From positions 2,848,978 through 2,912,977 of the forward strand of contig JAJEKV010000078.1 in assembly GCA_021234155.1 (NCBI GenBank): a stretch of 64,000 bases of DNA, given 5' to 3'. The stretch is from Isoetes taiwanensis. Taxonomy: Eukaryota > Streptophyta > Lycopodiopsida > Isoetales > Isoetaceae. Below the pieces are notes generated by a model, which made no database searches, was not told where the DNA came from, and saw only the letters and a list, made by a program, of their open reading frames with translations. The position numbers were made by a program, and so were the translations under genes. Below are positions 1 to 64,000 of the stretch, one piece after another (the stretch's first letter is position 1; each line of letters opens with the position of its first letter).

Positions 1-1599
1 CTCTCATAATTTTGGTTCCTTATTATCAACAAGTAGAGTAGAACAAAGCAGAGCTGAAATGAATGGAGGGAGCACATTTTTGTCCTTAAGACTTGAAGGC
101 CATTAGACTTGCATAGCATTTTTATGAGCTACAGGAAGGAGGTGCTACCAGCATACAACTCTAAACAGAAGGAGGTGCTACTAGCATACAACTCTAAACA
201 TAATGTAGACATATGCTTAACCAGAATCAATGCATGAGACATTGGCTCATATGCATCTTCCATCATCTTCTCATCCTACCTATCTCAAAAAGTCAATCAT
301 CTTTACATAAAAAATAGAGAAAATGTGGTCTAAGGCTAATTTATTGCCCTCTGTTTAGCCTCATAAACTATAAACAGTACCCCCATGCATATGCAACTCC
401 TGTACTATGACATCTACTGTCCAGAACTAACATAAGAGGCCCAAGCCTCCAACAATGACCTCTATTAATCTGCACTGACGTACCTTAGCCATCTGTAATT
501 TATAGGCTAATTTATCTATATCACAACAACCACACCAACTATATTATACCCCATATTTCCTATTGCAGTACACTGAGCCTAGTAGCACAGACCAAGCATG
601 ACAGCCAACAGAAATAATCCAGGAGTTTGAATGTGACTCACCTGTGATCCATCTACTGTGTACTCCATGGAAGGATCATAAGAGGATTTGGAGTTGGAGA
701 AAAACGAATTTTGCAATGCCATGTTTGATGCATGTACCTATATCGATGACGGAAGCCCAACTTGTAAAGTGGCTACTTGATGGAGTCGCTGCGGTCCCAG
801 TCGATGCATGGGCACATAACAATTACCATAAGCCAAGATCTATCTTTGAATTTGAAATACCATTATTCGTAAGGGAATAGCTCTTAGATGTAATTCGCGG
901 ATGGTATATCAACAGTTACATGGTGCCCTTCTAAATCATGTACATTATTACCTTTGCGAAGTATTGGGAGTTGTTTTTGATATGTGTTCATTATAGCCAA
1001 TGTAATCATTGTAAAACCCATAAAAGGGTAAAGTCGAGAGCTTTCAGACAACTTCACCCGGAGGGCCTTTAGGATCTGCTCCTGGTGGTTGTTGTTGGGT
1101 CCATTGCAGTGAGGATTTTCTTAACTCATGGTCGCCATTTTGGTAAATGCATATGCTTGGATGCCTTCCATTTTCTATCACGTCATTGCCATATTTCCTT
1201 TGTACTTGTGGACGGTGCAACTTGACACCTTGCATCTTGTTCGCTTTTGCGTAAATGTAAGCATGTGGATGTACATTAATCCATGTCGGACATATAAGAG
1301 TGCATTCTCCGGGCTAAAGGGAAGAAAATCGTGAACCTACACATGAATTTGCCAAGTATATGTACACCTTAAATTCCTTAGCATGTATTACCATCTTCTA
1401 CATATGACTAGAACACAAAAGCCGGCATCATGCCGCAGCATAGAACTATAAAGATCTTGCAGGAAACACGTGCATTGAATGAGTTTTAACAATGACTTGC
1501 AAACTTAGAAGCCCAATTTGAGACGTGAGCAAGATGAATGTGAAGGATCCATATTGAGAAAAGATGCTGGAAAGAGAGCATAAAATTCTTTCTACTATA
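1..1599. other. Unassigned sequence left of LINE-A
   Basis: I recognise no gene here. One 78-codon open frame on + (644-880) contains the stretch PISMTEAQLVKWLLDG, faintly reminiscent of lipoyl-domain sequences of 2-oxoacid dehydrogenase E2 subunits, but it lacks the DKA lipoylation motif and I do not accept it as a gene. The only clear structure is the short tandem duplication near the left edge, listed separately. Confidence 0.4.
135..200. repeat. 33-bp tandem duplication (2 units)
   Basis: Two adjacent 33-bp units beginning GAAGGAGGTGCTAC differ at one base (acca versus acta). Such a short perfect-length duplication fits replication slippage or a fill-in event. No function is apparent. 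Confidence 0.85.
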
Positions 1600-1894
1600 G
1601 GGAATAAAGTTGCCGACCTCTAAGAACCGACCCAATCAGTTCTAGTTACTTGCACTTGGCAAGCTAGCCTTTACTGGCTAGAGTTTTATGGATAAGACTC
1701 ATTCTCTATCTGGGTATGAAGGACAACATCTCTCTCTCTCGCTTTCATATCCTCGAGGTGGCGAATAGGATTCGCCACCTTGATAATTTTGGTCTTATAG
1801 CCAAGGTTATCGAGGTAATCCATCTCTACAAGAACTTAAGAAAGCTCGAGTGGGTATCTTGAGGCCGAAGTTTTGCCTGTGGTACGACCTCCCC

Positions 1895-2593
1895 CCAAAT
1901 AAGCAAAAGGGACATGACAGAGTATATTGCCTGCTGGATAGATTCTATATGGCCAACAGATCTGCATGATTTATGGATAGGTGTTATGTGGAGGGGGAGC
2001 TGGCCTTCTCCCATTCAGATCATGTTCCCCAAAGTTTGGTGCTGGAAAACATCCCCACTGCAAGAAAGAATGGAAATATTCCGTTCAAATTCAATACGTC
2101 ATGGCTAGGGAAAGAGCTCCCCAACGGAGTTAACCCTCCTAGTATGAAGGTCTGGGTTGAGAAGACCAGGCTTATAAAGACTTGGGTTAAAAATTGGGGT
2201 AAGAACAGAGCTAAGGAGTTTAAAAGAGAAAAGGAAGAGAGATACAATTTGCTGAGATTGGTGAAGCAAGATTTATTAGCAGACCTGTATAATATTGCTA
2301 ATCAAAATTTAGAGGAGGAATTAGAGGAAAAGCCAAAGCAATCAAGAGGAAGAGGCTAGGCGGCGGCCGCTCGGCTTAAAACCAAATGGTATGTGAATTA
2401 GATCCTGAAAATTCTAAATGTTTTTCAGAATGGTGGGGGCAAGAATGGCGCATAAACAAAGATCTTATCGTCCAAGGATGATAACTCAAATGTATTAGTA
2501 GATCAGCAGGAATCGATCATTTACAAGGGCCGTTTTGAAAAAGAATTTAAGGAAGACCCCTACCTAACTCATATCATCCGCGATTAGCTTCGG
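1895..2593 (+). pseudogene. LINE-A endonuclease C-terminus and linker
   Basis: Reading across frames gives a segment resembling the last part of an L1 apurinic endonuclease: DRVYCLLDRFYM, then SHSDHVPQSLVLEN, where SDH is the conserved terminal catalytic triplet, then PFKFNTSWL. A lysine- and glutamate-rich linker follows to 2359. After a frame change, sequence like GRFEKEFKEDPYLTHIIRD leads into the reverse transcriptase. The upstream endonuclease motifs are not recognisable, so only the C-terminal part survives. Confidence 0.7.
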
Positions 2594-3500
2594 ATGAACA
2601 ATCTTGACCGGGGGAGAGGGTTACCCATGATGAAAATAGACTTCTACTCCGTGAATCCGGAGAAGGAGATTTACAAAAAACTCAGGCTTTCGCTAGCGTT
2701 GGGGAAATCGGGCCCAGATGGTTTTCCCCCGAAATTCTTTGTTGAATTCTGGGATGTGCTGGAAAATGATTTTACTAGAGCAGTCTGTGGAGCATGGGCC
2801 TCTTGCTCCTTGCACCCGACGCTCGCAGCTGGTTTCATCACCCTTGTTCCAAAGGTCTCTAGGCCTTTAAGCCTAGGGGAATGGAGGCCCATTGCACTCA
2901 CAAATGCCATTTATAAAGTGATTATGAAGGCTATTGCTAATCGTCTGAAACTTATTCTCAACAGAGTCATTGGGAAGGAACAATCGGCCTTCTTGCCGGG
3001 AAGATATATATATTGGATAACTATCTTGCAGCTAAGGAAGGTCTATATTTGTGCCAGGCTTCCAAACAAAAATGTGTACTGATCAAGATGGATTTTAGAA
3101 AGGCTTATGACTCCCTAAGATGGGATCTTGTTGGGTGTTTGTCATGAACCGTATGGGATTTGATTCACAATTTATTCTCTCGGCTATGGAGATGAACAAA
3201 GGTAGCATCCGGTGCTGCTAGTTAATGAGCAACCATCCGGATCATTTAATCTCAAGAAAGGCATAAGACAAGGCTGCCCCTTGGCTCCTTACATGTTCCT
3301 CATTATGGCAAATCTGTTATCCAGAATGGTCCAACTAAAAGAGTCAGAAGGGAACCTAGAAGGGCTTACCTTCCCAAAGGTACTGGGAAAAGTTAACAAT
3401 TATGCAAGATGGATGATACTTTTATGTTCCTCGGATATGATGATAATAGCTTTCATTCATTTAGAAATCCCTTACGTCTTTTGAGGTTATCTCAGGAATT
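2594..3500 (+). pseudogene. LINE-A reverse transcriptase domain, frameshifted
   Basis: The frame from 2594 carries classical non-LTR RT blocks: GKSGPDGFPPKFF, ITLVPKV, EWRPIALTNAIYKV and EQSAFLPGRYI. After a frameshift near 3080, MDFRKAYDSLRWD follows (palm motif A with the catalytic Asp). GIRQGCPLAPYMF follows at about 3259-3297. The YADD active site near 3400 is damaged: codons for DDTFMFL can be found but are out of frame with the Tyr-Ala before them. The template-primed reverse transcription this protein would carry out is therefore lost. Assignment to the plant L1 clade is from these motifs. Confidence 0.85.
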
Positions 3501-5010
3501 GGCTCAATGCAAATAAATGTACAGTGCTATGGGCTTCGTAAAAGTGACATTGATCCTCGAGCCAGGGGTCCGGGCTTTCCAATTGTGGCAGCTAGAGAGA
3601 TAGTTACACTCCTTGGTCTCCATCTAGCTCTCTCTCGATGGTCTCAAGGGCCTCTGAATCCCTATACTAGACAAACTCAGAAGGAAAGTGGGTCTTTAGT
3701 CTACAAAGTCCCTAGCCACCTGCATGTGGTGAAGTGGCTATCTGATCCCTAATGCCCTCTCATATCTATTACTCGTCAGATATGGTCTCTCAAAAGGGGA
3801 TCTATAACCAGATGCAGGTTATCATCAGGAAATTCATCTGGGGAGGAATGGCAAAAGTGGCCTGGGATGAGCTTTGTCGTAATAAAAAAAGATGGAGGGC
3901 TGGGATGCAAGGATCCTTTCTTACAAGCACAGGCCTTGGCAGCCAAATTTGTCTCGCGCACATTACAAGGTGAATCCTCTGAGTCATCTCCTGCTTTAAA
4001 ATTTGTATCTTACTGGTTGAAGCAAGGCAAACTCCTCCACAAACCTTCTCTCCCTAGAGATGAGATGGGTGCCCTATACTATGGCTTTAAGGTGGCCCCC
4101 GGCACGCCCTCGGAGGGATGAGAAAGATCCTCCGCGTGGGGACATGTGCTCCATCTATTCACTCCCATGGACCCCCCATAAGAATGCGAGGTGGATTTAG
4201 CTTATTTTGGAACATTAAGGTTTGGGAGAGAAATGGTCTTCCTTTGGTTCTCTCACACCCTCGTATTTTCATCAAATGGAAGAGGTCGGAATAACAATGC
4301 CGCAAATGACTTTGGGTTAATGGAAGGTGGATCTGGCTGGACTACGCTCAAGGGATTGTAATTGAGCTCCGGAGAAGGAGACCGTAAAAGTATTGAAGGA
4401 AATTTTATGGAATGCTACCAATATATCCGTACCATGGGTCCTAGTGAGAAATGGCTACTTGATGGGCAAACACACTATAGTGTGGCAAAGATTTATAGTG
4501 CTATGTGCCGTGACAATCCCTAAAAGTCGAGGAAAGGCTAGAGGTGAGTAATTTAGTAGCTAAAATGTTTTAGCGAACTTCGTGGGAAGTCTATCTGTTC
4601 GGGGAAGATCCAGTTCTTTAGATGGATAGCTCGCAAGGGGACTCAAGACAAAGGAAAATTTGTTTAACAAAGGTATCGTAGTGGATGATAAATGTCCACT
4701 TACTGCCTAGCCACAGAATCATCGAGCATCTCTTCCTCTGCCCATGTAGCGGAGTTCGCGATGGGTTTGTCCTATTATTGGGCTTATGATGCACCAACCG
4801 GTATGGGCGAGTTGGTTTTGGTTTCAGACAAATCTTTGCAGAGAAGCCTCCCCGGTAAACCGCACTCGGGTGATTTGGAAACATCGGTATGGTGTGGCTC
4901 GGGTGGTCAAGAAGTCTCTATCATGAAGCTAAAAACTCCTTCAATCGGGAAGTTGCTCGATGGCTTTTGTCACATCATAGAAACAAAGGCAAGGAGTACA
5001 ATAAGGTGGG
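3501..5010 (+). pseudogene. LINE-A thumb and C-terminal zinc-finger remnant
   Basis: Broken frames continue after the RT palm. SYWLKQGKLLHKP lies near 4010. Near 4715-4770 there is RIIEHLFLCPCSG, similar to the zf-RVT segment with spaced Cys/His that follows the RT in plant L1 elements. No frame is open across the interval. The tract from 5010 to the A-run is read as 3' UTR. Confidence 0.6.
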
Positions 5011-5354
5011 CTTAATAGATTAGAGACCCCGGTGGGGTTCTATTCCTTTCTTTAAATGTCGTTGATGAAGTGGCCACGTTCAGTGGTTCAGATTCCTTAA
5101 GTATCTAGGATTAAGAATTGCTAAGGGGATCTAACATTGGAATGGAGTTGCCTCTCTGTAGTACCCACTCACGGGAGAAGAAAGGTTCTTTCACTTATAG
5201 TACCCTAGAGGTGGAGAAGACGAGGAGATGCTCTCTATAGTACATGTGTTTTGACCCCCCCTGAACAACCTTATTGTTCTCGCTTACCTTTAAAGGGTAT
5301 CGTTTGTACATAACTTTCCAACTTTTTATATATATACACACCCTAAAAAAAAAA

Positions 5355-6540
5355 CCTCTAAGAACCTATGTGCATTGGAAGCTCCTCAGGTGTAGTGTTT
5401 CCTCTATTTTGTTCTTGCATGATATCGCTAAACTTTGTATCATGATCTTCCAGTTCTCGTTCCTTCTCAAGATTGATCAAGCTCAGATTCCCTTGGTCCC
5501 ATTGTTGCCATTCACCGAGTCAAAATCGAGGGAGATCTTTTCCAGGTCCTTAATGTCTACATTTCATTGTATGAGTACGCCCAGGTTTGGTGGCTCGCCC
5601 GGACAATTCTTATATCCACGGACTCTTTTGCCTTCCCCCATGCTAGGTTCAAACTCAAGCATGGGCTCTCGTGCTCATCCCCGAGATTATCCTTTACATT
5701 TCCATACTTAGCAAAGCGCAAAACTTCAAAAAATACTGGTTATAGCCAGACCACATATCTTCCACAATGAAAGAAAGGAACTCCGATCTCTTTCCTGTAA
5801 AATTGCCCATGCATATATTGACGCAACAGTGCTTAGAAAACTTAGCGAAAAGACAGTTGTGCAATATGTACATTGCCTTTGTTTCAAGCCTCCAGGAACT
5901 TCAAAACCGGATGCAATCATACGCCATGCCACCGTAATGCCCGGCAATCGCTATTCCGACCGGGTTTACAGCAACCTTGGTGGGTTTGTAGTAGTCACCA
6001 ACATATCTTAGGTATATTCCAGCATATACCTAAGATATGCCACAAACCCACATAAGCAAGGGTTTGCCCCCTTAGGGGGAACCCAAAAATAAAGTAGCAA
6101 CCTCAAATGGAGGAAAGAATGCAAAAGGTAGAACTAAGAGACGAGTGTATTAAACTGAAAACACATCAATCTCCACAAACGTAGGGCAAATTGGGCAAAC
6201 TATGATAAAAAAGGCAATTTAATGTAGGTTAACTTATTTCCATTGAAAATATTCAAGTAGTGTAAGATAAGATACGTGAAGATTATATGATGTGTCCTAT
6301 GAAACCATTAGATCACCAAGTTTGAACAAGTAAGGAAGAAGGAGGCTCAAGGCGTCATCATCTGTGAAACGGGAAAGGCTCAAGGCTTCGTATGTGCAAC
6401 CGTTATAACCTGAAATGCAATGGTTAAAGTTAGATGCAATTTAGAGGTTTAAAAAAACTGAATTGAATTTTTTTTTATCGTCTACAAGAGACTAGGTGGC
6501 CTATTAGGAAAAAGAGCAGTTTTCAGTATGCCCAACTATG
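5355..6540. other. Unassigned spacer between LINE-A and the GH17 pseudogene
   Basis: No coding potential I can defend. The interval holds one copy of the H hairpin repeat (5935-6100), and the last 200 bases would be 3' flank of the GH17 pseudogene. Open frames here are short and have no recognisable motif. Confidence 0.4.
5935..6100. repeat. H repeat, copy 1 (16-bp-arm hairpin plus conserved box)
   Basis: A near-perfect inverted repeat (CATATCTTAGGTATAT, 7-base loop, ATATACCTAAGATATG) starts at about 6003. It is followed by a box reading AAGCAAGGGTTTGCCCCC, then GGGGGAACCCAAAAAT. The same hairpin and box occur at about 24005 and 38113 inside R1 copies 1 and 2. The sequence just upstream also matches loosely (CCCGGCAATCG and nearby GTCACC). 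This copy lies outside R1, so H is an independent dispersed unit, perhaps the end of a transposon. Confidence 0.7.
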
Positions 6541-7596
6541 CTAACCACAGCAAACAAATTGTGCAAACTGTGCAAACTTACTTGGATTTATGAACAAGAT
6601 ATTTTTAATGTTCACTAGTGACCAACTATGCTTACTTGGATTTGTGAAGATGGCTATTGCAGTACCGCTGAAATCACAGGTTCCACCATTATTCTTGTTG
6701 GCTTGAAAATAGTGGTTGAATGCATAAGAAGCATGGGCAACGAGAGTATCTGGATCAAAACATCTGCCACCCCTCTGAATTTCAGAACAATCGGTATTGG
6801 AACAAGCCCAATCCAAATTCCCCTGCAGATCATTGTAATTCACCTTCGAATTGGCAACGCACCACAAATGCGTCGATCTACCGGTTAGATCTATGGAGTA
6901 AACGTTCGATCCGTCGGGATACAACAGGCCCCAGTTCCTCTCCCTCTCAGGGCCCCATTTCTGGTTCTCGTTGAAAAGGGCAAAGATATAAACTGGAATT
7001 TTCACGCCGCGCCTTCTGGGGCTGCCGGAATTGAAAACAGCTTTGGTAACCAATCTCTGGTTATAAAGCTTTGCGTTTTGCGGATTTGCACCGGATTCGG
7101 AAGGGTCGCCCTTTGTAGGCCATCCGGTTTCGCTGATAACAATGCCCACATCGTTGCAGCCCAATTTTTCCATCGCAGCGTATGTGGCATCGATAATTGC
7201 ATCTAGAAGATTGGTGTATGCATGGCCTGATTCCTGGGTCTGGGCGCTGGAGGTTCCAAACAGAGCGTATTCAAGAGAAATGTCTCGCGGATTTGAAACC
7301 CAGGAGAAATACGGGTAAATATTTGCGAAATATGGCGATTTAGATTCTGAAAGAAATTTAAGCATTGGCGCCATAACGGAATTGGCTATGTCATCCCGAA
7401 ATCTCCCGGCAGATGGAGGATATGAAACCGAAAGCGAATCTGCCGCTATGGCCGTCGTGACGGAAATTTTTTGAAGATTATGCTTCAGCAGAGCATTTCT
7501 GATATTCCGCATCGCAGGCACCAGTTGGGTCCAGGCTGATTTTTGGTTATAATCAGACAGAATTTCGTTGGCCACAACCACAGTGCTGATTTTGTA

Positions 7597-7715
7597 TGGG
7601 TTCACGGTATTTGGGATGCCATTCTGGCATGTACCGGTGGGGTCCCGCGACCGGCGTTAGCCGGGAGCGGGTCACCGGTACATGCCAGAATGGCAGACCA
7701 AATGCCGTGAACCCA
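7597..7715. mobile_element. 119-bp foldback element with 42-bp inverted arms
   Basis: The ends are TGGGTTCACGG and CCGTGAACCCA. The inverted repeat extends inward about 42 bp to ACCGGT with very few mismatches, leaving a short GC-rich loop. It lies exactly between the TA left of the insertion site and the left terminus of the adjacent 661-bp element, so it is either a second insertion or part of a compound one. I see no clear target duplication of its own. Confidence 0.75.
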
Positions 7716-8376
7716 CAATATGGTATTTGGGGAGCGATTTTTTCTCTCCCTCTTTGGCGGCCAGTCTATTTCAAGCTCCGGCAGCGATGGCGTCAAGCAA
7801 GATCATGCAGCAACTAGATTTTTGAGGTCCAGCAGCGATGGCACTAAGCAGGATGTCGCCACTGAAGCTGTGGCCGTTTGAAGCTTTGGTAAAGCTCAGA
7901 TCTACTAGCTATGGCCGCCTGTAGCTCTGGTAAAGCTCATGTCTAGAAGCTATGGCGTCTGAAGCTCCGGTTTAGAAGCTCAGGTCTAGAAGCTATGGCG
8001 TCTGAAGCTCAGGTCTAGAAGCTATGGCGTCTGAAGCTCAGGTCTTTTTGTGGGTTTTCGGTCCCGTAAAGCTTGCTCTGTTTTCTAAAGCTTATGCCTT
8101 CTCTTTACTTTCTCTTCTCCGACAGCCATGCAAACTATTGAGGCACAAGAGGATATGACCGCAGGAGGATCTGCCTGGCACAGACGCTACGGCAAGGAAC
8201 AGGGGTTTGGTAACAGAGCAAGAAACAGAAGATTACAGAAATAAGAGATTGTCTACCGGCTAGAAACCGGAGATGCGGAATGGTAGACTCAACTACCATT
8301 CTGCAATAGAATCCTCTGCCACATGGCAGCAGGAAATTAACCCACAGCAAAAAATCGTGACCCAAATACCATATTG
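7716..8376. mobile_element. 661-bp TIR element (MITE-like) in the GH17 exon, TA target
   Basis: The terminal inverted repeats begin CAATATGGTATTTGGG and match over about 28 bp with three mismatches. TA flanks the compound insertion on both sides (7595-7596 and 8377-8378). Removing everything between restores the GH17 codons across ...PYYPAT-KISTVV. A TA duplication points to a Tc1/mariner-type transposase acting in trans. The element encodes no transposase and contains a small tandem array (7946-8044). The terminus differs from the common Stowaway consensus. Confidence 0.75.
7946..8044. repeat. Degenerate ~28-bp tandem array inside the TIR element
   Basis: Three imperfect units contain AGCTATGGCGTCTGAAGCTC followed by CAGGTCTAGA. 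Looser relatives of the same unit (agctatggc, agcagcgatggc) extend left to about 7780. Internal tandem arrays are common in non-autonomous DNA elements. Confidence 0.7.
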
Positions 8377-8445
8377 TAGCAGGGTAATACGGAACCACAT
8401 TTCTTTCCACCCATTTATTTGCTGTTGCTTGATCCCTGGCCACTC

Positions 8446-8626
8446 CTTAAACATCTGGTGTCGTGGGATTATCTGATCGCAACAATCTCCACCCTTAAAT
8501 CGGCATTTTGGTAGCACAGGTTATTTCTGATAATCCATTGCTCCTGAAAGTGATTATCAAGTCCCTACTTGAGATTGAGGAGATTATCAAATCCATGGTG
8601 ATAATCCCCTCCACCAGATGTTTAAG
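8446..8626. mobile_element. 181-bp inverted-repeat insertion in the GH17 exon
   Basis: The left end CTTAAACATCTGGTG is the inverted complement of the right end CACCAGATGTTTAAG, and the arms extend to GGGATTATC. It directly abuts a second foldback (8627-8731). Together they split the GH17 codons ELE and GVARDQ. CTT is present at both outer edges (8446-8448 and 8732-8734), which fits a 3-bp target duplication for the compound insertion. Confidence 0.7.
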
Positions 8627-8731
8627 GGAGGCCAACCCTCCTCTCTCGATGATTATGGCAGATAACCCTCTCGGCCTGCCGGCCTCGAGGATTATTTGCC
8701 ATAATCATCTCAAGAGGAGGGTTATCCTCCT
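8627..8731. mobile_element. 105-bp foldback abutting the previous insertion
   Basis: Arms of about 48 bp pair almost completely. The left arm holds CCAACCCTCCTCT and GATGATTATGGCAGATAA; the right arm holds TTGCCATAATCATC and AGAGGAGGGTTATCC. A small GC-rich loop (CCTGCCGG) lies between them. The structure should extrude a long hairpin. Together with 8446-8626 it makes a second paired foldback insertion in the same gene. Confidence 0.7.
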
Positions 8732-8984
8732 CTTCTAGCTCCTGATTTGTCACCATTATTGCAAGCTTGATTCCGCTGTTTGCAAATGCTTTTAGCACTT
8801 CAGCATCTGCGTCAAATATTTTCGCCATTCCGACCTTCATTTTCTTCAGCAGGCTCACAACTTGATCGTGGGATGGCAGATTATTCGCCACCCTCCCATA
8901 ATTCACCCCTATCAATGGTTCTGCCAAAACAATCTGAAATGTCAATTCAAAATAATTACCAAGGAAAATCTCAGAATATATGAT

Positions 8985-9008
8985 AAGAAGAAGAAGAAGA
9001 AGAAGAAA
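8985..9008. repeat. (GAA)n microsatellite
   Basis: An uninterrupted AAG/GAA run of about 8 units lies in the presumed intron upstream of the GH17 exon. Confidence 0.9.
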
Positions 9009-11021
9009 CATAACAAACCCAAAAACATTTCATTTTTTAGAGCAAAGGCCAAGGGGGGGTCAGTTAGAAGAACTCCCCAAACCACGTGCGTAAACATGAA
9101 GGGTTACTTTTGTGGGTTCTTAGTATGTATACCTACGGTACAATGTACTTTTTTTTTTGAATTCTTCGTGACACTAACGGAGAGGGGTGCTTCATGGCGG
9201 GAACCGAACATAGTATGATACGGAGAGGGCTTAGTGATTCGGTTATCCCTATTAGTAAGGGGCATCAATCGACAAAAACACTAAGATTCTTGGTAATGTT
9301 TTTCTTTTGTTCTACTCATTTTTTTCCGTGGATGGGATTACAAGATTTTTTTCATCTTATTTGGAGGATGGGTCACTCTAACGCCGAAAACGATTTGGTC
9401 GCCACGAAGTTGGGATGTACCGCCTATCTATTGCTAGTTTACGTGTTGTTGTGGCTTACAAGATTCAATTCAAGCTTAATGATGAATGCGCTTTTGCTCT
9501 TCTAAAGGTACGTGCAAGGATCATGCTTACTACATTTAGGCATTAAGTATTAATCAGAAGAATTTGTGTTCATGAGTGATTATAATGATCTTCCATACAT
9601 GATAGAAAATGGATGTCTTTGTGAGAAAAGGGCTTTTGATCTATAAAGGAGACAATTCAAATTATAAAAAATTATTTCTAATTCAGAAGGAAGTAACTAT
9701 ATATACTTAAAGAAAGTTACGTATACATATTGGGGGTATATGTAATGTTCACAGAAGGTCGTATACGAGGGGTTTTTTAATTGATAAATGACGTATAAAA
9801 TTGGGAGGGGGTATATGCATGTAAAATTTGAAAATCGTATGGTAGGGGTTTTTGATTAAAAAAGTGTCGTATATAGGGGTTTTTTTACAACCCTATGTAC
9901 GCAGGTGGCATATCCCCTATAGGATAGGTGCACCCCCCGGGGCAAAGGCAAAACCTGCAGAGACTTGGATAAGGAATAGTAGAAGAAGGTTGGCATAGAT
10001 TCTAGCCATGTCCTAAGGAGCTTGAGATTTGTGAAGGAATTTGTGAAGGAAGGTATTTAAATGATAATATGTGGAGCAAGTAAAATCTTCTTTTCCTTGC
10101 TATTATTTCCGCAACTTGACTCGTTTGTGTTTGTTTGTATTTGACTTGTTGTGTTTGTGTTTTCCACGATTATTTTCTCCAATTGGGTGGAATGTACACT
10201 TTGCACACTTTTTGGACGGAGTAAGGTCCCTCATCAAGAACATTATCTTTTCGAAAGGAGTAAGGTCCCTCACTAAGGACATTATCTGGCTAGGACAAGC
10301 CAAATCCTAGCCAAGTGTAGTATGCTATGCTGAGGTGCATTCCACTATCTAGTTTAAAGTTGGCATTAGAGTTCTAGTTGATCACGATACTATCATCAAC
10401 TTGTAAACGAGATAATATGTTGTGCTAGCCAAGGTGATAAGAATTGAATTGAGTTGAATTAACCAATCCATAGAGTAATCTTAGCCAATCAATGACTCCC
10501 GCAATGTCCAAAGTTTAAAAGGAGTGGAATGTGAAGAGGTTATATGCATAAATTTTAAGCTTTAGGATAATGATGGAGGGAAATTTGTTCTAAAGAGATA
10601 AGGACGTAATGGAAGATTCCTTACATCTGTAACGATCTTTAAGAACATGGCATGCGGCACAAGCACATAGACCCTACCAAAATGTTTGAACCTTGACCAA
10701 AAATTGTGCTATAATTGTCTTTCAATGCATACATATTAATACCATACTCTCCTTGTTCTAAAAGATTTGGAGCATACTCAACTCAAACATCCTTCATTGA
10801 GTTTCTAAAATATATATGCAATATAGTGTATGTTATTCTATTCTGCATTGGGGGACGTTTGTAGTTTAAGATATGTGTTCCACCAAAGAGTCCAATGGTT
10901 CCAATAGGTGGAGGAGGTGGGGTGGTTGTATATTTTAATTGTTTCTCCACATTGTAGTGAAATATTTCATGAGGATGGATAAAAATGTAAGTATCAGATG
11001 TCAAAAGACGAAAGACAGGTA
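9009..11021. other. Unassigned sequence between GH17 and the R2 repeat
   Basis: No recognisable gene. At 9757-9890 a degenerate motif recurs (CGTATACGAGGGGTTTTTT, then CGTATGGTAGGGGTTTTT, then CGTATATAGGGGTTTTTT). At 10218-10287 two 31-bp copies of GGAGTAAGGTCCCTCA... sit 39 bp apart. A 103-codon open frame on + (9194-9505) has no motif I know and unremarkable composition. Confidence 0.4.
10218..10287. repeat. Two 31-bp direct repeats, 39-bp period
   Basis: The units at 10218-10248 and 10257-10287 share GGAGTAAGGTCCCTCA and ACATTATCT, with a few internal differences. No function is inferred. Confidence 0.8.
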
Positions 11022-11539
11022 ACACTACAAGCAATGATGAGATTATGGCCTTTCAATGAGTTACAATGACATGAAATTATCAGAACCAAGTGCAAAAAGT
11101 ATGAACACATGCCTAAGGAAAAGAAGAGAGGTTGGGACCATCAATTCTCATCTATGCAATGCGTGAATTGGCTGTGCTACACTATATGCCAAAACAGACA
11201 CATCATAAAACAAACAAATCCAAGCTTCAGTTCATGTATTCGTGCTCAAATATACATAAGCAAGCAAAACCTAGAAGATTAAGCTGACATAGCATCAAGT
11301 GTGAAAACATGTGATAACCAGTTTTCAAATGTTTATGGAAATTGACATGAATGGAACAAGAAGATGGACTTCTTGGACAAAAATACCACCTCTGGATTGG
11401 TACGAGAGCCACAGTCAAGGTTGTAGCTTTCTAAGATTTGCCCAGGTTATGCAATTTTAACAGTTCCCAGAATTTGCATCATCATTCAATCTACTTGAAT
11501 AATTCATCTTCTCTTTCCTAATGCAAGCATGTCGGAGGT

Positions 11540-13146
11540 TTCAAACTGTTATCTTCTTAGCAAGTGCTGGACTCCCACTAGTAAATCTATGAGCGTAATC
11601 TGCCATCGAAGATACCTCTACAGCATAAATATGCTTTGCTCCAGCCAAATAACCAGGAAAAAATGATCTGATGAGAGCTTAATATCATGATAGACCCAAA
11701 GTGCAGTAAGTCATAGGTAATGTTCTGGCTAATGATTCCAACGCCAGGACAGCTATTTGACATGTGCTTTTAATTAATCTGCGTACAAACCCTGTTATCC
11801 TGCCAAGCCTTCACCCAGCAACACACAACGAGAAAAGCCTTTTGCCTGATGAACAGATACATACATAATTTGGTCATTTATAATAGCCTTTCTAAATGCC
11901 CCTGCCTCAACAAAGTGGAGTAACAACATATTCGTTGACATCGCCTTCATTTTATCAGCCAAATAAAAGGATTATATGCATAAGACAAGCCAGCAATTGA
12001 AAACCATTGTCTTCAACATCAAAGCCCCAAATTCCTTAGTTTCTTAGCCACATTGAAGCTTATGATTACTTTGAAGTTGACCAGTACATTAGAGGAGAAA
12101 GCAATCTTTTCAAAATACTTACACCAAGCTTCAACATGTATCTTAAAAAACTTAGGATTGTAAGATGCTGCATGATATGGCACTTGAGAAAGAACTATGG
12201 CACCTGTGAGAGCTGTTTACTGCAAGAAGGGGCATTTGAGCACGTGCTTTCTATCTTAAACTGCATGCCAGCCTATTGCTTGAGCAAATTATTCAGTAAT
12301 TTTGGAGTCCCTCACATCTAAAGCTTTTTCCTTTTCAATTAACTGCTTATGAAGTAACGGTAAAACTTTCAAGAAAAAAAGAGAATTGCGCATGCAAGAG
12401 CCACAGTTCTTTATAACACCCATCTTTCTAAATGTAACTATATTTAATCGTCCAGTCTTTGTACATAATTGTCCACTTTTCTATAGAGAGACGTATAACA
12501 AACAAATACCTGGGCTGCAAACAAAGAAAGAATTCCACTTCTAGCACCCACGTCAACTACTACACGTCCCTAAAATCTGCACTGTTCTCCATGATTGCTG
12601 CATAATATGTTCCTGCGGTATCCCAATAATGCTAGAGCAATAGAAAACAAGCTATTACAAAACCATATCTAGTATCTAATACTCTTTCTCTAATACAAAT
12701 GATATCTCCAAAAAAACAGCAAACTGGCCCAACCTGTCTGTACATAACCTTGGAGCATGTTTTGCTTATGAAAAAGCTGCTATAATAATGAAAATACATT
12801 TTTGCACATGCTGATTCTATCTTCTTGTCGAACTTGTTCGGCTCCATTACTAATGTACCATTTCCCTTGACCTCATTTATAAAACCAAGATGCCTCGTGG
12901 TACACATGCATGAGATCTATAAAATTGCATAATGACTTATATAACTTGCTAAAAGAGTTGATCAAGAGCTCGAAGAACAATGTGAAGATGTCCGTATGCA
13001 AACATAAGATTAACAAGGTTTGAAACAAAAAGATACAGAATGTAAAAATGTAACAAGCTTTATACGAGACCTGTAGTTGTGCCATTACTCTTTAAATCCT
13101 CCATTGCTTTGCCAAAAGCATTGTTCATGTCAATGGATTTGAAACC
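11540..13146 (-). pseudogene. PRMT4/CARM1-type arginine methyltransferase fragment, copy a
   Basis: This enzyme family transfers methyl groups from S-adenosylmethionine to histone H3 and other proteins in the nucleus. Exon-like blocks appear in order on -. About 13140-13058 reads SIDMNNAFGKAMEDLKSNG (assignment uncertain). About 12850-12735 reads KIESACAKMYFHYYSSFF, like the CARM1 KMYFHYY block. About 12618-12510 reads TYYAAIMENSADF then GRVVVDVGARSGILSLFAAQ, which is SAM-binding motif I with GAGSG changed to GARSG and a one-base frame change before it. About 11650-11540 reads AGAKHIYAVEVSSMADYA, the block after motif I. Introns are retained. The double-E loop, THW loop and the rest of the barrel are absent, so it is a non-functional captured fragment. 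Confidence 0.75.
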
Positions 13147-13840
13147 TAGCGAAAAAAGTCTTTGGATAGGATAGCTTTTACAAGTTAATTGAGTTAGTAT
13201 CTTGTCACAAAATTTCTCTAAGAAATAACTGCTGTCATAAGCCTGCTATAATAATACTGTACATCATACATTATGTAAAGCCTAAGTTTGTCAATGGCAG
13301 CTATAACATATTATGCATCCCACAATGACTTGTCTAGCTTCGCATGTTAGAAGCATGTTTATCTAAAACCTGAATCAACCTCTTTTGTATTGTCCACCAC
13401 AATCCAAATTTGAAGAGTAGGGCTCACTTTGGAGAACTGCGCCAAAGAAAAGCTTCCAACCATTCTTTTCATGCAGACCTTCCTTCTTCCTGGAATTTAT
13501 AGCCTACCAACAACAGACCTGAAGGTTAAACACAACTAATTTATGCAAGGAATTTCCGGCACTGGGCAGATCTATTTTATCATGCCCTCCATCGTTCAGA
13601 TCTTTTGCTTGTAATTTTTTCCATTCATATAACTAGCCCCAAGTTATCTGCGAAGGAATCTTGTTGGAGAGCCCATTTTCGGTTAGGGGTAGTTGAGCAA
13701 AGATTTAATTGCTTGTGTGGGCAAGCACTCTTCGTAGCACAGCAGCATATGGGGATTTTTTACTCTGGAATCAACCTGCCCCGAACGGCCTTGAAGGAAT
13801 TTATGCAAGGTTTCTAGGAGTTGTCGGCAATCGCTCTTGA

Positions 13841-13917
13841 GGCATCGTGGGGTTTCGATCCTCAAGCCTTTTGCTTCCAAAGATGGCACAAGCACTCTTC
13901 CACTCAGCTACAACCCC
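13841..13917 (-). repeat. tRNA-derived SINE head, copy a
   Basis: On -, the sequence starts GGGGTTGTAGCTGAGTGGAA, an A-box context. About 50 nt later it has GGATCGAAACCCC, close to the B-box consensus. The acceptor ends pair only partly and no proper anticodon arm forms, so this is a tRNA-like Pol III head of a SINE rather than a tRNA gene. A second copy is at 47928-48004, at the equivalent place in R2 copy c. Confidence 0.6.
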
Positions 13918-14309
13918 AATTAGTGTTTAATATTTACAAACAATTAATAATAACCCAAATTAATGTTAGTTTAATATTAATATTAGACTTCATGTCTTCA
14001 AGGCATTGTAGTGATTCTACATCCACCTCTACCTAAAGATTTGCCTTCTATTTATTTATTACAAGCTCCAAATCCATCGAATAAACTCCAAGCTCCAAAT
14101 CCATCGGCGATGGCACTCGATGCTTGTTACGATTTTACACGTGGCTTTTTTGCATGCCAGCTGGACTTTTTCGAATGTCATCACATGTTATGGATATGTA
14201 TTTTGAACAGGGTTAAACACATTATACCCAGCAGATAGCATTACTAGTGCCTTCCACTTCGACATTAGATGTTTGTTAGAGATAAGTGGTGAATTACACT
14301 TCATGATCA

Positions 14310-14565
14310 GATTGCACACACTATCGTACAAGGATCTCGTTGTTCCTTTCTTCTTAAGTGTTATTCTCTTTTTGATGGTTCTATATTAGGTGTAACATTG
14401 TCTAAGTATGAAGGAAGGTGGGAAAACATCCAGATCAATATCATCAGTAATGGACATTTTGTATTATATTAGAATTATCATTTGCAATAGGAAGAAGAAG
14501 AAGAAGAGATTTTAACGTCACGAACTTAAACTAGCAATAAGGCAAGCTTGGGAAAAGGGTTATAT
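14310..14565 (+). repeat. Subrepeat S, + orientation (in R2 copy a)
   Basis: The tract running from ACAAGGATCTCGTTGTTCC through TAGGTGTAACATTGTCTAAG to GGCAAGCTTGGG also occurs at 48410-48735 and 59823-60160 on +, and inverted inside R1 at about 27835-28060 and 42600-42850. It is the one segment shared between the R1 and R2 families. No coding function is recognised. Confidence 0.75.
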
Positions 14566-14580
14566 GGAAAAGAAGAACAT

Positions 14581-14660
14581 GCCATACCATACCATAGAGT
14601 GTGAAAACCTGTGATAACCATACCATACCATACCATAGAGTGTGAAAACATGTGATAACC
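14581..14660. repeat. (ACCAT)n tract joining R2a and R2b
   Basis: CCATACCATACCATAGAGTG and a second, longer ACCAT run are separated by a copy of GTGTGAAAAC.TGTGATAACC. The unit links the end of R2 copy a to an internal point of R2 copy b, so the junction itself was duplicated once. Confidence 0.75.
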
Positions 14661-15745
14661 AGTTTTCAAATGTTTATAGAAGTTGACATGCATGGAAGAA
14701 GAAGATGGACTTCTTGGACAAAAATACCACCTCTGGATTGGTACGAGAGCCACAGTCAAGGTCATTTATAATAGCCTTTCTAAATGCCCCTGCCTCCACA
14801 AAGTGGAGCAACAGCATATTCGTTGACACCACCTTCATTTTATCAGCCAAATAAAAGGATTCTATGCATAAGACAAGCTGGCAATTGGAAACCATTGTCT
14901 TCAACACCAAAACCCCACATTTCTTAGTTTCTTAGCCATAGTGAAGCTTATGATTACTTTGAAGTTGACCAGTACATTAGAGGAGAAAGCAGTCTTTTCA
15001 AAATACTTACACCAAGCTTCAACATGTATCTTAAAAAACTTAGGATTGTAAGATCTTTGCATAGACGGCTAAATTATGATATGGCACTTGAGAAAGAACT
15101 ATGGGTTGTGTGAGAGAGTTTTTCATTGCAAGAAGGGGCATTTGAGCACGATGCTTTCTATCTAAAAACTGTTTTTGTAACACCCATCTTTCTAAATGTA
15201 GTCAGTATTTAGTCGTCTAGTTTTTGACTACTTTTCTCTGAGAGAGACGTATAACAAACAAATACGTGAGCTGCAAACAAAAAAAGAATTCCACTTCCAA
15301 GCACTTACGCCAACTACTACACGCCCCTAAAAATGCAGATTGCTTTGTTCTCCATGATTCTTTGCATAATATGTTCCTCCAAAACCCCAATAATGCTTGA
15401 TAACTTGGAACACCTACTAATGACACTACCAGAGCAATAGAAAAGAAGCTATTACAAAATCATATCTAGTAACTAATACTCCTCCTCTAATACAAATGAT
15501 ATCTTCAAAAAAACAGCAAACTGGTCCAACCTGTCCGTACATAATCTTGGAGCATGTTTTGCTGATGAAGAAGCTGCTATAATAATGAAAATACATTTTT
15601 GCACATGCTGATTCTATCTTCTTGTCGAATTTGTTCGGCTCCATTCTCATTTATAAAACCAAGATGCCTCGTGGTACACATGCATGAAATCTATAAAATT
15701 GCATAATGACTTATATAACTTGCTAAAAGAGTTGACCAAAAGCTC
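14636..15745 (-). repeat. R2 repeat, copy b (truncated, internally deleted)
   Basis: This copy matches copy a from about 11297 to 12975 with two deletions: the counterpart of 11418-11873, which removes the block after motif I, and roughly 12250-12410. PRMT4 remnants on - include KIESACAKMYFHYYSSFF (about 15640-15550) and a damaged TYY exon near 15380-15330. It ends abruptly at the R1 copy 1 boundary with short microhomology (ACAAT). Confidence 0.8.
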
Positions 15746-15746
15746 G

Positions 15747-17880
15747 AACAATCGTAACCCCCGCATTTTTCACAAGACCCTTTTCCATGTCCAGTCATTT
15801 CATAATGATATATAGCATCCACCTTAAGCTTGAGTTCGTGGTTGGATATTCCAGAATGTGTGAAGTTATTAAGAAAATCTGATATTGCATACGCGTGATC
15901 GTGTATGATTTCATCTTGTTCGATTATGTAATCATGGCTGTAATACGACTTGTCATAACCAGGGACTCTATCAAGAATGCAATAATTGAAGTTATCAACG
16001 CTCTTATTGATCGGTGAGAGGAAGTTGTGTTTCTTGCATGTTGTTGGATCTCGAAGGATGTTGGAGGGATATAGGATTTCAACCGTATCTGCTATATTCA
16101 TAGTTATGTTAAAGATGTCCAACGGGACTGTGGATTGCTCCTAGTCCTCTCTTATGCGATCGACAAATTGCATTAGTTCAGGGTCATCTGCATTTCGGAT
16201 AGGTTCTTCCAATCTTAACACATGAAAACTCTGCCACAACAATGATGATTTTATGGATGCATTATATGCTGTTGTTCTTCCTCCCCCCTTAATGACGGGC
16301 GCAACCTATCTGAAGTCTCCAGAAGCAATAAAATGTTTGCCACCAAACGGGATATTGTCTGCATAGCTGCTGCTATAAATGATCGACGCTTTCTATGAGT
16401 CAACTTTGTTGGCCATGGAGAGCTCATCCCAAATGATAACCCTAGGCGCAAGCGATAGATCACTGCTCGGGAATCACATTCTATCATCGAGTGGAGCCCT
16501 GCATTATTTTCCTCAGCTAGTGGGGAATCCGGAAGAGCTAGTGGGTTGTTCCGTACCACATACTATATCTTGGTTGCATATGATTTTTTCCTCTACCTTC
16601 TTTTCCATCAATGAAGATTGGTTGATTGCTTTTGCGGCAATTCTAACCACACCGAATGAAGTTGTGTATCTCTCGCTGATCGTTTTTCATTTTGCTCGCC
16701 AACATTTGTAGCATTTAAGTGCACGCCGTGGTCGAAATTTTTCGCAACTCATGTATGACATATCTCCCAACACAAGGTTGGAGTTGGAAACCAAATGCCA
16801 TGATGTTGGTATTATGTTGTGTTAGATTACTATTGATTAAATGGAGGGATTCATTGAAGGCAATCGGCTCATCGTTTGGATGTTTGTCTAGTACGTCAAT
16901 GCTCATGGTACTTGGAACCTAATCCATAGCTCCATCGCTGGACCTTGGTCGAGTAGTGATATAGCAAAAAGAAAATATGGTTGTCTAGGACTCAATGACA
17001 GAGAAACTGTGTCCTCCATGACTAGTGTTGCTTCATTATATGCTGTGAGCAATCCCTTTGCTTTTGCAGGCTGTTGATATGTCCCATGACCTTGATCATT
17101 AACGATCTTTAGCTCGTTCCATGACCTTACATGGTGGAGGAACAAAATTTGCCGCAGGTAGATGCCTCACCGACGCTAGGCAGAAGCAAACGTATTCTAC
17201 ATACTAATCGTTGTCTTAAACGTTTCCTCACAATATTTTTTATAAATCCGTCCTGTTCTTGTTCTATGTAAGATTCGATTTGAATCGCGATGCGGACTAT
17301 ATATTGTCAATGTATATTGTTCATAGTATTGAATATATGTAAGTGTATCAAATACCTGATCAAGATGTCGTAAGAAGTATCGGTCTAATAATGACCTCGT
17401 CTTCAAATGTAAAGGGTGAAGAGGTAGGCATTTAACAGCAGGGGACTTGTTTGTTATGTTATATGGCATTATTCTCCATGATGCCTTTATGGCAGAAGAT
17501 AGCGTGCCTTTAAGTATTCACCTAGCTCATTCCTATTACTTGGTGCAGCGGTTTGTCCTTGAGAATTGTGTGCGGATGCACCGCCTTGCATCGGGATTTG
17601 TATTCTCGTTATTAAGCAGCTGGCGGTTATGGACCGATGATGGTTACGGAACTATATGCCCTCTCGAGTTATCGAAATCTAGGCTGTATCAAACCCCTTA
17701 TATATGTAGCTATGTAAATAAGAAAAAGGCGTGCATGGTGGATGCGGCGTCAACCATATCTGACAATCAAGTTCATGGGAAAAAATGCATTATCGACTAT
17801 CCATGCATCGTCTCTACTCCTCCTCCTGTATTGCCGTAGCCCTTTGAATCAAGATCTTTGCGAGAGAATAATGGTGTTGT
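15747..17880 (-). pseudogene. Helitron/PIF1-type helicase relic, copy 1
   Basis: Frames on - give the PIF1-like helicase of plant Helitrons, in pieces from the N-terminal side: DLDSKGY and a YRRRSRDDAW-like block near 17860-17800, YIYKGFDTA-like sequence near 17690, ITNKSPAVKCLPLHP (about 17455-17410), WNELKIVNDQGHGTYQQPAK (about 17130-17075), LDQGPAMELWIRFQVP (about 16960-16905), a Walker-B-region segment with SFGMSSPWPTKL out of frame near 16430, VANILLLLETSDRLRP (GDFRQ-box remnant), and ILYPSNILRDPTTCKKHNFL (about 16080-16020). The last part, with the SQG motif, is missing because the repeat is truncated. HUH Rep motifs and Helitron termini were not found. Helicase activity in rolling-circle transposition is lost. 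Confidence 0.8.
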
Positions 17881-20250
17881 GACTCTTGTGTGGATTAATG
17901 TGCGGTATGTGATTCTCGGTTAGAATCACGGAACCGATTATGCGATTGATAGTTTGAGAGTGTGGAGGGTCGAGATCATGCGAGAAGGTACACGGCTTTG
18001 GTAGCTATCAAAATGAGCCCCCCAAACACTTGTTGTGGAGGGTATTGTGATTTTGCATTCTGAGAATCGGTTGTGAAGGTATCACAACATTGAGGATAAA
18101 TTTAATCTCACCCTATTTATATAGCTTTGAATAAAGAGGCAGAAGAAACAAGGTCTTTGCCGAGGAGCGATAGCCATTTTGCAGACCATCTTAAATTAGA
18201 AAGTCCCATCAGACTGCACACTTTTGGGCTTTAATCAACTAATCCTGTAGTTCAGGTTTCCCTTATGGGAAATCCTTAAGAGGATAAATACAATATATAG
18301 GGCAAATTGTATAATTTAGAGGTTAGCTAATGGTGGCAAATTTTCTTCTATATAGAATTTACTTTATATTGCTCATGGCGACTTCTCAGAAAAGGACTAA
18401 GCCATATATAGCACAGTTATTTCACCGCTAGATTTCCCTACCATCTAATTTATCGATGAAAAGCGATCGAGCGGGTTGTGGGCAAGTTATGGTGAGTTAG
18501 CTTGTTGTCCTCATTGGTCAATGTGGCACTTGGGGGGAGGGGATGGACTTACAATTTTATCACGATTGTACACAGTCATCAACACAAGCCTCGAGAGTAT
18601 TGCAAAGCCAACTTATCTCTCCATCTCCTCTTTGCCGGTGTGTATATCTCTTGTATTTAACAATCCTTGTGGAATAGATGATATTGCTAGGGCACCATGG
18701 CTTGAAATTTAATATAAAATTCATTCATACTCTAAATTAAACAAGGGAATTCATTTAGGTGTGACTCTATGATATTACTTGGTTAGAATTACATGGGTAA
18801 GATTTCATAAAGCATAAGTATTTCACATTAAGTATTTGACATAAAATGAACGTGGACCTATTGCATTGATGACAACACAAATAATAAAAAGAAAAAAAAA
18901 AAAAGTTGGAGCAATTCATATGATCGGTCGGTTGAACAAAGGAAAGTATGGCATGTCAACTGATGAAAGATATTGCCCTAAATGACATTACTCTTGGTTG
19001 GAAAGAAGACCAGTGAATGTATCATATTTTAATATGTTCTATACAACAATGATATATGATCATTGAAAGATAAAAGTTTGAAATGGACTACATCTAGTAG
19101 TTTTACTTTTAATTCCTCAACGATCGGTGGAGATTGGCAACTCTGCAAAACATCCTGCTTACTGTACGAACGGTAATCTCTACATTGTGCATATGCATAA
19201 ACAGATGAGTAACTAGAGACAACCATAAACAAGAAAGGATCAAGTTAACTAACTAATAAGAGAGCTTTATTGGATATCAAAGTCCTCTCTAGATGGGCCT
19301 AGCTAGTCTCTAATGTTGTTGGAGATTGCTTTGCATTCTCCTTGCCTCGTGATACCCTCCTATTATTCTGAAATTTTTTTGTATAAGACGTAGATTAATG
19401 TCCTTGCTTTTTTATCAAAAAACGAGCTTGCCTCTGATTCCAACTCCTGTATCATTTGAAGTGGTTGCCTAACAAGCACACTTCCTAAGCCTATTTTCAC
19501 TGCAACTAAAGGAGATCCTCGAATCTATCCTTACAATTTTGCATCTTCCCCAAGCACACAAGCAACTGTAAAAGGCTTTCGTAGCTTCAAAATCTGTGGC
19601 CTCTTTATTGTGAAATCACTTTGCCCTCTGGTCCCCCGAGGTGGTGGTGTTTCGTGTCGATGGCAAAAACAAATGTGAAGATCAAAGCATTTGCATCAGA
19701 CATTGTCTATGGGTTTAACTTCCCTGTCCAAGACTTTTTGTGTTGCCTCCGACATAATAACCCCGGCATTTTGATATTGTGATAAAATAGTATAGTTGTT
19801 GGCAATCGACCCACATTTAGAGAATTGGCAGTTACTTCAAACTCAATTTTTTTAAATAAAATGATAAACTGCATGTATAGTTCTCATTTACAACACCAGT
19901 TCCATGTATCATTCAATTATTTTAATAGTGCACCATTCAATTACTTTAATTTCTGGTTGACATTTACAACTCGGAAAGCTCAAAACTTGCTATGTTCGAC
20001 GAGCGGCAAGGTTGACAAGTTACAGGTTATTGCCACAACCTACAAAGAGTTATGAAATTTTTGGATTCTTCGTTCTCTCGCGCATTTCATTTGTTGTATC
20101 TTAGCTTTGGATAAGTGCAACGCATCTTGCACCTCTATAAAGAGAGGTGGGAGTGCATCTTGCATCTCCTCTATTAGCCTTCTTATCTGCGCCATCCTCT
20201 AATGCCCCTTTTTATTAAACTTTAAAACCCTCATTTTGATTTCAAATTAT
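17881..20250. other. R1 interior between helicase and the 60-codon ORF, copy 1
   Basis: No gene recognised. Contents are conserved in R1 copies 2 and 3 (31920-34280 and 50570-52960). They include an A-rich run near 18890 and a hairpin CACCTCTATAAAGAGAGGTG near 20130, which lies about 130 bases before the ORF start and resembles a TATA-containing stem. Frames on - such as KIGLGSVLVRQPLQMIQ (near 19470) recur in all copies but match no family I know. Confidence 0.4.
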
Positions 20251-20269
20251 AAAGAGCTTCTTGGTGAAA

Positions 20270-20446
20270 ATGGTTGTTGGACATGACATTAGTGGGCAAG
20301 TTGTTAGGAGCATGCATTATGCTAGTGATGAGCATGTAAGCAAGTTGACAACCCAAATTATTATCTTTAGTGTTCTAATTGTTATCTTCATGATATATTT
20401 CTCCGAATTGGTCCTACTATCTTTAGTGCTATCTTCATTGTTCTAA
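20270..20446 (+). CDS. Conserved ~58-codon ORF with one predicted TM segment, copy 1
   Basis: The ORF starts at an ATG in the context AAAATGG with MVVGHDISGQVVRSMHYASD, then EHVSKLTTQ, then a strongly hydrophobic stretch (IIIFSVLIVIFMIYF) that could span a membrane. Almost the same peptide is encoded in R1 copies 2 (34305) and 3 (52976); only the last residues differ. The 3' end runs into an imperfect ~86-bp duplication (GTTCTAATTGTTATCTTCAT twice, at 20368-20470). It is unrecognised and could be the first exon of a captured gene. Conservation may simply reflect recent duplication. Confidence 0.3.
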   Translation: MVVGHDISGQVVRSMHYASDEHVSKLTTQIIIFSVLIVIFMIYFSELVLLSLVLSSLF

Positions 20447-20769
20447 TTGTTATCTTCATAATATATCTCTGAGAGTTGGTCCTATGTCACTCTCACCTCT
20501 GCATATTCTTTCAATGTCCAACTGATCATTATATAGTATTCAAGTTGTGCATGTCATTCTTGTGCAATGATCTTCAATACATTGTTCCATTTGATTACAT
20601 CCACAAATGACATGTAGTGATATAGGATATAGGATTGTTCCATTTCACTGCATCCATGAAGGAACCAATTAGCTACTTAAGAGATTCTAAAGTCATCTAT
20701 AAATTGTTCCTTTAGAAACTAGCCATAAGCTTCAATCCTACATTATCTCCATGCCTTGATTATCTTGTG

Positions 20770-23500
20770 TATTTTGGTCAACGAGAGAGACTTTAACCAG
20801 AGATCTGATCCAACAATTCCAATTCTTTGCCCACCACAAGCGGAGCTATTTCTTGATACTAGAAGACACGATATTATCAGTATGGGATATCACATTATTA
20901 TCAATCTCTTTTATAGTATGAGAAGGAAAGCACCAATATAATCTCCATTCATCCTATAGATCATGCTCGAAACATAAACCATCCTCAATATCTAATCTAA
21001 CCCTATTAAGCACTTGAGGCCATTAGGTTTTGACTTCTACATCAACACCCTTGCATCTTTTTGGGTCTAGCGATTGAAGTCATAATCGAATAGAGTTATG
21101 AAAAGAGATGAAAATTTATTTGTTCCCGGTGGTTAGTGATATTAACTCCTAAGTTGAAGAACGACCCAAAGAAGTAACCATTTTTCAAGCATAATAACGA
21201 TTTAAAGAGAAACATGAACCTAGAAGTTCATCGAGAATAATTTCCCCCACAGCGTATCATTTGAAATGTAGTGCGGATGAAGATCCAAAGTGGTAGATCA
21301 TGCCCGCGTTTCATAGAATATTATATCTGAATTTTGAAAGCCTTCATTTGATTAACTAGCAAGAGATTATACTGCAGATTTTTGCGAGATCCATCGGATT
21401 CCTTTACAAGGCCATGTGCAAAGTGGTGGTTCTTTGTCAATTATAGCGGTAGCTTCTTGAGGCGGATGCATGTCTTTGGTATATCCGTTCTCTGAGACAC
21501 AATGTAATTTCTTTGCAAATGTTAACCATTGAAGCGAGAAAATTTGTCGTCGTTTAATGAGAGGGCATAAGACAAGGAGAGTCCAAACAAGCCGTTCAAA
21601 ATTGTTAAAAGTTAAAAGCAGTTGAAATAGAAGAAAATGGATGTTAGGAGAAATAAATTGCCTTACTTCACGCTTCAGTTATTGAGAACCATGAGCGATT
21701 GCTTCAGTGAGATAATATAAGAGTTTCGAGAAATTCAACAAGAAGTGCTACCCACTCATAAGCTATAAAAGTTTGAAGATTTTCTGAGAACCATCAATGT
21801 CCATAGCTTATAAAGCTTTACCACAAATATGCTCTTGCTTTTCAAAAGTCCGGATAGTTGTCACGCCCGGGGCTATTTGAAAAGAGGCAAATATATAAAT
21901 GGTATTTATTGAAAGTGGATTTTTAAAGGCGACATATTTGACCTCCTTTTGCTTAAATATTGATAGCCATATACCTGTAGCCAATAAGTAGTCCGGTCAT
22001 TGGAATGGCAATCATTATAACACTTTCCACGTCACAATTGACATTGCAACCAATATAGCAATAAGATCAAATATTTCTGCAAATATAAATGCAAGGCGCA
22101 TTGGAATATCTATATACAATATGCTCATGTCTAATGAAGCACGAAAACCACATCCAATTAATTGTCAATAGTAAATCAATTCTATATTCTAGTATCATGG
22201 ACACTAATTGAAAAATAATATACAGGTTTAGGATTATGACAATAGGTGTCGAATCAAATATAGACATAGGTGCAATGAACAAAGCCTTTGATGCTTTGAG
22301 GCCAAGAGATTTATATGATTTACCACGCACATGGACCAACCCTCCAAAAAAGAAATCATTTGCATAAACAATTACTAACATTGGACTTAATCTTGAGTTC
22401 GATCGGTGGCCAACCGAAGTTGCCAATGCGCCAATTACAAATATGATTTGTCTTTGCCAAAGCTAGAGTGAAAATTACATCCCCCTTGCTTATTCCTACA
22501 TAACTCATAAGTGATCTAACGCCCAAGCCACCCATTTCTTTTCCTCATCCTTTGTTAATTGACTAACATCAGCGGTTGTATTGTGCACCTTCACGGACAC
22601 GTCTTTTGCATCATGAAAGACTTTTTCTTTGGCTTTAAAATATTTTTGGCTAAAGATGCATGCTCTCTTGCATTATTATGTGCATTCAGGAAATGTCACA
22701 AACATCTTGCCGATTGTCAACAACTCATCATATTTGCCGGCCTACTTTATTTTCTCTAGCTTGCATCATCACGGAATTGAGATAGACAAGTTCAAGATGT
22801 TCATGCGAGGACATTGTCTTTCCAAATTGAATTTCACCAAAAAGGCGATGTTTAGTTACATCTAAGGTTGTCAAAACTTAGCACTTCTTTTTGTAGCTAA
22901 ATCCATTGTCTTTCTCAATTGATCAGCAAAGTTGATGATAACTTTCAAACACCAAGTCTCTAAATTGTAGTGGCATTATAGTTTGACAACAAAGTCAACT
23001 CATATGCGCTTTATAAGCCTAAATGTACCCTTTGTTTCATCATCATGTCAAGATATAGACCAAAATATCATTGATGCAAGGCACTTACCAGAATTTTGTC
23101 TGCTTTTGGCAAAAACTCCACTTGATGTGTCACTAAGATGATAGCTTTAGTCAATGACATTCCTGAAATGCATTTCGCAAAGTAAAAAACTGCCAAGTAA
23201 AATCATCGGTCCTTTGACACCTTGAGCAACAAAGCGGCGGTTTGAGCATCCACGGCCGTTGAAGCGATCACCCATTATGTAAATATCGAGTCACTATACA
23301 ATGCATGAGCTAGTTGCATCCATTGCTTCTGTCTTAAATTAACTCCTCTTTGTCCAATCTCATTAAAATCCCTATGAGTAAAGGCAATCAAATTTTCCTT
23401 AAGTGCACACGCACAAATGATTGTAACCTTTCTGCGGCAGAGGATACTACCTGGAATAAAACTTCATGAGCAAGTTTGATACGTCCCATTGGCTCTCGTC
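20770..23500 (-). pseudogene. ABCC (MRP-type) transporter fragment, copy 1
   Basis: This is the same gene fragment as in copy 2 and runs on - from NBD1 to the start of NBD2. Recognisable blocks: IAFTHRDFNEIG-like sequence then NLRQKQ near 23380-23330 (the LSGGQ signature is lost through a 6-base deletion), VILVTHQVEF-like remnant near 23130, the DEEKEMGGLGVRSL linker near 22550-22500, KSYKSLGLKASKA (about 22325-22285), a TMD2 exon near 22130-22030, SYALSLND-like exon (about 21590-21420), and CGGQRIGIVG near 20860-20820. Introns are retained. Most breaks relative to copy 2 fall at CAG/CTG sites and may be consensus errors. Even error-free, the fragment lacks TMD1, most of NBD2 and both ends. 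Confidence 0.8.
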
Positions 23501-23924
23501 AATTCCTTGAAACAATGAGAACCATCCTTCTTGTGCACAATGGCCGAGACAAAAAGAGACTAAGGGTGCATCCCCATTGAGCCTCGAACTTCGGATTTTC
23601 TCCTTTGCCATATCAATAAATCAAAAGGCAGGAAGAATCTTAAAGTGTGAGCATTTCCATTAGAGCCGTTTTTGTGATCCGATGGAGCCCTGTGCTATGA
23701 GACAAGATCTTGTTTGCCACAAAACAAAAGCTTGCTCACTACAGGACAAAAGATTATTGCTAAAAGACAAACCCAAGTTGTATCTCGGCAATCCGGAATA
23801 TTGTTTCACTGCGGTTTTGGAGCTTCAGTCTGCCTTGCCGGTTACCTGAATGGCTATAGCAGGAATAAGGCTCCAAATATCTATTGCGGTAGCAACAGGA
23901 TTGCATAGAATACATGCCGTGGTC

Positions 23925-24100
23925 TTGGGTTAGCCGGTTTCCACACCGGTTGCCCGGCAACAATCGCGGCCAGCCGGTTTCTGACCAAGAGCGGGTTTGG
24001 GCGAGTCACCGGCATATCCTAGGTATATTCTAGCATATACTTAGGATATGCCACAAAGACCCACATAAACAAGGGTTTACCCTAGGGCAACCCAAAAATG
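23925..24100. repeat. H repeat, copy 2
   Basis: The hairpin CATATCCTAGGTATAT / ATATACTTAGGATATG starts at 24005 and is followed by AACAAGGGTTTACCC and CAACCCAAAAAT. It has the same arrangement as at 6003 and 38113. It lies between the ABCC fragment and the gag-position ORF of R1 and may mark the join of two different source sequences. Confidence 0.75.
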
Positions 24101-24724
24101 AAAAAAATGAAATAGTTATATTTGCAATAGTTAAAACAATCATTAAAATGCAAAAGTGGACTTAGTACAATCATTAATTTAATTTGGGATTATGTCTATT
24201 CCCAAATTGTGCCCAATAAGCATTATTTTCAGTGCATCTTGAGTAAGCTTTTTTGTATTAATAAAACCATGGTGTATATTGCATTCTGTGTTCTTTTTCT
24301 TTATTTACTTCAAATAAAGCAAGGAAATGACTTGTTGATTTTGAATTAACAACAAGAGATTATATACCATAAAAATGTTGGAACATGATCACCATGATCT
24401 CAAACATCATGTTATTTTAGGCTAATAATACTCGACTAGGTAGACAAAATAGTAAAAGTGATGTCCTCCAAGTTGCTTTAAAAGAAACAATTATACAAAC
24501 TGTAGCACATTTAAATCACACTTGATGTGATTTTAAAGCTATGATAATCCAAGAAACACGGAAGGTATGTCTCTAAGGCAAGGAATTAATTTATGAGGGT
24601 CCCATTTTGTGCATAGCATACGAGCAAGTGTTCACAAAGACATGGGATTTCCTGATTTTGGTTGGTCATTAACATCAGCATATCCAAGCAATCTTGCCAC
24701 GCATAAAATAAAAAACGACTTTCA
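24101..24724. other. R1 interior between H and the gag-position ORF, copy 1
   Basis: AT-rich sequence without a recognisable gene. It contains the uninterrupted site (GTCTATTCCCAAATTG, near 24195) where copy 2 carries the 0.65-kb insertion. Confidence 0.4.
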
Positions 24725-25081
24725 TCATCCGGAAATTTGAACAATTGCAAACGACCTCAGAAGCTCTTGCTCATAGGTTCTTAATTCCCAGTTTTTGCAA
24801 ACTATGCAACCGATGATAAGCGGAAGTTCATTCAAGCGATCAAAACTTCCACGGGAAGGGACTTGTAAAGAAATACCCTTGGTATCTTCTTCAAGTACTT
24901 CAACAATTAAAGCGCATTGCTTAGTAACTAGTTTATTGACTTCTTGTTCAATGGACGCCATCTTCCCTTGAAGACATACTAAGTTTTCAGCCGGCTCTTG
25001 GTGAAACACTTTCAAGTTCCCTTCTCCACTTCCCAAGTGGTTTGAAAGATGAGAACTTTTTTCGTCCATTTCCGCCATCAA
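24725..25081 (-). pseudogene. ORF downstream of the PBS (gag position), copy 1
   Basis: On -, 35 bases after the PBS, a 118-codon frame begins MMAEMDEKSSHLSNHLGSGE. It contains a likely coiled-coil stretch (KMASIEQEVNKLVTKQ) and VEVLEEDTKGIS. Position and helical character fit an N-terminal Gag segment of a Ty3-type element, but I see no zinc knuckle, protease, RT or integrase after it. Copy 2 (39309-39881) encodes the same core. The downstream body of a normal retrotransposon is absent; the ABCC fragment and helicase follow instead. Confidence 0.4.
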
Positions 25082-25115
25082 GTTTAGATTTTCCCGAGAA
25101 AACTAGATTCACGAC

Positions 25116-25130
25116 CCGACTCGATACCAC
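25116..25130 (-). other. Primer binding site (tRNA-iMet type), R1 copy 1
   Basis: On -, TGGTATCGAGTCG follows the LTR end. It is one small indel away from the plant consensus TGGTATCAGAGC, and the discrepancy falls at the CAG, as elsewhere in R1. It would prime minus-strand DNA synthesis. Confidence 0.65.
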
Positions 25131-25137
25131 CATTACG

Positions 25138-26405
25138 ACGCTAAAAAATTTTCCTTAAGAACAATCTCGCCCACGTGTTAGCGTAGGCTAGCTTCCACCG
25201 CACCTTGGATCCGGATCCCCTCGCTAATCTTATCGAAACTACTTTGCTATGTGAACTTCCACCACGAAGCCGGATTCCTTCAAAGAATCCCTACGAGTTA
25301 AGCACCTACCGGATGCTTCACTCTGATTGATCTCTGGCAGTAGCAATGTGCCTTGAGATCGTAAAACGATCAAAGGCTGCAATCCGACCCTATGGGTCGG
25401 TCTTGATCGGCTCTGGCGAGAAAATGCGGATTCTTTGAATGAATCCTCGATTCGGCACCCTCTTGGTCCTTCCTCCAATTCGATCCTTGGTAGAAGCCAC
25501 GCCTTTAAGGCCAAGCCGCAGCCTTAGGCGCTTTTCGACTCTATGGGCTAATCCACGAATCAACTAACGGTACAATTAGCGGGATGGAATCGGCTTATCA
25601 AGCCATCGATCCCAATTCATTCATGGGCGGTAGCAATGCGCTCTATGTGATCGTAAAAACTGACCCTGAGGCGTAATCCGACCCTATGGTTCGATCTTGA
25701 TCCGGCTCTGGCAAAATCGGGACTACCTTGGGGCCACACTATCCACCCGGATTCAAAATGTACCCAAAGCCCGGGTTCGTGAATCAAACCTGAGATCAAT
25801 CACCGGCGAGAATCGGTGACTATCTCACTAACCGGTTTTACGTATCCTCGCTCAATCCTCCACGTAGGCTTTATAATCCGCCCACTTGAGCTCCACGAGG
25901 CAATCTTGCATGCCCAAAACCGCCGGATCGAGGCCTTTACTTGACCCAAATCCATGCACTATAGCCCCTTTTAGAGATCGGCATCTCCACGATATATCGG
26001 GTTTAAGAAACCCATCGAACTATTTCACGCCATGTGTCACTTTAATGTTTCATTAAAACCATAGCTAACCTTCTAACTTACATTTAAATAACATTGGCCC
26101 CTAGGGCCTTACATTAACATTAATATCTAATGTTAACCATGTAAGCTTATGGGTCCTCTGCCCTGGTCAATCCCTGCTAGCTCTTGCCGCGCTAATATTT
26201 AACAATATTAGCACCCCCTAGCGAACCATTATCCGCCGCTAGCGATTAATACCATTTACCCCGCATCCGGTCGCGTGTTGGTGATTCACGATCAACACGG
26301 CCCATTAAATCATCCGCCCGGCAATCGCGACCAATAATACCCCCGTGCTCATGGACGTCCGTCAAGGGCCCGATTCTGGCTATGCCCTTGGGAGCACATG
26401 TAACA
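25138..26405 (-). repeat. LTR (~1.27 kb), R1 copy 1
   Basis: Read on -, this starts TGTTACATGTGCTCCC directly after a polypurine tract and ends near the PBS. Copy 2 is at 39902-41161 in the same orientation. The interior includes a palindrome-rich tract (TTAACATTAGATATTAATGT) and a GC-rich part near the 3' side. TG at the start, a PPT before it and a PBS after it together define an LTR. The gag, pol and second-LTR layout of a simple element is not present, because both sides are R1 sequence. Confidence 0.75.
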
Positions 26406-26424
26406 TTCCTTCCCCTCCTTTTGG
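26406..26424 (-). other. Polypurine tract, R1 copy 1
   Basis: On -, AAAAGGAGGGGAAGGAA abuts the LTR start TGTTACA. Upstream comes AACCTTGAGGGCAAGGTCC, a context typical of the end of Ty3/gypsy internal regions. It would prime plus-strand synthesis. Confidence 0.75.
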
Positions 26425-29186
26425 ACCTTGCCCTCAAGGTTGATTATATAGTCAACTATAACTTGAGAGGAAAAATAAAGAGGACCTTCTGAAGGAGCCA
26501 AATCATGGCCATAGATTGTGAAGATGTTATTCAGATATTAAGCTCCCATTCGCAAAATAAAGAAAAGGAAACACAAAATTTCTTTTTAAGCTTGGAGTGC
26601 GCAATGGATGCATTGACCGAGAATTGTAACTTCTCAAGAAAGTCTAATTTAGAAATGAATAGTAGATAGAATATATAGAAATTTACCTTGTGAGGAGGCG
26701 CAGAGATAAAGAATTACAAAGAAATGATCAAACTATTGGCATAGCTTATTAAATTATTGTTCATCTTCATGTTGTATGAGAAAATGACATGCAGACAACT
26801 GAAATAAGCCAAGGACTTCATATAAAGATGAGAAAATGAGGACGCTTGAAATTTACGCTATGTATTTGCTCATGCATGAAAAGAATCTTGATTCTAAAGT
26901 GAATGTTGGAAATTGATAATGGAACTTCAATACAAAAAAGCTTCTCACTTCTCAATACTATAGAACACATTCGCCTTTAAATAATGGTAGGATACCATAT
27001 GCATGCAATACAAATGAATGGAGGATAAGAACAAGCGCAAGGCCCCAAAACACATGTCTCAAACTATCAAAATGGAAGAAGCTTGGCTCCTTCTCATTCG
27101 TTAAGACTCATAAACCTTGTCTATGTTCATGCATGCAATGGTGGGTTGTAGAGTCAAATTAAAGTTGCAGTAACAATGGCTTAAGTAAGTGGACATCTCC
27201 AACTCGCTAAGAATAAAGCTGGAAAGCTACTTGAGGAAGTTTGCTTATCTCTCTCCTTTTCATTCCACGTGCGGCAATAGACTTATAAATCTTGTCTATA
27301 AAATTCAAACGGGCTACCATAGTTGGTGTCTAAAAATTTCTATGCTCAAACCACTGTCCTCATTTCACCATGTGTGCCATTTTTTTGCCCAGGTTTTGCA
27401 AGTTCCATGAGGGGGATTTGAAGAGGCATAGCTCGATTCATTACCCATGCACCATTCGAGAAGATTCAACAACAGCTGTGCCATTTTTCCAAGGGCGGGT
27501 AAAGAGAAAAAGGAATTTCGTTTTTTACAAATCTACTGATTTCTAAGTTTACAAATAAATTTTAGCTGCCGATTTGAATAAGGAGAACACCTCTGACATG
27601 TAAAAATCTTTGGGCCTCTATACCGGTTCTACAACCCTCTTTGTTCATATCCAGAACATGCAATTCTTTTTGTATATTCCACCTGAGGCTAAATTTTAGC
27701 CGCTATACTTAGGAATACGGGCTCACAAGAAAATGTACTTATTTGATATCGCATGTTTATGCCTGCCCTATGGCTAGTTTTTCTTTCTTTTCCTTCATTT
27801 GCATGTTCCACCTAACCCTTTCCCTAAGCTTGCCTTACTGCCGGTTCAAGTTTGTGGATATTGCCCTATTGCGAATGATAATTTTAATATAATACAAAAT
27901 GTCCATTACCGATGATATTGATCGCATGTTGTCCCACCTTCCTTCATACTTAGATAATGTTACACCTAATGTACAACCACCAAAAAGATAATAATACCTT
28001 AGAAGAAAGGAACATTGAGATCCTTGTACAATAGTGTGTGCATCACCCTTTGAGATCAATGAAAAGTGTTTTTTTTTTTTGGTAACATGTGGGGATATTT
28101 AGAATGAAGAAAAAACTAGTTTAGCTTGCATTATCAGTAAATGAGCCACGTGCAAATAAATATGCACATCTACCATCCTATTGGATGAGATGCAAATATA
28201 GCAATGGCAAAATTGATGGGCACTTGTGCTTTTCCATTATCGTGTGCTCATCCCAGGAATCTTGGCAATAGTAGTAGTCGTTGTAGTCCTGCATTTCATT
28301 GATATTTGAATTGTGTGAGCTAGTAAGGAGGTGCCAGATTCGTATTTCTTTAAACGCTAAATTCCATTTTCTAGCTTGTGTTGATTCTTTGCCTTGAAAG
28401 CTTTGGTAAAACTCATCTAAAGCAAGGACTTGATTTCCTTCTATATGTACATAGGGGAGATGTACATCTCTAAATATTGAACCGTCTGTACACTAGCTCA
28501 TGAGAATCCAAAATATAAGAGCTATAGAAAACTCCACTTCTTTTTGCAAAGAAGTGGAATTGGGTTGTTGCCGATTGTTTTTGTTATTGAAAATTGATAA
28601 TTTTTGTTTTGGTGTGTTATGGGATTTGTGTTATATTTAATGGTATATATGTTATTCATGTACTTGGTAATGTTTTTTGAATTTTGTTTTTTTCCACACT
28701 AAAAAAACAGCATCTCCCATAACTCGCCAAAACAAAACAGAGTGCGTTTGGTCTAATTCTAAATCTAGCATCGTGAACTCTAGCATGGCATCTTCCATGC
28801 CTTTTTCAAACAACAATGAACAAGGTAATTGAAGTTTCTATATAAAAGTACTAAGAATTAACCTTAATTGCTCCTTGGATTTCGTCAATTTAGTTGCATC
28901 TGAGTTTGTGCCAAAGAAATGATCTGTTAAAGCTAAAAAAAACTTCTTGCTCAATGCTAAATTTAATATTCGAGCCATACTTGCAGGACGTGCTTTCTGC
29001 TCATAGCCCACAAGCAATATCAGTTCAAAAAGAAGAACGAAAGCATTGAAAGAATACCTTACTTGAAAAAATAGCACAGATCCGGGCATAGATACAACAC
29101 TCTACTTGAAGAATCGAATGTAATTCTGGACGACACTCGAGAGAAGAAGCTCTATCCATCTCTAGTTACAAGTTAACTATGTAAAC
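26425..29186 (-). other. R1 right arm, copy 1 (exon-like segments, subrepeat S inverted)
   Basis: This interval equals 41181-44010 of copy 2. On - near 29040-28865 there is an exon-like stretch after a TGAGCAG acceptor, KARPASMARILNLALSKKFF then TDHFFGTNSDATKL; I do not recognise the family. Subrepeat S lies at 27835-28060, inverted. The hydrophobic frame intact in copies 2 and 4 (41620-41886 and 60814-61053) is broken here near 27070-26880 by losses at CTGCAG and CCAG sites. A palindrome around GAAGTGGAATTGGG and CCACTTCTTTTTGCAAAGAAGTGG lies near 28540. Confidence 0.45.
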
Positions 29187-29286
29187 TATTATTAATGCGC
29201 CTCATGGTAATCGAACAACAGGACATCCATCATCCGGGCTTGGAAGATGATACATGTGGAAGGTTAGGACATACCGTATTGGAAGT

Positions 29287-31900
29287 CTAGGTCGGTGTGC
29301 ATGGGTTTCTATACATTTGTTGTATCGTCTGTACAAAGGAAGGCTTAAGAAAATGTACCCCATCATAAAAGCAGCTCTTTGTAGGCGATATTCTTAGTGC
29401 ACCTTGCTGTGTCCTCTGGCGAGAGGAGATGAGCACGTCATGTCTATTCCACATGCGAGTAAGCGTCATGTATAGCTGGCCATGTGCGAACACATCGGTA
29501 CGAAGGTCGATGACGACAAGATCTAATGTCAGCCCCTGACAACTATTGGAAATGGTCGAGTAAGATAATCGGAGAGGCAATTGTCTCCTGTGAATGGTCC
29601 AAGGTCGATTATCTGGCCGATAGAAGAAATCATCTCTAGAGATTGGGTATGTGCATGAATCATCATCGATGCCGTCTAATACCTTCACCATTACAAACTT
29701 TGTGTGCATTGATACAATCATAACCCTCGCATTTTTCACAAGACCCTTTTCCATGTCCAGTCATTTCATAATGATATATAGCATCCACCTTAAGCTTGAG
29801 TTCGTGGTTGGATATTCCAGAATGTGTGAAGTTATTAAGAAAATCCGATATTGCATACGCGTGGTCGTGTATGATTTCATCTTGTTCGATTACGTAATCA
29901 TGGCTGTAATACGACTTGTCATAACCAGGGACTCTATCAAGAATGCAATAATTGAAGTTATCAACGCTCTTATTGATCGGTGAGAGGAAGTTGTGTTTCT
30001 TGCATGTTGTTGGATCTCGAAGGATGTTGGAGGGATATAGGATTTCAACGTGTATGCACGCTATATTCATAGTTGTGTTAAAGATGTCCAGCGGGACTGT
30101 GGATTGCTCCTAGTCCTCTCTTATGTGATCGACAAATTGCATTAGTTCAGGATCATCTGCATTTCGGATAGGTTCTTCCAATCTTAACACATGAAAACTC
30201 TGCCACAACAATGATGATTTTATGGATGCATTATATGCTGTTGTTCTCCCTCCCCTTAATGGCCAGGAGCAACCTATCGAAGTCTCGAAGCAATAAAATG
30301 TTTACCACCAAACGGGATATTGTCTCCATAGCTGCTGCTATAAATGATCGACGCTTTCTATGAGTTAACTTTGTTGGCCATGGAGAGCTCATCCCAAATG
30401 ATAACCCTAGCTGCAAGCAGTAGATCTGCTGCTCCGGAATCACATTCTATCATCGAGTGGAGCCCTGCATTGTTTTCCTCAACGGGGATCTGGAAGAGCT
30501 AGTGGGTTGTTCGTCCTCACGGGTATTGGCGGGGCTATTAATCTTTGTCATTACCACATGGAAACACTATATCTCGGTTGCCTCGTATGAGCGGGCATAT
30601 GATGTTTTCCTCTACCTTCTTTTCCATCAATGAAGATTGGTTGATTGCTGCGGCAATTCTAACCACACATGAATGAAGTTGTGTATCTCTCGCTGATCGT
30701 TTTTTTTTCATTTTGCTTTCGCCATTTACATTTGTAGCATTTAAGTGCACGCTTAGGTGGTCAGAAATTTTTCGCAACTCATGTATGTCATATCTCCCAA
30801 CACAAGGTTGGAGTTGGAAACCAAATGCCATGATCTTGGTATTATGTTGTGTTAGATTACTATTGATTAAATGGAGGGATTCATTGAAGGCAATCGGCTC
30901 ATCGTTTGGATATTTGTTTAGTACGTCAATGCTTATGGGTACTTGGAACCTAATCCATAGCTCCATCGCTGGACCTTGGTCGAGTAGTGATATAGCAAAA
31001 AGAAAATATGGTTGTCTAGGACTCAATGACAGAGAAACTGCGTCCTCCATGACTAGTGTTGCTTCATTATATGCTGTGAGCAATCCCTTTGCTTTTGCAG
31101 GCTGTTGATATGTCCCATGACGTTGATCATTAATGATCTTTAGCTCGTTCCATGACCTTACATGGTGGAGGAACAAAATTTTCCGCAGGTAGATGCCTCA
31201 CCGACGCTAGGCAGAAGCAAAGGTATTCTACATACTAATCGTTGTCTTAAACGTTTCCTCACAATGTTTTTGTAAATCCGTCCTGTTCTTGTTCTATGTA
31301 AGATTCAATTTCAGATATTGATGCCAGACTATATATTGTCAATGTATATTGTTCATAGTATTGAATATATGTAAGTGTATCAAATACCTGATCAAGATGT
31401 CGTAAGAAGTATCGGTCTAATAATGACCTCGTCTTCGAATGTAAAGGGTGAAGAGGTAGGCATTTAACAGCAGGGAACTTGTTTGTTATGTTATATGACA
31501 TTATTCCCCATGATGCCTTTATGGCAGAAGATAGTGTGCCTTTAAGTATTCACCTAGCTCATTCCTACTACTTGGTCTGGCAGTTTGTCCTTGAGAATTG
31601 TGTGCAGATGCCTGCCTTGCATCGGGATTTGTATTCTCGTTATCAACGCTCTGCTGGTTATGGACCGATGATGGTTCTGGAACTATATGCCTCTCTCGAG
31701 TTATCTGAAATCTAGCTGTATCAAACCCCTTATATATGTAGCTATGTAAATAAGAAAAAGACATGCATGGTGGATGCGACGTCAACCATAATACGTCAAT
31801 CAAGTTCATGGAGAAAAAATGCATTATACGACTATCCATGCATCGTCTCTACTCCTCCTCCTGTATTGCACGTAGCCCTTTGAATCAAGATAATCCACAC
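29287..31900 (-). pseudogene. Helitron/PIF1-type helicase relic, copy 2 (most complete)
   Basis: Blocks on - in order: LDSKGYVQYRRRSRDDAWIV across frames near 31890-31830; YLHSYIYKGFDTARFQI (about 31755-31705); ITNKFPAVKCLPLHPLHSKT; FLHHVRSWNELKI; KAKGLLTAYNEATLVMEDAV; LDQGPAMELWIRFQVP; NDEPIAFNESLHLINSNLT; a WDELSMANK Walker-B-like box recoverable in another frame near 30390; GDFRQ region near 30290; ILYPSNILRDPTTCKKHNFL; DRVPGYDKSYYSHD; and the helicase end KGLVKNARVMIV, PLRLSYSTISNSCQGLTLD (motif with SQG altered to CQG), DVFAHGQLYMTLTRMWNRHD. Several frameshifts separate the blocks. The Rep/HUH domain and the 5'-TC/3'-CTRR termini were not identified. Confidence 0.88.
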
Positions 31901-34290
31901 AGAGTCACAATACCATTAATTCTCGGTTAGAATCTGGAACTGATTATGCAGTGATAGTTTGAGAGTGTGGAGGGTCGAGATCATGCAGAAGGTACCTGGC
32001 ACTGGTAGCTATCCAAAATGAGCCCCCAAACACTTGTTGTGGAGGGGATTATGATTTTGCATTACAGAATCGGTTGTGAAGGTATCACAACATTGAGGAT
32101 AAATTTAATCTTACCCTATTTATATACTTTGAATAAAGAGAGCGGAAGAAACAAAGGTCTTTGCTGGGAGCGATAGCCATTTTGCAGACCACCTTAAATT
32201 AGAAAGTCCCATCAGACTGCACACTTTTGGGCTTTAATCAACTAATCCTGTAGTTCATGGTTTCCTTATGGGTAATTCTTAAGGGGATAAACACAATATA
32301 CAGGGCAAATTGTATAATTTAGAGGTTAGCTAATGGTGGCAATTTTGCTTCTATATAGAACTTACTTTATACTACCCATGGCGAATTCACAAAAAGAGAC
32401 TAAGCTATATAGCACAGTTATTTCACCGCTAGATTTCCCTGCCATCTAATTTATCGATGAAAAGCAATCGAGCGAGTGAGCTTGTTGTGGGCAAGTTATG
32501 GCGAATTAGCTTGTTGTCCTCATTGGTCAATGTGGCACTTTGGGGGAGGGGATGGGTTTACAATTTTATCATGATTGTACATCGTCGTCAACACAAGCCT
32601 CAAGAGTATTGCAAAGCCAACTTATCTCTCCGTCTCCTCTTTACCGGTGTGTATATCTCTGGTATTTAACAATTCTTGTAGAATAGATGATATTGTTAGG
32701 GCACCATGGCTTGAAATTTAATATAAAATTCATTCATACTCTAAATTAAACAAGGGAATTCATTTCGTGTGACTCTATGATATTACTTGGTTAGAATTAC
32801 ATGGGTAAGATTTCATAAAGCATAAGTATTTCACATTCGTATTTGACATAAAATGAGCGTGGACCTATCTTTGCATTGGCGACAACACAAATAATAAAAG
32901 AAAAAAAAAAAAAAGATTGGAGCAATTCATATGATCAGTCAGTTGAACAAAGGAAAGTATGGCATGTCAACTGATGAAAGATATTGCCCTAAATGACATT
33001 ACTCTTGGTTGGAAAGAAGGCCAGTGAATGTATCATATTTAATATGTTCTATACAACAATGATAATCAGTATGATCATTGAAAGATAAAAGTTTGAAATG
33101 GACTACATCTAGTAGTTTTACTTTTAATTCCTCAACGATCGGTGGAGATTGGCAACTCGCAAAACATCACGCTTCTTTGCATGCGGATGGTAATCCCTAC
33201 ATTGTGCATATGCATAAACGGATGAGTAACTAGAGACAACCATAAACAAGAAAGGATCAAGTTAACTAACTAATAAGAGAGCTTTATTGGATATCAAAGT
33301 CCTCTACGGGCCGGGCTTAGCTAGTCTCTAATGTTGTTGGAGATTGCTTTGCATTCTCCTTGCCTCGTGGTACCCTCCTATTATTCTGAAATTTTTTTCA
33401 GTATAAGGCGTAGATTAATGTCCTTGCTTTTTATCAAAAAGCGAGCTTGCCTCGATTCCAACTCTGTATCATTTGAAGTGGTTTGCCTAATAAGCACACT
33501 TCCTAAGCCTATTTTCTTTGCAACTAAAAGAGATCCTTGAATCTATCCTTACAATTTTGCATCTGTTGCATCTTCCCCAAGCACACAAGCAAGCTGTAAA
33601 AGGCTTTCGTAGCTTCAAAATCTGTGGCCTCTTCTTTGTAAAATCACTTTGCCCTCCAGGTCCCCGAGGTGGTGGTGGTGTTTCGTGTCGATGGCAAAAA
33701 CAAATGTGAAGATCAAAGCATTTGCATCAGATATTGTCTATGGGTTTAACTTCCCTGCCCGGGCCAAGACTTTTTGTGTTGCCTCGACATAATAACTTGA
33801 CATTTTGATATTGTGATAAAGTAGTATAGTTGTTGGCAATCGACCCACATTTAGAGAATTGGCGAGTTACTTCAAACTCAATTTTTTAAATAAAATGATA
33901 AAGCTGCATGTATAGTTCTCATTTACAACACCGGTTCCATGTACCATTCAATTATTTTAATAGTGCACCATTCAAGTACTTTAATTTACGGTTGACATTT
34001 ACAACTCGAGAAAGTTCAAAACTTGCTATGTTCGACGAGCGGCAAGGTTGACAAGTTATAGGTTGTTGCCACAACCTACAAAGAGTTATGAAATTTTTGG
34101 ATTCTTCATTCTCTCGCGCATTTCATTTGTTGTATCTCAGCTTTGGATAAGTGCAACGCATCTTGCACCTCTATAAGGAGAGGTGGGAGTGCATCTTGCA
34201 TCTCCTCTGTTGGCCTTCTGATCTGCGCCATCCTCTAATGCCCCTTTTTATTAAACTTTAAAACCCTCATTTTGATTTCAAATTATAAAG
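31901..34290. other. R1 interior between helicase and the 60-codon ORF, copy 2
   Basis: Collinear with 17881-20250 and 50570-52960. No gene recognised. Includes the A-rich run near 32905 and the CACCTCTATAAGGAGAGGTG stem near 34165. Confidence 0.4.
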
Positions 34291-34304
34291 AGCTTCTTGG
34301 GAAA

Positions 34305-34484
34305 ATGGTTGTTGGACATGACATTAGTGGGCAAGTTGTTAGGAGCATGCATTATGCTAGTGATGAGCATGTAAGCAAGTTGACAACCCAAATTATTATC
34401 TTTAGTGTTCTAATTGTTATCTTCATGATATATTTCTCCGAATTGGTCCTACTATCTTTAGTGCTACTATCTTCATTGTTCTAA
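34305..34484 (+). CDS. Conserved ~58-codon ORF with one predicted TM segment, copy 2
   Basis: The peptide is identical to copy 1 from MVVGHDISGQ through FSELVLL, with a slightly longer C-terminus. Here an in-frame upstream ATG (34272) would add MISNYKELLGK, but a one-base difference removes that extension in copies 1 and 3, so the ATG at 34305 is preferred. Function unknown. Confidence 0.3.
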   Translation: MVVGHDISGQVVRSMHYASDEHVSKLTTQIIIFSVLIVIFMIYFSELVLLSLVLLSSLF

Positions 34485-34799
34485 TTGTTATCTTCATGAT
34501 ATATCTCTGAGAGTTGGTCCTATGTCACTCTCACCTCTGCATATTCTTTCAATGTCCAACTGATCATTATATAGTATTCAAGTTGTGCATGTCATTCTTG
34601 TGCAATGATCTTCAATACATTGTTCCATTTGATTACATCCACAAATGACATGTAGTGATATAAGATATAGGATTGTTCCATTTCACTGCATCCATGAAGG
34701 AACCAATTAGCTACAAGAGATTCTAAAGTCATCTATAAATTGTTCCTTTAGAAACTAGCCATAAGCTTCAATCCTACATTATCTCCATGCCTTGATTAT

Positions 34800-37560
34800 C
34801 TTGTGTATTTTGGTCAACAAGAGAGACTTTAACCAGAGGTACAGTCCAACAATTCCAATTCTTTGCCCACCACAAACGGAGCTATTTCTTGATACCGAAC
34901 CTGATATTATCAGTATGGGATATCACATTATTATCAATCTCTTTTATAGTATGAGAAGGAAAGCACCAATATAATCTCCATTCATCCTATAGATCATGCT
35001 CCAGAAACATAACCATCCTCCAATATCTAATCTGACCCTATTAAGCGCTTGAGGCCATTCAGCACTTGAGGCCATTCAGTTTACAGCTTCTACATCAACA
35101 CCCTTGCATCTTTTCAGTCTAGCAGTCGGCAGAAGTCATAATCGAATAGAGTTATGAAAAGAGATGAAAATTTATTTGTTCCCAGGTGGTTAGTGATATT
35201 AACTCCTAAGTTGAAGAACAGCCACAACAGTAACCATTTTCAGCATAATAACGATTAAAAGAGAAACATGAACCTAGAATTTCATCAGAATAATTTCCCA
35301 CTGCGTATCAGTTGAAATGTAGTGCAGATGAAGATCACAGTGGTAGATCATGCCACGTTTCATAGAATATTTTATCTGAATTTTGAAAGCCTTCATTTGA
35401 TTAACTAGCAAGAGATTATACCTGCAGATTTTGCAGATCCATCGTTCCTTTACAAGGCCATGTGCAAAGTGGTGGTTGCTGTCAATTATAGCAGGCGCTT
35501 CTTGAGGCAGATGCATGTACTGGTATATCCGTTCTACAGACACAATGTAATTTGCTGTGAATAATAACCATTGAAGCGAGAAAATCTGTGCGTCGTTTAA
35601 TGGGAGGGCATAAGACAAGGAGAGTCCAGCAAGCCGTTCAAAATTGTTAAAAGTTAAAAACAGTTGAAATAGAAGAAAATGGATGTTAGGAGAAATAAAT
35701 TGCCTTACTTCACGCTTCCAGATTGCAGAACCATGAGCATTGCTTCAGCAGATAATATAAGAGTTTCCAGAAATTCAACAAGAAGTGCTACCCACTCATA
35801 AGCTATGAAAGTTTGAAGATTCTGAGAACCATCAATGTCCATAGCTTGTAAAGCTTTACCACAAATATGCTCTTGCTTTTCAAAAGTCCGGATAGTTGTC
35901 ACGCCGAGGGCTATTTGAAAAGGCAAATATATAAATGGTATTTATTGAAAGTGGATTTTTAAGGTGACATATTTGACCTCCTTTTGCTTAAATATTTATA
36001 GCCATGTACCTGTAGCCAATAAGCGGTCCGGTCATTGGAATGGCAATTATTATAACACTTTCCCGTCACAATTGACATTGCAACCAGTATAGCAATAACA
36101 TCACATATTTCTGCAAATATAAATGCAAGGCGCATTGGAATATCTATATACAATATGCTCATGTCTAATGAAGCCTGAAACCCACATCCAATTAATTGTC
36201 AATAGTAAATCAATTCTATATTCTAGTATCATGGACACTAATTGAAAAATAATATACCCGGTTTAGAATTACGCCAATAGGTGTCGAATCAAATATAGAC
36301 ATAGGTGCCTTTGAACAAAGAATCCATAAAGCCAGAAAAGAAAGCCTTTGATGCTTTGAGGCCAAGAGATTTATATGATTTACCACGCACATGGACCAAC
36401 CCTCCAGTAAAAGAAATCACTGCATAAACAATTACTAACATTGGACTTAATCTTGAGTTCGATCGGTGGGCAACGAAGTTGCTTACTTTTACGCCAATTA
36501 CAAATATGATTTGTCTTTGCCAAAGCTAGAGTGAAAATTACATCCCCCTTGCTTATTCCTACATAACTCATAAGTGATCTAACGCCCAAGCCACCCATTT
36601 CTTTTTCCTCATCCTTTGTTAATTGACTAACATCAACAGTTGTATTGTGCACCTTCACGGACAGGTCTTTTGCATCATGAAAGACTTTTTCTTTGGCTTT
36701 AAAATATTTTCAGCTAAAGATGCATGCTCTCTTGCATTATTATGTGCATTCATAAATGTCACAAACATCTTTGCCATTTGTCAACAACTCATCATATTTG
36801 CCGGCCTACTTTATTTCTCTAGCTTGCATCATCTGGAATTGAGATAGACAAGTTCAAGATGTTCATGCAGGACGTTGTCTTTCCAAATTGAATTTCACCT
36901 AAAAGACGATGTTTAGTTACATCTAAGGTTGTCAAAACTTAGCACTTCTTTTTTTGTAGCTTAATCCATTGTCTTTCTCAATTGATCAGCAAAGTTGATG
37001 ATAACTTTCAAATACCAAGTCTCTAAATTGTAGTGCCATTATAGTTTGAGTCTGCTTTATAAGTCTAAATGTAACCTATGTTTCATCATCATGTCAAGAT
37101 ATAGACCTAAATATCATTGATGCAAGGCACTTACTAGAATTTTGTCTGCTTTTGGCAAAAACCCCACTTGATGTATCACTAAGATGATAGCTTTAGTCAA
37201 TGACATTCCTGAAATGCATTTCTGCAGAGTGAAAACTGCCAAGTAAAATCATCGGTCCTTTGACACCTTGAGCAACAAAGCAGCAGTTTGAGCATCCACA
37301 GCAGTGAAGCAATCACCCATTATGTAAATATCAGAGTCACTATACAATGCATGAGCTAGTTGTATCCGTTGCTTCTGTCCTCCACTTAAATTAACTCCTC
37401 TTCGTCCAATCTCATTAAGATCCCTATGAGTAAAGGCAATCAAATTTTCCTTAAGTGCACACGCACAAATGATTGTAACCTTTCTGCGGCAGAGGATACT
37501 ACCTGGAATAAAACTTCATGAGCAAGTTTGATACAGTCCCATTGGCTCTCGTCAATTCCT
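34800..37560 (-). pseudogene. ABCC (MRP-type) transporter fragment, copy 2 (best preserved)
   Basis: Full ABCC proteins pump glutathione conjugates and other organic anions, in plants mostly into the vacuole. Exons on - in order: NBD1 IAFTHRDLNEIGRRGVNLSG then GGQKQRIQLAHALYSD (37443-37250), with a degraded Walker B (IYIMGDCFTAVDA; family norm LLDDPFSAVDA); ILVIHQVGFLPKADKILV (about 37195-37130); linker QLTKDEEKEMGGLGVRSLMS (36620-36560); TMD2 KSYKSLGLKASKAFFSGFMD (about 36380-36310); DMSILYIDIPMRLAFIFAEI (36165-36090); ALGVTTIRTFEKQEHICGKA (35915-35850); SYALPLNDAQIFSLQ and VSVERIYQYMHLPQEAPAII (35618-35480); and CGGQRIGIVG (about 34880-34850), where NBD2 breaks off before Walker A is complete. 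TMD1, the start of NBD1 and most of NBD2 are missing. Confidence 0.9.
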
Positions 37561-38029
37561 TGAAACAGCAGGACCATCCTTCTTGTGCACAATGACGAAG
37601 CAAAAAGAGACTAAGGGTGCATCCCCATTGAGCCTCGAGCTCGGATTTCCTACTTTGCCATATCAATAAATCAAAGGCACCGGAAGAATCTTAAAGTGTG
37701 AGCATTTCCATTAGAGCCCCTTTTTGTGATCCGATGGAGCCCTGTGCTATGAGACAAGATCTTGTTTGCTACAAAACAAAAGCTTGCTCACTATAGGACA
37801 AAAGATTATTGCTAAAAGACAAACCCAAGTTGTATCACTAATCCAATCCAGGCATATTGTTTGGTGGGGCTGCGGGTTTGGAGCTTGATGCGCCTTGCCG
37901 GTTCCCTGAATGGCTATAGCAGGAATAAGGCTCCAAATATCTATTGCGGCGTTTATTTGTAACCCAAAGCATTACTTTTGCATATAATACATGCCCGTGG
38001 TGCCGGTTAGCTATATTTCCACACCCGGT

Positions 38030-38195
38030 AGCCCCGGCAACAATACATGCCCGGTGCGGCCGGTTCCACACCAAAAAGCGAGCCGGTTTGACCAAGGCGT
38101 GTTTCACCCGGCATATCCTAGGTATATTCTAGCATATACTTAGGATATGCCACAAACCATAAACAAGGGTTTGCCCCCTAGGGCAACCCAAAAAT
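38030..38195. repeat. H repeat, copy 3
   Basis: The hairpin CATATCCTAGGTATAT / ATATACTTAGGATATG starts at about 38113, followed by AACAAGGGTTTGCCCCC and GGGCAACCCAAAAATG. It is collinear with the copy at 24005. Confidence 0.75.
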
Positions 38196-38314
38196 GAAAA
38201 GGCTTATATTTGCAATAGTTATAACCTAGAAATGCAAAAAGTGGACTAAAACAATCATTAGAATTGCAAAAAGTGGACTTAGTACAATCATTAATTTAAC
38301 TTGGGATTATGTCT

Positions 38315-38968
38315 ATTCTAGAATGGGACTCGCATGAAACCAACAAACCACCGACTTAGACTTGCTTCTCATTCATCTCGTGATTTTCTACAATGGTGGA
38401 TAATGGGTAGCGCACACATTGAACTACCCATAAAAATAAAGGGAAAATCCAATTATATCATTTGGACCCCAACAAAATACAATGCTAATAGAGGCTGGGC
38501 TAGTGTACCGCCGAAAGCTTATCACGGGATTAAAAACCCCCAGCCCTTTCGGGTTTTCGAGGAAAAACCCTAGTGATAAGCCTTCGACAAGGGCTTGGAC
38601 AAAGCGTAAGGCATAAAAATCGCTCCCAAAACCCACGAATGTAAAAGTCGAAAGCAGATGTCGCTCGCTAACACGTGCACGCACATCACCAACAAAACAA
38701 CAAGACAAACCAAACCTCCCAGTGGAGGGGCTGATTCTGGCGCGTGCCACGCGATAAAAATACAATAACAAAGAAGGGGGGGAGGGTGGGTTCAAAGAGA
38801 ATAAGGTACTGCTGAGAGAGAAGAGGAAGCGCCGATGAGAAGTCGAAGCAGAAACGCGCCTAAAATAGCGAAGTCCCAACCAGAACGGGCATGCGCCACC
38901 CGCATGCATGCAAAACATGCATGCTCGTCCCATTCTAGAATGGCGATCCGATGTCTCGGATCGATGGG
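38315..38968. mobile_element. ~0.65-kb inverted-repeat insertion, only in R1 copy 2
   Basis: Copy 1 reads GTCTATTCCCAAATTG without interruption near 24195; copy 2 has about 0.65 kb extra between GTCTATTC and ATTCCCAAATTG. The ends carry ATTCTAGAATGGGAC and GTCCCATTCTAGAAT (15-bp inverted repeats). A further GGCGATCCGATGTCTCGGAT stem lies before the right junction, and ATTC at both sides could be a 4-bp target duplication. The interior holds a GC-rich hairpin shared with LINE-B (about 38522-38580). No transposase. A 187-codon frame on - here is discounted as low-complexity antisense. Confidence 0.75.
38522..38582. repeat. GC-rich hairpin motif shared with LINE-B
   Basis: CTTATCAC and GTGATAAG flank GGATTAAAAACCCCC, GGGTTTTCGAGG and AAAAACCCTAG. 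A closely similar block, framed by TTACTAC and GTAGCAAT, lies at 61411-61482 in the 3' part of LINE-B. Two unrelated mobile insertions carrying the same framed hairpin suggests a mobile module or a common functional end. Confidence 0.65.
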
Positions 38969-39308
38969 ATTCCCAAATTGCGCCCAATAAGCATTATTTT
39001 CAGTGCATCTTGAGTAAGCTTTTTTGTATTAATAAAACCATGGTGTATATTGCATTCCGTGTTCTTTTTCTTTATTTACTTCAAATAAAGCAAGGAAATG
39101 ACTTGTTTATTTTGAATTAACAACAAGAGATTATATACCATAAAATGTTGCAACATGATCATCATGATCTCCAACATCATGTTATTTTAGGCAAATAATA
39201 CTCGACTAGGTAGACAAAATAGTAAAAGTGATGTCCTCCAAGTTGCTTTAAAAGAAACAATTATACAAACTGTAGCACATTTAAATCGCACTTGATGTGA
39301 TTTTAAAG

Positions 39309-39881
39309 CTATGATAATCCAAGAAACACGGAAGGTATGTCTCTAAGGCAAGGAATTAATCTATGAGGGTCCCATTTTACGAGCAAGTGTTCACAAAGAC
39401 ATGGGATTTCCTGATTTTGGTTGGTCATTAACATCAGCATATCCAGCAATCTTGCCACGCATAAAATAAAAAACCTGACTTTCATCATCCGAGGAATTCT
39501 GAACAATTGCAAGCGACTTAGAAGCTCTTGCTCATAGGTTCTTAATTCCCCATTTTTTTGCAAACTATACAACTGATGATAAGCCAGAAGTTCATTCAAG
39601 CAGTCAAAACTTCCCTGGTAAGGGACTTGTGAAGAAATACCCTTGGTATCTTCTTCAAGTACTTCAACAATTAAACTGCATTGCTTAGTAACTAGTTTAT
39701 TGACTTCTTGTTCAATGGACGCCATCTTCCCTTGAAGACACACTAAGTTTTTAGCCCGACTCTTGTTTGAAACACTCTCAAATTCCGCTTCTCCACTTCC
39801 CAAGTGGTTTGGAAAACAGAACTTTTTCGTCCATTTCGCCATCAAGTTTAGATTTTTGCGGAAAACTAGATTCACGACCAC
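39309..39881 (-). pseudogene. ORF downstream of the PBS (gag position), copy 2
   Basis: The core peptide is the same as copy 1 (LVCLQGKMASIEQEVNKLVT, VEVLEEDTKGISSQVP, GELRTYEQELLSRLQLF). The start differs because of small indels: MAKWTKKFCFPNHLGSGEAE here, MDEKSSHLSNHLGSGE in copy 1. The frame extends further at the C-terminus. Gag identity rests on position only. It could also be a fragment of a captured host gene with a coiled coil. Confidence 0.4.
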
Positions 39882-39895
39882 GACTCACGATACCA
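39880..39895 (-). other. Primer binding site (tRNA-iMet type), R1 copy 2
   Basis: On -, TGGTATCGTGAGTCG lies 7 bases after the LTR end; the consensus is TGGTATCAGAGC. The difference from copy 1 at the same base cluster supports an original TGGTATCAGAGTC. Confidence 0.65.
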
Positions 39896-39901
39896 GCATT
39901 C

Positions 39902-41161
39902 TGACGCAAAAAGTTTCCTTAAGAACAATCTCTACCCACATGTTACTTGTAGAGCTATCTTCCACGCACCTTGGATCCGGATCCCCTCGCTAATATTATC
40001 GACTTCTGCGCTATGTGAACTTCCACCACGAAGCCGGTTCCTTCAAAGAATCCCTCACGAGTTAAGCACCTACCGGATGCTTCACTCGATTGATCTCTAG
40101 CAGTAGCAATGCGCCTTGAGATCGTAAACCGCGATCAAAGGCGCAATCCGACCCTATGGGTCGATCGATCCAGGCTCTGGTAGAAATGCGGATTCTTTGA
40201 ATGAATCCTCGATTCGGCACCCTCCGGGTCCTTCCTCCAATTCGATCCTTGGTAGAAGCCACCTGCCTTAAGACCGCAAGCACAGCCTTAGGCTGCTATT
40301 TCGACTCTATGGGCTAATCCCTGAATCAACTAACAGTACAGTTAGCAGAATCGGCTTATCAAGCCATCTGATCCCAATTCATTCATGGGCAGTAGCAATC
40401 TGCTCTGTGATCGTAAACACAGCCCTAGGCTGCAATCCGACCCTATGGTTCCAGTGCTGATCCGGCTCCTGGCAAAATCAGACTGCCTTGGGGCCACACT
40501 ATCCGCCGGTTCCAAATGCGTACCCAAGGCACGGTTGCGTGAATCAAACCGCGGATCAATCCGCAGCCGAGAATCGGCTGACTATCTCACTAACTCGGTT
40601 TCTGTATCCTCGCTCAATCCTCCCTGTAGGCTTATAATCCGCCCACTTGAGCTCACAGGCAGTCTTGCATGCCCAAAACCGGCCAGATCAGGCCTTTACT
40701 TGACCCGAATTCATGCACTATAGCCCCTTTTAGAGATCTGGCATCTCCCTGATATATCAGGTTTAAGAATCCCATCGAACCATTTCACGCCATGTGTCAC
40801 TTTAATGTTTCATTAAAACCATAGCTAACCTTCTAACTTACATTTAAATAACATTGGCCCCTAGGGCCTTACATTAACATTAATATCTAATGTTAACCAT
40901 GTAAGCTTATGGGTCCTCTGCTTGGTCAATCCCTGCTAGCTCTTGCCGCGCTAATATTTAACAATATTAGCCCCTAGCTGAATCATTACCGCCGCTAGCG
41001 ATTAATACCATTTACCCGCATCCGGTCACAGTAGGCGATTCTGATCAACCACGGCCCATTAAATCTGGCAACCGCGGCAATCGCGACCAATAATACCCCC
41101 GTGGTTATGGACGTCCGTCAAGGGCCCGATTGCGACTATGCCCTTGGGAGCACCTGTAACA
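39902..41161 (-). repeat. LTR (1.26 kb), R1 copy 2
   Basis: Read on -, it runs from TGTTACAGGTGCTCCC to CTTTTTGCGTCA, giving TG...CA ends. It is collinear with the LTR at 25138-26405 and in the same orientation. If these were the two LTRs of one element, the internal region would be 26406-39901 and would contain the ABCC fragment and helicase. However, sequence outside both LTRs is also shared, so the duplication is larger than one element. Confidence 0.78.
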
Positions 41162-41180
41162 TTCCTCCCCCTCCTTTTGG
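41162..41180 (-). other. Polypurine tract, R1 copy 2
   Basis: On -, AAAAGGAGGGGGAGGAA directly precedes the LTR's TG, with CCTTGAGGGCAAGGTCC before it, as in copy 1. Confidence 0.75.
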
Positions 41181-41619
41181 ACCTTGCCCTCAAGGTTGAT
41201 TATATAGTCAACTATAACTTGAGAGGAAAAATAAAGAGTCCTGAAGGAGCCAAATCATGGCCATAGATTGTGAAGATGTTATTCGAAATATTAAGCTCCC
41301 ATTCGCAAAGTAAAGAAAAGGAAACACAAAATTTCTTCTTAAGCTTGGAGTCTGCAATGGATGCATTGACCGAGAATTGTAACTTCTCAAGAAGGTCTAA
41401 TTTAGAAATGAATAGTAGATAGAATATATAGAAGATTACCTTGTGAGGAGGCGCAGATAAAGAATTACAAAGAAATGATCAAACTATTGGCATAGCTTAT
41501 TAAATTATTGTTCATCTTCATGTTGTATGAGAAAATGACCTGCAGACAACTGAAATAAGCCAAGGACTGCGTACAAAGATGAGAAAATGAGGACGCTGAA
41601 ATTTCTGCTATGTATTTGC

Positions 41620-41886
41620 TCATGCATGAAAAGAATCTTGATTCTCCAGAGTGAATCTCCAGTTGGAAATTGATAATGGAACTTCTCTGCAGACAAAAAG
41701 CTTCTCACTTCTCAATACTATAGAACACATTGCGCCTTTAAATAATGGCAGGATACCATATGCATGCAATACAAATGAATGGAGGATAAGAACAACTGCA
41801 AGGCCCCAAAACACATGTCTCCAAACTATCAAAATGGAAGAAGCTTGGCTCCTTCTCATTCTCTGAGCAGGACGGTTAAGACTCAT
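41620..41886 (-). pseudogene. Hydrophobic ORF conserved in R1 copies 2 and 4
   Basis: RRSQASSILIVWRHVFWGLA is followed by VVLILHSFVLHAYGILPLF and SEKLFVCREVPLSISNWRF. Two closely spaced hydrophobic stretches could be membrane segments. The inverted copy 4 (60814-61053, +) encodes nearly the same peptide; copy 1 is broken by losses at CTGCAG and CCAG. It could be a 5' exon (TMD0 region) of the ABCC gene, since it lies upstream on the same strand, but I see no diagnostic motif. Confidence 0.3.
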
Positions 41887-43663
41887 AAACCTTGTCTATG
41901 TTCATGCACGCAATGGGAGGTTGTAAAGTCAAATTAAAGTTGCAGTAACAATGGCTTAAGTAAGTGGACATCTCCAACTCGCTAAGAATAAAGCTAGAAA
42001 GCTACTCGAGGAAGTTTGCTTATCTCTCTCCTTTTCATTCCACGTGCAGCGGCAATAGACTTATAAATCTTGTCTATAAAATTCAAACGGGCTACCATAG
42101 TTCGTGTCTAAAAATTTCTATGCTCAAACCACTGTCCTCATTTCACCATGTGTGCCATTTTTTTGCCCAGGTTTTGCAAGTTCCATGAGGGGGATTTGAA
42201 GAGGCATAGCTCGATTCATTACCCATGCACCATTCGAGAAGATTCAACAGCAGCTGTGCCATTTTCGCAAGGGCAGGTAAAGAGAAAAAGGAATTTCGTT
42301 TTTTACAAATCTATTGATTTCTAAGTTTTCAAATAAATTTTAGCTGCCGATTTGAATAAGGAGAACACCTCTGACATGTAAAAATCTTTGGGCCTCTATA
42401 CCGGTTCTACAACCCTCTTTGTTCATATCCAGAACATGCAATTCTTTTTGTATATTCCACCTGAGGCTAAATTTTAGCCGCTATACTTAGGAATACGGGC
42501 TCACAAGAAAATGTACTTATTTGATATCTCAGCATGTTTACGCCCTATGGCTAGTTTTTCTTTCTTTTCCTTCATTTGCATGTTCCACCTAACCCTTTCC
42601 CTAAGCTTGCCTTACTGCCGGTTCAAGTTTGTGGATATTGCCCTATTGCGAATGATAATTTTAATATAATACAAAATGTCCATTACTGATGATATTGATC
42701 TGCATGTTGTTCCACCTTCCTTCATACTTAGATAATGTTACACCTAATGTACAACCACCAAAAAACATAATAATACCTTAGAAGAAAGGAACATTGAGAT
42801 CCTTGTACAATAGTGTGTGCATCACCCTTTGAGATCAATGAAAAGGGATATCTTTTTTTTTTTTTGGGTAACATGTGGGGATATTTAGAATGAAGAAGAT
42901 ACTTGTATTTATTAATCTACATGTGAATGATGAGGAAAAAACTAGTTTAGCTTGCATTATCAGTAAATGAGCCACGTGCAAATAAATATGCACATCTACC
43001 ATCCTATTGGAAGAGATGCAAACATAGCAATGGCAAAATTGATGGGCACTTGTGCTTTTCCATTATCGTGTGCTCATCCCAGGAATCTTGGCAATAGTAG
43101 TAGTCGTTGTAGTCCTGCATTTCATTGATATTTGAATTGTGTGAGCTAGTAAGGAGGTGCCAGATTCGTATTTCTTTAAACGCTAAATTCCATTTTCTAG
43201 TTTGTGTTGATTCTTGCCTTGAAAGCTTTGGTAAAACTCATCTAAAGCAAGGAGTTGATTTCCTTCTATATGTACATAGGGGAGATGTACATCTCTAAAT
43301 CTTGAACCGTCTGTGCACTAGCTCATGAGAATCCAAAATATAAGAGCTATAGAAAACTCCACTTCTTTTTGCAAAGAAGTGGAATTGGGTTGTTGCCAGT
43401 TGTTTTTTTGTATTGAAAATTGATAATTTTTGTTTTGGTGTGTTATGGGATTTGTGTTATATTTAATGGTATATATGTTATTCATGGACTTGGTAATGTT
43501 TTTTGAATTTTGTTTTTTTCCACACTAAAAAAACAGCATCTCCCATAACTCGCCAAAACAAAACAGAGTGCGTTTGGTCTAATTCTAAATCTAGCATCGT
43601 GAACTCTAGCATGGCATCTTCCATGCCTTTTTCAAACAACAATGAACAAGGTAATTGAAGTTT

Positions 43664-43915
43664 CTATATAAAAGTACTAAGAATTAACCTTAATTGCTCC
43701 TTGGATTTCGTCAATTTAGTTGCATCTGAGTTTGCGCCAAAGAAATGATCTGTTAAAGCTAAAAAAAACTTCTTGCTCAATGCTAAATTTAATATTCGAG
43801 CCATACTTGCAGGATGTGCTTTCTGCTCATAGCCCACAAGCAATATCAGTTCAAAAAGAAGAATGAAAGCATTGAAAGAATACCTTACTTGAAAAAATAG
43901 CACAGATTTGGGCAT
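43664..43915 (-). pseudogene. Exon-like segment at the R1 right end, copy 2
   Basis: ASMARILNLALSKKFFLAL then FFGANSDATKLTKSKEQLR follow a plausible splice acceptor (GGGCTATGAGCAG). A GTTAAT donor follows the exon. It matches copy 1 (28838-29089) closely. Family not recognised; it might be the first captured exon of whichever gene R1 took up. Confidence 0.3.
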
Positions 43916-44010
43916 AGATACAACACTCTACTTGAAGAATCGAATGTAATTCTGGACGACACTCGAGAGAAGAAGCTCTATCCATCTCTAGTTACAAGTT
44001 AACTATGTAA

Positions 44011-45535
44011 ACAGACAGCCGAATGAATCTGGAATGGTCGTGACTGGAAGCAAGAAGCGATCCGCTGGCAATTCCATCACAAGAGGAAACTTGAGACCAG
44101 TTGCATCATGTCCGAAACCTAAATTAGCCAATCAGGGGAACGCTTTTGTCATCAAGGAAACCTTGTGCTGCTAGACTTCAGTGGCAAAATGGCTAATATT
44201 CATGGCAAAATAAAATGGTGCAATTTCATAGATTACAAAAATGCAATGGTATATGCTTTATAGAATACTGTAAATTCATTGCCTCCATCTCCTCCACATG
44301 ATTATTTAATTTTTAGTATAATCCTCACTCAACTTCTCCAAAAGATCTGATGAAACTTAGGACTTGTGTCTATAGCGTCCAATTACTTCATATCGCTCAC
44401 AAACCTGAGTACATATAGAGCATCATGTGAATTTCATTGCTTGAGTTAGTCTATATGTTGCATTGTATACACATCTTTGTCGATGGTTGCCTCAAATGAT
44501 TCACTAAGACCTTGAGCTTTTTTTTTATTATTTTATCGTAATTAGCGGACTATAAAAGATGCTTTTGTTCTGTAGTATGGTATTGCTTCTATTAGCTTCT
44601 ACCTCTTCTGCCACCTCTCTTTCAAAGCTCATTCAATGCATGTTCATGGAGTGTCAAGAATGCTAGGCAAAATAGCCCAATAATAGTTTAGATGTTTATT
44701 TTATATATTTGTTTTGAGATCATGGCCTAACCTTTATAAAGAGTTCATGGGCTTAATTTTATAACTCTAGCTACATGATCATGGAGTCAATACTCCAATG
44801 ATGGTGGCTAGTTGCTGCATATGGTTTACAAACTTGAGAAGCTTCCAATCAAATAGAGACAAATTTACAATCATGCTGAAGCTCTCACCTCCAAACCTTG
44901 TTATGTGGAGGGGGTAAACCTAGCTTCAATATTAATGGTCCCTTCTCCATGAAAATTGCAACCGCTAATGCATTTCTTGGCGTAAAAGAGTAAGATGATG
45001 GAAAGGATCAATGGTAGCAGACGACTTTTAATAGAAAAGACAAGACTTTGCCTGAAATTGTTCGTCGCCATCGTCTACCTCATACCACATATGGCCTAGT
45101 AAGACGTGTGATCTAGCAACAAGTGCCCAATACTGCCGGGTGCACTTCATAGTTGGTAGGCATCTAATAATAAATGTATATGCCAATCACCAAACGTGAC
45201 TATACCTCTTGCATATGAATAGATGCTTGAGTTGCTTGCAAATAGACGGCTCGAGTTGCTTTCAAAGATATGGTGTTTGCCATAATAATGTTCAAGTCAT
45301 AGCTTTTCTCCTTTTCAAAATTTTTCTTTTTCCAGTTTTCACATAATATTAAAACAGTCCATGTATTACATCATAGTAAATGATGGCTCTACTTGTATCC
45401 ATTTAAGATTCCCAAAACTCAAGAAAGATCTGGTGGCCAGGCATTCTCCTCCCGACCTGAATATCATAATGAGGCTCTGATTCCATGGATAAAGGGAAAA
45501 ATCAAGGTAAACTATGATAATGATGCCTAAGGACT
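44011..45535. other. Single-copy spacer between R1 copy 2 and R2 copy c
   Basis: About 1.5 kb with no counterpart elsewhere in the window. No gene recognised; open frames are short and motif-free. It separates two repeat blocks and may be the original locus sequence or part of another, unrecognised element. Confidence 0.45.
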
Positions 45536-46059
45536 CACTACAAGCAACGATGAGATTATGGCCTTTCAATGAGTTACAATGACATGAAATTATCAGAACC
45601 AAGTGCAAAAAGTATGAACACATGCCTAAGGAAAAGAAGAGAAGTTGGGACCATCAATTCTCATCTATGCAATGCGTGAATTGGCTGTGCTACACTATAT
45701 GCCAAAACAGACACATGATAAAACAAACAAATCCAAGCTTCAGTTCATGTATTCGTGCTCAAATATACATAAGCAAGCAAAACCTAGAAGATTAAGCTGA
45801 CATAGCATCAAGTGTGAAAACATGTGATAATCAGTTTTCAAATGTTTATGGAAATTGACATGAATGGAACAAGAAGATGGACTTCTTGGACAAAAATACC
45901 ACCTCTGGATTGGTATGCGAGAGCCACAGTCAAGGTTGTAGCTTTCTAAGATTTGCCCAGGTTATGCAATTTTAACAGTTTCCAGAATTTGCATCATCAT
46001 TCAATCTACTTGAATAATTCATCTTCTCTTTTCCTAATGCAAGCATGTCGGAGGTTTCA

Positions 46060-47190
46060 AACTGTTATCTTCTTAGCAAGTGCTGGACTCCCACTAGTAA
46101 ATCTATGAGCGTAATCTGCCATCGAAGATACCTCTACAGCATAAACATGCTTTGCTCCAGCCAAATAACCAGGGAAACAATGATCTGATGAGAGCTTAAT
46201 ATCATGATAGACCCAAAGTGCAGTAAGTCATAGGTAATGTTCTGGCTAATGATTCCAATGCCAGGACAGCTATTTGACATGTGCTTTTAATTAATCTGCG
46301 TACAAACCCTGTTATCCTGCCAAGCCTTCACCCAGCAAAACACAACGAGAAAAGCCTTTGCCTGATGAACAGATACATACATAATTTGGTCATTTATAAT
46401 AGCCTTTCTAAATGCCCCTGCCTCGACAAAGTGGAGCAACAGCATATTTATTGACACCGCCTTCATTTTATCAGCAAATAAAAGGATTCTATGCATAAGA
46501 CAAGCCGGCAATTGGAAACCATTGTTCCAGCACCCACGCCAACTACTACACGTCCCTAAAAATCTGCACTGTTCTCCATGATTGCTGCATAATATGTTCC
46601 TGTAGAACCCCAATAATGCTTGATAACTTGGAACACCTACTAATGACACCACCAGAGCAATAGAAAAGAAGCTATTACAAAATCATATCTAGTATCTAAT
46701 ACTCCTTCTCTAATAGAAATGATATCTCCAAAAAAGCAGCAAACTGGCCCAACCTGTCCGTATATAAACTTGGAGCATGTTTTGCTGATGAAGAAGCTGC
46801 TATAATAATGAAAATACATTTTTGCACATGCTGATTCTATCTTCTTGTCGAACTTGTTCTTGTTCGGCTCCATTACTAATGTACCATTTCCCTTGACCTC
46901 ATTTATAAAACCAAGATGCCTCGTGGTACACATGCATGAAATCTATAAAATTGCATAATGACTTATATAACTTGCTAAAAGAGTTGACCAAGGGCTCGAA
47001 GAACAATGTGAAGATGTCCGTATGCAAACATAAGATTAACAAGGTTTGAAACAAAAAGATACAGAATGTAAAAATGTAACAAGCTTTATACGAGACCTGT
47101 AGTTGTGCCATTACTCTTTAAATCCTCCATTGCTTTGCCAAAAGCATTGTTCATGTCAATGGATTTGAAACCTAGCGAAAAAGTCTTTGG
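46060..47190 (-). pseudogene. PRMT4/CARM1-type methyltransferase fragment, copy c
   Basis: Exon-like blocks on -: the FGKAMEDLKSNGTTTG exon near 47170-47100; KFDKKIESACAKMYFHYYSS (about 46870-46800); TYYAAIMENSADF followed by an in-frame TAG and GRVVVGVGAG (46590-46523), where the motif-I Gly-rich loop is kept but the following SGILS is deleted; and AGAKHVYAVE-like sequence near 46165-46100. The TAG sits where other plants have a Gln or another residue before GRVVVDVG and may be a decayed CAG. Confidence 0.72.
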
Positions 47191-47869
47191 ATAGGATAGC
47201 TTTTACAAGTCAATCGAGTTAGTATCTTGTCACAAAATTTCTCTAAGAAATAGCTGCTGTCATAAGCCTGCTATAATAATACTGTACATCATACATTATG
47301 TAAAGCCTAAGTTTGTCAATGGCAGCTATAACATATATACATCCCACAATGACTTGTCTAGCTTCACATGTTAGAAGCATGTTTATCTAGAACCTGAATC
47401 AACCTCTTTTGTATTGTCCACCACAATCCAAATTTGAAGAGTAGGGCTCACTTTGGAGAACTGCGCGAAAGAAAAGCTTTTTGTCAAAAAGCTTCCAACC
47501 ATTCTTGTCATGCAGACCGTCCTTCTTCCTGGAATTTATAGCCTATCAATAACAGACCTGAAGGTTAAAAACAACTAATTTATGCAAGGAATTTCACAAC
47601 AGTCCATTTAACCAGGCAGAATGTTAATGACAATAGTAATGTGACGAATTGGAATGAAGCTAAGCATACTGGGAAGAAATTGAACCAGACAGCCCATCGC
47701 AAATGCCTTCTGCGGGAGCTGAACCTAAAGGAAATCTCTGGCAGGCAGGGCAATAATTGTCTACATCAGAGTCTGTTTCTGGCAGAGTCTACACTCCTAG
47801 GCTCTGGTTGAAGCCCCTCACTATTTCGGTTTCTTGCAATGCGGTTCTGGTAAAAAAAATGAAGTTGGA

Positions 47870-48004
47870 GTTGTGAGGTTTCGATCCTCAGACCTCTTGA
47901 TTTCCACGATGTCGGCAATCGCTCTTGAGGCATCGTGGGGTTTCGATCCTCAAGCCTTTTGCTTCCAAAGATGGCACAAGCACTCTTCCACTGAGCTACA
48001 ACCC
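47870..48004 (-). repeat. tRNA-derived SINE, copy c
   Basis: On -, the head GGGGTTGTAGCTCAGTGGAA and B-box GGATCGAAACCCC lie at 48004-47928. A second B-box-like block (GAGGATCGAAACCTC) lies 50 bp further on at about 47893, giving a duplicated body. Same SINE as at 13841-13917. Confidence 0.6.
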
Positions 48005-49018
48005 CAATTAGTGTTTAATTATTTGCAAACAAATTATAATAACCCCAATTAATGTTAGTTTAATATTAATAATAGACTTCATGTCTTCAAGGCATTGTAG
48101 TGATTCTACATCCTCCTCTACCTAAAGATTTGCCTTCTATTTATTTATTACAAGCTCCAAATCCATCGAATAAACTCCAAGCTCCAAGCAATGGCTTTTT
48201 CGATGCTTCTTTGAGAGGAAGTAGGCGTGGATTTTACCGCGTGGCTTTTTGCATGCCGGTGGATTTTTTTGAATGTCATCACATGTTATAGATATGTATT
48301 TTTGAGCGGGGTTAAACACATTATACCCAGTGAGATAGCATTACTAGTGCCTTCCACTTGACATTAGATGTTTGTTAGAGATAAGTGGTGAATTACACTT
48401 CATGATCGATTCCACACACTATCTTACAAGGATCTCGTTGTTCCTTTCTTCTTAAGTGTTATTCTCTTTTTGGTGGTTCTATATTAGGTGTAACATTGTC
48501 TAAGTATGAAGGAAGGTGGAAAAACATCGGATCAATATCATCGATTAATGGACATTTTGTATTATATTAGAGAATGTTCACGAACTTAAACTAGCAATAA
48601 GGCAAGCTTGGGAAAAGGGTTATATGGAAAAGAAGAACATGCAAATGAAGGAAAGGAAAACTAGCGGTAGGCGGGCATAAACATGCGGAGATATCAAATA
48701 GGTACATTTATAAGTAAGGTGTATTCCTAAGATATACCCATGAGATACCATAAACTATTATTAGGTGAAAATCATAGGAAACTGAAGACAACTTTTTGTA
48801 AAAATAGGTGTTGCCACACTAGAAGTTGCCATTAATGCTATTATATTACTTAGGACTTTGGTGTTTGCATGAGTCAAGGTTTGAAATGGCGGATCTTTAT
48901 CCTCCTTAATTGCTAGGTTAAGCTTGTTTTGAAGGTATAAGAATAAGAAGTGATAAGAAGGGTTATGTAGTTATCTGAAGATGTGTTTTAAGTGTTTCTT
49001 CAAAGGCACTTTTTTATT

Positions 49019-49205
49019 TGTACACAAGAAATTTGGCGGCCTTGGCCGCCACAAACATTTCTCTTTCCCAGCCTTTTATATGCACTCAGAATTTTATTTG
49101 GATCATATTTATATGCACTCAGAATTTTATTTGGATCATATGATAATTCAAGAACATGTTGAAATTGAACACACACTGTTGTCATATGGTCTCGTGTCCA
49201 TATGA
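49019..49205 (+). mobile_element. Fragment related to the left end of the 4.7-kb insertion
   Basis: AAGAAATTTGGCGGCCTTGG, then CCGCCACAAAC and CTCTTTCCC, matches the left terminus at 55047 (AAGAAAATTTATCGCGGCC, AAGGCCGCCGCGAACG, CTCTTCCCC). Similarity fades after about 190 bp. It contains a perfect 33-bp tandem duplication (49075-49140). Probably a truncated relative of that element. Confidence 0.55.
49075..49140. repeat. Perfect 33-bp tandem duplication
   Basis: TTTATATGCACTCAGAATTT and the remaining 13 bases of the unit occur twice in succession without mismatch. Confidence 0.9.
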
Positions 49206-49299
49206 TAGATGGGTGTTGTTTCAAGTACCATGAGACTCCCATTTTGCGCATTTCCTTCTATTCTATTCTTTTACTTTTCTTCTTTTTCTTTCTTCTTTT

Positions 49300-49502
49300 T
49301 TTTTAGCTGCGTGGGATTGCCCGGGTGGGGATTGCCCGTTTTGAGCGAGCACTAGACCACCACCGCGGTGGGCTTTTATTGTCCATTCTTTATTACGAAC
49401 CACCCGGTGGTTGTCACCGGGTTTGAGCCGGGTGGGGGTCATCTACAACCGATGGCTTGACCACTAGACCACTGCTTGTGGTAGGATTTTTGTCCATTCT
49501 TT
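49300..49502 (-). repeat. Two tandem tRNA-like SINE heads
   Basis: On -, AGTGGTCTAGTGGTCAAG (A-box like) is followed by CCCGGCTCAAACCCGG (B-box like). Then comes AAAGAATGGACAA and a second head, GGTGGTCTAGTGCTCGC with GCTCAAAACGGG, ending in an A-run. The AAAGAATGGACAA block precedes both heads, so a unit was duplicated. Its GC content is well above the flanks. The left edge of R1 copy 3 abuts it. Confidence 0.6.
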
Positions 49503-50570
49503 GTTGTGTTAGATTACTATTGATTAAATGGAGGGATTCATTGAAGGCAATCGGCTCATCGTTTGGATGTTTATCTGAAATGCGTCAATGCTCATGGGTA
49601 CTTGGAACCTAATCCATAGCTCCATCATTTGGACCTTGGTCGAGTAGTGATATAGCAAAAGAAAATATGGTTGTCTAGGACTCAATGACAGAAACTGTGT
49701 CCTCCATGACTAGTGTTGCTTCATTATATCTTTGTGAGCAATCCCTTTGCTTTTGCGGTTTGTTGATATGTCCCATGGCGTTGATCATTAGCGATCTTTA
49801 GCTTCGTTCCATGACCTTACATGGTGGAGGAACAAAATTTGCCTTGAGGTAGATGCCTCACCGGCGCTAAGCGCGAAACAAGCGTATTCTACATACTAAT
49901 CGTTGTCTTAAATTTTTCCTCACAATGTTTTTGTAAATCCGTCCTGTTCTTGTTCTATGTAAGATTCGATTTGAGATCGATGCGGACTATATATTGTCAA
50001 TGTATATTGTTCATAATATTGAATATATGTAAGTGTATCAAATACGATCAAGATGTCGTAGAAAAAGTATCGGTCTAATAATGACCTCGTCTTGAATGTA
50101 AAAGGGTGAAGAGGTAGGCATTTGCAATGAGGGGACTTGTTTGTTATGTTATATGACATTATTCTCCATGATGCCTTTATGGCGAGAAGATAAGCGTGCC
50201 TTTAAGTATTCACCTAGCTCATTCCTATTACTTGGTCCGGGCGGTTTGTCCTTGAGAATTATGTGCGGATGCCCGCCTTGCATCGGGATTTGTATTCTCG
50301 TTATGAGCGCTCTGGCTGGTTATGGACCGATGATGGTTCGGAACTATATGCCTCTCGAGTTATCCGAAATCTAGCTGTATCAAACCCCTTATATATGTAG
50401 CTATGTAAATAAGAAAAAAAATGTGCATGGTGGATACGACGTCAACCATATCTGGCAATCAAGTTCATGGAGAAAAAATGCATTATCGACTATCCATGCA
50501 TCGTCTCTACTCCTCCTCTCTGTATTGCGTAGCCCTTTGAATCAAGATCTTTTGAGAGAATAATGGTGTT
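49503..50570 (-). pseudogene. Helitron/PIF1-type helicase relic, copy 3 (N-terminal half)
   Basis: Blocks on -: SKDLDSKGYAIQRGG (about 50560-50510), YIYKGFDTA region near 50410-50370, MSYNITNKSPHCKCLPLHPF (50159-50100), KSRTGRIYKNIV-like end near 49925, the WNELK / GTYQQ region near 49810-49750, and the LDQGPxMELWIRFQVP region near 49650-49600. Everything downstream of NESLHLINSNLT is missing because the copy begins here. Confidence 0.75.
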
Positions 50571-52960
50571 GTGACTCGTGTGTGGATTAATGTGCGGTAT
50601 GTAATTTCGGTTAGAATGCAGGCCGATTATGCAAAGTGATAGTTTGAGAGTGTGGAGGGTCGAGATCATCGAGAAGGTACGGCAGCTGGTAGCTATCCAA
50701 AATGAGCCCCCAAACACTTGTTGTGGAGGGATTGTGATTTTGCATTCTGAGAATCGGTTGTGAAGGTATCACAACATTGAGGATAAATTTAATCTCACCC
50801 TATTTATATAGCCCGAATAAGAGAGGAAGAAACAAGGTGCTACCGGGGAGCGATAGCCATTTTGCGGACCACCTTAAATTAGAAAGTCCCATCGATTGCG
50901 CACACTTTTGGGCTTTAATCAACTAATCTGTAGTTGAGGGGTTTCCCTTATGGGTAATTCTTAAGGGGATAAACACAATATATAGGGCAAATTGTATAAT
51001 TTAGAGGTTAGCTAATGGTGGCAATTTTTCTTCTATATAGAACTTACTTTATACTACCCATGGCGAATTCACAAAAGAGACTAAGCTATATATAAAGAGT
51101 TATTTCACGCTAGATTTCCCTACCATCTAATTTATCGATGAAAAGCAATCGGCGAGAGCTTGTTGTGGGCAAGTTGTGGCCGCGAATTAGCTTGTTGTCC
51201 TCATTGGTCAATGTGGCACTTTGGGGGAGGGATGGGTTTACAATTTTATAATGATTGTACACCGTCGTCAACACAAGCCTCAAAGAGTATTGCAAAGCCA
51301 ACTTATCTCTCCGTCTCCTCTTTAGGTGTGTATATCTACGGTATTTAACAATTCTTGTAGAATAGATGATATTGCTAGGGCACCATGGCTTGAAATTTAA
51401 TATAAAATTCATTCATACTCTAAATTAAACAAGGGAATTCATTTCGTGTGACTCTATGATATTACTTGGTTAGAATTACATGGGTAAGATTTCATAAAGC
51501 ATAAGTATTTCACATTAAGTATTTGACATAAAATGAAGCGTGGACCTATCTTTGCATTGGCGACAATACAAATAATAAAAGAACGAAAAAAAAAAGGTTG
51601 GAGCAATTCATATGATCGGTCGGTTGAACAAAGGAAAGTATGGCATGTCAAGCGATGAAAGATATTGCCCTAAATGACATTACTCTTGGTTGGAAAGAAG
51701 GCCGATTGAATGTATCATATTTAATATGTTCTATACAACAATGATAATCGGTATGATCATTGAAAGATAAAAGTTTGAAATGGACTACATCTAGTAGTTT
51801 TACTTTTAATTCCTCAACGACGGTGGAGATTGGCAACTCTGCAAAACATCACGCTTCTTTGTATGGATGGTAATCCCTACATTGTGCATATGCATAAGCG
51901 GATGAGTAACTAGAGACAACCATAAACAAGAAAGGATCAAGTTAACTAACTAATAAGAGAGCTTTATTGGATATCAAAGTCCTCTCTGGACGGGCTTAGC
52001 TAGTATCTAATGTTGTTGGAGATTGCTTTGCATTCTCCTTGCCTCGTGGTACCCTCCTATTATTCTGAAATTTTTTTGTATAAGATGTAGATTAATGTCC
52101 TTGCTTTTTATCAAAAGCGAGCTTGCCTCACGATTCCAACTCTGTATCATTTGAAGTGGTTGCCTAATAAGCACACTTCCTAAGCCTATTTTCACTGCAA
52201 CTAAAGGAGATCCTCGAATCTATCCTTACAATTTTGCATCTGTTGCATCTTTTCCAAGCACACAAGCAACTGTAAAAGGCTTTCGTAGCTTCAAAATCTG
52301 TGGCCTCTTTACTGTGAAATCACTTTGCCCTCCGGTCCCACGAGGTGGTGGTATTTCGTGTCGATGGCAAAAACAAATGTGAAGATCAAAGCATTTGCAT
52401 CAGACATTGTCTATGGGTTTAACTTCCCTGCCAGGCCAAGACTTTTTGTGTTGCCTCCGACATAATAACCTCAGTATTTTGATATTGTGATAAAGTAGTA
52501 TAGTTGTTGGCAATCGACCCACATTTAGAGAATTGGCGTTACTTCAAACTCAATTTTTTAAATAAAATGATAAATTTGCATGTATAGTTCTCATTTACAA
52601 CACAGTTCCATGTACCATTCAATTATTTTAATAGTGCACCATTCAATTACTTTAATTTCTGGTTGACATTTACAACTTCGGAAAGTTCAAAACTTGCTAT
52701 GTTAAATGGCGGCAAGGTTGACAAGTTCTGAGTTGTTGCCACAACCTACAAAGAGTTATGAAATTTTTGGATTCTTTGTTCTCTCGCGCATTTCATTTGT
52801 TGTATCTCGACTTTGGATAAGTGCAGCGCATCTTGCACCTCTATAAGGAGAGGTGGGAATGCATCTTGCATCTCCTCTGTTGGCCTTTCGATCTGCGCCA
52901 TCCTCTAATGCCCCTTTTTATTTAACTTTAAAACCCTCATTTTGATTTCAAATTATAAAG
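50571..52960. other. R1 interior between helicase and the 60-codon ORF, copy 3
   Basis: Collinear with 17881-20250 and 31901-34290. No gene recognised. Contains the CACCTCTATAAGGAGAGGTG stem near 52835. Confidence 0.4.
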
Positions 52961-52975
52961 AGCTTCTTGGTGAAA

Positions 52976-53155
52976 ATGGTTGTTGGACATGACATTAGTG
53001 GGCAAGTTGTTAGGAGCATGCATTATGCTAGTGATGAGCATGTAAGCAAGTTGACAACCCAAATTATTATCTTTAGCGTTCTAATTGTTATCTTCATGAT
53101 ATATTTCTCCGAATTGGTCCTACTACCTTTAGTGCTAGTATTTTCATTGTTCTAA
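52976..53155 (+). CDS. Conserved ~58-codon ORF with one predicted TM segment, copy 3
   Basis: The same peptide as copies 1 and 2 with two substitutions in the hydrophobic C-terminal part (LLPLVLVFSLF). The ATG context and upstream sequence are conserved. Confidence 0.3.
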   Translation: MVVGHDISGQVVRSMHYASDEHVSKLTTQIIIFSVLIVIFMIYFSELVLLPLVLVFSLF

Positions 53156-53459
53156 TTGTTATCTTCATGGTATATCTCTGAGAGTTGGTCCTATGTCACT
53201 CTCACCTCTGCATATTCTTTCAATGTCCAACTGATCATTATATAGTATTCAAGTTGTGCATGTCATTCTTGCGCAATGATCTTCAATACATTGTTCCATT
53301 TGATTACATCCACAAATGACATGTAGTGATATAGGATATAGGATTGTTCCATTTCACTGCATCCATGAAGGAACCAATTAGCTACAAGAGATTCTAAAGT
53401 CATCTATAAATTGTTCCTTTAGAAACTAGCCATAAGCTTCAATCCTACATTATCTCCAT

Positions 53460-54420
53460 GCCTTGATTATCTTGTGTATTTTGGTCAACAAGAGAGACTT
53501 TAACCAAAGATACAGTCCAACAATTCCAATTCTTTGCCCACCACAAACGGAGCTATTTCTTGATACCGAACCTGATATTATCAGTATGGGATATCACATT
53601 ATTATCAATCTCTTTTATAGTATGAGAAGGAAAGCACCAATATAATCTCCATTCATCATATAGATCATGCTCGAAACATAACCATCCTCCAATATCTAAT
53701 CGACCCTATTAAGCACTTGAGGCCATTAGGTTCTGACTTCTACATCAACACCCTTGCATCTTTCAGTCTAGCAAGTCGTGAGAAGTCATAATCGAATAGA
53801 GTTATGAAAAGAGATGAAAATTTATTTGTTCCAGGTGGTTAGTGATATTAACTCCTAAGTTGAAGAACGACCCGGCCGGTAACCATTTTCGGCATAATAA
53901 CGATTAAAAGAGAAAATCAGAATAATTTCCCCCTGCGTATCATTTGAAATGTAGTGCAGATGAAGATCACAGTGGTAGATCATGCCACGTTTCATAGAAT
54001 ATTATATCTGAATTTTGAAAGCCTTCATTTGATTAACTAGCAAGAGATTATACCTGCAGATTTTGCAGATCCACCGTTCCTTTACAAGGCCATGTGCAAA
54101 GTGGTGGTTGCTGTCAATTATAGCAGGCGCTTCTTGAGGCAGATGCATGTACTGGTATATCCGTTCTACAGACACAATGTAATTTGCTGCGAATGTTAAC
54201 CATTGAAGCGAGAAAATTTGTGCGTCGTTTAATGAGAGGGCATAAGACAAGGAGAGTCCAGCAAGCCGTTCAAAATTGTTAAAAGTTAAAAACAGTTGAA
54301 ATAGAAGAAAATGGATGTTAGGAGAAATAAATTACCTTACTTCACGCTTCCGCATTAGCGAGAACCATGAGCGGTGCTTAAATAGAGATAATATAAGAGT
54401 TTCGAAATTCAACAAGAAGT
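53460..54420 (-). pseudogene. ABCC transporter fragment, copy 3 (TMD2 end to NBD2 start)
   Basis: Retains the exon SYALSLNDAQIFSLQWLTFA with VSVERIYQYMHLPQEAPAII and the GLVKERWICKICR splice-donor end (54250-54050), and the NBD2 start CGGQRIGIVG near 53550-53520. A damaged part of the preceding exon lies at 54480-54350. All earlier exons are lost at the R1(3)/R1(4) junction. Confidence 0.8.
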
Positions 54421-54522
54421 GCTACCCACTCATAAGCTATGAAAGTTTGAAGATTTCTGGTAACCATCAATGTCCATAGCTTGTAAAGCTTTACCACAAA
54501 TATGCTCTTGCTTTTCAAAAGT

Positions 54523-55046
54523 CAGCATTTTCAATACAAAAAACAAGCTGGCAACAACCCAATTCCACTTCTTTGCAAAAAGAAGTGGAGTTTTCTATAG
54601 CTCTTATATTTTGGATTCTCATGAGCTAGTGTCTGATGGGGGCAGTTCAAGATTTAGAGATGTACATCTCCCTATGTACATATAGAAGAAAATCAACTCC
54701 TTGCTTTAGATGAGTTTTACCAAAGCTTTCAAGGCAAGAATCAACATAAACTAGAAAATGGAATTTAGCATTTAAAGAAATCTGAATCGGCACCTCCTTA
54801 CTAGCTCACACAATTCAAATATCAATGAAATGCGGGACTACAATGACTACTACTATTGCCAAGATTCCTGGGATGAGCACACGATAATGGAAAAGCACAA
54901 GTGCCCATCAATTTTGCCATTGCTATGTTTGCTTCTCTTCCAATAGGATGGTAGATGTGCATATTTATTTGCATGTGGCTCATTTACTGATAATGCAAGC
55001 TAAACTAGTTTTTTCTCATCATCCACATGTAGATTAATAAATACAA
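54523..55046 (+). repeat. R1 copy 4 (inverted), first segment
   Basis: This is the reverse complement of about 43400-42900 of copy 2, including the palindromic CCACTTCTTTGCAAAAAGAAG block. It starts directly at the end of R1 copy 3, making a head-to-head junction, and is interrupted at 55046 by a 4.7-kb insertion. Confidence 0.88.
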
Positions 55047-58000
55047 AAAGAAAATTTATCGCGGCCAAGGCCGCCGCGAACGCTTTCTCTTCCCCAACTC
55101 GTCTATACATGCTAGAACATGCAGAATTTGAACTTGCATTTTGTTGCCTTGTGTTCAGTGCCCCTACGATAGAAGAATATTGACCATAACGACTCGTTAC
55201 AAAAGATGTTTGCATTAAATCAAAAGAATCTAAGTTCCGAACATACAAAAATTGAACTGTGTTTGAGCATGGGGAATTCTAACCTCTATAGTTGCCAATA
55301 TATCTATGCAAAATGGTTATTCAAAACGCATATGAATAAAACATGAACCCATTAACCCAATAGCTTTCCATATGGTAAGAACAAATTTATGATATGCATC
55401 ATGGAGATGGTCCGTCATGCAATATTGTCCAACACGATTATTTGCTCGCTCAATGTATGGAAATGTTTCAAGCGTGGTAGATCAAATTTGGCCTCTCCGA
55501 CACGAGAAGTTGTAGAATTTACATTAATACCCAAAACAATAAAACATGGCATTGATGTCATTCCTAGTGCCTTGACGACTTGTTATTTGAACTTTATGAG
55601 CAAAATGCAATGCCAAGACCAACATCATGATTGTTGACAACTAAGTGCATTGATGTTTAGCACATCACTTTAGTTTTTCCAAAAATTTCATGCATTGGAT
55701 TTTACCATTGTTGGATTTTACCATTAACATTCTTAGTCTCTTTGGTGATGATCGAATGGGACCTTCAACATTAACACCAATGGCATAATTTAGGCAGAGG
55801 TCACAATTGAAGCAATAGGGTTTTGAAAAGGAACCAAGATTTGACATGAGACCACATTTATGGGGCAGAGCATGATTGGGGCACAAGATATGTATCTTTG
55901 CATATATATGTATCTTTAAACTTAACACTTTGTACATGAAAATCACTTTATCTTTGTAATTTTCTACCAAAATAAGTAATGCATGAAGATGCCTCACGAA
56001 ATCCAATCTACTTTTGTATGATATCAATATAGAACTCCCTGTAAAAGGTTATTTTACATCCATTGTTCAATATGGGTGGCTCATATTTAGCCAAAGGCTA
56101 CCAAACAATCTCGAGAAGCTTTAGGCCACCAACGACCAATGAGAGCTCGGTTCAACCCAAGCCATCTTTAACCAATATTCATGTCGTGGCCCTTAAGCTA
56201 CTACACTTAAAACTTCGAATGCCCAATGGTTCTTAGAGACAAAAGTAGGTGCAGTTCAAGTACTAACAAATTGTTCCATATTCTCTTAAATTGCGGTGAG
56301 AGGGCATCTTTGGAGAACTCTTATTGGAGCAAGAATCTGAAAAATAATGGAAAAAAGTTCCATGATTTTTGGGTTTTGATGTCCATAAACATGTCCATTT
56401 ACATGCTATTTTCTTAGTGATGAGTCCACGATCCAAACATTTTTATCATGGCTCCCCATCCAAATGTAGCATATCATTTGCTCGGATCTGGACCAAAATT
56501 AAAAAAGAAAAAAAAAAAGGCATTATGCCAGAATAACATTTGTTACCGTAATTTTTTTCCTAGCATATCATACATCGTTGCTTCAATGGAAGCAACAGAG
56601 CTTCGGCGTATCAGATTAAAAAATAGGTTTGTGGCGGATCTCGGATTCAAGGCCTCCCCCGGGGTGAGATAGCAGGCCAAATTTGTGTTAAAGGGAGAAA
56701 ATGTTTGCGATCAACTTATTTGCCAAGAAATACTAATTAACATGCACCACTTATAATGCCGTTTTTATTTGCCACCGGTGAGTGCCAAGTTAGAAGTGAT
56801 GTAACCGGCATGGCGAAGGTCATTCCGTCATCCGGGTCGTCAAATTGCTTGCAAAAGATAAGGTGTTGGAAAATAAAACTTGATTGTCTCGCAAAGTTCA
56901 ACATGTCTTTGCACAAAAAACGGTATTGGCCTCACGTCTTAAGCGCCAAACTACCTTTAACTGCCTTTACAACATTAGCACCGCATACGAAGGAACCCAA
57001 TAAAGTCCCAATAAAGTCCCATAGAACTATGGGAGGGAGGTCATTCAAACAAAATTTGTACTTTTTACCTAAATCTTCGACTTGTCTAAATATCGAAGTC
57101 ATGTCTAAAAGGTTGTTGCCTTTCCAACCGGGGCGAGAACAAATTCCGGCTTGGGTGACCTTTGGGAAGGGTGGCATCCAGACATTCTAGTTCGATAGCA
57201 AGAACACTTACCCTCGTCTCGTAAATCGTGTGTGCCGACCTTCATTTGTTCTCTCCCATCGGTGGCGTCTATCCATCTTTGGAGCTTCCCCTCCGGGGGC
57301 GAGAACCGAGGAAAATCTTTGTGGTGCAAAAGCTTGTCTGGCATGTCCAAACTCATTGACACTACTGGTTTTGTTGATATCACCACGGATGTATCAAGCT
57401 TGGGTTTCTCCTCTGCGGGCAAACGGCTTTGGTTGTCTGAAGACTCTCACTACAACGAAGATGCGAAAGCGAGTTGGATCTGCCATAGCAGAGTTTAAAC
57501 GAGGGGTCAAATCCACGGATATTTGATCTTTGCTCTCGACTGTAAAACCGTGTTTAAGCTCAATCCATTATCTATGGCATTGTTAAATCGAACAATATTT
57601 GCTCTAAAATGCTTGGTTTTTTTATGTACATTTAGATAACCTTGTGGTATCAATCGAATAAGGATTTAAAAGGATTTAAAATATACCTTTCGGAATAAGT
57701 TTAGCTATGGCTGTCCATTTATTGCCATGCGGTCGATGCGTAGCAAATAGTTTCTTCTCTTCGTTAAATGTCCATGCACCTTTCTTGATCATGGGATCCA
57801 AATGATTAAACCATCGCATATTACCCGGATTATCGTTAGTTACCGTCTTGAATATAAAAGATGGGCCATATAGTCTGATTTAAAACGTGTAATGCTCGTC
57901 GTACCTTTCTAAGACCTTTTTCCCGATGCAGCCCATTTCTTTGTTCCCAAAAGTTCCACCATATCTACTATATGATCATCCTCCGATTAAATCATAAGAA

Positions 58001-59774
58001 AGAAGATTCTAAGCTACTTTAGGTAATTACTTTGGGTTATGGATTCTTCCGCAGAGTAGTTACCTCTTTCTTCCAAACTTCCTCTAACAAACAAGTATGT
58101 TTACTAATCTTTTCCCATCGGCCATGCATTCGCAGCGGATCTATAACCTATGCATCTTGCTTCTGGCGCCAAAACCATATGATCATTTTGGCCTATTGAA
58201 TCTGAGATCTACTGGTTGTTGTTGTGCCTTTAAAGATCAAAAAGCAGATTTGCCTCAAATATTCATTGTTTTCGGGCTTGTTTCATCCTTGCAAAGTGGC
58301 CTCTACGTGGTGATTTCTTATTTATTTCTCATCAATTATGGTCAATTGTGTAGCTGCAATTCGGTTATGTACTTTCAAAAGTTTGTTCCAATGGAGTCTA
58401 GGCCCACATCACACTGGAATAGTTTACGTATTTTGGTTTGAATAATTTGTAGAACACATAGGCTCTTAATTGCATGATCCCTCCCTACAGTCAATGGAAC
58501 TATGCCTCCTACATCTGTTATGCTCTGCATGCTTGGTCACGCCCCATATAATGGTACTCTCTTTCTTTGCTACATTCATCGTCACGATTTTCTTGCTCCC
58601 CTTTTTGGCGATAAAATTTTGATAGCTGAAATGATGGCGAAGAATAATGCAAAATGCGGTTTGTCGATTACATGCCCAACAATCATGGCATTGGCGAATT
58701 ATAATAAAAGATTTGGGTCTAGCAAAACTACAGAGATCATATGATTCCAAGTGGTATATATGTTAGGTAAGATGTGAAATTAAAATTTTGGATATAGACA
58801 TCTTACATTGCCCTGTTCCGATTTGAGAGGAGTGCCACATCTGTGGCGGCGACATGAAGCCCAAAGTAGTTGAAGGGTTGCGAAAATCCAATATCACCAT
58901 GCAATTGGAAGTAAAACTCTTGTCGGAGCGCCATCGTTGGTCGAGGAACGACGAAAAATTCGTGAAATTGGATATCGCGCTAATTGAAAACAAATTTTGT
59001 TTAAGTAGAGCTTTCTATGCAATAACTTAGAAAAAGCCCCTTGAGAAACGTGATAACCAAACAACTAGTACTCGTAAAGCACATTCTCGTTGATTCCACA
59101 TAGTTTTGTCGGTTTAAGCACTTTAATCATTGGAACTAGGAAGGAAGTGCATGATGCGACTAAAAGGTAAAAAGAATCGAGCTTGATGAAGATTGATATT
59201 TTTAGGTCGAACAGGGAAAGGATTGCAAGTGTGAAAAAGTGCAAGAATTTGAAGAAAACGCAAAACCTTGAGAGAGTTTGGGAGTATGGGGCGGCAGGCG
59301 AGCGGAAGATCATGGCCCAAGATGAAGAGCAAGAAAGCGGACTAGAAAACTTATGCCACACATGCACCATTTACCAAACGCCTTTTCTTTGCATTAGGTC
59401 TTTGTTCTTCTTCTTCAAGAATGGTGCCACCCAAGGTCCATTTGCTATAGCCCTTTTTAGCTCCTTTGGAAGAAACACCATCCGGTGAGGAATTACTCTC
59501 AGCGAGCACGAAAGAAGGAAGAAATGGAAGGCGGAGCGATCATCACGCTTAAATGGCATAACCGAGACGGATTTGCCATTGCCGCTACAAAGTCTCCGAG
59601 CAAATGCATAGAGTAGAGCAGGGGGATTGCCGAAGCAAGAAAGCCTGTCGCCATTATTTATTTAATTTTCATTTATGCTTTTTTTTTTTTCAAGGACGGT
59701 GGCATGCTCACATCTTTTTCTTTTGAAAAAATATTAGGTTCAAACAAAAACCCAATCGCTTTATATATGTTTAG
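55047..59774. mobile_element. 4.7-kb insertion in inverted R1 copy 4
   Basis: The R1 sequence AATAAATACAAGTATCTTC is split here, with ACAA on both sides (55043-55046 and 59775-59778), a likely short target duplication. The left end carries a GC-rich dyad GCGGCCAAGGCCGC, and a related left end sits at 49019. No LTRs or long TIRs were found. Apart from a coding-like segment at 56930-57530 on -, I recognise no genes. Its class is unknown. Confidence 0.6.
56930..57530 (-). pseudogene. Unassigned coding-like segment in the 4.7-kb insertion
   Basis: Higher GC and codon-like composition than the surroundings. On -, one frame reads AEEKPKLDTSVVISTKPVVS, then LHHKDFPRFSPPEGKLQRW to a GT near 57207. 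A further frame (57177-56932) reads GNNLLDMTSIFRQVEDLGKK then NDLPPIVLWDFIGTLLGSF, the latter hydrophobic. It could be two exons of one captured gene. I do not recognise the family, and a short + frame overlaps. Confidence 0.3.
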
Positions 59775-61307
59775 ACAAGTATCTTCTTCATTCTAAATAT
59801 TTCCACATGTTACCGAAAAAAAAAAACACTTTTCATTGATCTCAAAGGGTGATGCACACACTATTGTACAAGGATCTCAATGTTCCTTTCTTCTAAGGTA
59901 TTATTATCTTTTTTGGTGGTTGTACATTAGGTGTAACATTATCTAAGTATGAAGGAAGGTGGGACAACATGCAGATCAATATCTGGACATTTTGTATTAT
60001 ATTAAAATTATCATTCGCAATAGGGCAATATCCACAAACTTGAACCGGCAGTAAGGCAAGCTTAGGGAAAGGGTTAGGTGGAACATGCAAATGAAGGAAA
60101 AGAAAGAAAAACTAGCCATAGGGCAGGCATAAACATGCTGAGATATCAAATAAGTACATTTTCTTGTGAGGCGTATTCCTAAGTATAGCGGCTAAAATTT
60201 AGCCTCAGGTGGAATATACAAAAAGAATTGCATGTTCTGGATATGAACAAAAAGGGGTTGTAGAACCGGTATAGAGGCCCAAAGATTTTTACATGTCAGA
60301 GGTGTTCTCCTTATTCAAATCGGCAGCTAAAATTTATTCGAAAACTTAGAAATCAGTAGATTTGTAAAAAACGAAATTCCTTTTTCTCTTTACCTGCCCT
60401 TGCGAAAATGGCACAGCTGCTGTTGAATCTTCTCGAATGGTGCATGGGTAATGAATCGAGCTATGCCTTTTCAAATCCCCCTCATGGAACTTGCAAAACA
60501 TGGGCAAAGAAATGGCACACATGGTGAAATGAGGACAGTGGTTTGAGCATAGAAATTTTTAGACACGAACTATGGTAGCCCGTTTGAATTTTATAGACAA
60601 GATTGATAAGTCTATTGCATTTGCCGCGTGGAATGAATAGGAGAGGTAAGCAAACTTCCTCGAGTAGCTTTCCGACTTTATTCTTAGTGAGTTGGAGATG
60701 TCCACTTACTTAAGCCATTATTCTTGAACTTTAATTTGACTCTACAACCCACCATTGCGTGCATGAACATAGACAAGGTTTATGAGTCTTAACCGATCTC
60801 CTTTCGAGGGAGAATGAGAAGGAGCCAAGTTTCTTCCATTTTGATAGTTTGGAGACATGTGTTTTGGGGCCTTGCAGTTGTTCTTATCCTCCATTCATTT
60901 GTATTGCATGCATATGGTATCCTGCCATTATTTAAAGGCACAATGTGTTCTATAGTATTGAGAAGTGAGAAGCTTTTTGTCTGCAGAGAACTTCCATTAT
61001 CAATTTCCAACTGGAGATTCACTCTGGAGAATCAAGATTCTTTTCATGCATGAGCAAATACATAGCGTAAATTTCAAGCGTCCTCATTTTTCTCATCTTT
61101 GTACGAAGTCCTTGGCTTATTCCGGTTATCTGGTCATTTTCTCATACAACATGAAGATGAACAATAATTTAATAAGCTATGCCAATAGTTTGATCATTTC
61201 TTTGTAATTCTTTATCTGCGCCTCCTCACAAGGTAATCTTCTATATATTCTATCTACTATTCATTTCTAAATTAGACCTTCTTGAGAAGTTACAATTCTC
61301 GGTCAAT
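59775..61307 (+). repeat. R1 copy 4 (inverted), second segment
   Basis: Reverse complement of about 42890-41345 of copy 2. It contains subrepeat S (59823-60160) and the intact hydrophobic frame (60814-61053, +). CTGCAG and CCAG sites agree with copy 2 here (GTCTGCAGAG, ACTGGAGATTC), unlike copy 1. It is interrupted at TCAAT by LINE-B. Confidence 0.88.
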
Positions 61308-61410
61308 AGAATAGAATAGAATAGAATAGAATAGAATATGATTTTATCGTCCACGGAGACCAACTGGCCTATGGGACCCAAGTACAAAGAGAGAGCAGCA
61401 GGCGTATTAC

Positions 61411-61482
61411 TACCAGGATTAAAAAACCCCCGCCCCGAAGGGTTTTCGGGGGGAAAAACCTTAGTAGCAATAAGGGATTTGA
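61411..61482. repeat. GC-rich hairpin motif near the LINE-B 3' end
   Basis: GGATTAAAAAACCCCCGCCC, GAAGGGTTTTCGGGG and AAAAACCTTAGTAG lie between short inverted flanks TTACTAC and GTAGCAA. Close relative at 38522-38582. It could serve as the 3' RNA recognition structure for the LINE's reverse transcriptase. Confidence 0.6.
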
Positions 61483-62099
61483 CATCTTGCTGATTATATA
61501 CATAATCACAAGAAATGCTGGTGAGGTTAATGCCGGACGGGGGCATAAGCGAGTCGTATCCATTACCTCCAGTCTACGATCCCAACAAGCCTCAGAGGCC
61601 GTGCTTCGGTAGCTCATGCAAGGCACGATGGGGCACAACTAGCAGAGCATCGAGAGCGGGGATATGCTCGTGCGCGAGCGAGCACGGAGGGCGTGACTTT
61701 CATCCTCAATGAAATACGGTTGGCAAAGACCGGCGGACTCTGTCCTCCAGCGGCTCGAATCCATCTCCACTGTCTCAATGTGGAGGTGGTGTGCACCTGT
61801 GCAAATGGAAGCAATCACCCTGCGCTTTTCATGGGTAGATGGGTGCTTGAGTAGTAGTGGTGTGGGCCCCTACCATTGAGCATGGGATTAACTGGCGTCA
61901 GATAATTTGCCACCTTGACATGTGGCGGGGCCTCTGCATCCCAAAGCTTGGCCATGAAGCAAGCATCCAAATCTTGCTTCAAGGCAGTGGCGTTCAGCCG
62001 GTGTATGCACTGGTCCACATCGTGTGCTGCACATTCCATATAGCGAAGAACCGGGCTTGCTTGTCTTTCACAGGCTTTGAGTCATTTCGCTGGGCCCAT

Positions 62100-63805
62100 C
62101 GCCCTTCGCCAAAGCAAGGTTGGGCAGCCGGGCTTCATCCATAGCCACCACCTTCTGGAAGTAAATAATGTGGCGTTTCAGCGCAGCCCTCGTAATGGAA
62201 GGAAGCCTGTCTCTTGGAGCAAGATCGATATGGGACCGTGGATTTCACTCCCAGTGCCCCGACCAAGAAAGCCTTACGTACACCGCTCTAGATCGTTCCA
62301 AGTGGTGAGGGATATCTTTGGCCCCACACTTCGCCCCATAGAGGAGGACGGTTCAACCAAGGCCACGAACAAGTGTGTGCAGTGACCCCATGCATCTGAC
62401 TCGCCTTGTATTTGTTGTTTTGCATTGCATCTGGGGCTTTCCGACTGCGGTGACCGTAACACGATGGATGCATCGGTGTGTGGTAGTAGAAAACTCAATG
62501 CCCAAATACTTATAAAGGCCGAGCCACCTCCACTACACTTTTGGTAAGTGAATGAGGGGAAGGCGTGGGTGCCGGGATGATGGGACCAGCGACACCCTTG
62601 TCTTGGCCAAGTTAACTCTCATGTCGGTGAATTGGCGAGAAAGTGTCCAAAGCATCGGTGGCGTTGCATGTCCTCAGGGGTATATGCGGCAGGTCAACAT
62701 CATCGGCATATATGAGTTTTGGGATTATGTGGTGCATCAAGCTGGCGCCTTCCCCCCCTCAGGTCTTTCGGCTAGCCATTCTTCTAGCTGGTCAATGTAC
62801 AAGCCAAGGCGTGGGGGATAGAGGGCAGCCTGGCGCACCCCAATGCTACTACTGCTTGGGCTCCCCGGCCGGTGTGAGGCGGCCAGGAGCAAGCCTGCAT
62901 TATAGTGCGTATATAGCGTTACGCAAGTCGTCGACGGGGGTCCTAAGGCGTCTCAATCTGTCCCACAACTTATCAGAGCCTTTGTGTCCAAAAGCCTTTG
63001 CGAAATCCACAAAGCAACGATGCAGTTACGGGTGTGCGATTAGGCTATCCTCTATGAGTGTTCGCAGAGTGAAGATATGGTCAATAGTAGAATCTTGGGG
63101 GTGGAAGCCTGCTGCGTCGCGAGCCGCACTTCTCCATCCCTACGCCCAAAGTGTTAATCGCGCTCAAGAATCGGCAAGCAACTTGGCAAAGGCAGGCCGA
63201 CCATAATGGTGCGATAGTTTGGGTGTGGGGTTCCCTGCTTTGTATATGGGCACAACTCTTTGGTAGTCCGGTCGCGGGGAAGCCTTCTTGCAATGCCCTC
63301 GTTGAAGAGTCTTTGTGAGAACCGGCACCATTGGGGGCCCGCCCACTTGAGAAGCTCTGCACGCATACCATCCAAATCTGGCTGCCTTCGGATTAGCGGC
63401 GTTGCAGGCCCATTATGACATCCCGCCACGTGTGACCCAGTGCTAGGCCTGTCTGGGAGAATGCCCGGTGCGGCTTCCCATTGGGTCTGAGCTGGGCCGC
63501 AAGTATCTCACCCATTGTTCGGGGTAATATTTCACGTAAGGGTCGCGGGGCTTACTCAAGACCTTTCTCGAAGGCCCTAGGGTGGCGGTCCTAGAAGGCC
63601 AAACATCACATTCTTTGGTGCTCGCAAAGGTACACAGCTTTCTTGGTTTTGAGGAAGGGCGGTATTGACGGACGGCCTGCGGGCGAATGGTGGGGTCCAG
63701 CACTTGGCGGAGCCATCGTTTCAGCACCCGACATTCGTCATCGAACCAGTGATTGCGGGGGAAGGTGGTTGCAGCCCTTGTGGATCGTCGAGCGGTCTCT
63801 CCCAA
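62100..63805 (-). pseudogene. LINE-B reverse transcriptase ORF, frameshifted
   Basis: Blocks on - in order: NHWFDDECRVLKRWLRQVLD (about 63745-63690); DGMRAELLKWAGPQWCRF (63375-63320); LPRDRTTKELCPYTKQGTP with NYRTIMVG (63280-63200); PAFAKLLADS (about 63195-63165); a HRCFVDFAKAFGHK-like palm motif A with DKLWDRLRRL near 63035-62945 in other frames; YALYNAGLLLAAS-like sequence near 62900; LGLYIDQLEEWLA (about 62810-62770); and FTDMRVNLAKTRV near 62640-62590. The YxDD box itself is not intact. The family (FVDFAKAFDxVPR; NYRTIMVG) is a non-L1 LINE lineage distinct from LINE-A. Not functional. Confidence 0.8.
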
Positions 63806-63823
63806 AGCATCTGTCCCCTACCC

Positions 63824-64000
63824 TCAATGCATCCATTGCAAACTCCAAGCTTAAGAAGAAATTTTGTGTTTCCTTTTCTTTACTTTGCGAATGGGAGCTT
63901 AATATCTGAATAACATCTTCACAATCTATGGCCATGATTTGGCTCCTTGGAAGGTGCACTCTTTATTTTTTCCTCTCAAGTTATAGTTGACTATATAATC
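63824..64000 (+). repeat. R1 copy 4 (inverted), third segment, runs off the window
   Basis: Reverse complement of about 41350-41196 of copy 2. It ends at GTTGACTATATAATC, which in copy 2 lies about 15 bases before the PPT region. A fourth PPT and LTR in + orientation should therefore begin just past the window edge. Confidence 0.85.

Follow-up and report, generated by a model that had tools for sequence, protein, structure and literature searches.

The window analysed here, a stretch of 64,000 nucleotides of Isoetes taiwanensis DNA, contains two LTRs on the same strand together with relics of an ABCC transporter and of a Helitron, arranged as follows.

15748-29186, no strand: unit A of a tandem segmental duplication (self-BLAST)
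15747-18097, minus: Helitron Rep/helicase relic, unit A (tblastn, 1589-aa L026 protein)
21324-23454, minus: ABCC transporter relic, unit A (tblastn, L025 ABCC pieces)
24695-25135, minus: unit A, leader, PBS and N-terminal gag of the gypsy element, cut off at 24695
25136-26405, minus: LTR A (sequence read)
26406-26444, minus: unit A, PPT with the terminal ~38 bp of the gypsy interior, cut off at 26444
26445-29186, no strand: block to the right of the gypsy scrap, specific to the arrays (sequence search)
29186-29187, no strand: junction of the right end of unit A with the Helitron end of unit B, in no LTR
29187-31892, minus: unit B Helitron relic, with its coding match at 29366-31892
29714-44012, no strand: aligned part of unit B (self-BLAST); the unit itself starts at the 29187 junction
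35277-37506, minus: ABCC transporter relic, unit B (tblastn, L025 ABCC pieces)
38319-38968, no strand: ~650-bp insertion in unit B only, absent from unit A (alignment break between two HSPs)
39459-39901, minus: unit B, leader, PBS and N-terminal gag of the gypsy element (left limit approximate, via the ~14764 offset)
39902-41161, minus: LTR B (sequence read)
41162-41200, minus: PPT and gypsy interior end, unit B (right limit approximate, via the offset)
45536-54523, no strand: partial third copy, with a Helitron relic at 49438-50538 and an ABCC relic at 53966-54537
54527-64000, no strand: inverted block (54527-55046, 59772-61307 and 63824-64000 match 26442-28594 in reverse)

Self-BLAST clearly demonstrates that units A and B are duplicates, 15748-24201 matching 29714-38318 at 90.9% identity and 24198-29186 matching 38969-44012 at 92.8%, with homology that extends 9.4 kb to the left and 2.8 kb to the right of the LTR. 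Each LTR therefore holds a fixed position inside a tandemly duplicated unit, its copies lying ~14.8 kb apart; the preliminary description had read the sequence features correctly, but had missed this duplication reaching far past both LTRs. In addition, an inverted LTR lies just beyond the window edge (C1087:2913020-2914247), and inverted cores carry the LTR along with them. The copies are thus collinear, of high identity and composed of several features, in direct or inverted orientation and clustered locally, as in a segmental duplication array. Helitron sequence begins at 29187, at the junction with unit A. LTR-bounded copies with the same interior, for which a search elsewhere in the genome had been proposed, did not appear: the junction 29186|29187 is spanned by one of 33 matches, all scored, and this one is the window itself, whereas its left half is matched by 19 and its right half by 13 of the 33. 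All five of the other copies fetched continue like the sequence from 44013 onwards, as in unit B.

On the plus strand LTR B has TG...CA ends, and the first base of LTR A is C (CGACGC) where LTR B reads TGACGC. On the minus strand both copies show the order pol end and PPT (AAAAGGAGGGG...GGAA), LTR (TGTTACA...), spacer, TGGTATC... and gag start. The two same-strand LTRs first described, each with a PPT on one side and a PBS on the other, are thus present, although the PBS in the window is imperfect, TGGTATC alone being intact. At this place relatives L001, L003, L005, L006, L013 and L017 read TGGTATCAGAG, a longer form that we take to be complementary to the 3' end of the plant initiator-Met tRNA; L004, L007, L011, L016, L018, L019 and L021 have TGGTATC without this continuation. 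The limits of the gypsy sequence are fixed. On the left of unit A, where the gag match covers 24797-25093 (tblastn), the matches of L001 and L002 end at 24695 and that of L003 at 24705; on the right, those of L001-L004 (4/4) end at 26444. With a probe spanning 26444, for which 40 of 485 candidates were scored, 15 matches cross the breakpoint, all in the two ABCC arrays (C1087, C974) or on contig C91, and the remaining 25, dispersed over 20 contigs, stop there. The gypsy part is one single scrap, 24695-26444, and because gypsy homology ends at these points most of the interior is foreign to the gypsy element. The adjoining block, queried as 26420-28860 (40 of 984 candidates scored), had listed matches on C1087, C974 and C91 and, on C210, a single short one.

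The dispersed LTR pairs fetched (L001-L004) all enclose gag and pol pieces, with RT, RNase H and integrase pieces in each of the four, recognised in L004 by Pfam (RVT_1, rve, Integrase_H2C2) and in L001-L003 by tblastn with the L004 pieces; from the domain order we assign them, presumptively, to the Ty3/gypsy superfamily. Ordinary gag-pol between other copies of the LTR, which had been named beforehand as evidence against a giant element, was therefore found as far as these four dispersed pairs are concerned. The scrap in the window is homologous to these LTR-bounded elements, which carry RT, RNase H and integrase: L001-L004 match 26323-26444 or its end and L001-L003 match 24695-25219, where L004 matches only 84 bp.

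The interval between the LTRs, 26406-39901 (13,496 bp), lacks a recognisable pol, as the preliminary description had stated. The L004 gag, RT, RNase H, integrase and pol-end pieces, run separately by tblastn (E <= 1e-3), gave no match in the window, and the only gypsy piece tried that matched by tblastn was the gag start of L001. The ABCC gene fragment and the helicase relic described for this interval were both confirmed by tblastn. The former, at 35277-37506 on the minus strand, runs like its unit A counterpart from the second half of NBD1 to TMD2, and TMD1 and NBD2 pieces gave no tblastn match to the ABCC relic. The reference pieces, which carry PF00664 and PF00005 (Pfam), were taken from L025 instead of L023 or L024, both rejected by eye as intact ABCC genes, since only broken ABCC pieces were recognised in L023 and none in L024. 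The helicase relic is a Helitron Rep/Hel match on the minus strand (29366-31892) to residues 742-1589 of the L026 protein, which is 1589 aa long and carries PF14214, PF05970 and PF21530; the coding match is thus truncated at residue 742. The conserved short ORF noted earlier, probably the 219-aa ORF at 30538-31197, belongs to this relic (tblastn). When 30500-38300 was searched against Pfam in three frames, stops being read as X, one ABC_tran match appeared, under the curated cut-off; at gathering scores, Rfam matched nothing in the window. Separately, one of 10 single window ORFs searched against Pfam had a match, with GH17 and X8.

Hand merging of split loci gave 30 array units, of which 10 carry a full LTR, 10 carry LTR pieces only (4 partial, 3 an LTR tip, 3 a ~95-bp stub) and 10 have none listed, so that two thirds (20/30) are without a full LTR. 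The ABCC and Helitron segments are thus duplicated in units without a listed LTR, the other finding that had been named as contradicting a giant element. The three C974 units fetched that have no listed LTR (L005-L007) all keep the ~95-bp stub, indicating that the LTR was lost from these units; this, with no array unit seen in a pre-insertion state, was counted against the duplication reading. Listed matches to the ABCC piece 34036-36300 lie in the two arrays and at four single loci outside them; no listed LTR match lies near these four.

We are confident that the LTR pair is one truncated gypsy scrap doubled by segmental duplication of a Helitron-ABCC block. This corresponds to the second of the two options first offered, a piece of LTR lying within a repeat that later underwent duplication, which is supported by the unit homology and the fixed breakpoints of the scrap. 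On this reading a local array of ABCC-transporter pseudogenes was amplified through tandem and inverted segmental duplication. An ancestral unit already had three components on the same strand, namely a truncated Helitron relic, a fragment of an ABCC gene and one truncated Ty3/gypsy scrap. The scrap had the layout pol tip-PPT-LTR-PBS-gag start, and its pol tip-LTR-gag part may derive from an LTR common to two tandem gypsy elements or from a product of LTR-LTR recombination. Duplication of the unit set the same LTR scrap at two places ~14.8 kb apart, hence the look of a 16-kb LTR element, and the copies probably spread through unequal exchange or replication-based duplication.

The divergence of the LTRs, dating of which had been suggested, was also considered. 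Identity between LTRs A and B could be measured, at 87-88% raw, but a date was set aside, as identity with CG and CHG neighbourhoods masked depends on the alignment, being 94.3% (pairwise) or 97.4% (multiple alignment). In the masked pairwise comparison the LTR has 31 differences in 542 positions against 167/8209 for the rest of the unit (p = 1.4e-6), and in a second such comparison 31/505 against 173/7830 (p = 1.7e-6); in the multiple alignment there are 14 LTR differences in 542 and the deficit is less clear. This lower masked identity of the LTR was also counted against the duplication reading; gene conversion, a higher rate of change in the LTR or a remaining artefact could account for it. 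LTR B is closer to the LTR of L011 (90%) than to LTR A (88%), which lends duplication weak support, and LTR A is equidistant from the two (88%). At CAG/CTG sites, the copies differ abnormally and mostly in ways unlike the outcome of deamination, making LTR dating unreliable here. The pattern warns that sequencing error at methylated sites may account for part of the LTR ages and broken frames in this assembly. Among the papers listed by our literature search on CHG-linked miscalls, which concerned methylation calling and assembly, we saw no account of CAG/CTG miscalls in plant assemblies; the portion of PMC10473749 consulted treats high CHG methylation of transposons and consensus polishing, and does not cover the CAG/CTG pattern.

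Other readings were weighed against the same data. That the Helitron-ABCC-LTR block is a macro-repeat whose amplification as one unit continues in two arrays, with the ABCC relics perhaps retained to supply small RNAs against ABCC genes, seems very unlikely; on that reading the Helitron end or the inverted cores would perhaps promote unequal or replication-based duplication. It is equally improbable that a Helitron captured the ABCC fragment, the array being either a tandem made by rolling-circle replication or several separate Helitron insertions. The Helitron relic does precede the ABCC relic in 11 of 13 C974 loci, its matched sequence starting at or near 29187, but the listed dispersed Helitron matches (40 of 417 candidates scored) end at 31892, the exceptions being three short pieces; none of the four single ABCC loci has a listed Helitron match beside it, and the Helitron coding match is itself truncated. 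Less likely still is a single insertion of an LTR element with a large interior, followed by unequal LTR-LTR recombination to give an LTR-interior-LTR-interior array: internal-LTR-internal continuity is seen on both sides, as expected of such an array, but gypsy homology stops at 24695 and 26444, the unit join lies in no LTR, most array units lack a full LTR and the cores are inverted. The option first preferred, a giant ~16-kb non-autonomous LARD-like retrotransposon that took up ABCC and Helitron DNA and spread by retrotransposition, is the least credible of all. In its favour are the paired LTRs on one strand, with PBS and PPT, around an interior in which no pol was detected. It is refuted by the unique interior junction and the unit homology. 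The flanks of the two LTRs are homologous to each other and not to the two sides of one target site, the outer bases differ (CATTA, 25131-25135; TTCCT, 41162-41166) and hence form no target-site duplication, gag and pol pieces lie inside the four dispersed pairs, and the single ABCC loci are away from any listed LTR.

Duplication of a Helitron-ABCC block with one LTR scrap shows how such a scrap, with its PBS and PPT, can mimic a giant gene-carrying LTR element; the tests that separate the two are whether homology continues past the LTRs, where the unit junctions lie and whether there are copies at other sites. The likeness to a LARD (large retrotransposon derivative), i.e. two LTRs, PBS and PPT with non-pol DNA between them, is superficial, as the interval in the window is not a transposed unit, having a unique interior junction, homologous flanks and a single truncated scrap. 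In the portion of PMC6431247 consulted, the DNA between two LTRs is described as rarely longer than 10 kb. With the Ty3/gypsy elements of this genome the array copy shares the LTR start and PPT side (L001-L004), the gag start (L001-L003) and the longer PBS (L001 and L003), but it is a fragment without a pol domain match. The Helitron relic aligns to a protein of the Rep/PIF1-type helicase class with PF14214 and PF05970, but is truncated, with no evidence of mobilising the unit. Tandem and inverted segmental duplications with nested transposable elements are a known kind in plant gene clusters, and the array belongs to it: a local array of gene relics in diverged direct and inverted units that carry transposable-element remnants, with no essential difference, the unit here holding a PBS/PPT-flanked LTR that mimics an element.

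Comparison of the window (C1087:2848978-2912977, where C1087 is contig JAJEKV010000078.1, in a genome of 1.66 Gb in 1110 contigs) with itself shows two tandem copies of one unit, here called A and B. The left part of unit A (15748-24201) aligns with 29714-38318 of unit B at 90.9% identity over 8741 columns, and the right part (24198-29186) aligns with 38969-44012 at 92.8% identity over 5114 columns. The features referred to below are:

6541-7656, minus strand, open frame with domain matches to Glyco_hydro_17 and X8
25136-26405, minus strand, LTR A, at the place in unit A equivalent to that of LTR B in unit B
39902-41161, minus strand, LTR B, at the place in unit B equivalent to that of LTR A in unit A
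45536-54523, partial third copy of the unit, from the self-comparison
54527 onward, inverted pieces, from the self-comparison

The open frame at 6541-7656 is likely to be a beta-1,3-glucanase-type gene, and with this GH17 plus X8 protein the gene content of the window looks plant-like. Open frames at 1970-3082 resemble, by eye, a LINE reverse transcriptase.

The preliminary description had reported two same-strand LTRs enclosing 13.5 kb with ABCC and helicase relics and no pol, and this is what we observed, from the positions of the LTRs (25136-26405 and 39902-41161) and the matching of relics and pol pieces. The helicase relic corresponds to residues 742-1589 of a 1589-amino-acid open frame at another genomic locus (L026), which contains Helitron_like_N (PF14214), PIF1 (PF05970) and Pif1_2B (PF21530) domains, and the 219-amino-acid ORF at 30538-31197 lies within this relic. 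The ABCC relic aligns with the ABCC gene at locus L025 from the latter half of NBD1 to TMD2, with no match to TMD1 or NBD2 of that gene. Unit B also has an insertion of approx. 650 bp (38319-38968), missing from unit A, the inner ends of which resemble inverted repeats by eye.

The arrangement had been preferentially read as a giant LARD-like element carrying the ABCC and helicase sequences. A transposed element would be bordered by the two halves of one target site. Here, both LTRs are flanked by homologous unit DNA, since their equal placement in the units makes the left flanks homologous to each other and the right flanks likewise. The 13.5-kb interior includes the join 29186|29187, and when all 33 matches to a 100-bp probe across it were scored, only the window itself spanned the join (1/33), the others matching the left half only (19/33) or the right half only (13/33). 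The other copies fetched around the join, L028-L032, read on like unit B from 44013 onward in all five cases, as does L008, which overlaps L028, and the Helitron matches on contig C974 start at or near 29187. With the join spanned nowhere else and other copies continuing as unit B, it is, in this assembly, a private rearrangement joining units A and B, and the interior is not a repeated unit. In two C974 copies fetched, L033 (C974:10230000-10230500) and L034 (C974:10137600-10138100), a second copy of the Helitron end (approx. 150 bp, ~80%) precedes the one near 29187, and doubled matches of a similar kind also occur among the listed array and dispersed relatives.

The limits of the gypsy scrap that contains the LTR were examined using four dispersed pairs of the LTR family, L001 (C1063), L002 (C1027), L003 (C1031) and L004 (C1078). 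On the pol side the match stops at 26444 in all four, and on the gag side at 24695 (L001 and L002) or 24705 (L003), L004 having only an 84-bp match there. Among the best 40 of 485 matches to a 200-bp probe across 26444, 15 cross this breakpoint (nine on C1087, five on C974 and one on the small contig C91) and 25 end at it, spread over 20 contigs. On this distribution we infer that a single truncation of the scrap came before amplification. The check for gene-carrying interiors at other LTR copies gave a different content: the fetched interiors of the four pairs (3.8-5.0 kb, including some LTR end) contain broken gag and pol pieces. Pfam searches found RVT_1, Integrase_H2C2 and, slightly under its cut-off, rve in L004, but no match for the L004 gag piece or for one piece each from L001 and L002. 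Queried separately, four L004 pieces (reverse transcriptase, RNase H, integrase and pol end) each matched L001, L002 and L003, partly interrupted, and the gag piece matched none of these three; the window had no match to any of these five L004 pieces.

Sorted matches of seven unit pieces defined two arrays, at C1087 2.86-3.13 Mb and C974 9.92-10.28 Mb, in which the unit order is Helitron, spacer, ABCC, gag, LTR and right block. The map was collated manually from 181 match rows, chiefly on C1087 and C974, with smaller and dispersed rows omitted. From 41 of 48 ABCC rows (best 40 of 65 candidates; the other seven were extra pieces of loci already counted), at least 37 merged loci were obtained, 33 in the arrays and four single (C1018, C1068, C907 and C919), the single ones with no LTR nearby among the matches listed (best 40 of 561). 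A further ABCC query, 36300-38318, picks up more distant ABCC sequences as well, e.g. on C1104, C1046, C939 and C441. A same-orientation LTR is full at nine, partial at three and absent at 21 of the 33 array loci, a figure that overstates absence because inverted units are split in two or have the LTR in the opposite orientation, and because the LTR matches used (best 40 of 561 candidates) missed LTR tips seen with the 26444 probe at C974:10127185, C1087:2964572 and C1087:3043475. After manual merging of split loci into 30 array units, 10 have a full LTR (four of them inside inverted cores), four a partial LTR, three an LTR tip (that at C974:10121167 may contain a whole diverged LTR), three an LTR stub of ~95 bp and 10 no LTR among the matches listed. 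In the three stub units, which were fetched (L005-L007), ~300 bp of other sequence separates the stub from the unit sequence, which resumes at 27658. These units lost the LTR, and the scrap was thus probably already present in the unit ancestral to most copies. The filler in L005 and L006 closes with a terminal stretch similar, by eye, to that of the 38319-38968 insertion.

In several C1087 units a core from ABCC position 35893 to right-block position 28594 is inverted; such cores span the region C1087:2901686-3121389, including window positions 54527-64000. One inversion junction was seen six times (near C1087 2903502, 2936957, 2983109, 3010585, 3092947 and 3116531) and the reciprocal junction three times (near 2917396, 2989560 and 3017145), so amplification extended to the inverted form. 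The LTR is located within this core and is passive cargo there.

LTR A and LTR B are 87-88% identical; LTR B shares 90% identity with the LTR of L011, and LTR A 88%, the same as with LTR B. Much of the difference lies at CAG/CTG sites: LTR A retains 2/22 CAG and 3/26 CTG sites of the L011 LTR, compared with 19/21 CAT and 11/16 GAA control sites. Between units A and B, CAG/CTG is kept at 138/271 sites in the left part and 72/155 in the right part, against 13588/15784 and 8178/9263 for trinucleotides without CG or CAG/CTG. CG-containing trinucleotides are poorly retained too (432/756 and 330/535), and site loss is therefore not limited to CAG/CTG. Deamination-type outcomes account for six of the 43 lost L011 sites (two CAA, three TTG and one CTA); the commonest others are ACG and CGG (five each), the remainder being scattered changes and indels. 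This pattern suggests consensus miscalling in the assembly at presumably methylated CHG and CG sites, and in the L011/L013 sister pair the effect is only weak (76/93 kept). Once CG/CHG neighbourhoods are masked, LTRs A and B share 97.4% identity in a multiple alignment (14 differences in 542) and 94.3% in pairwise alignments (31 in 542), or 93.9% pairwise with gap neighbourhoods also masked, and the remaining unit segments give 97.0-99.1%. In the pairwise counts, the excess of LTR differences that remains is significant (P = 1.4e-6, and 1.7e-6 with gap neighbourhoods masked). Because masked identity depends on the alignment and this excess is without explanation, we withhold an LTR age.

The homologous unit flanks, the join found in one of 33 matches and the scrap ending at a fixed 26444 together lead us to reject a giant gene-carrying LTR element. 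The other option, an LTR fragment nested in a repeat that was then duplicated, is supported by a scrap with fixed breakpoints inside tandem units A and B. Though elaborate, the locus is a segmental-duplication array of the ordinary kind, with transposon relics nested in it. Large retrotransposon derivatives consist of DNA trapped between two LTRs, with inter-LTR content rarely exceeding 10 kb (PMC6431247).
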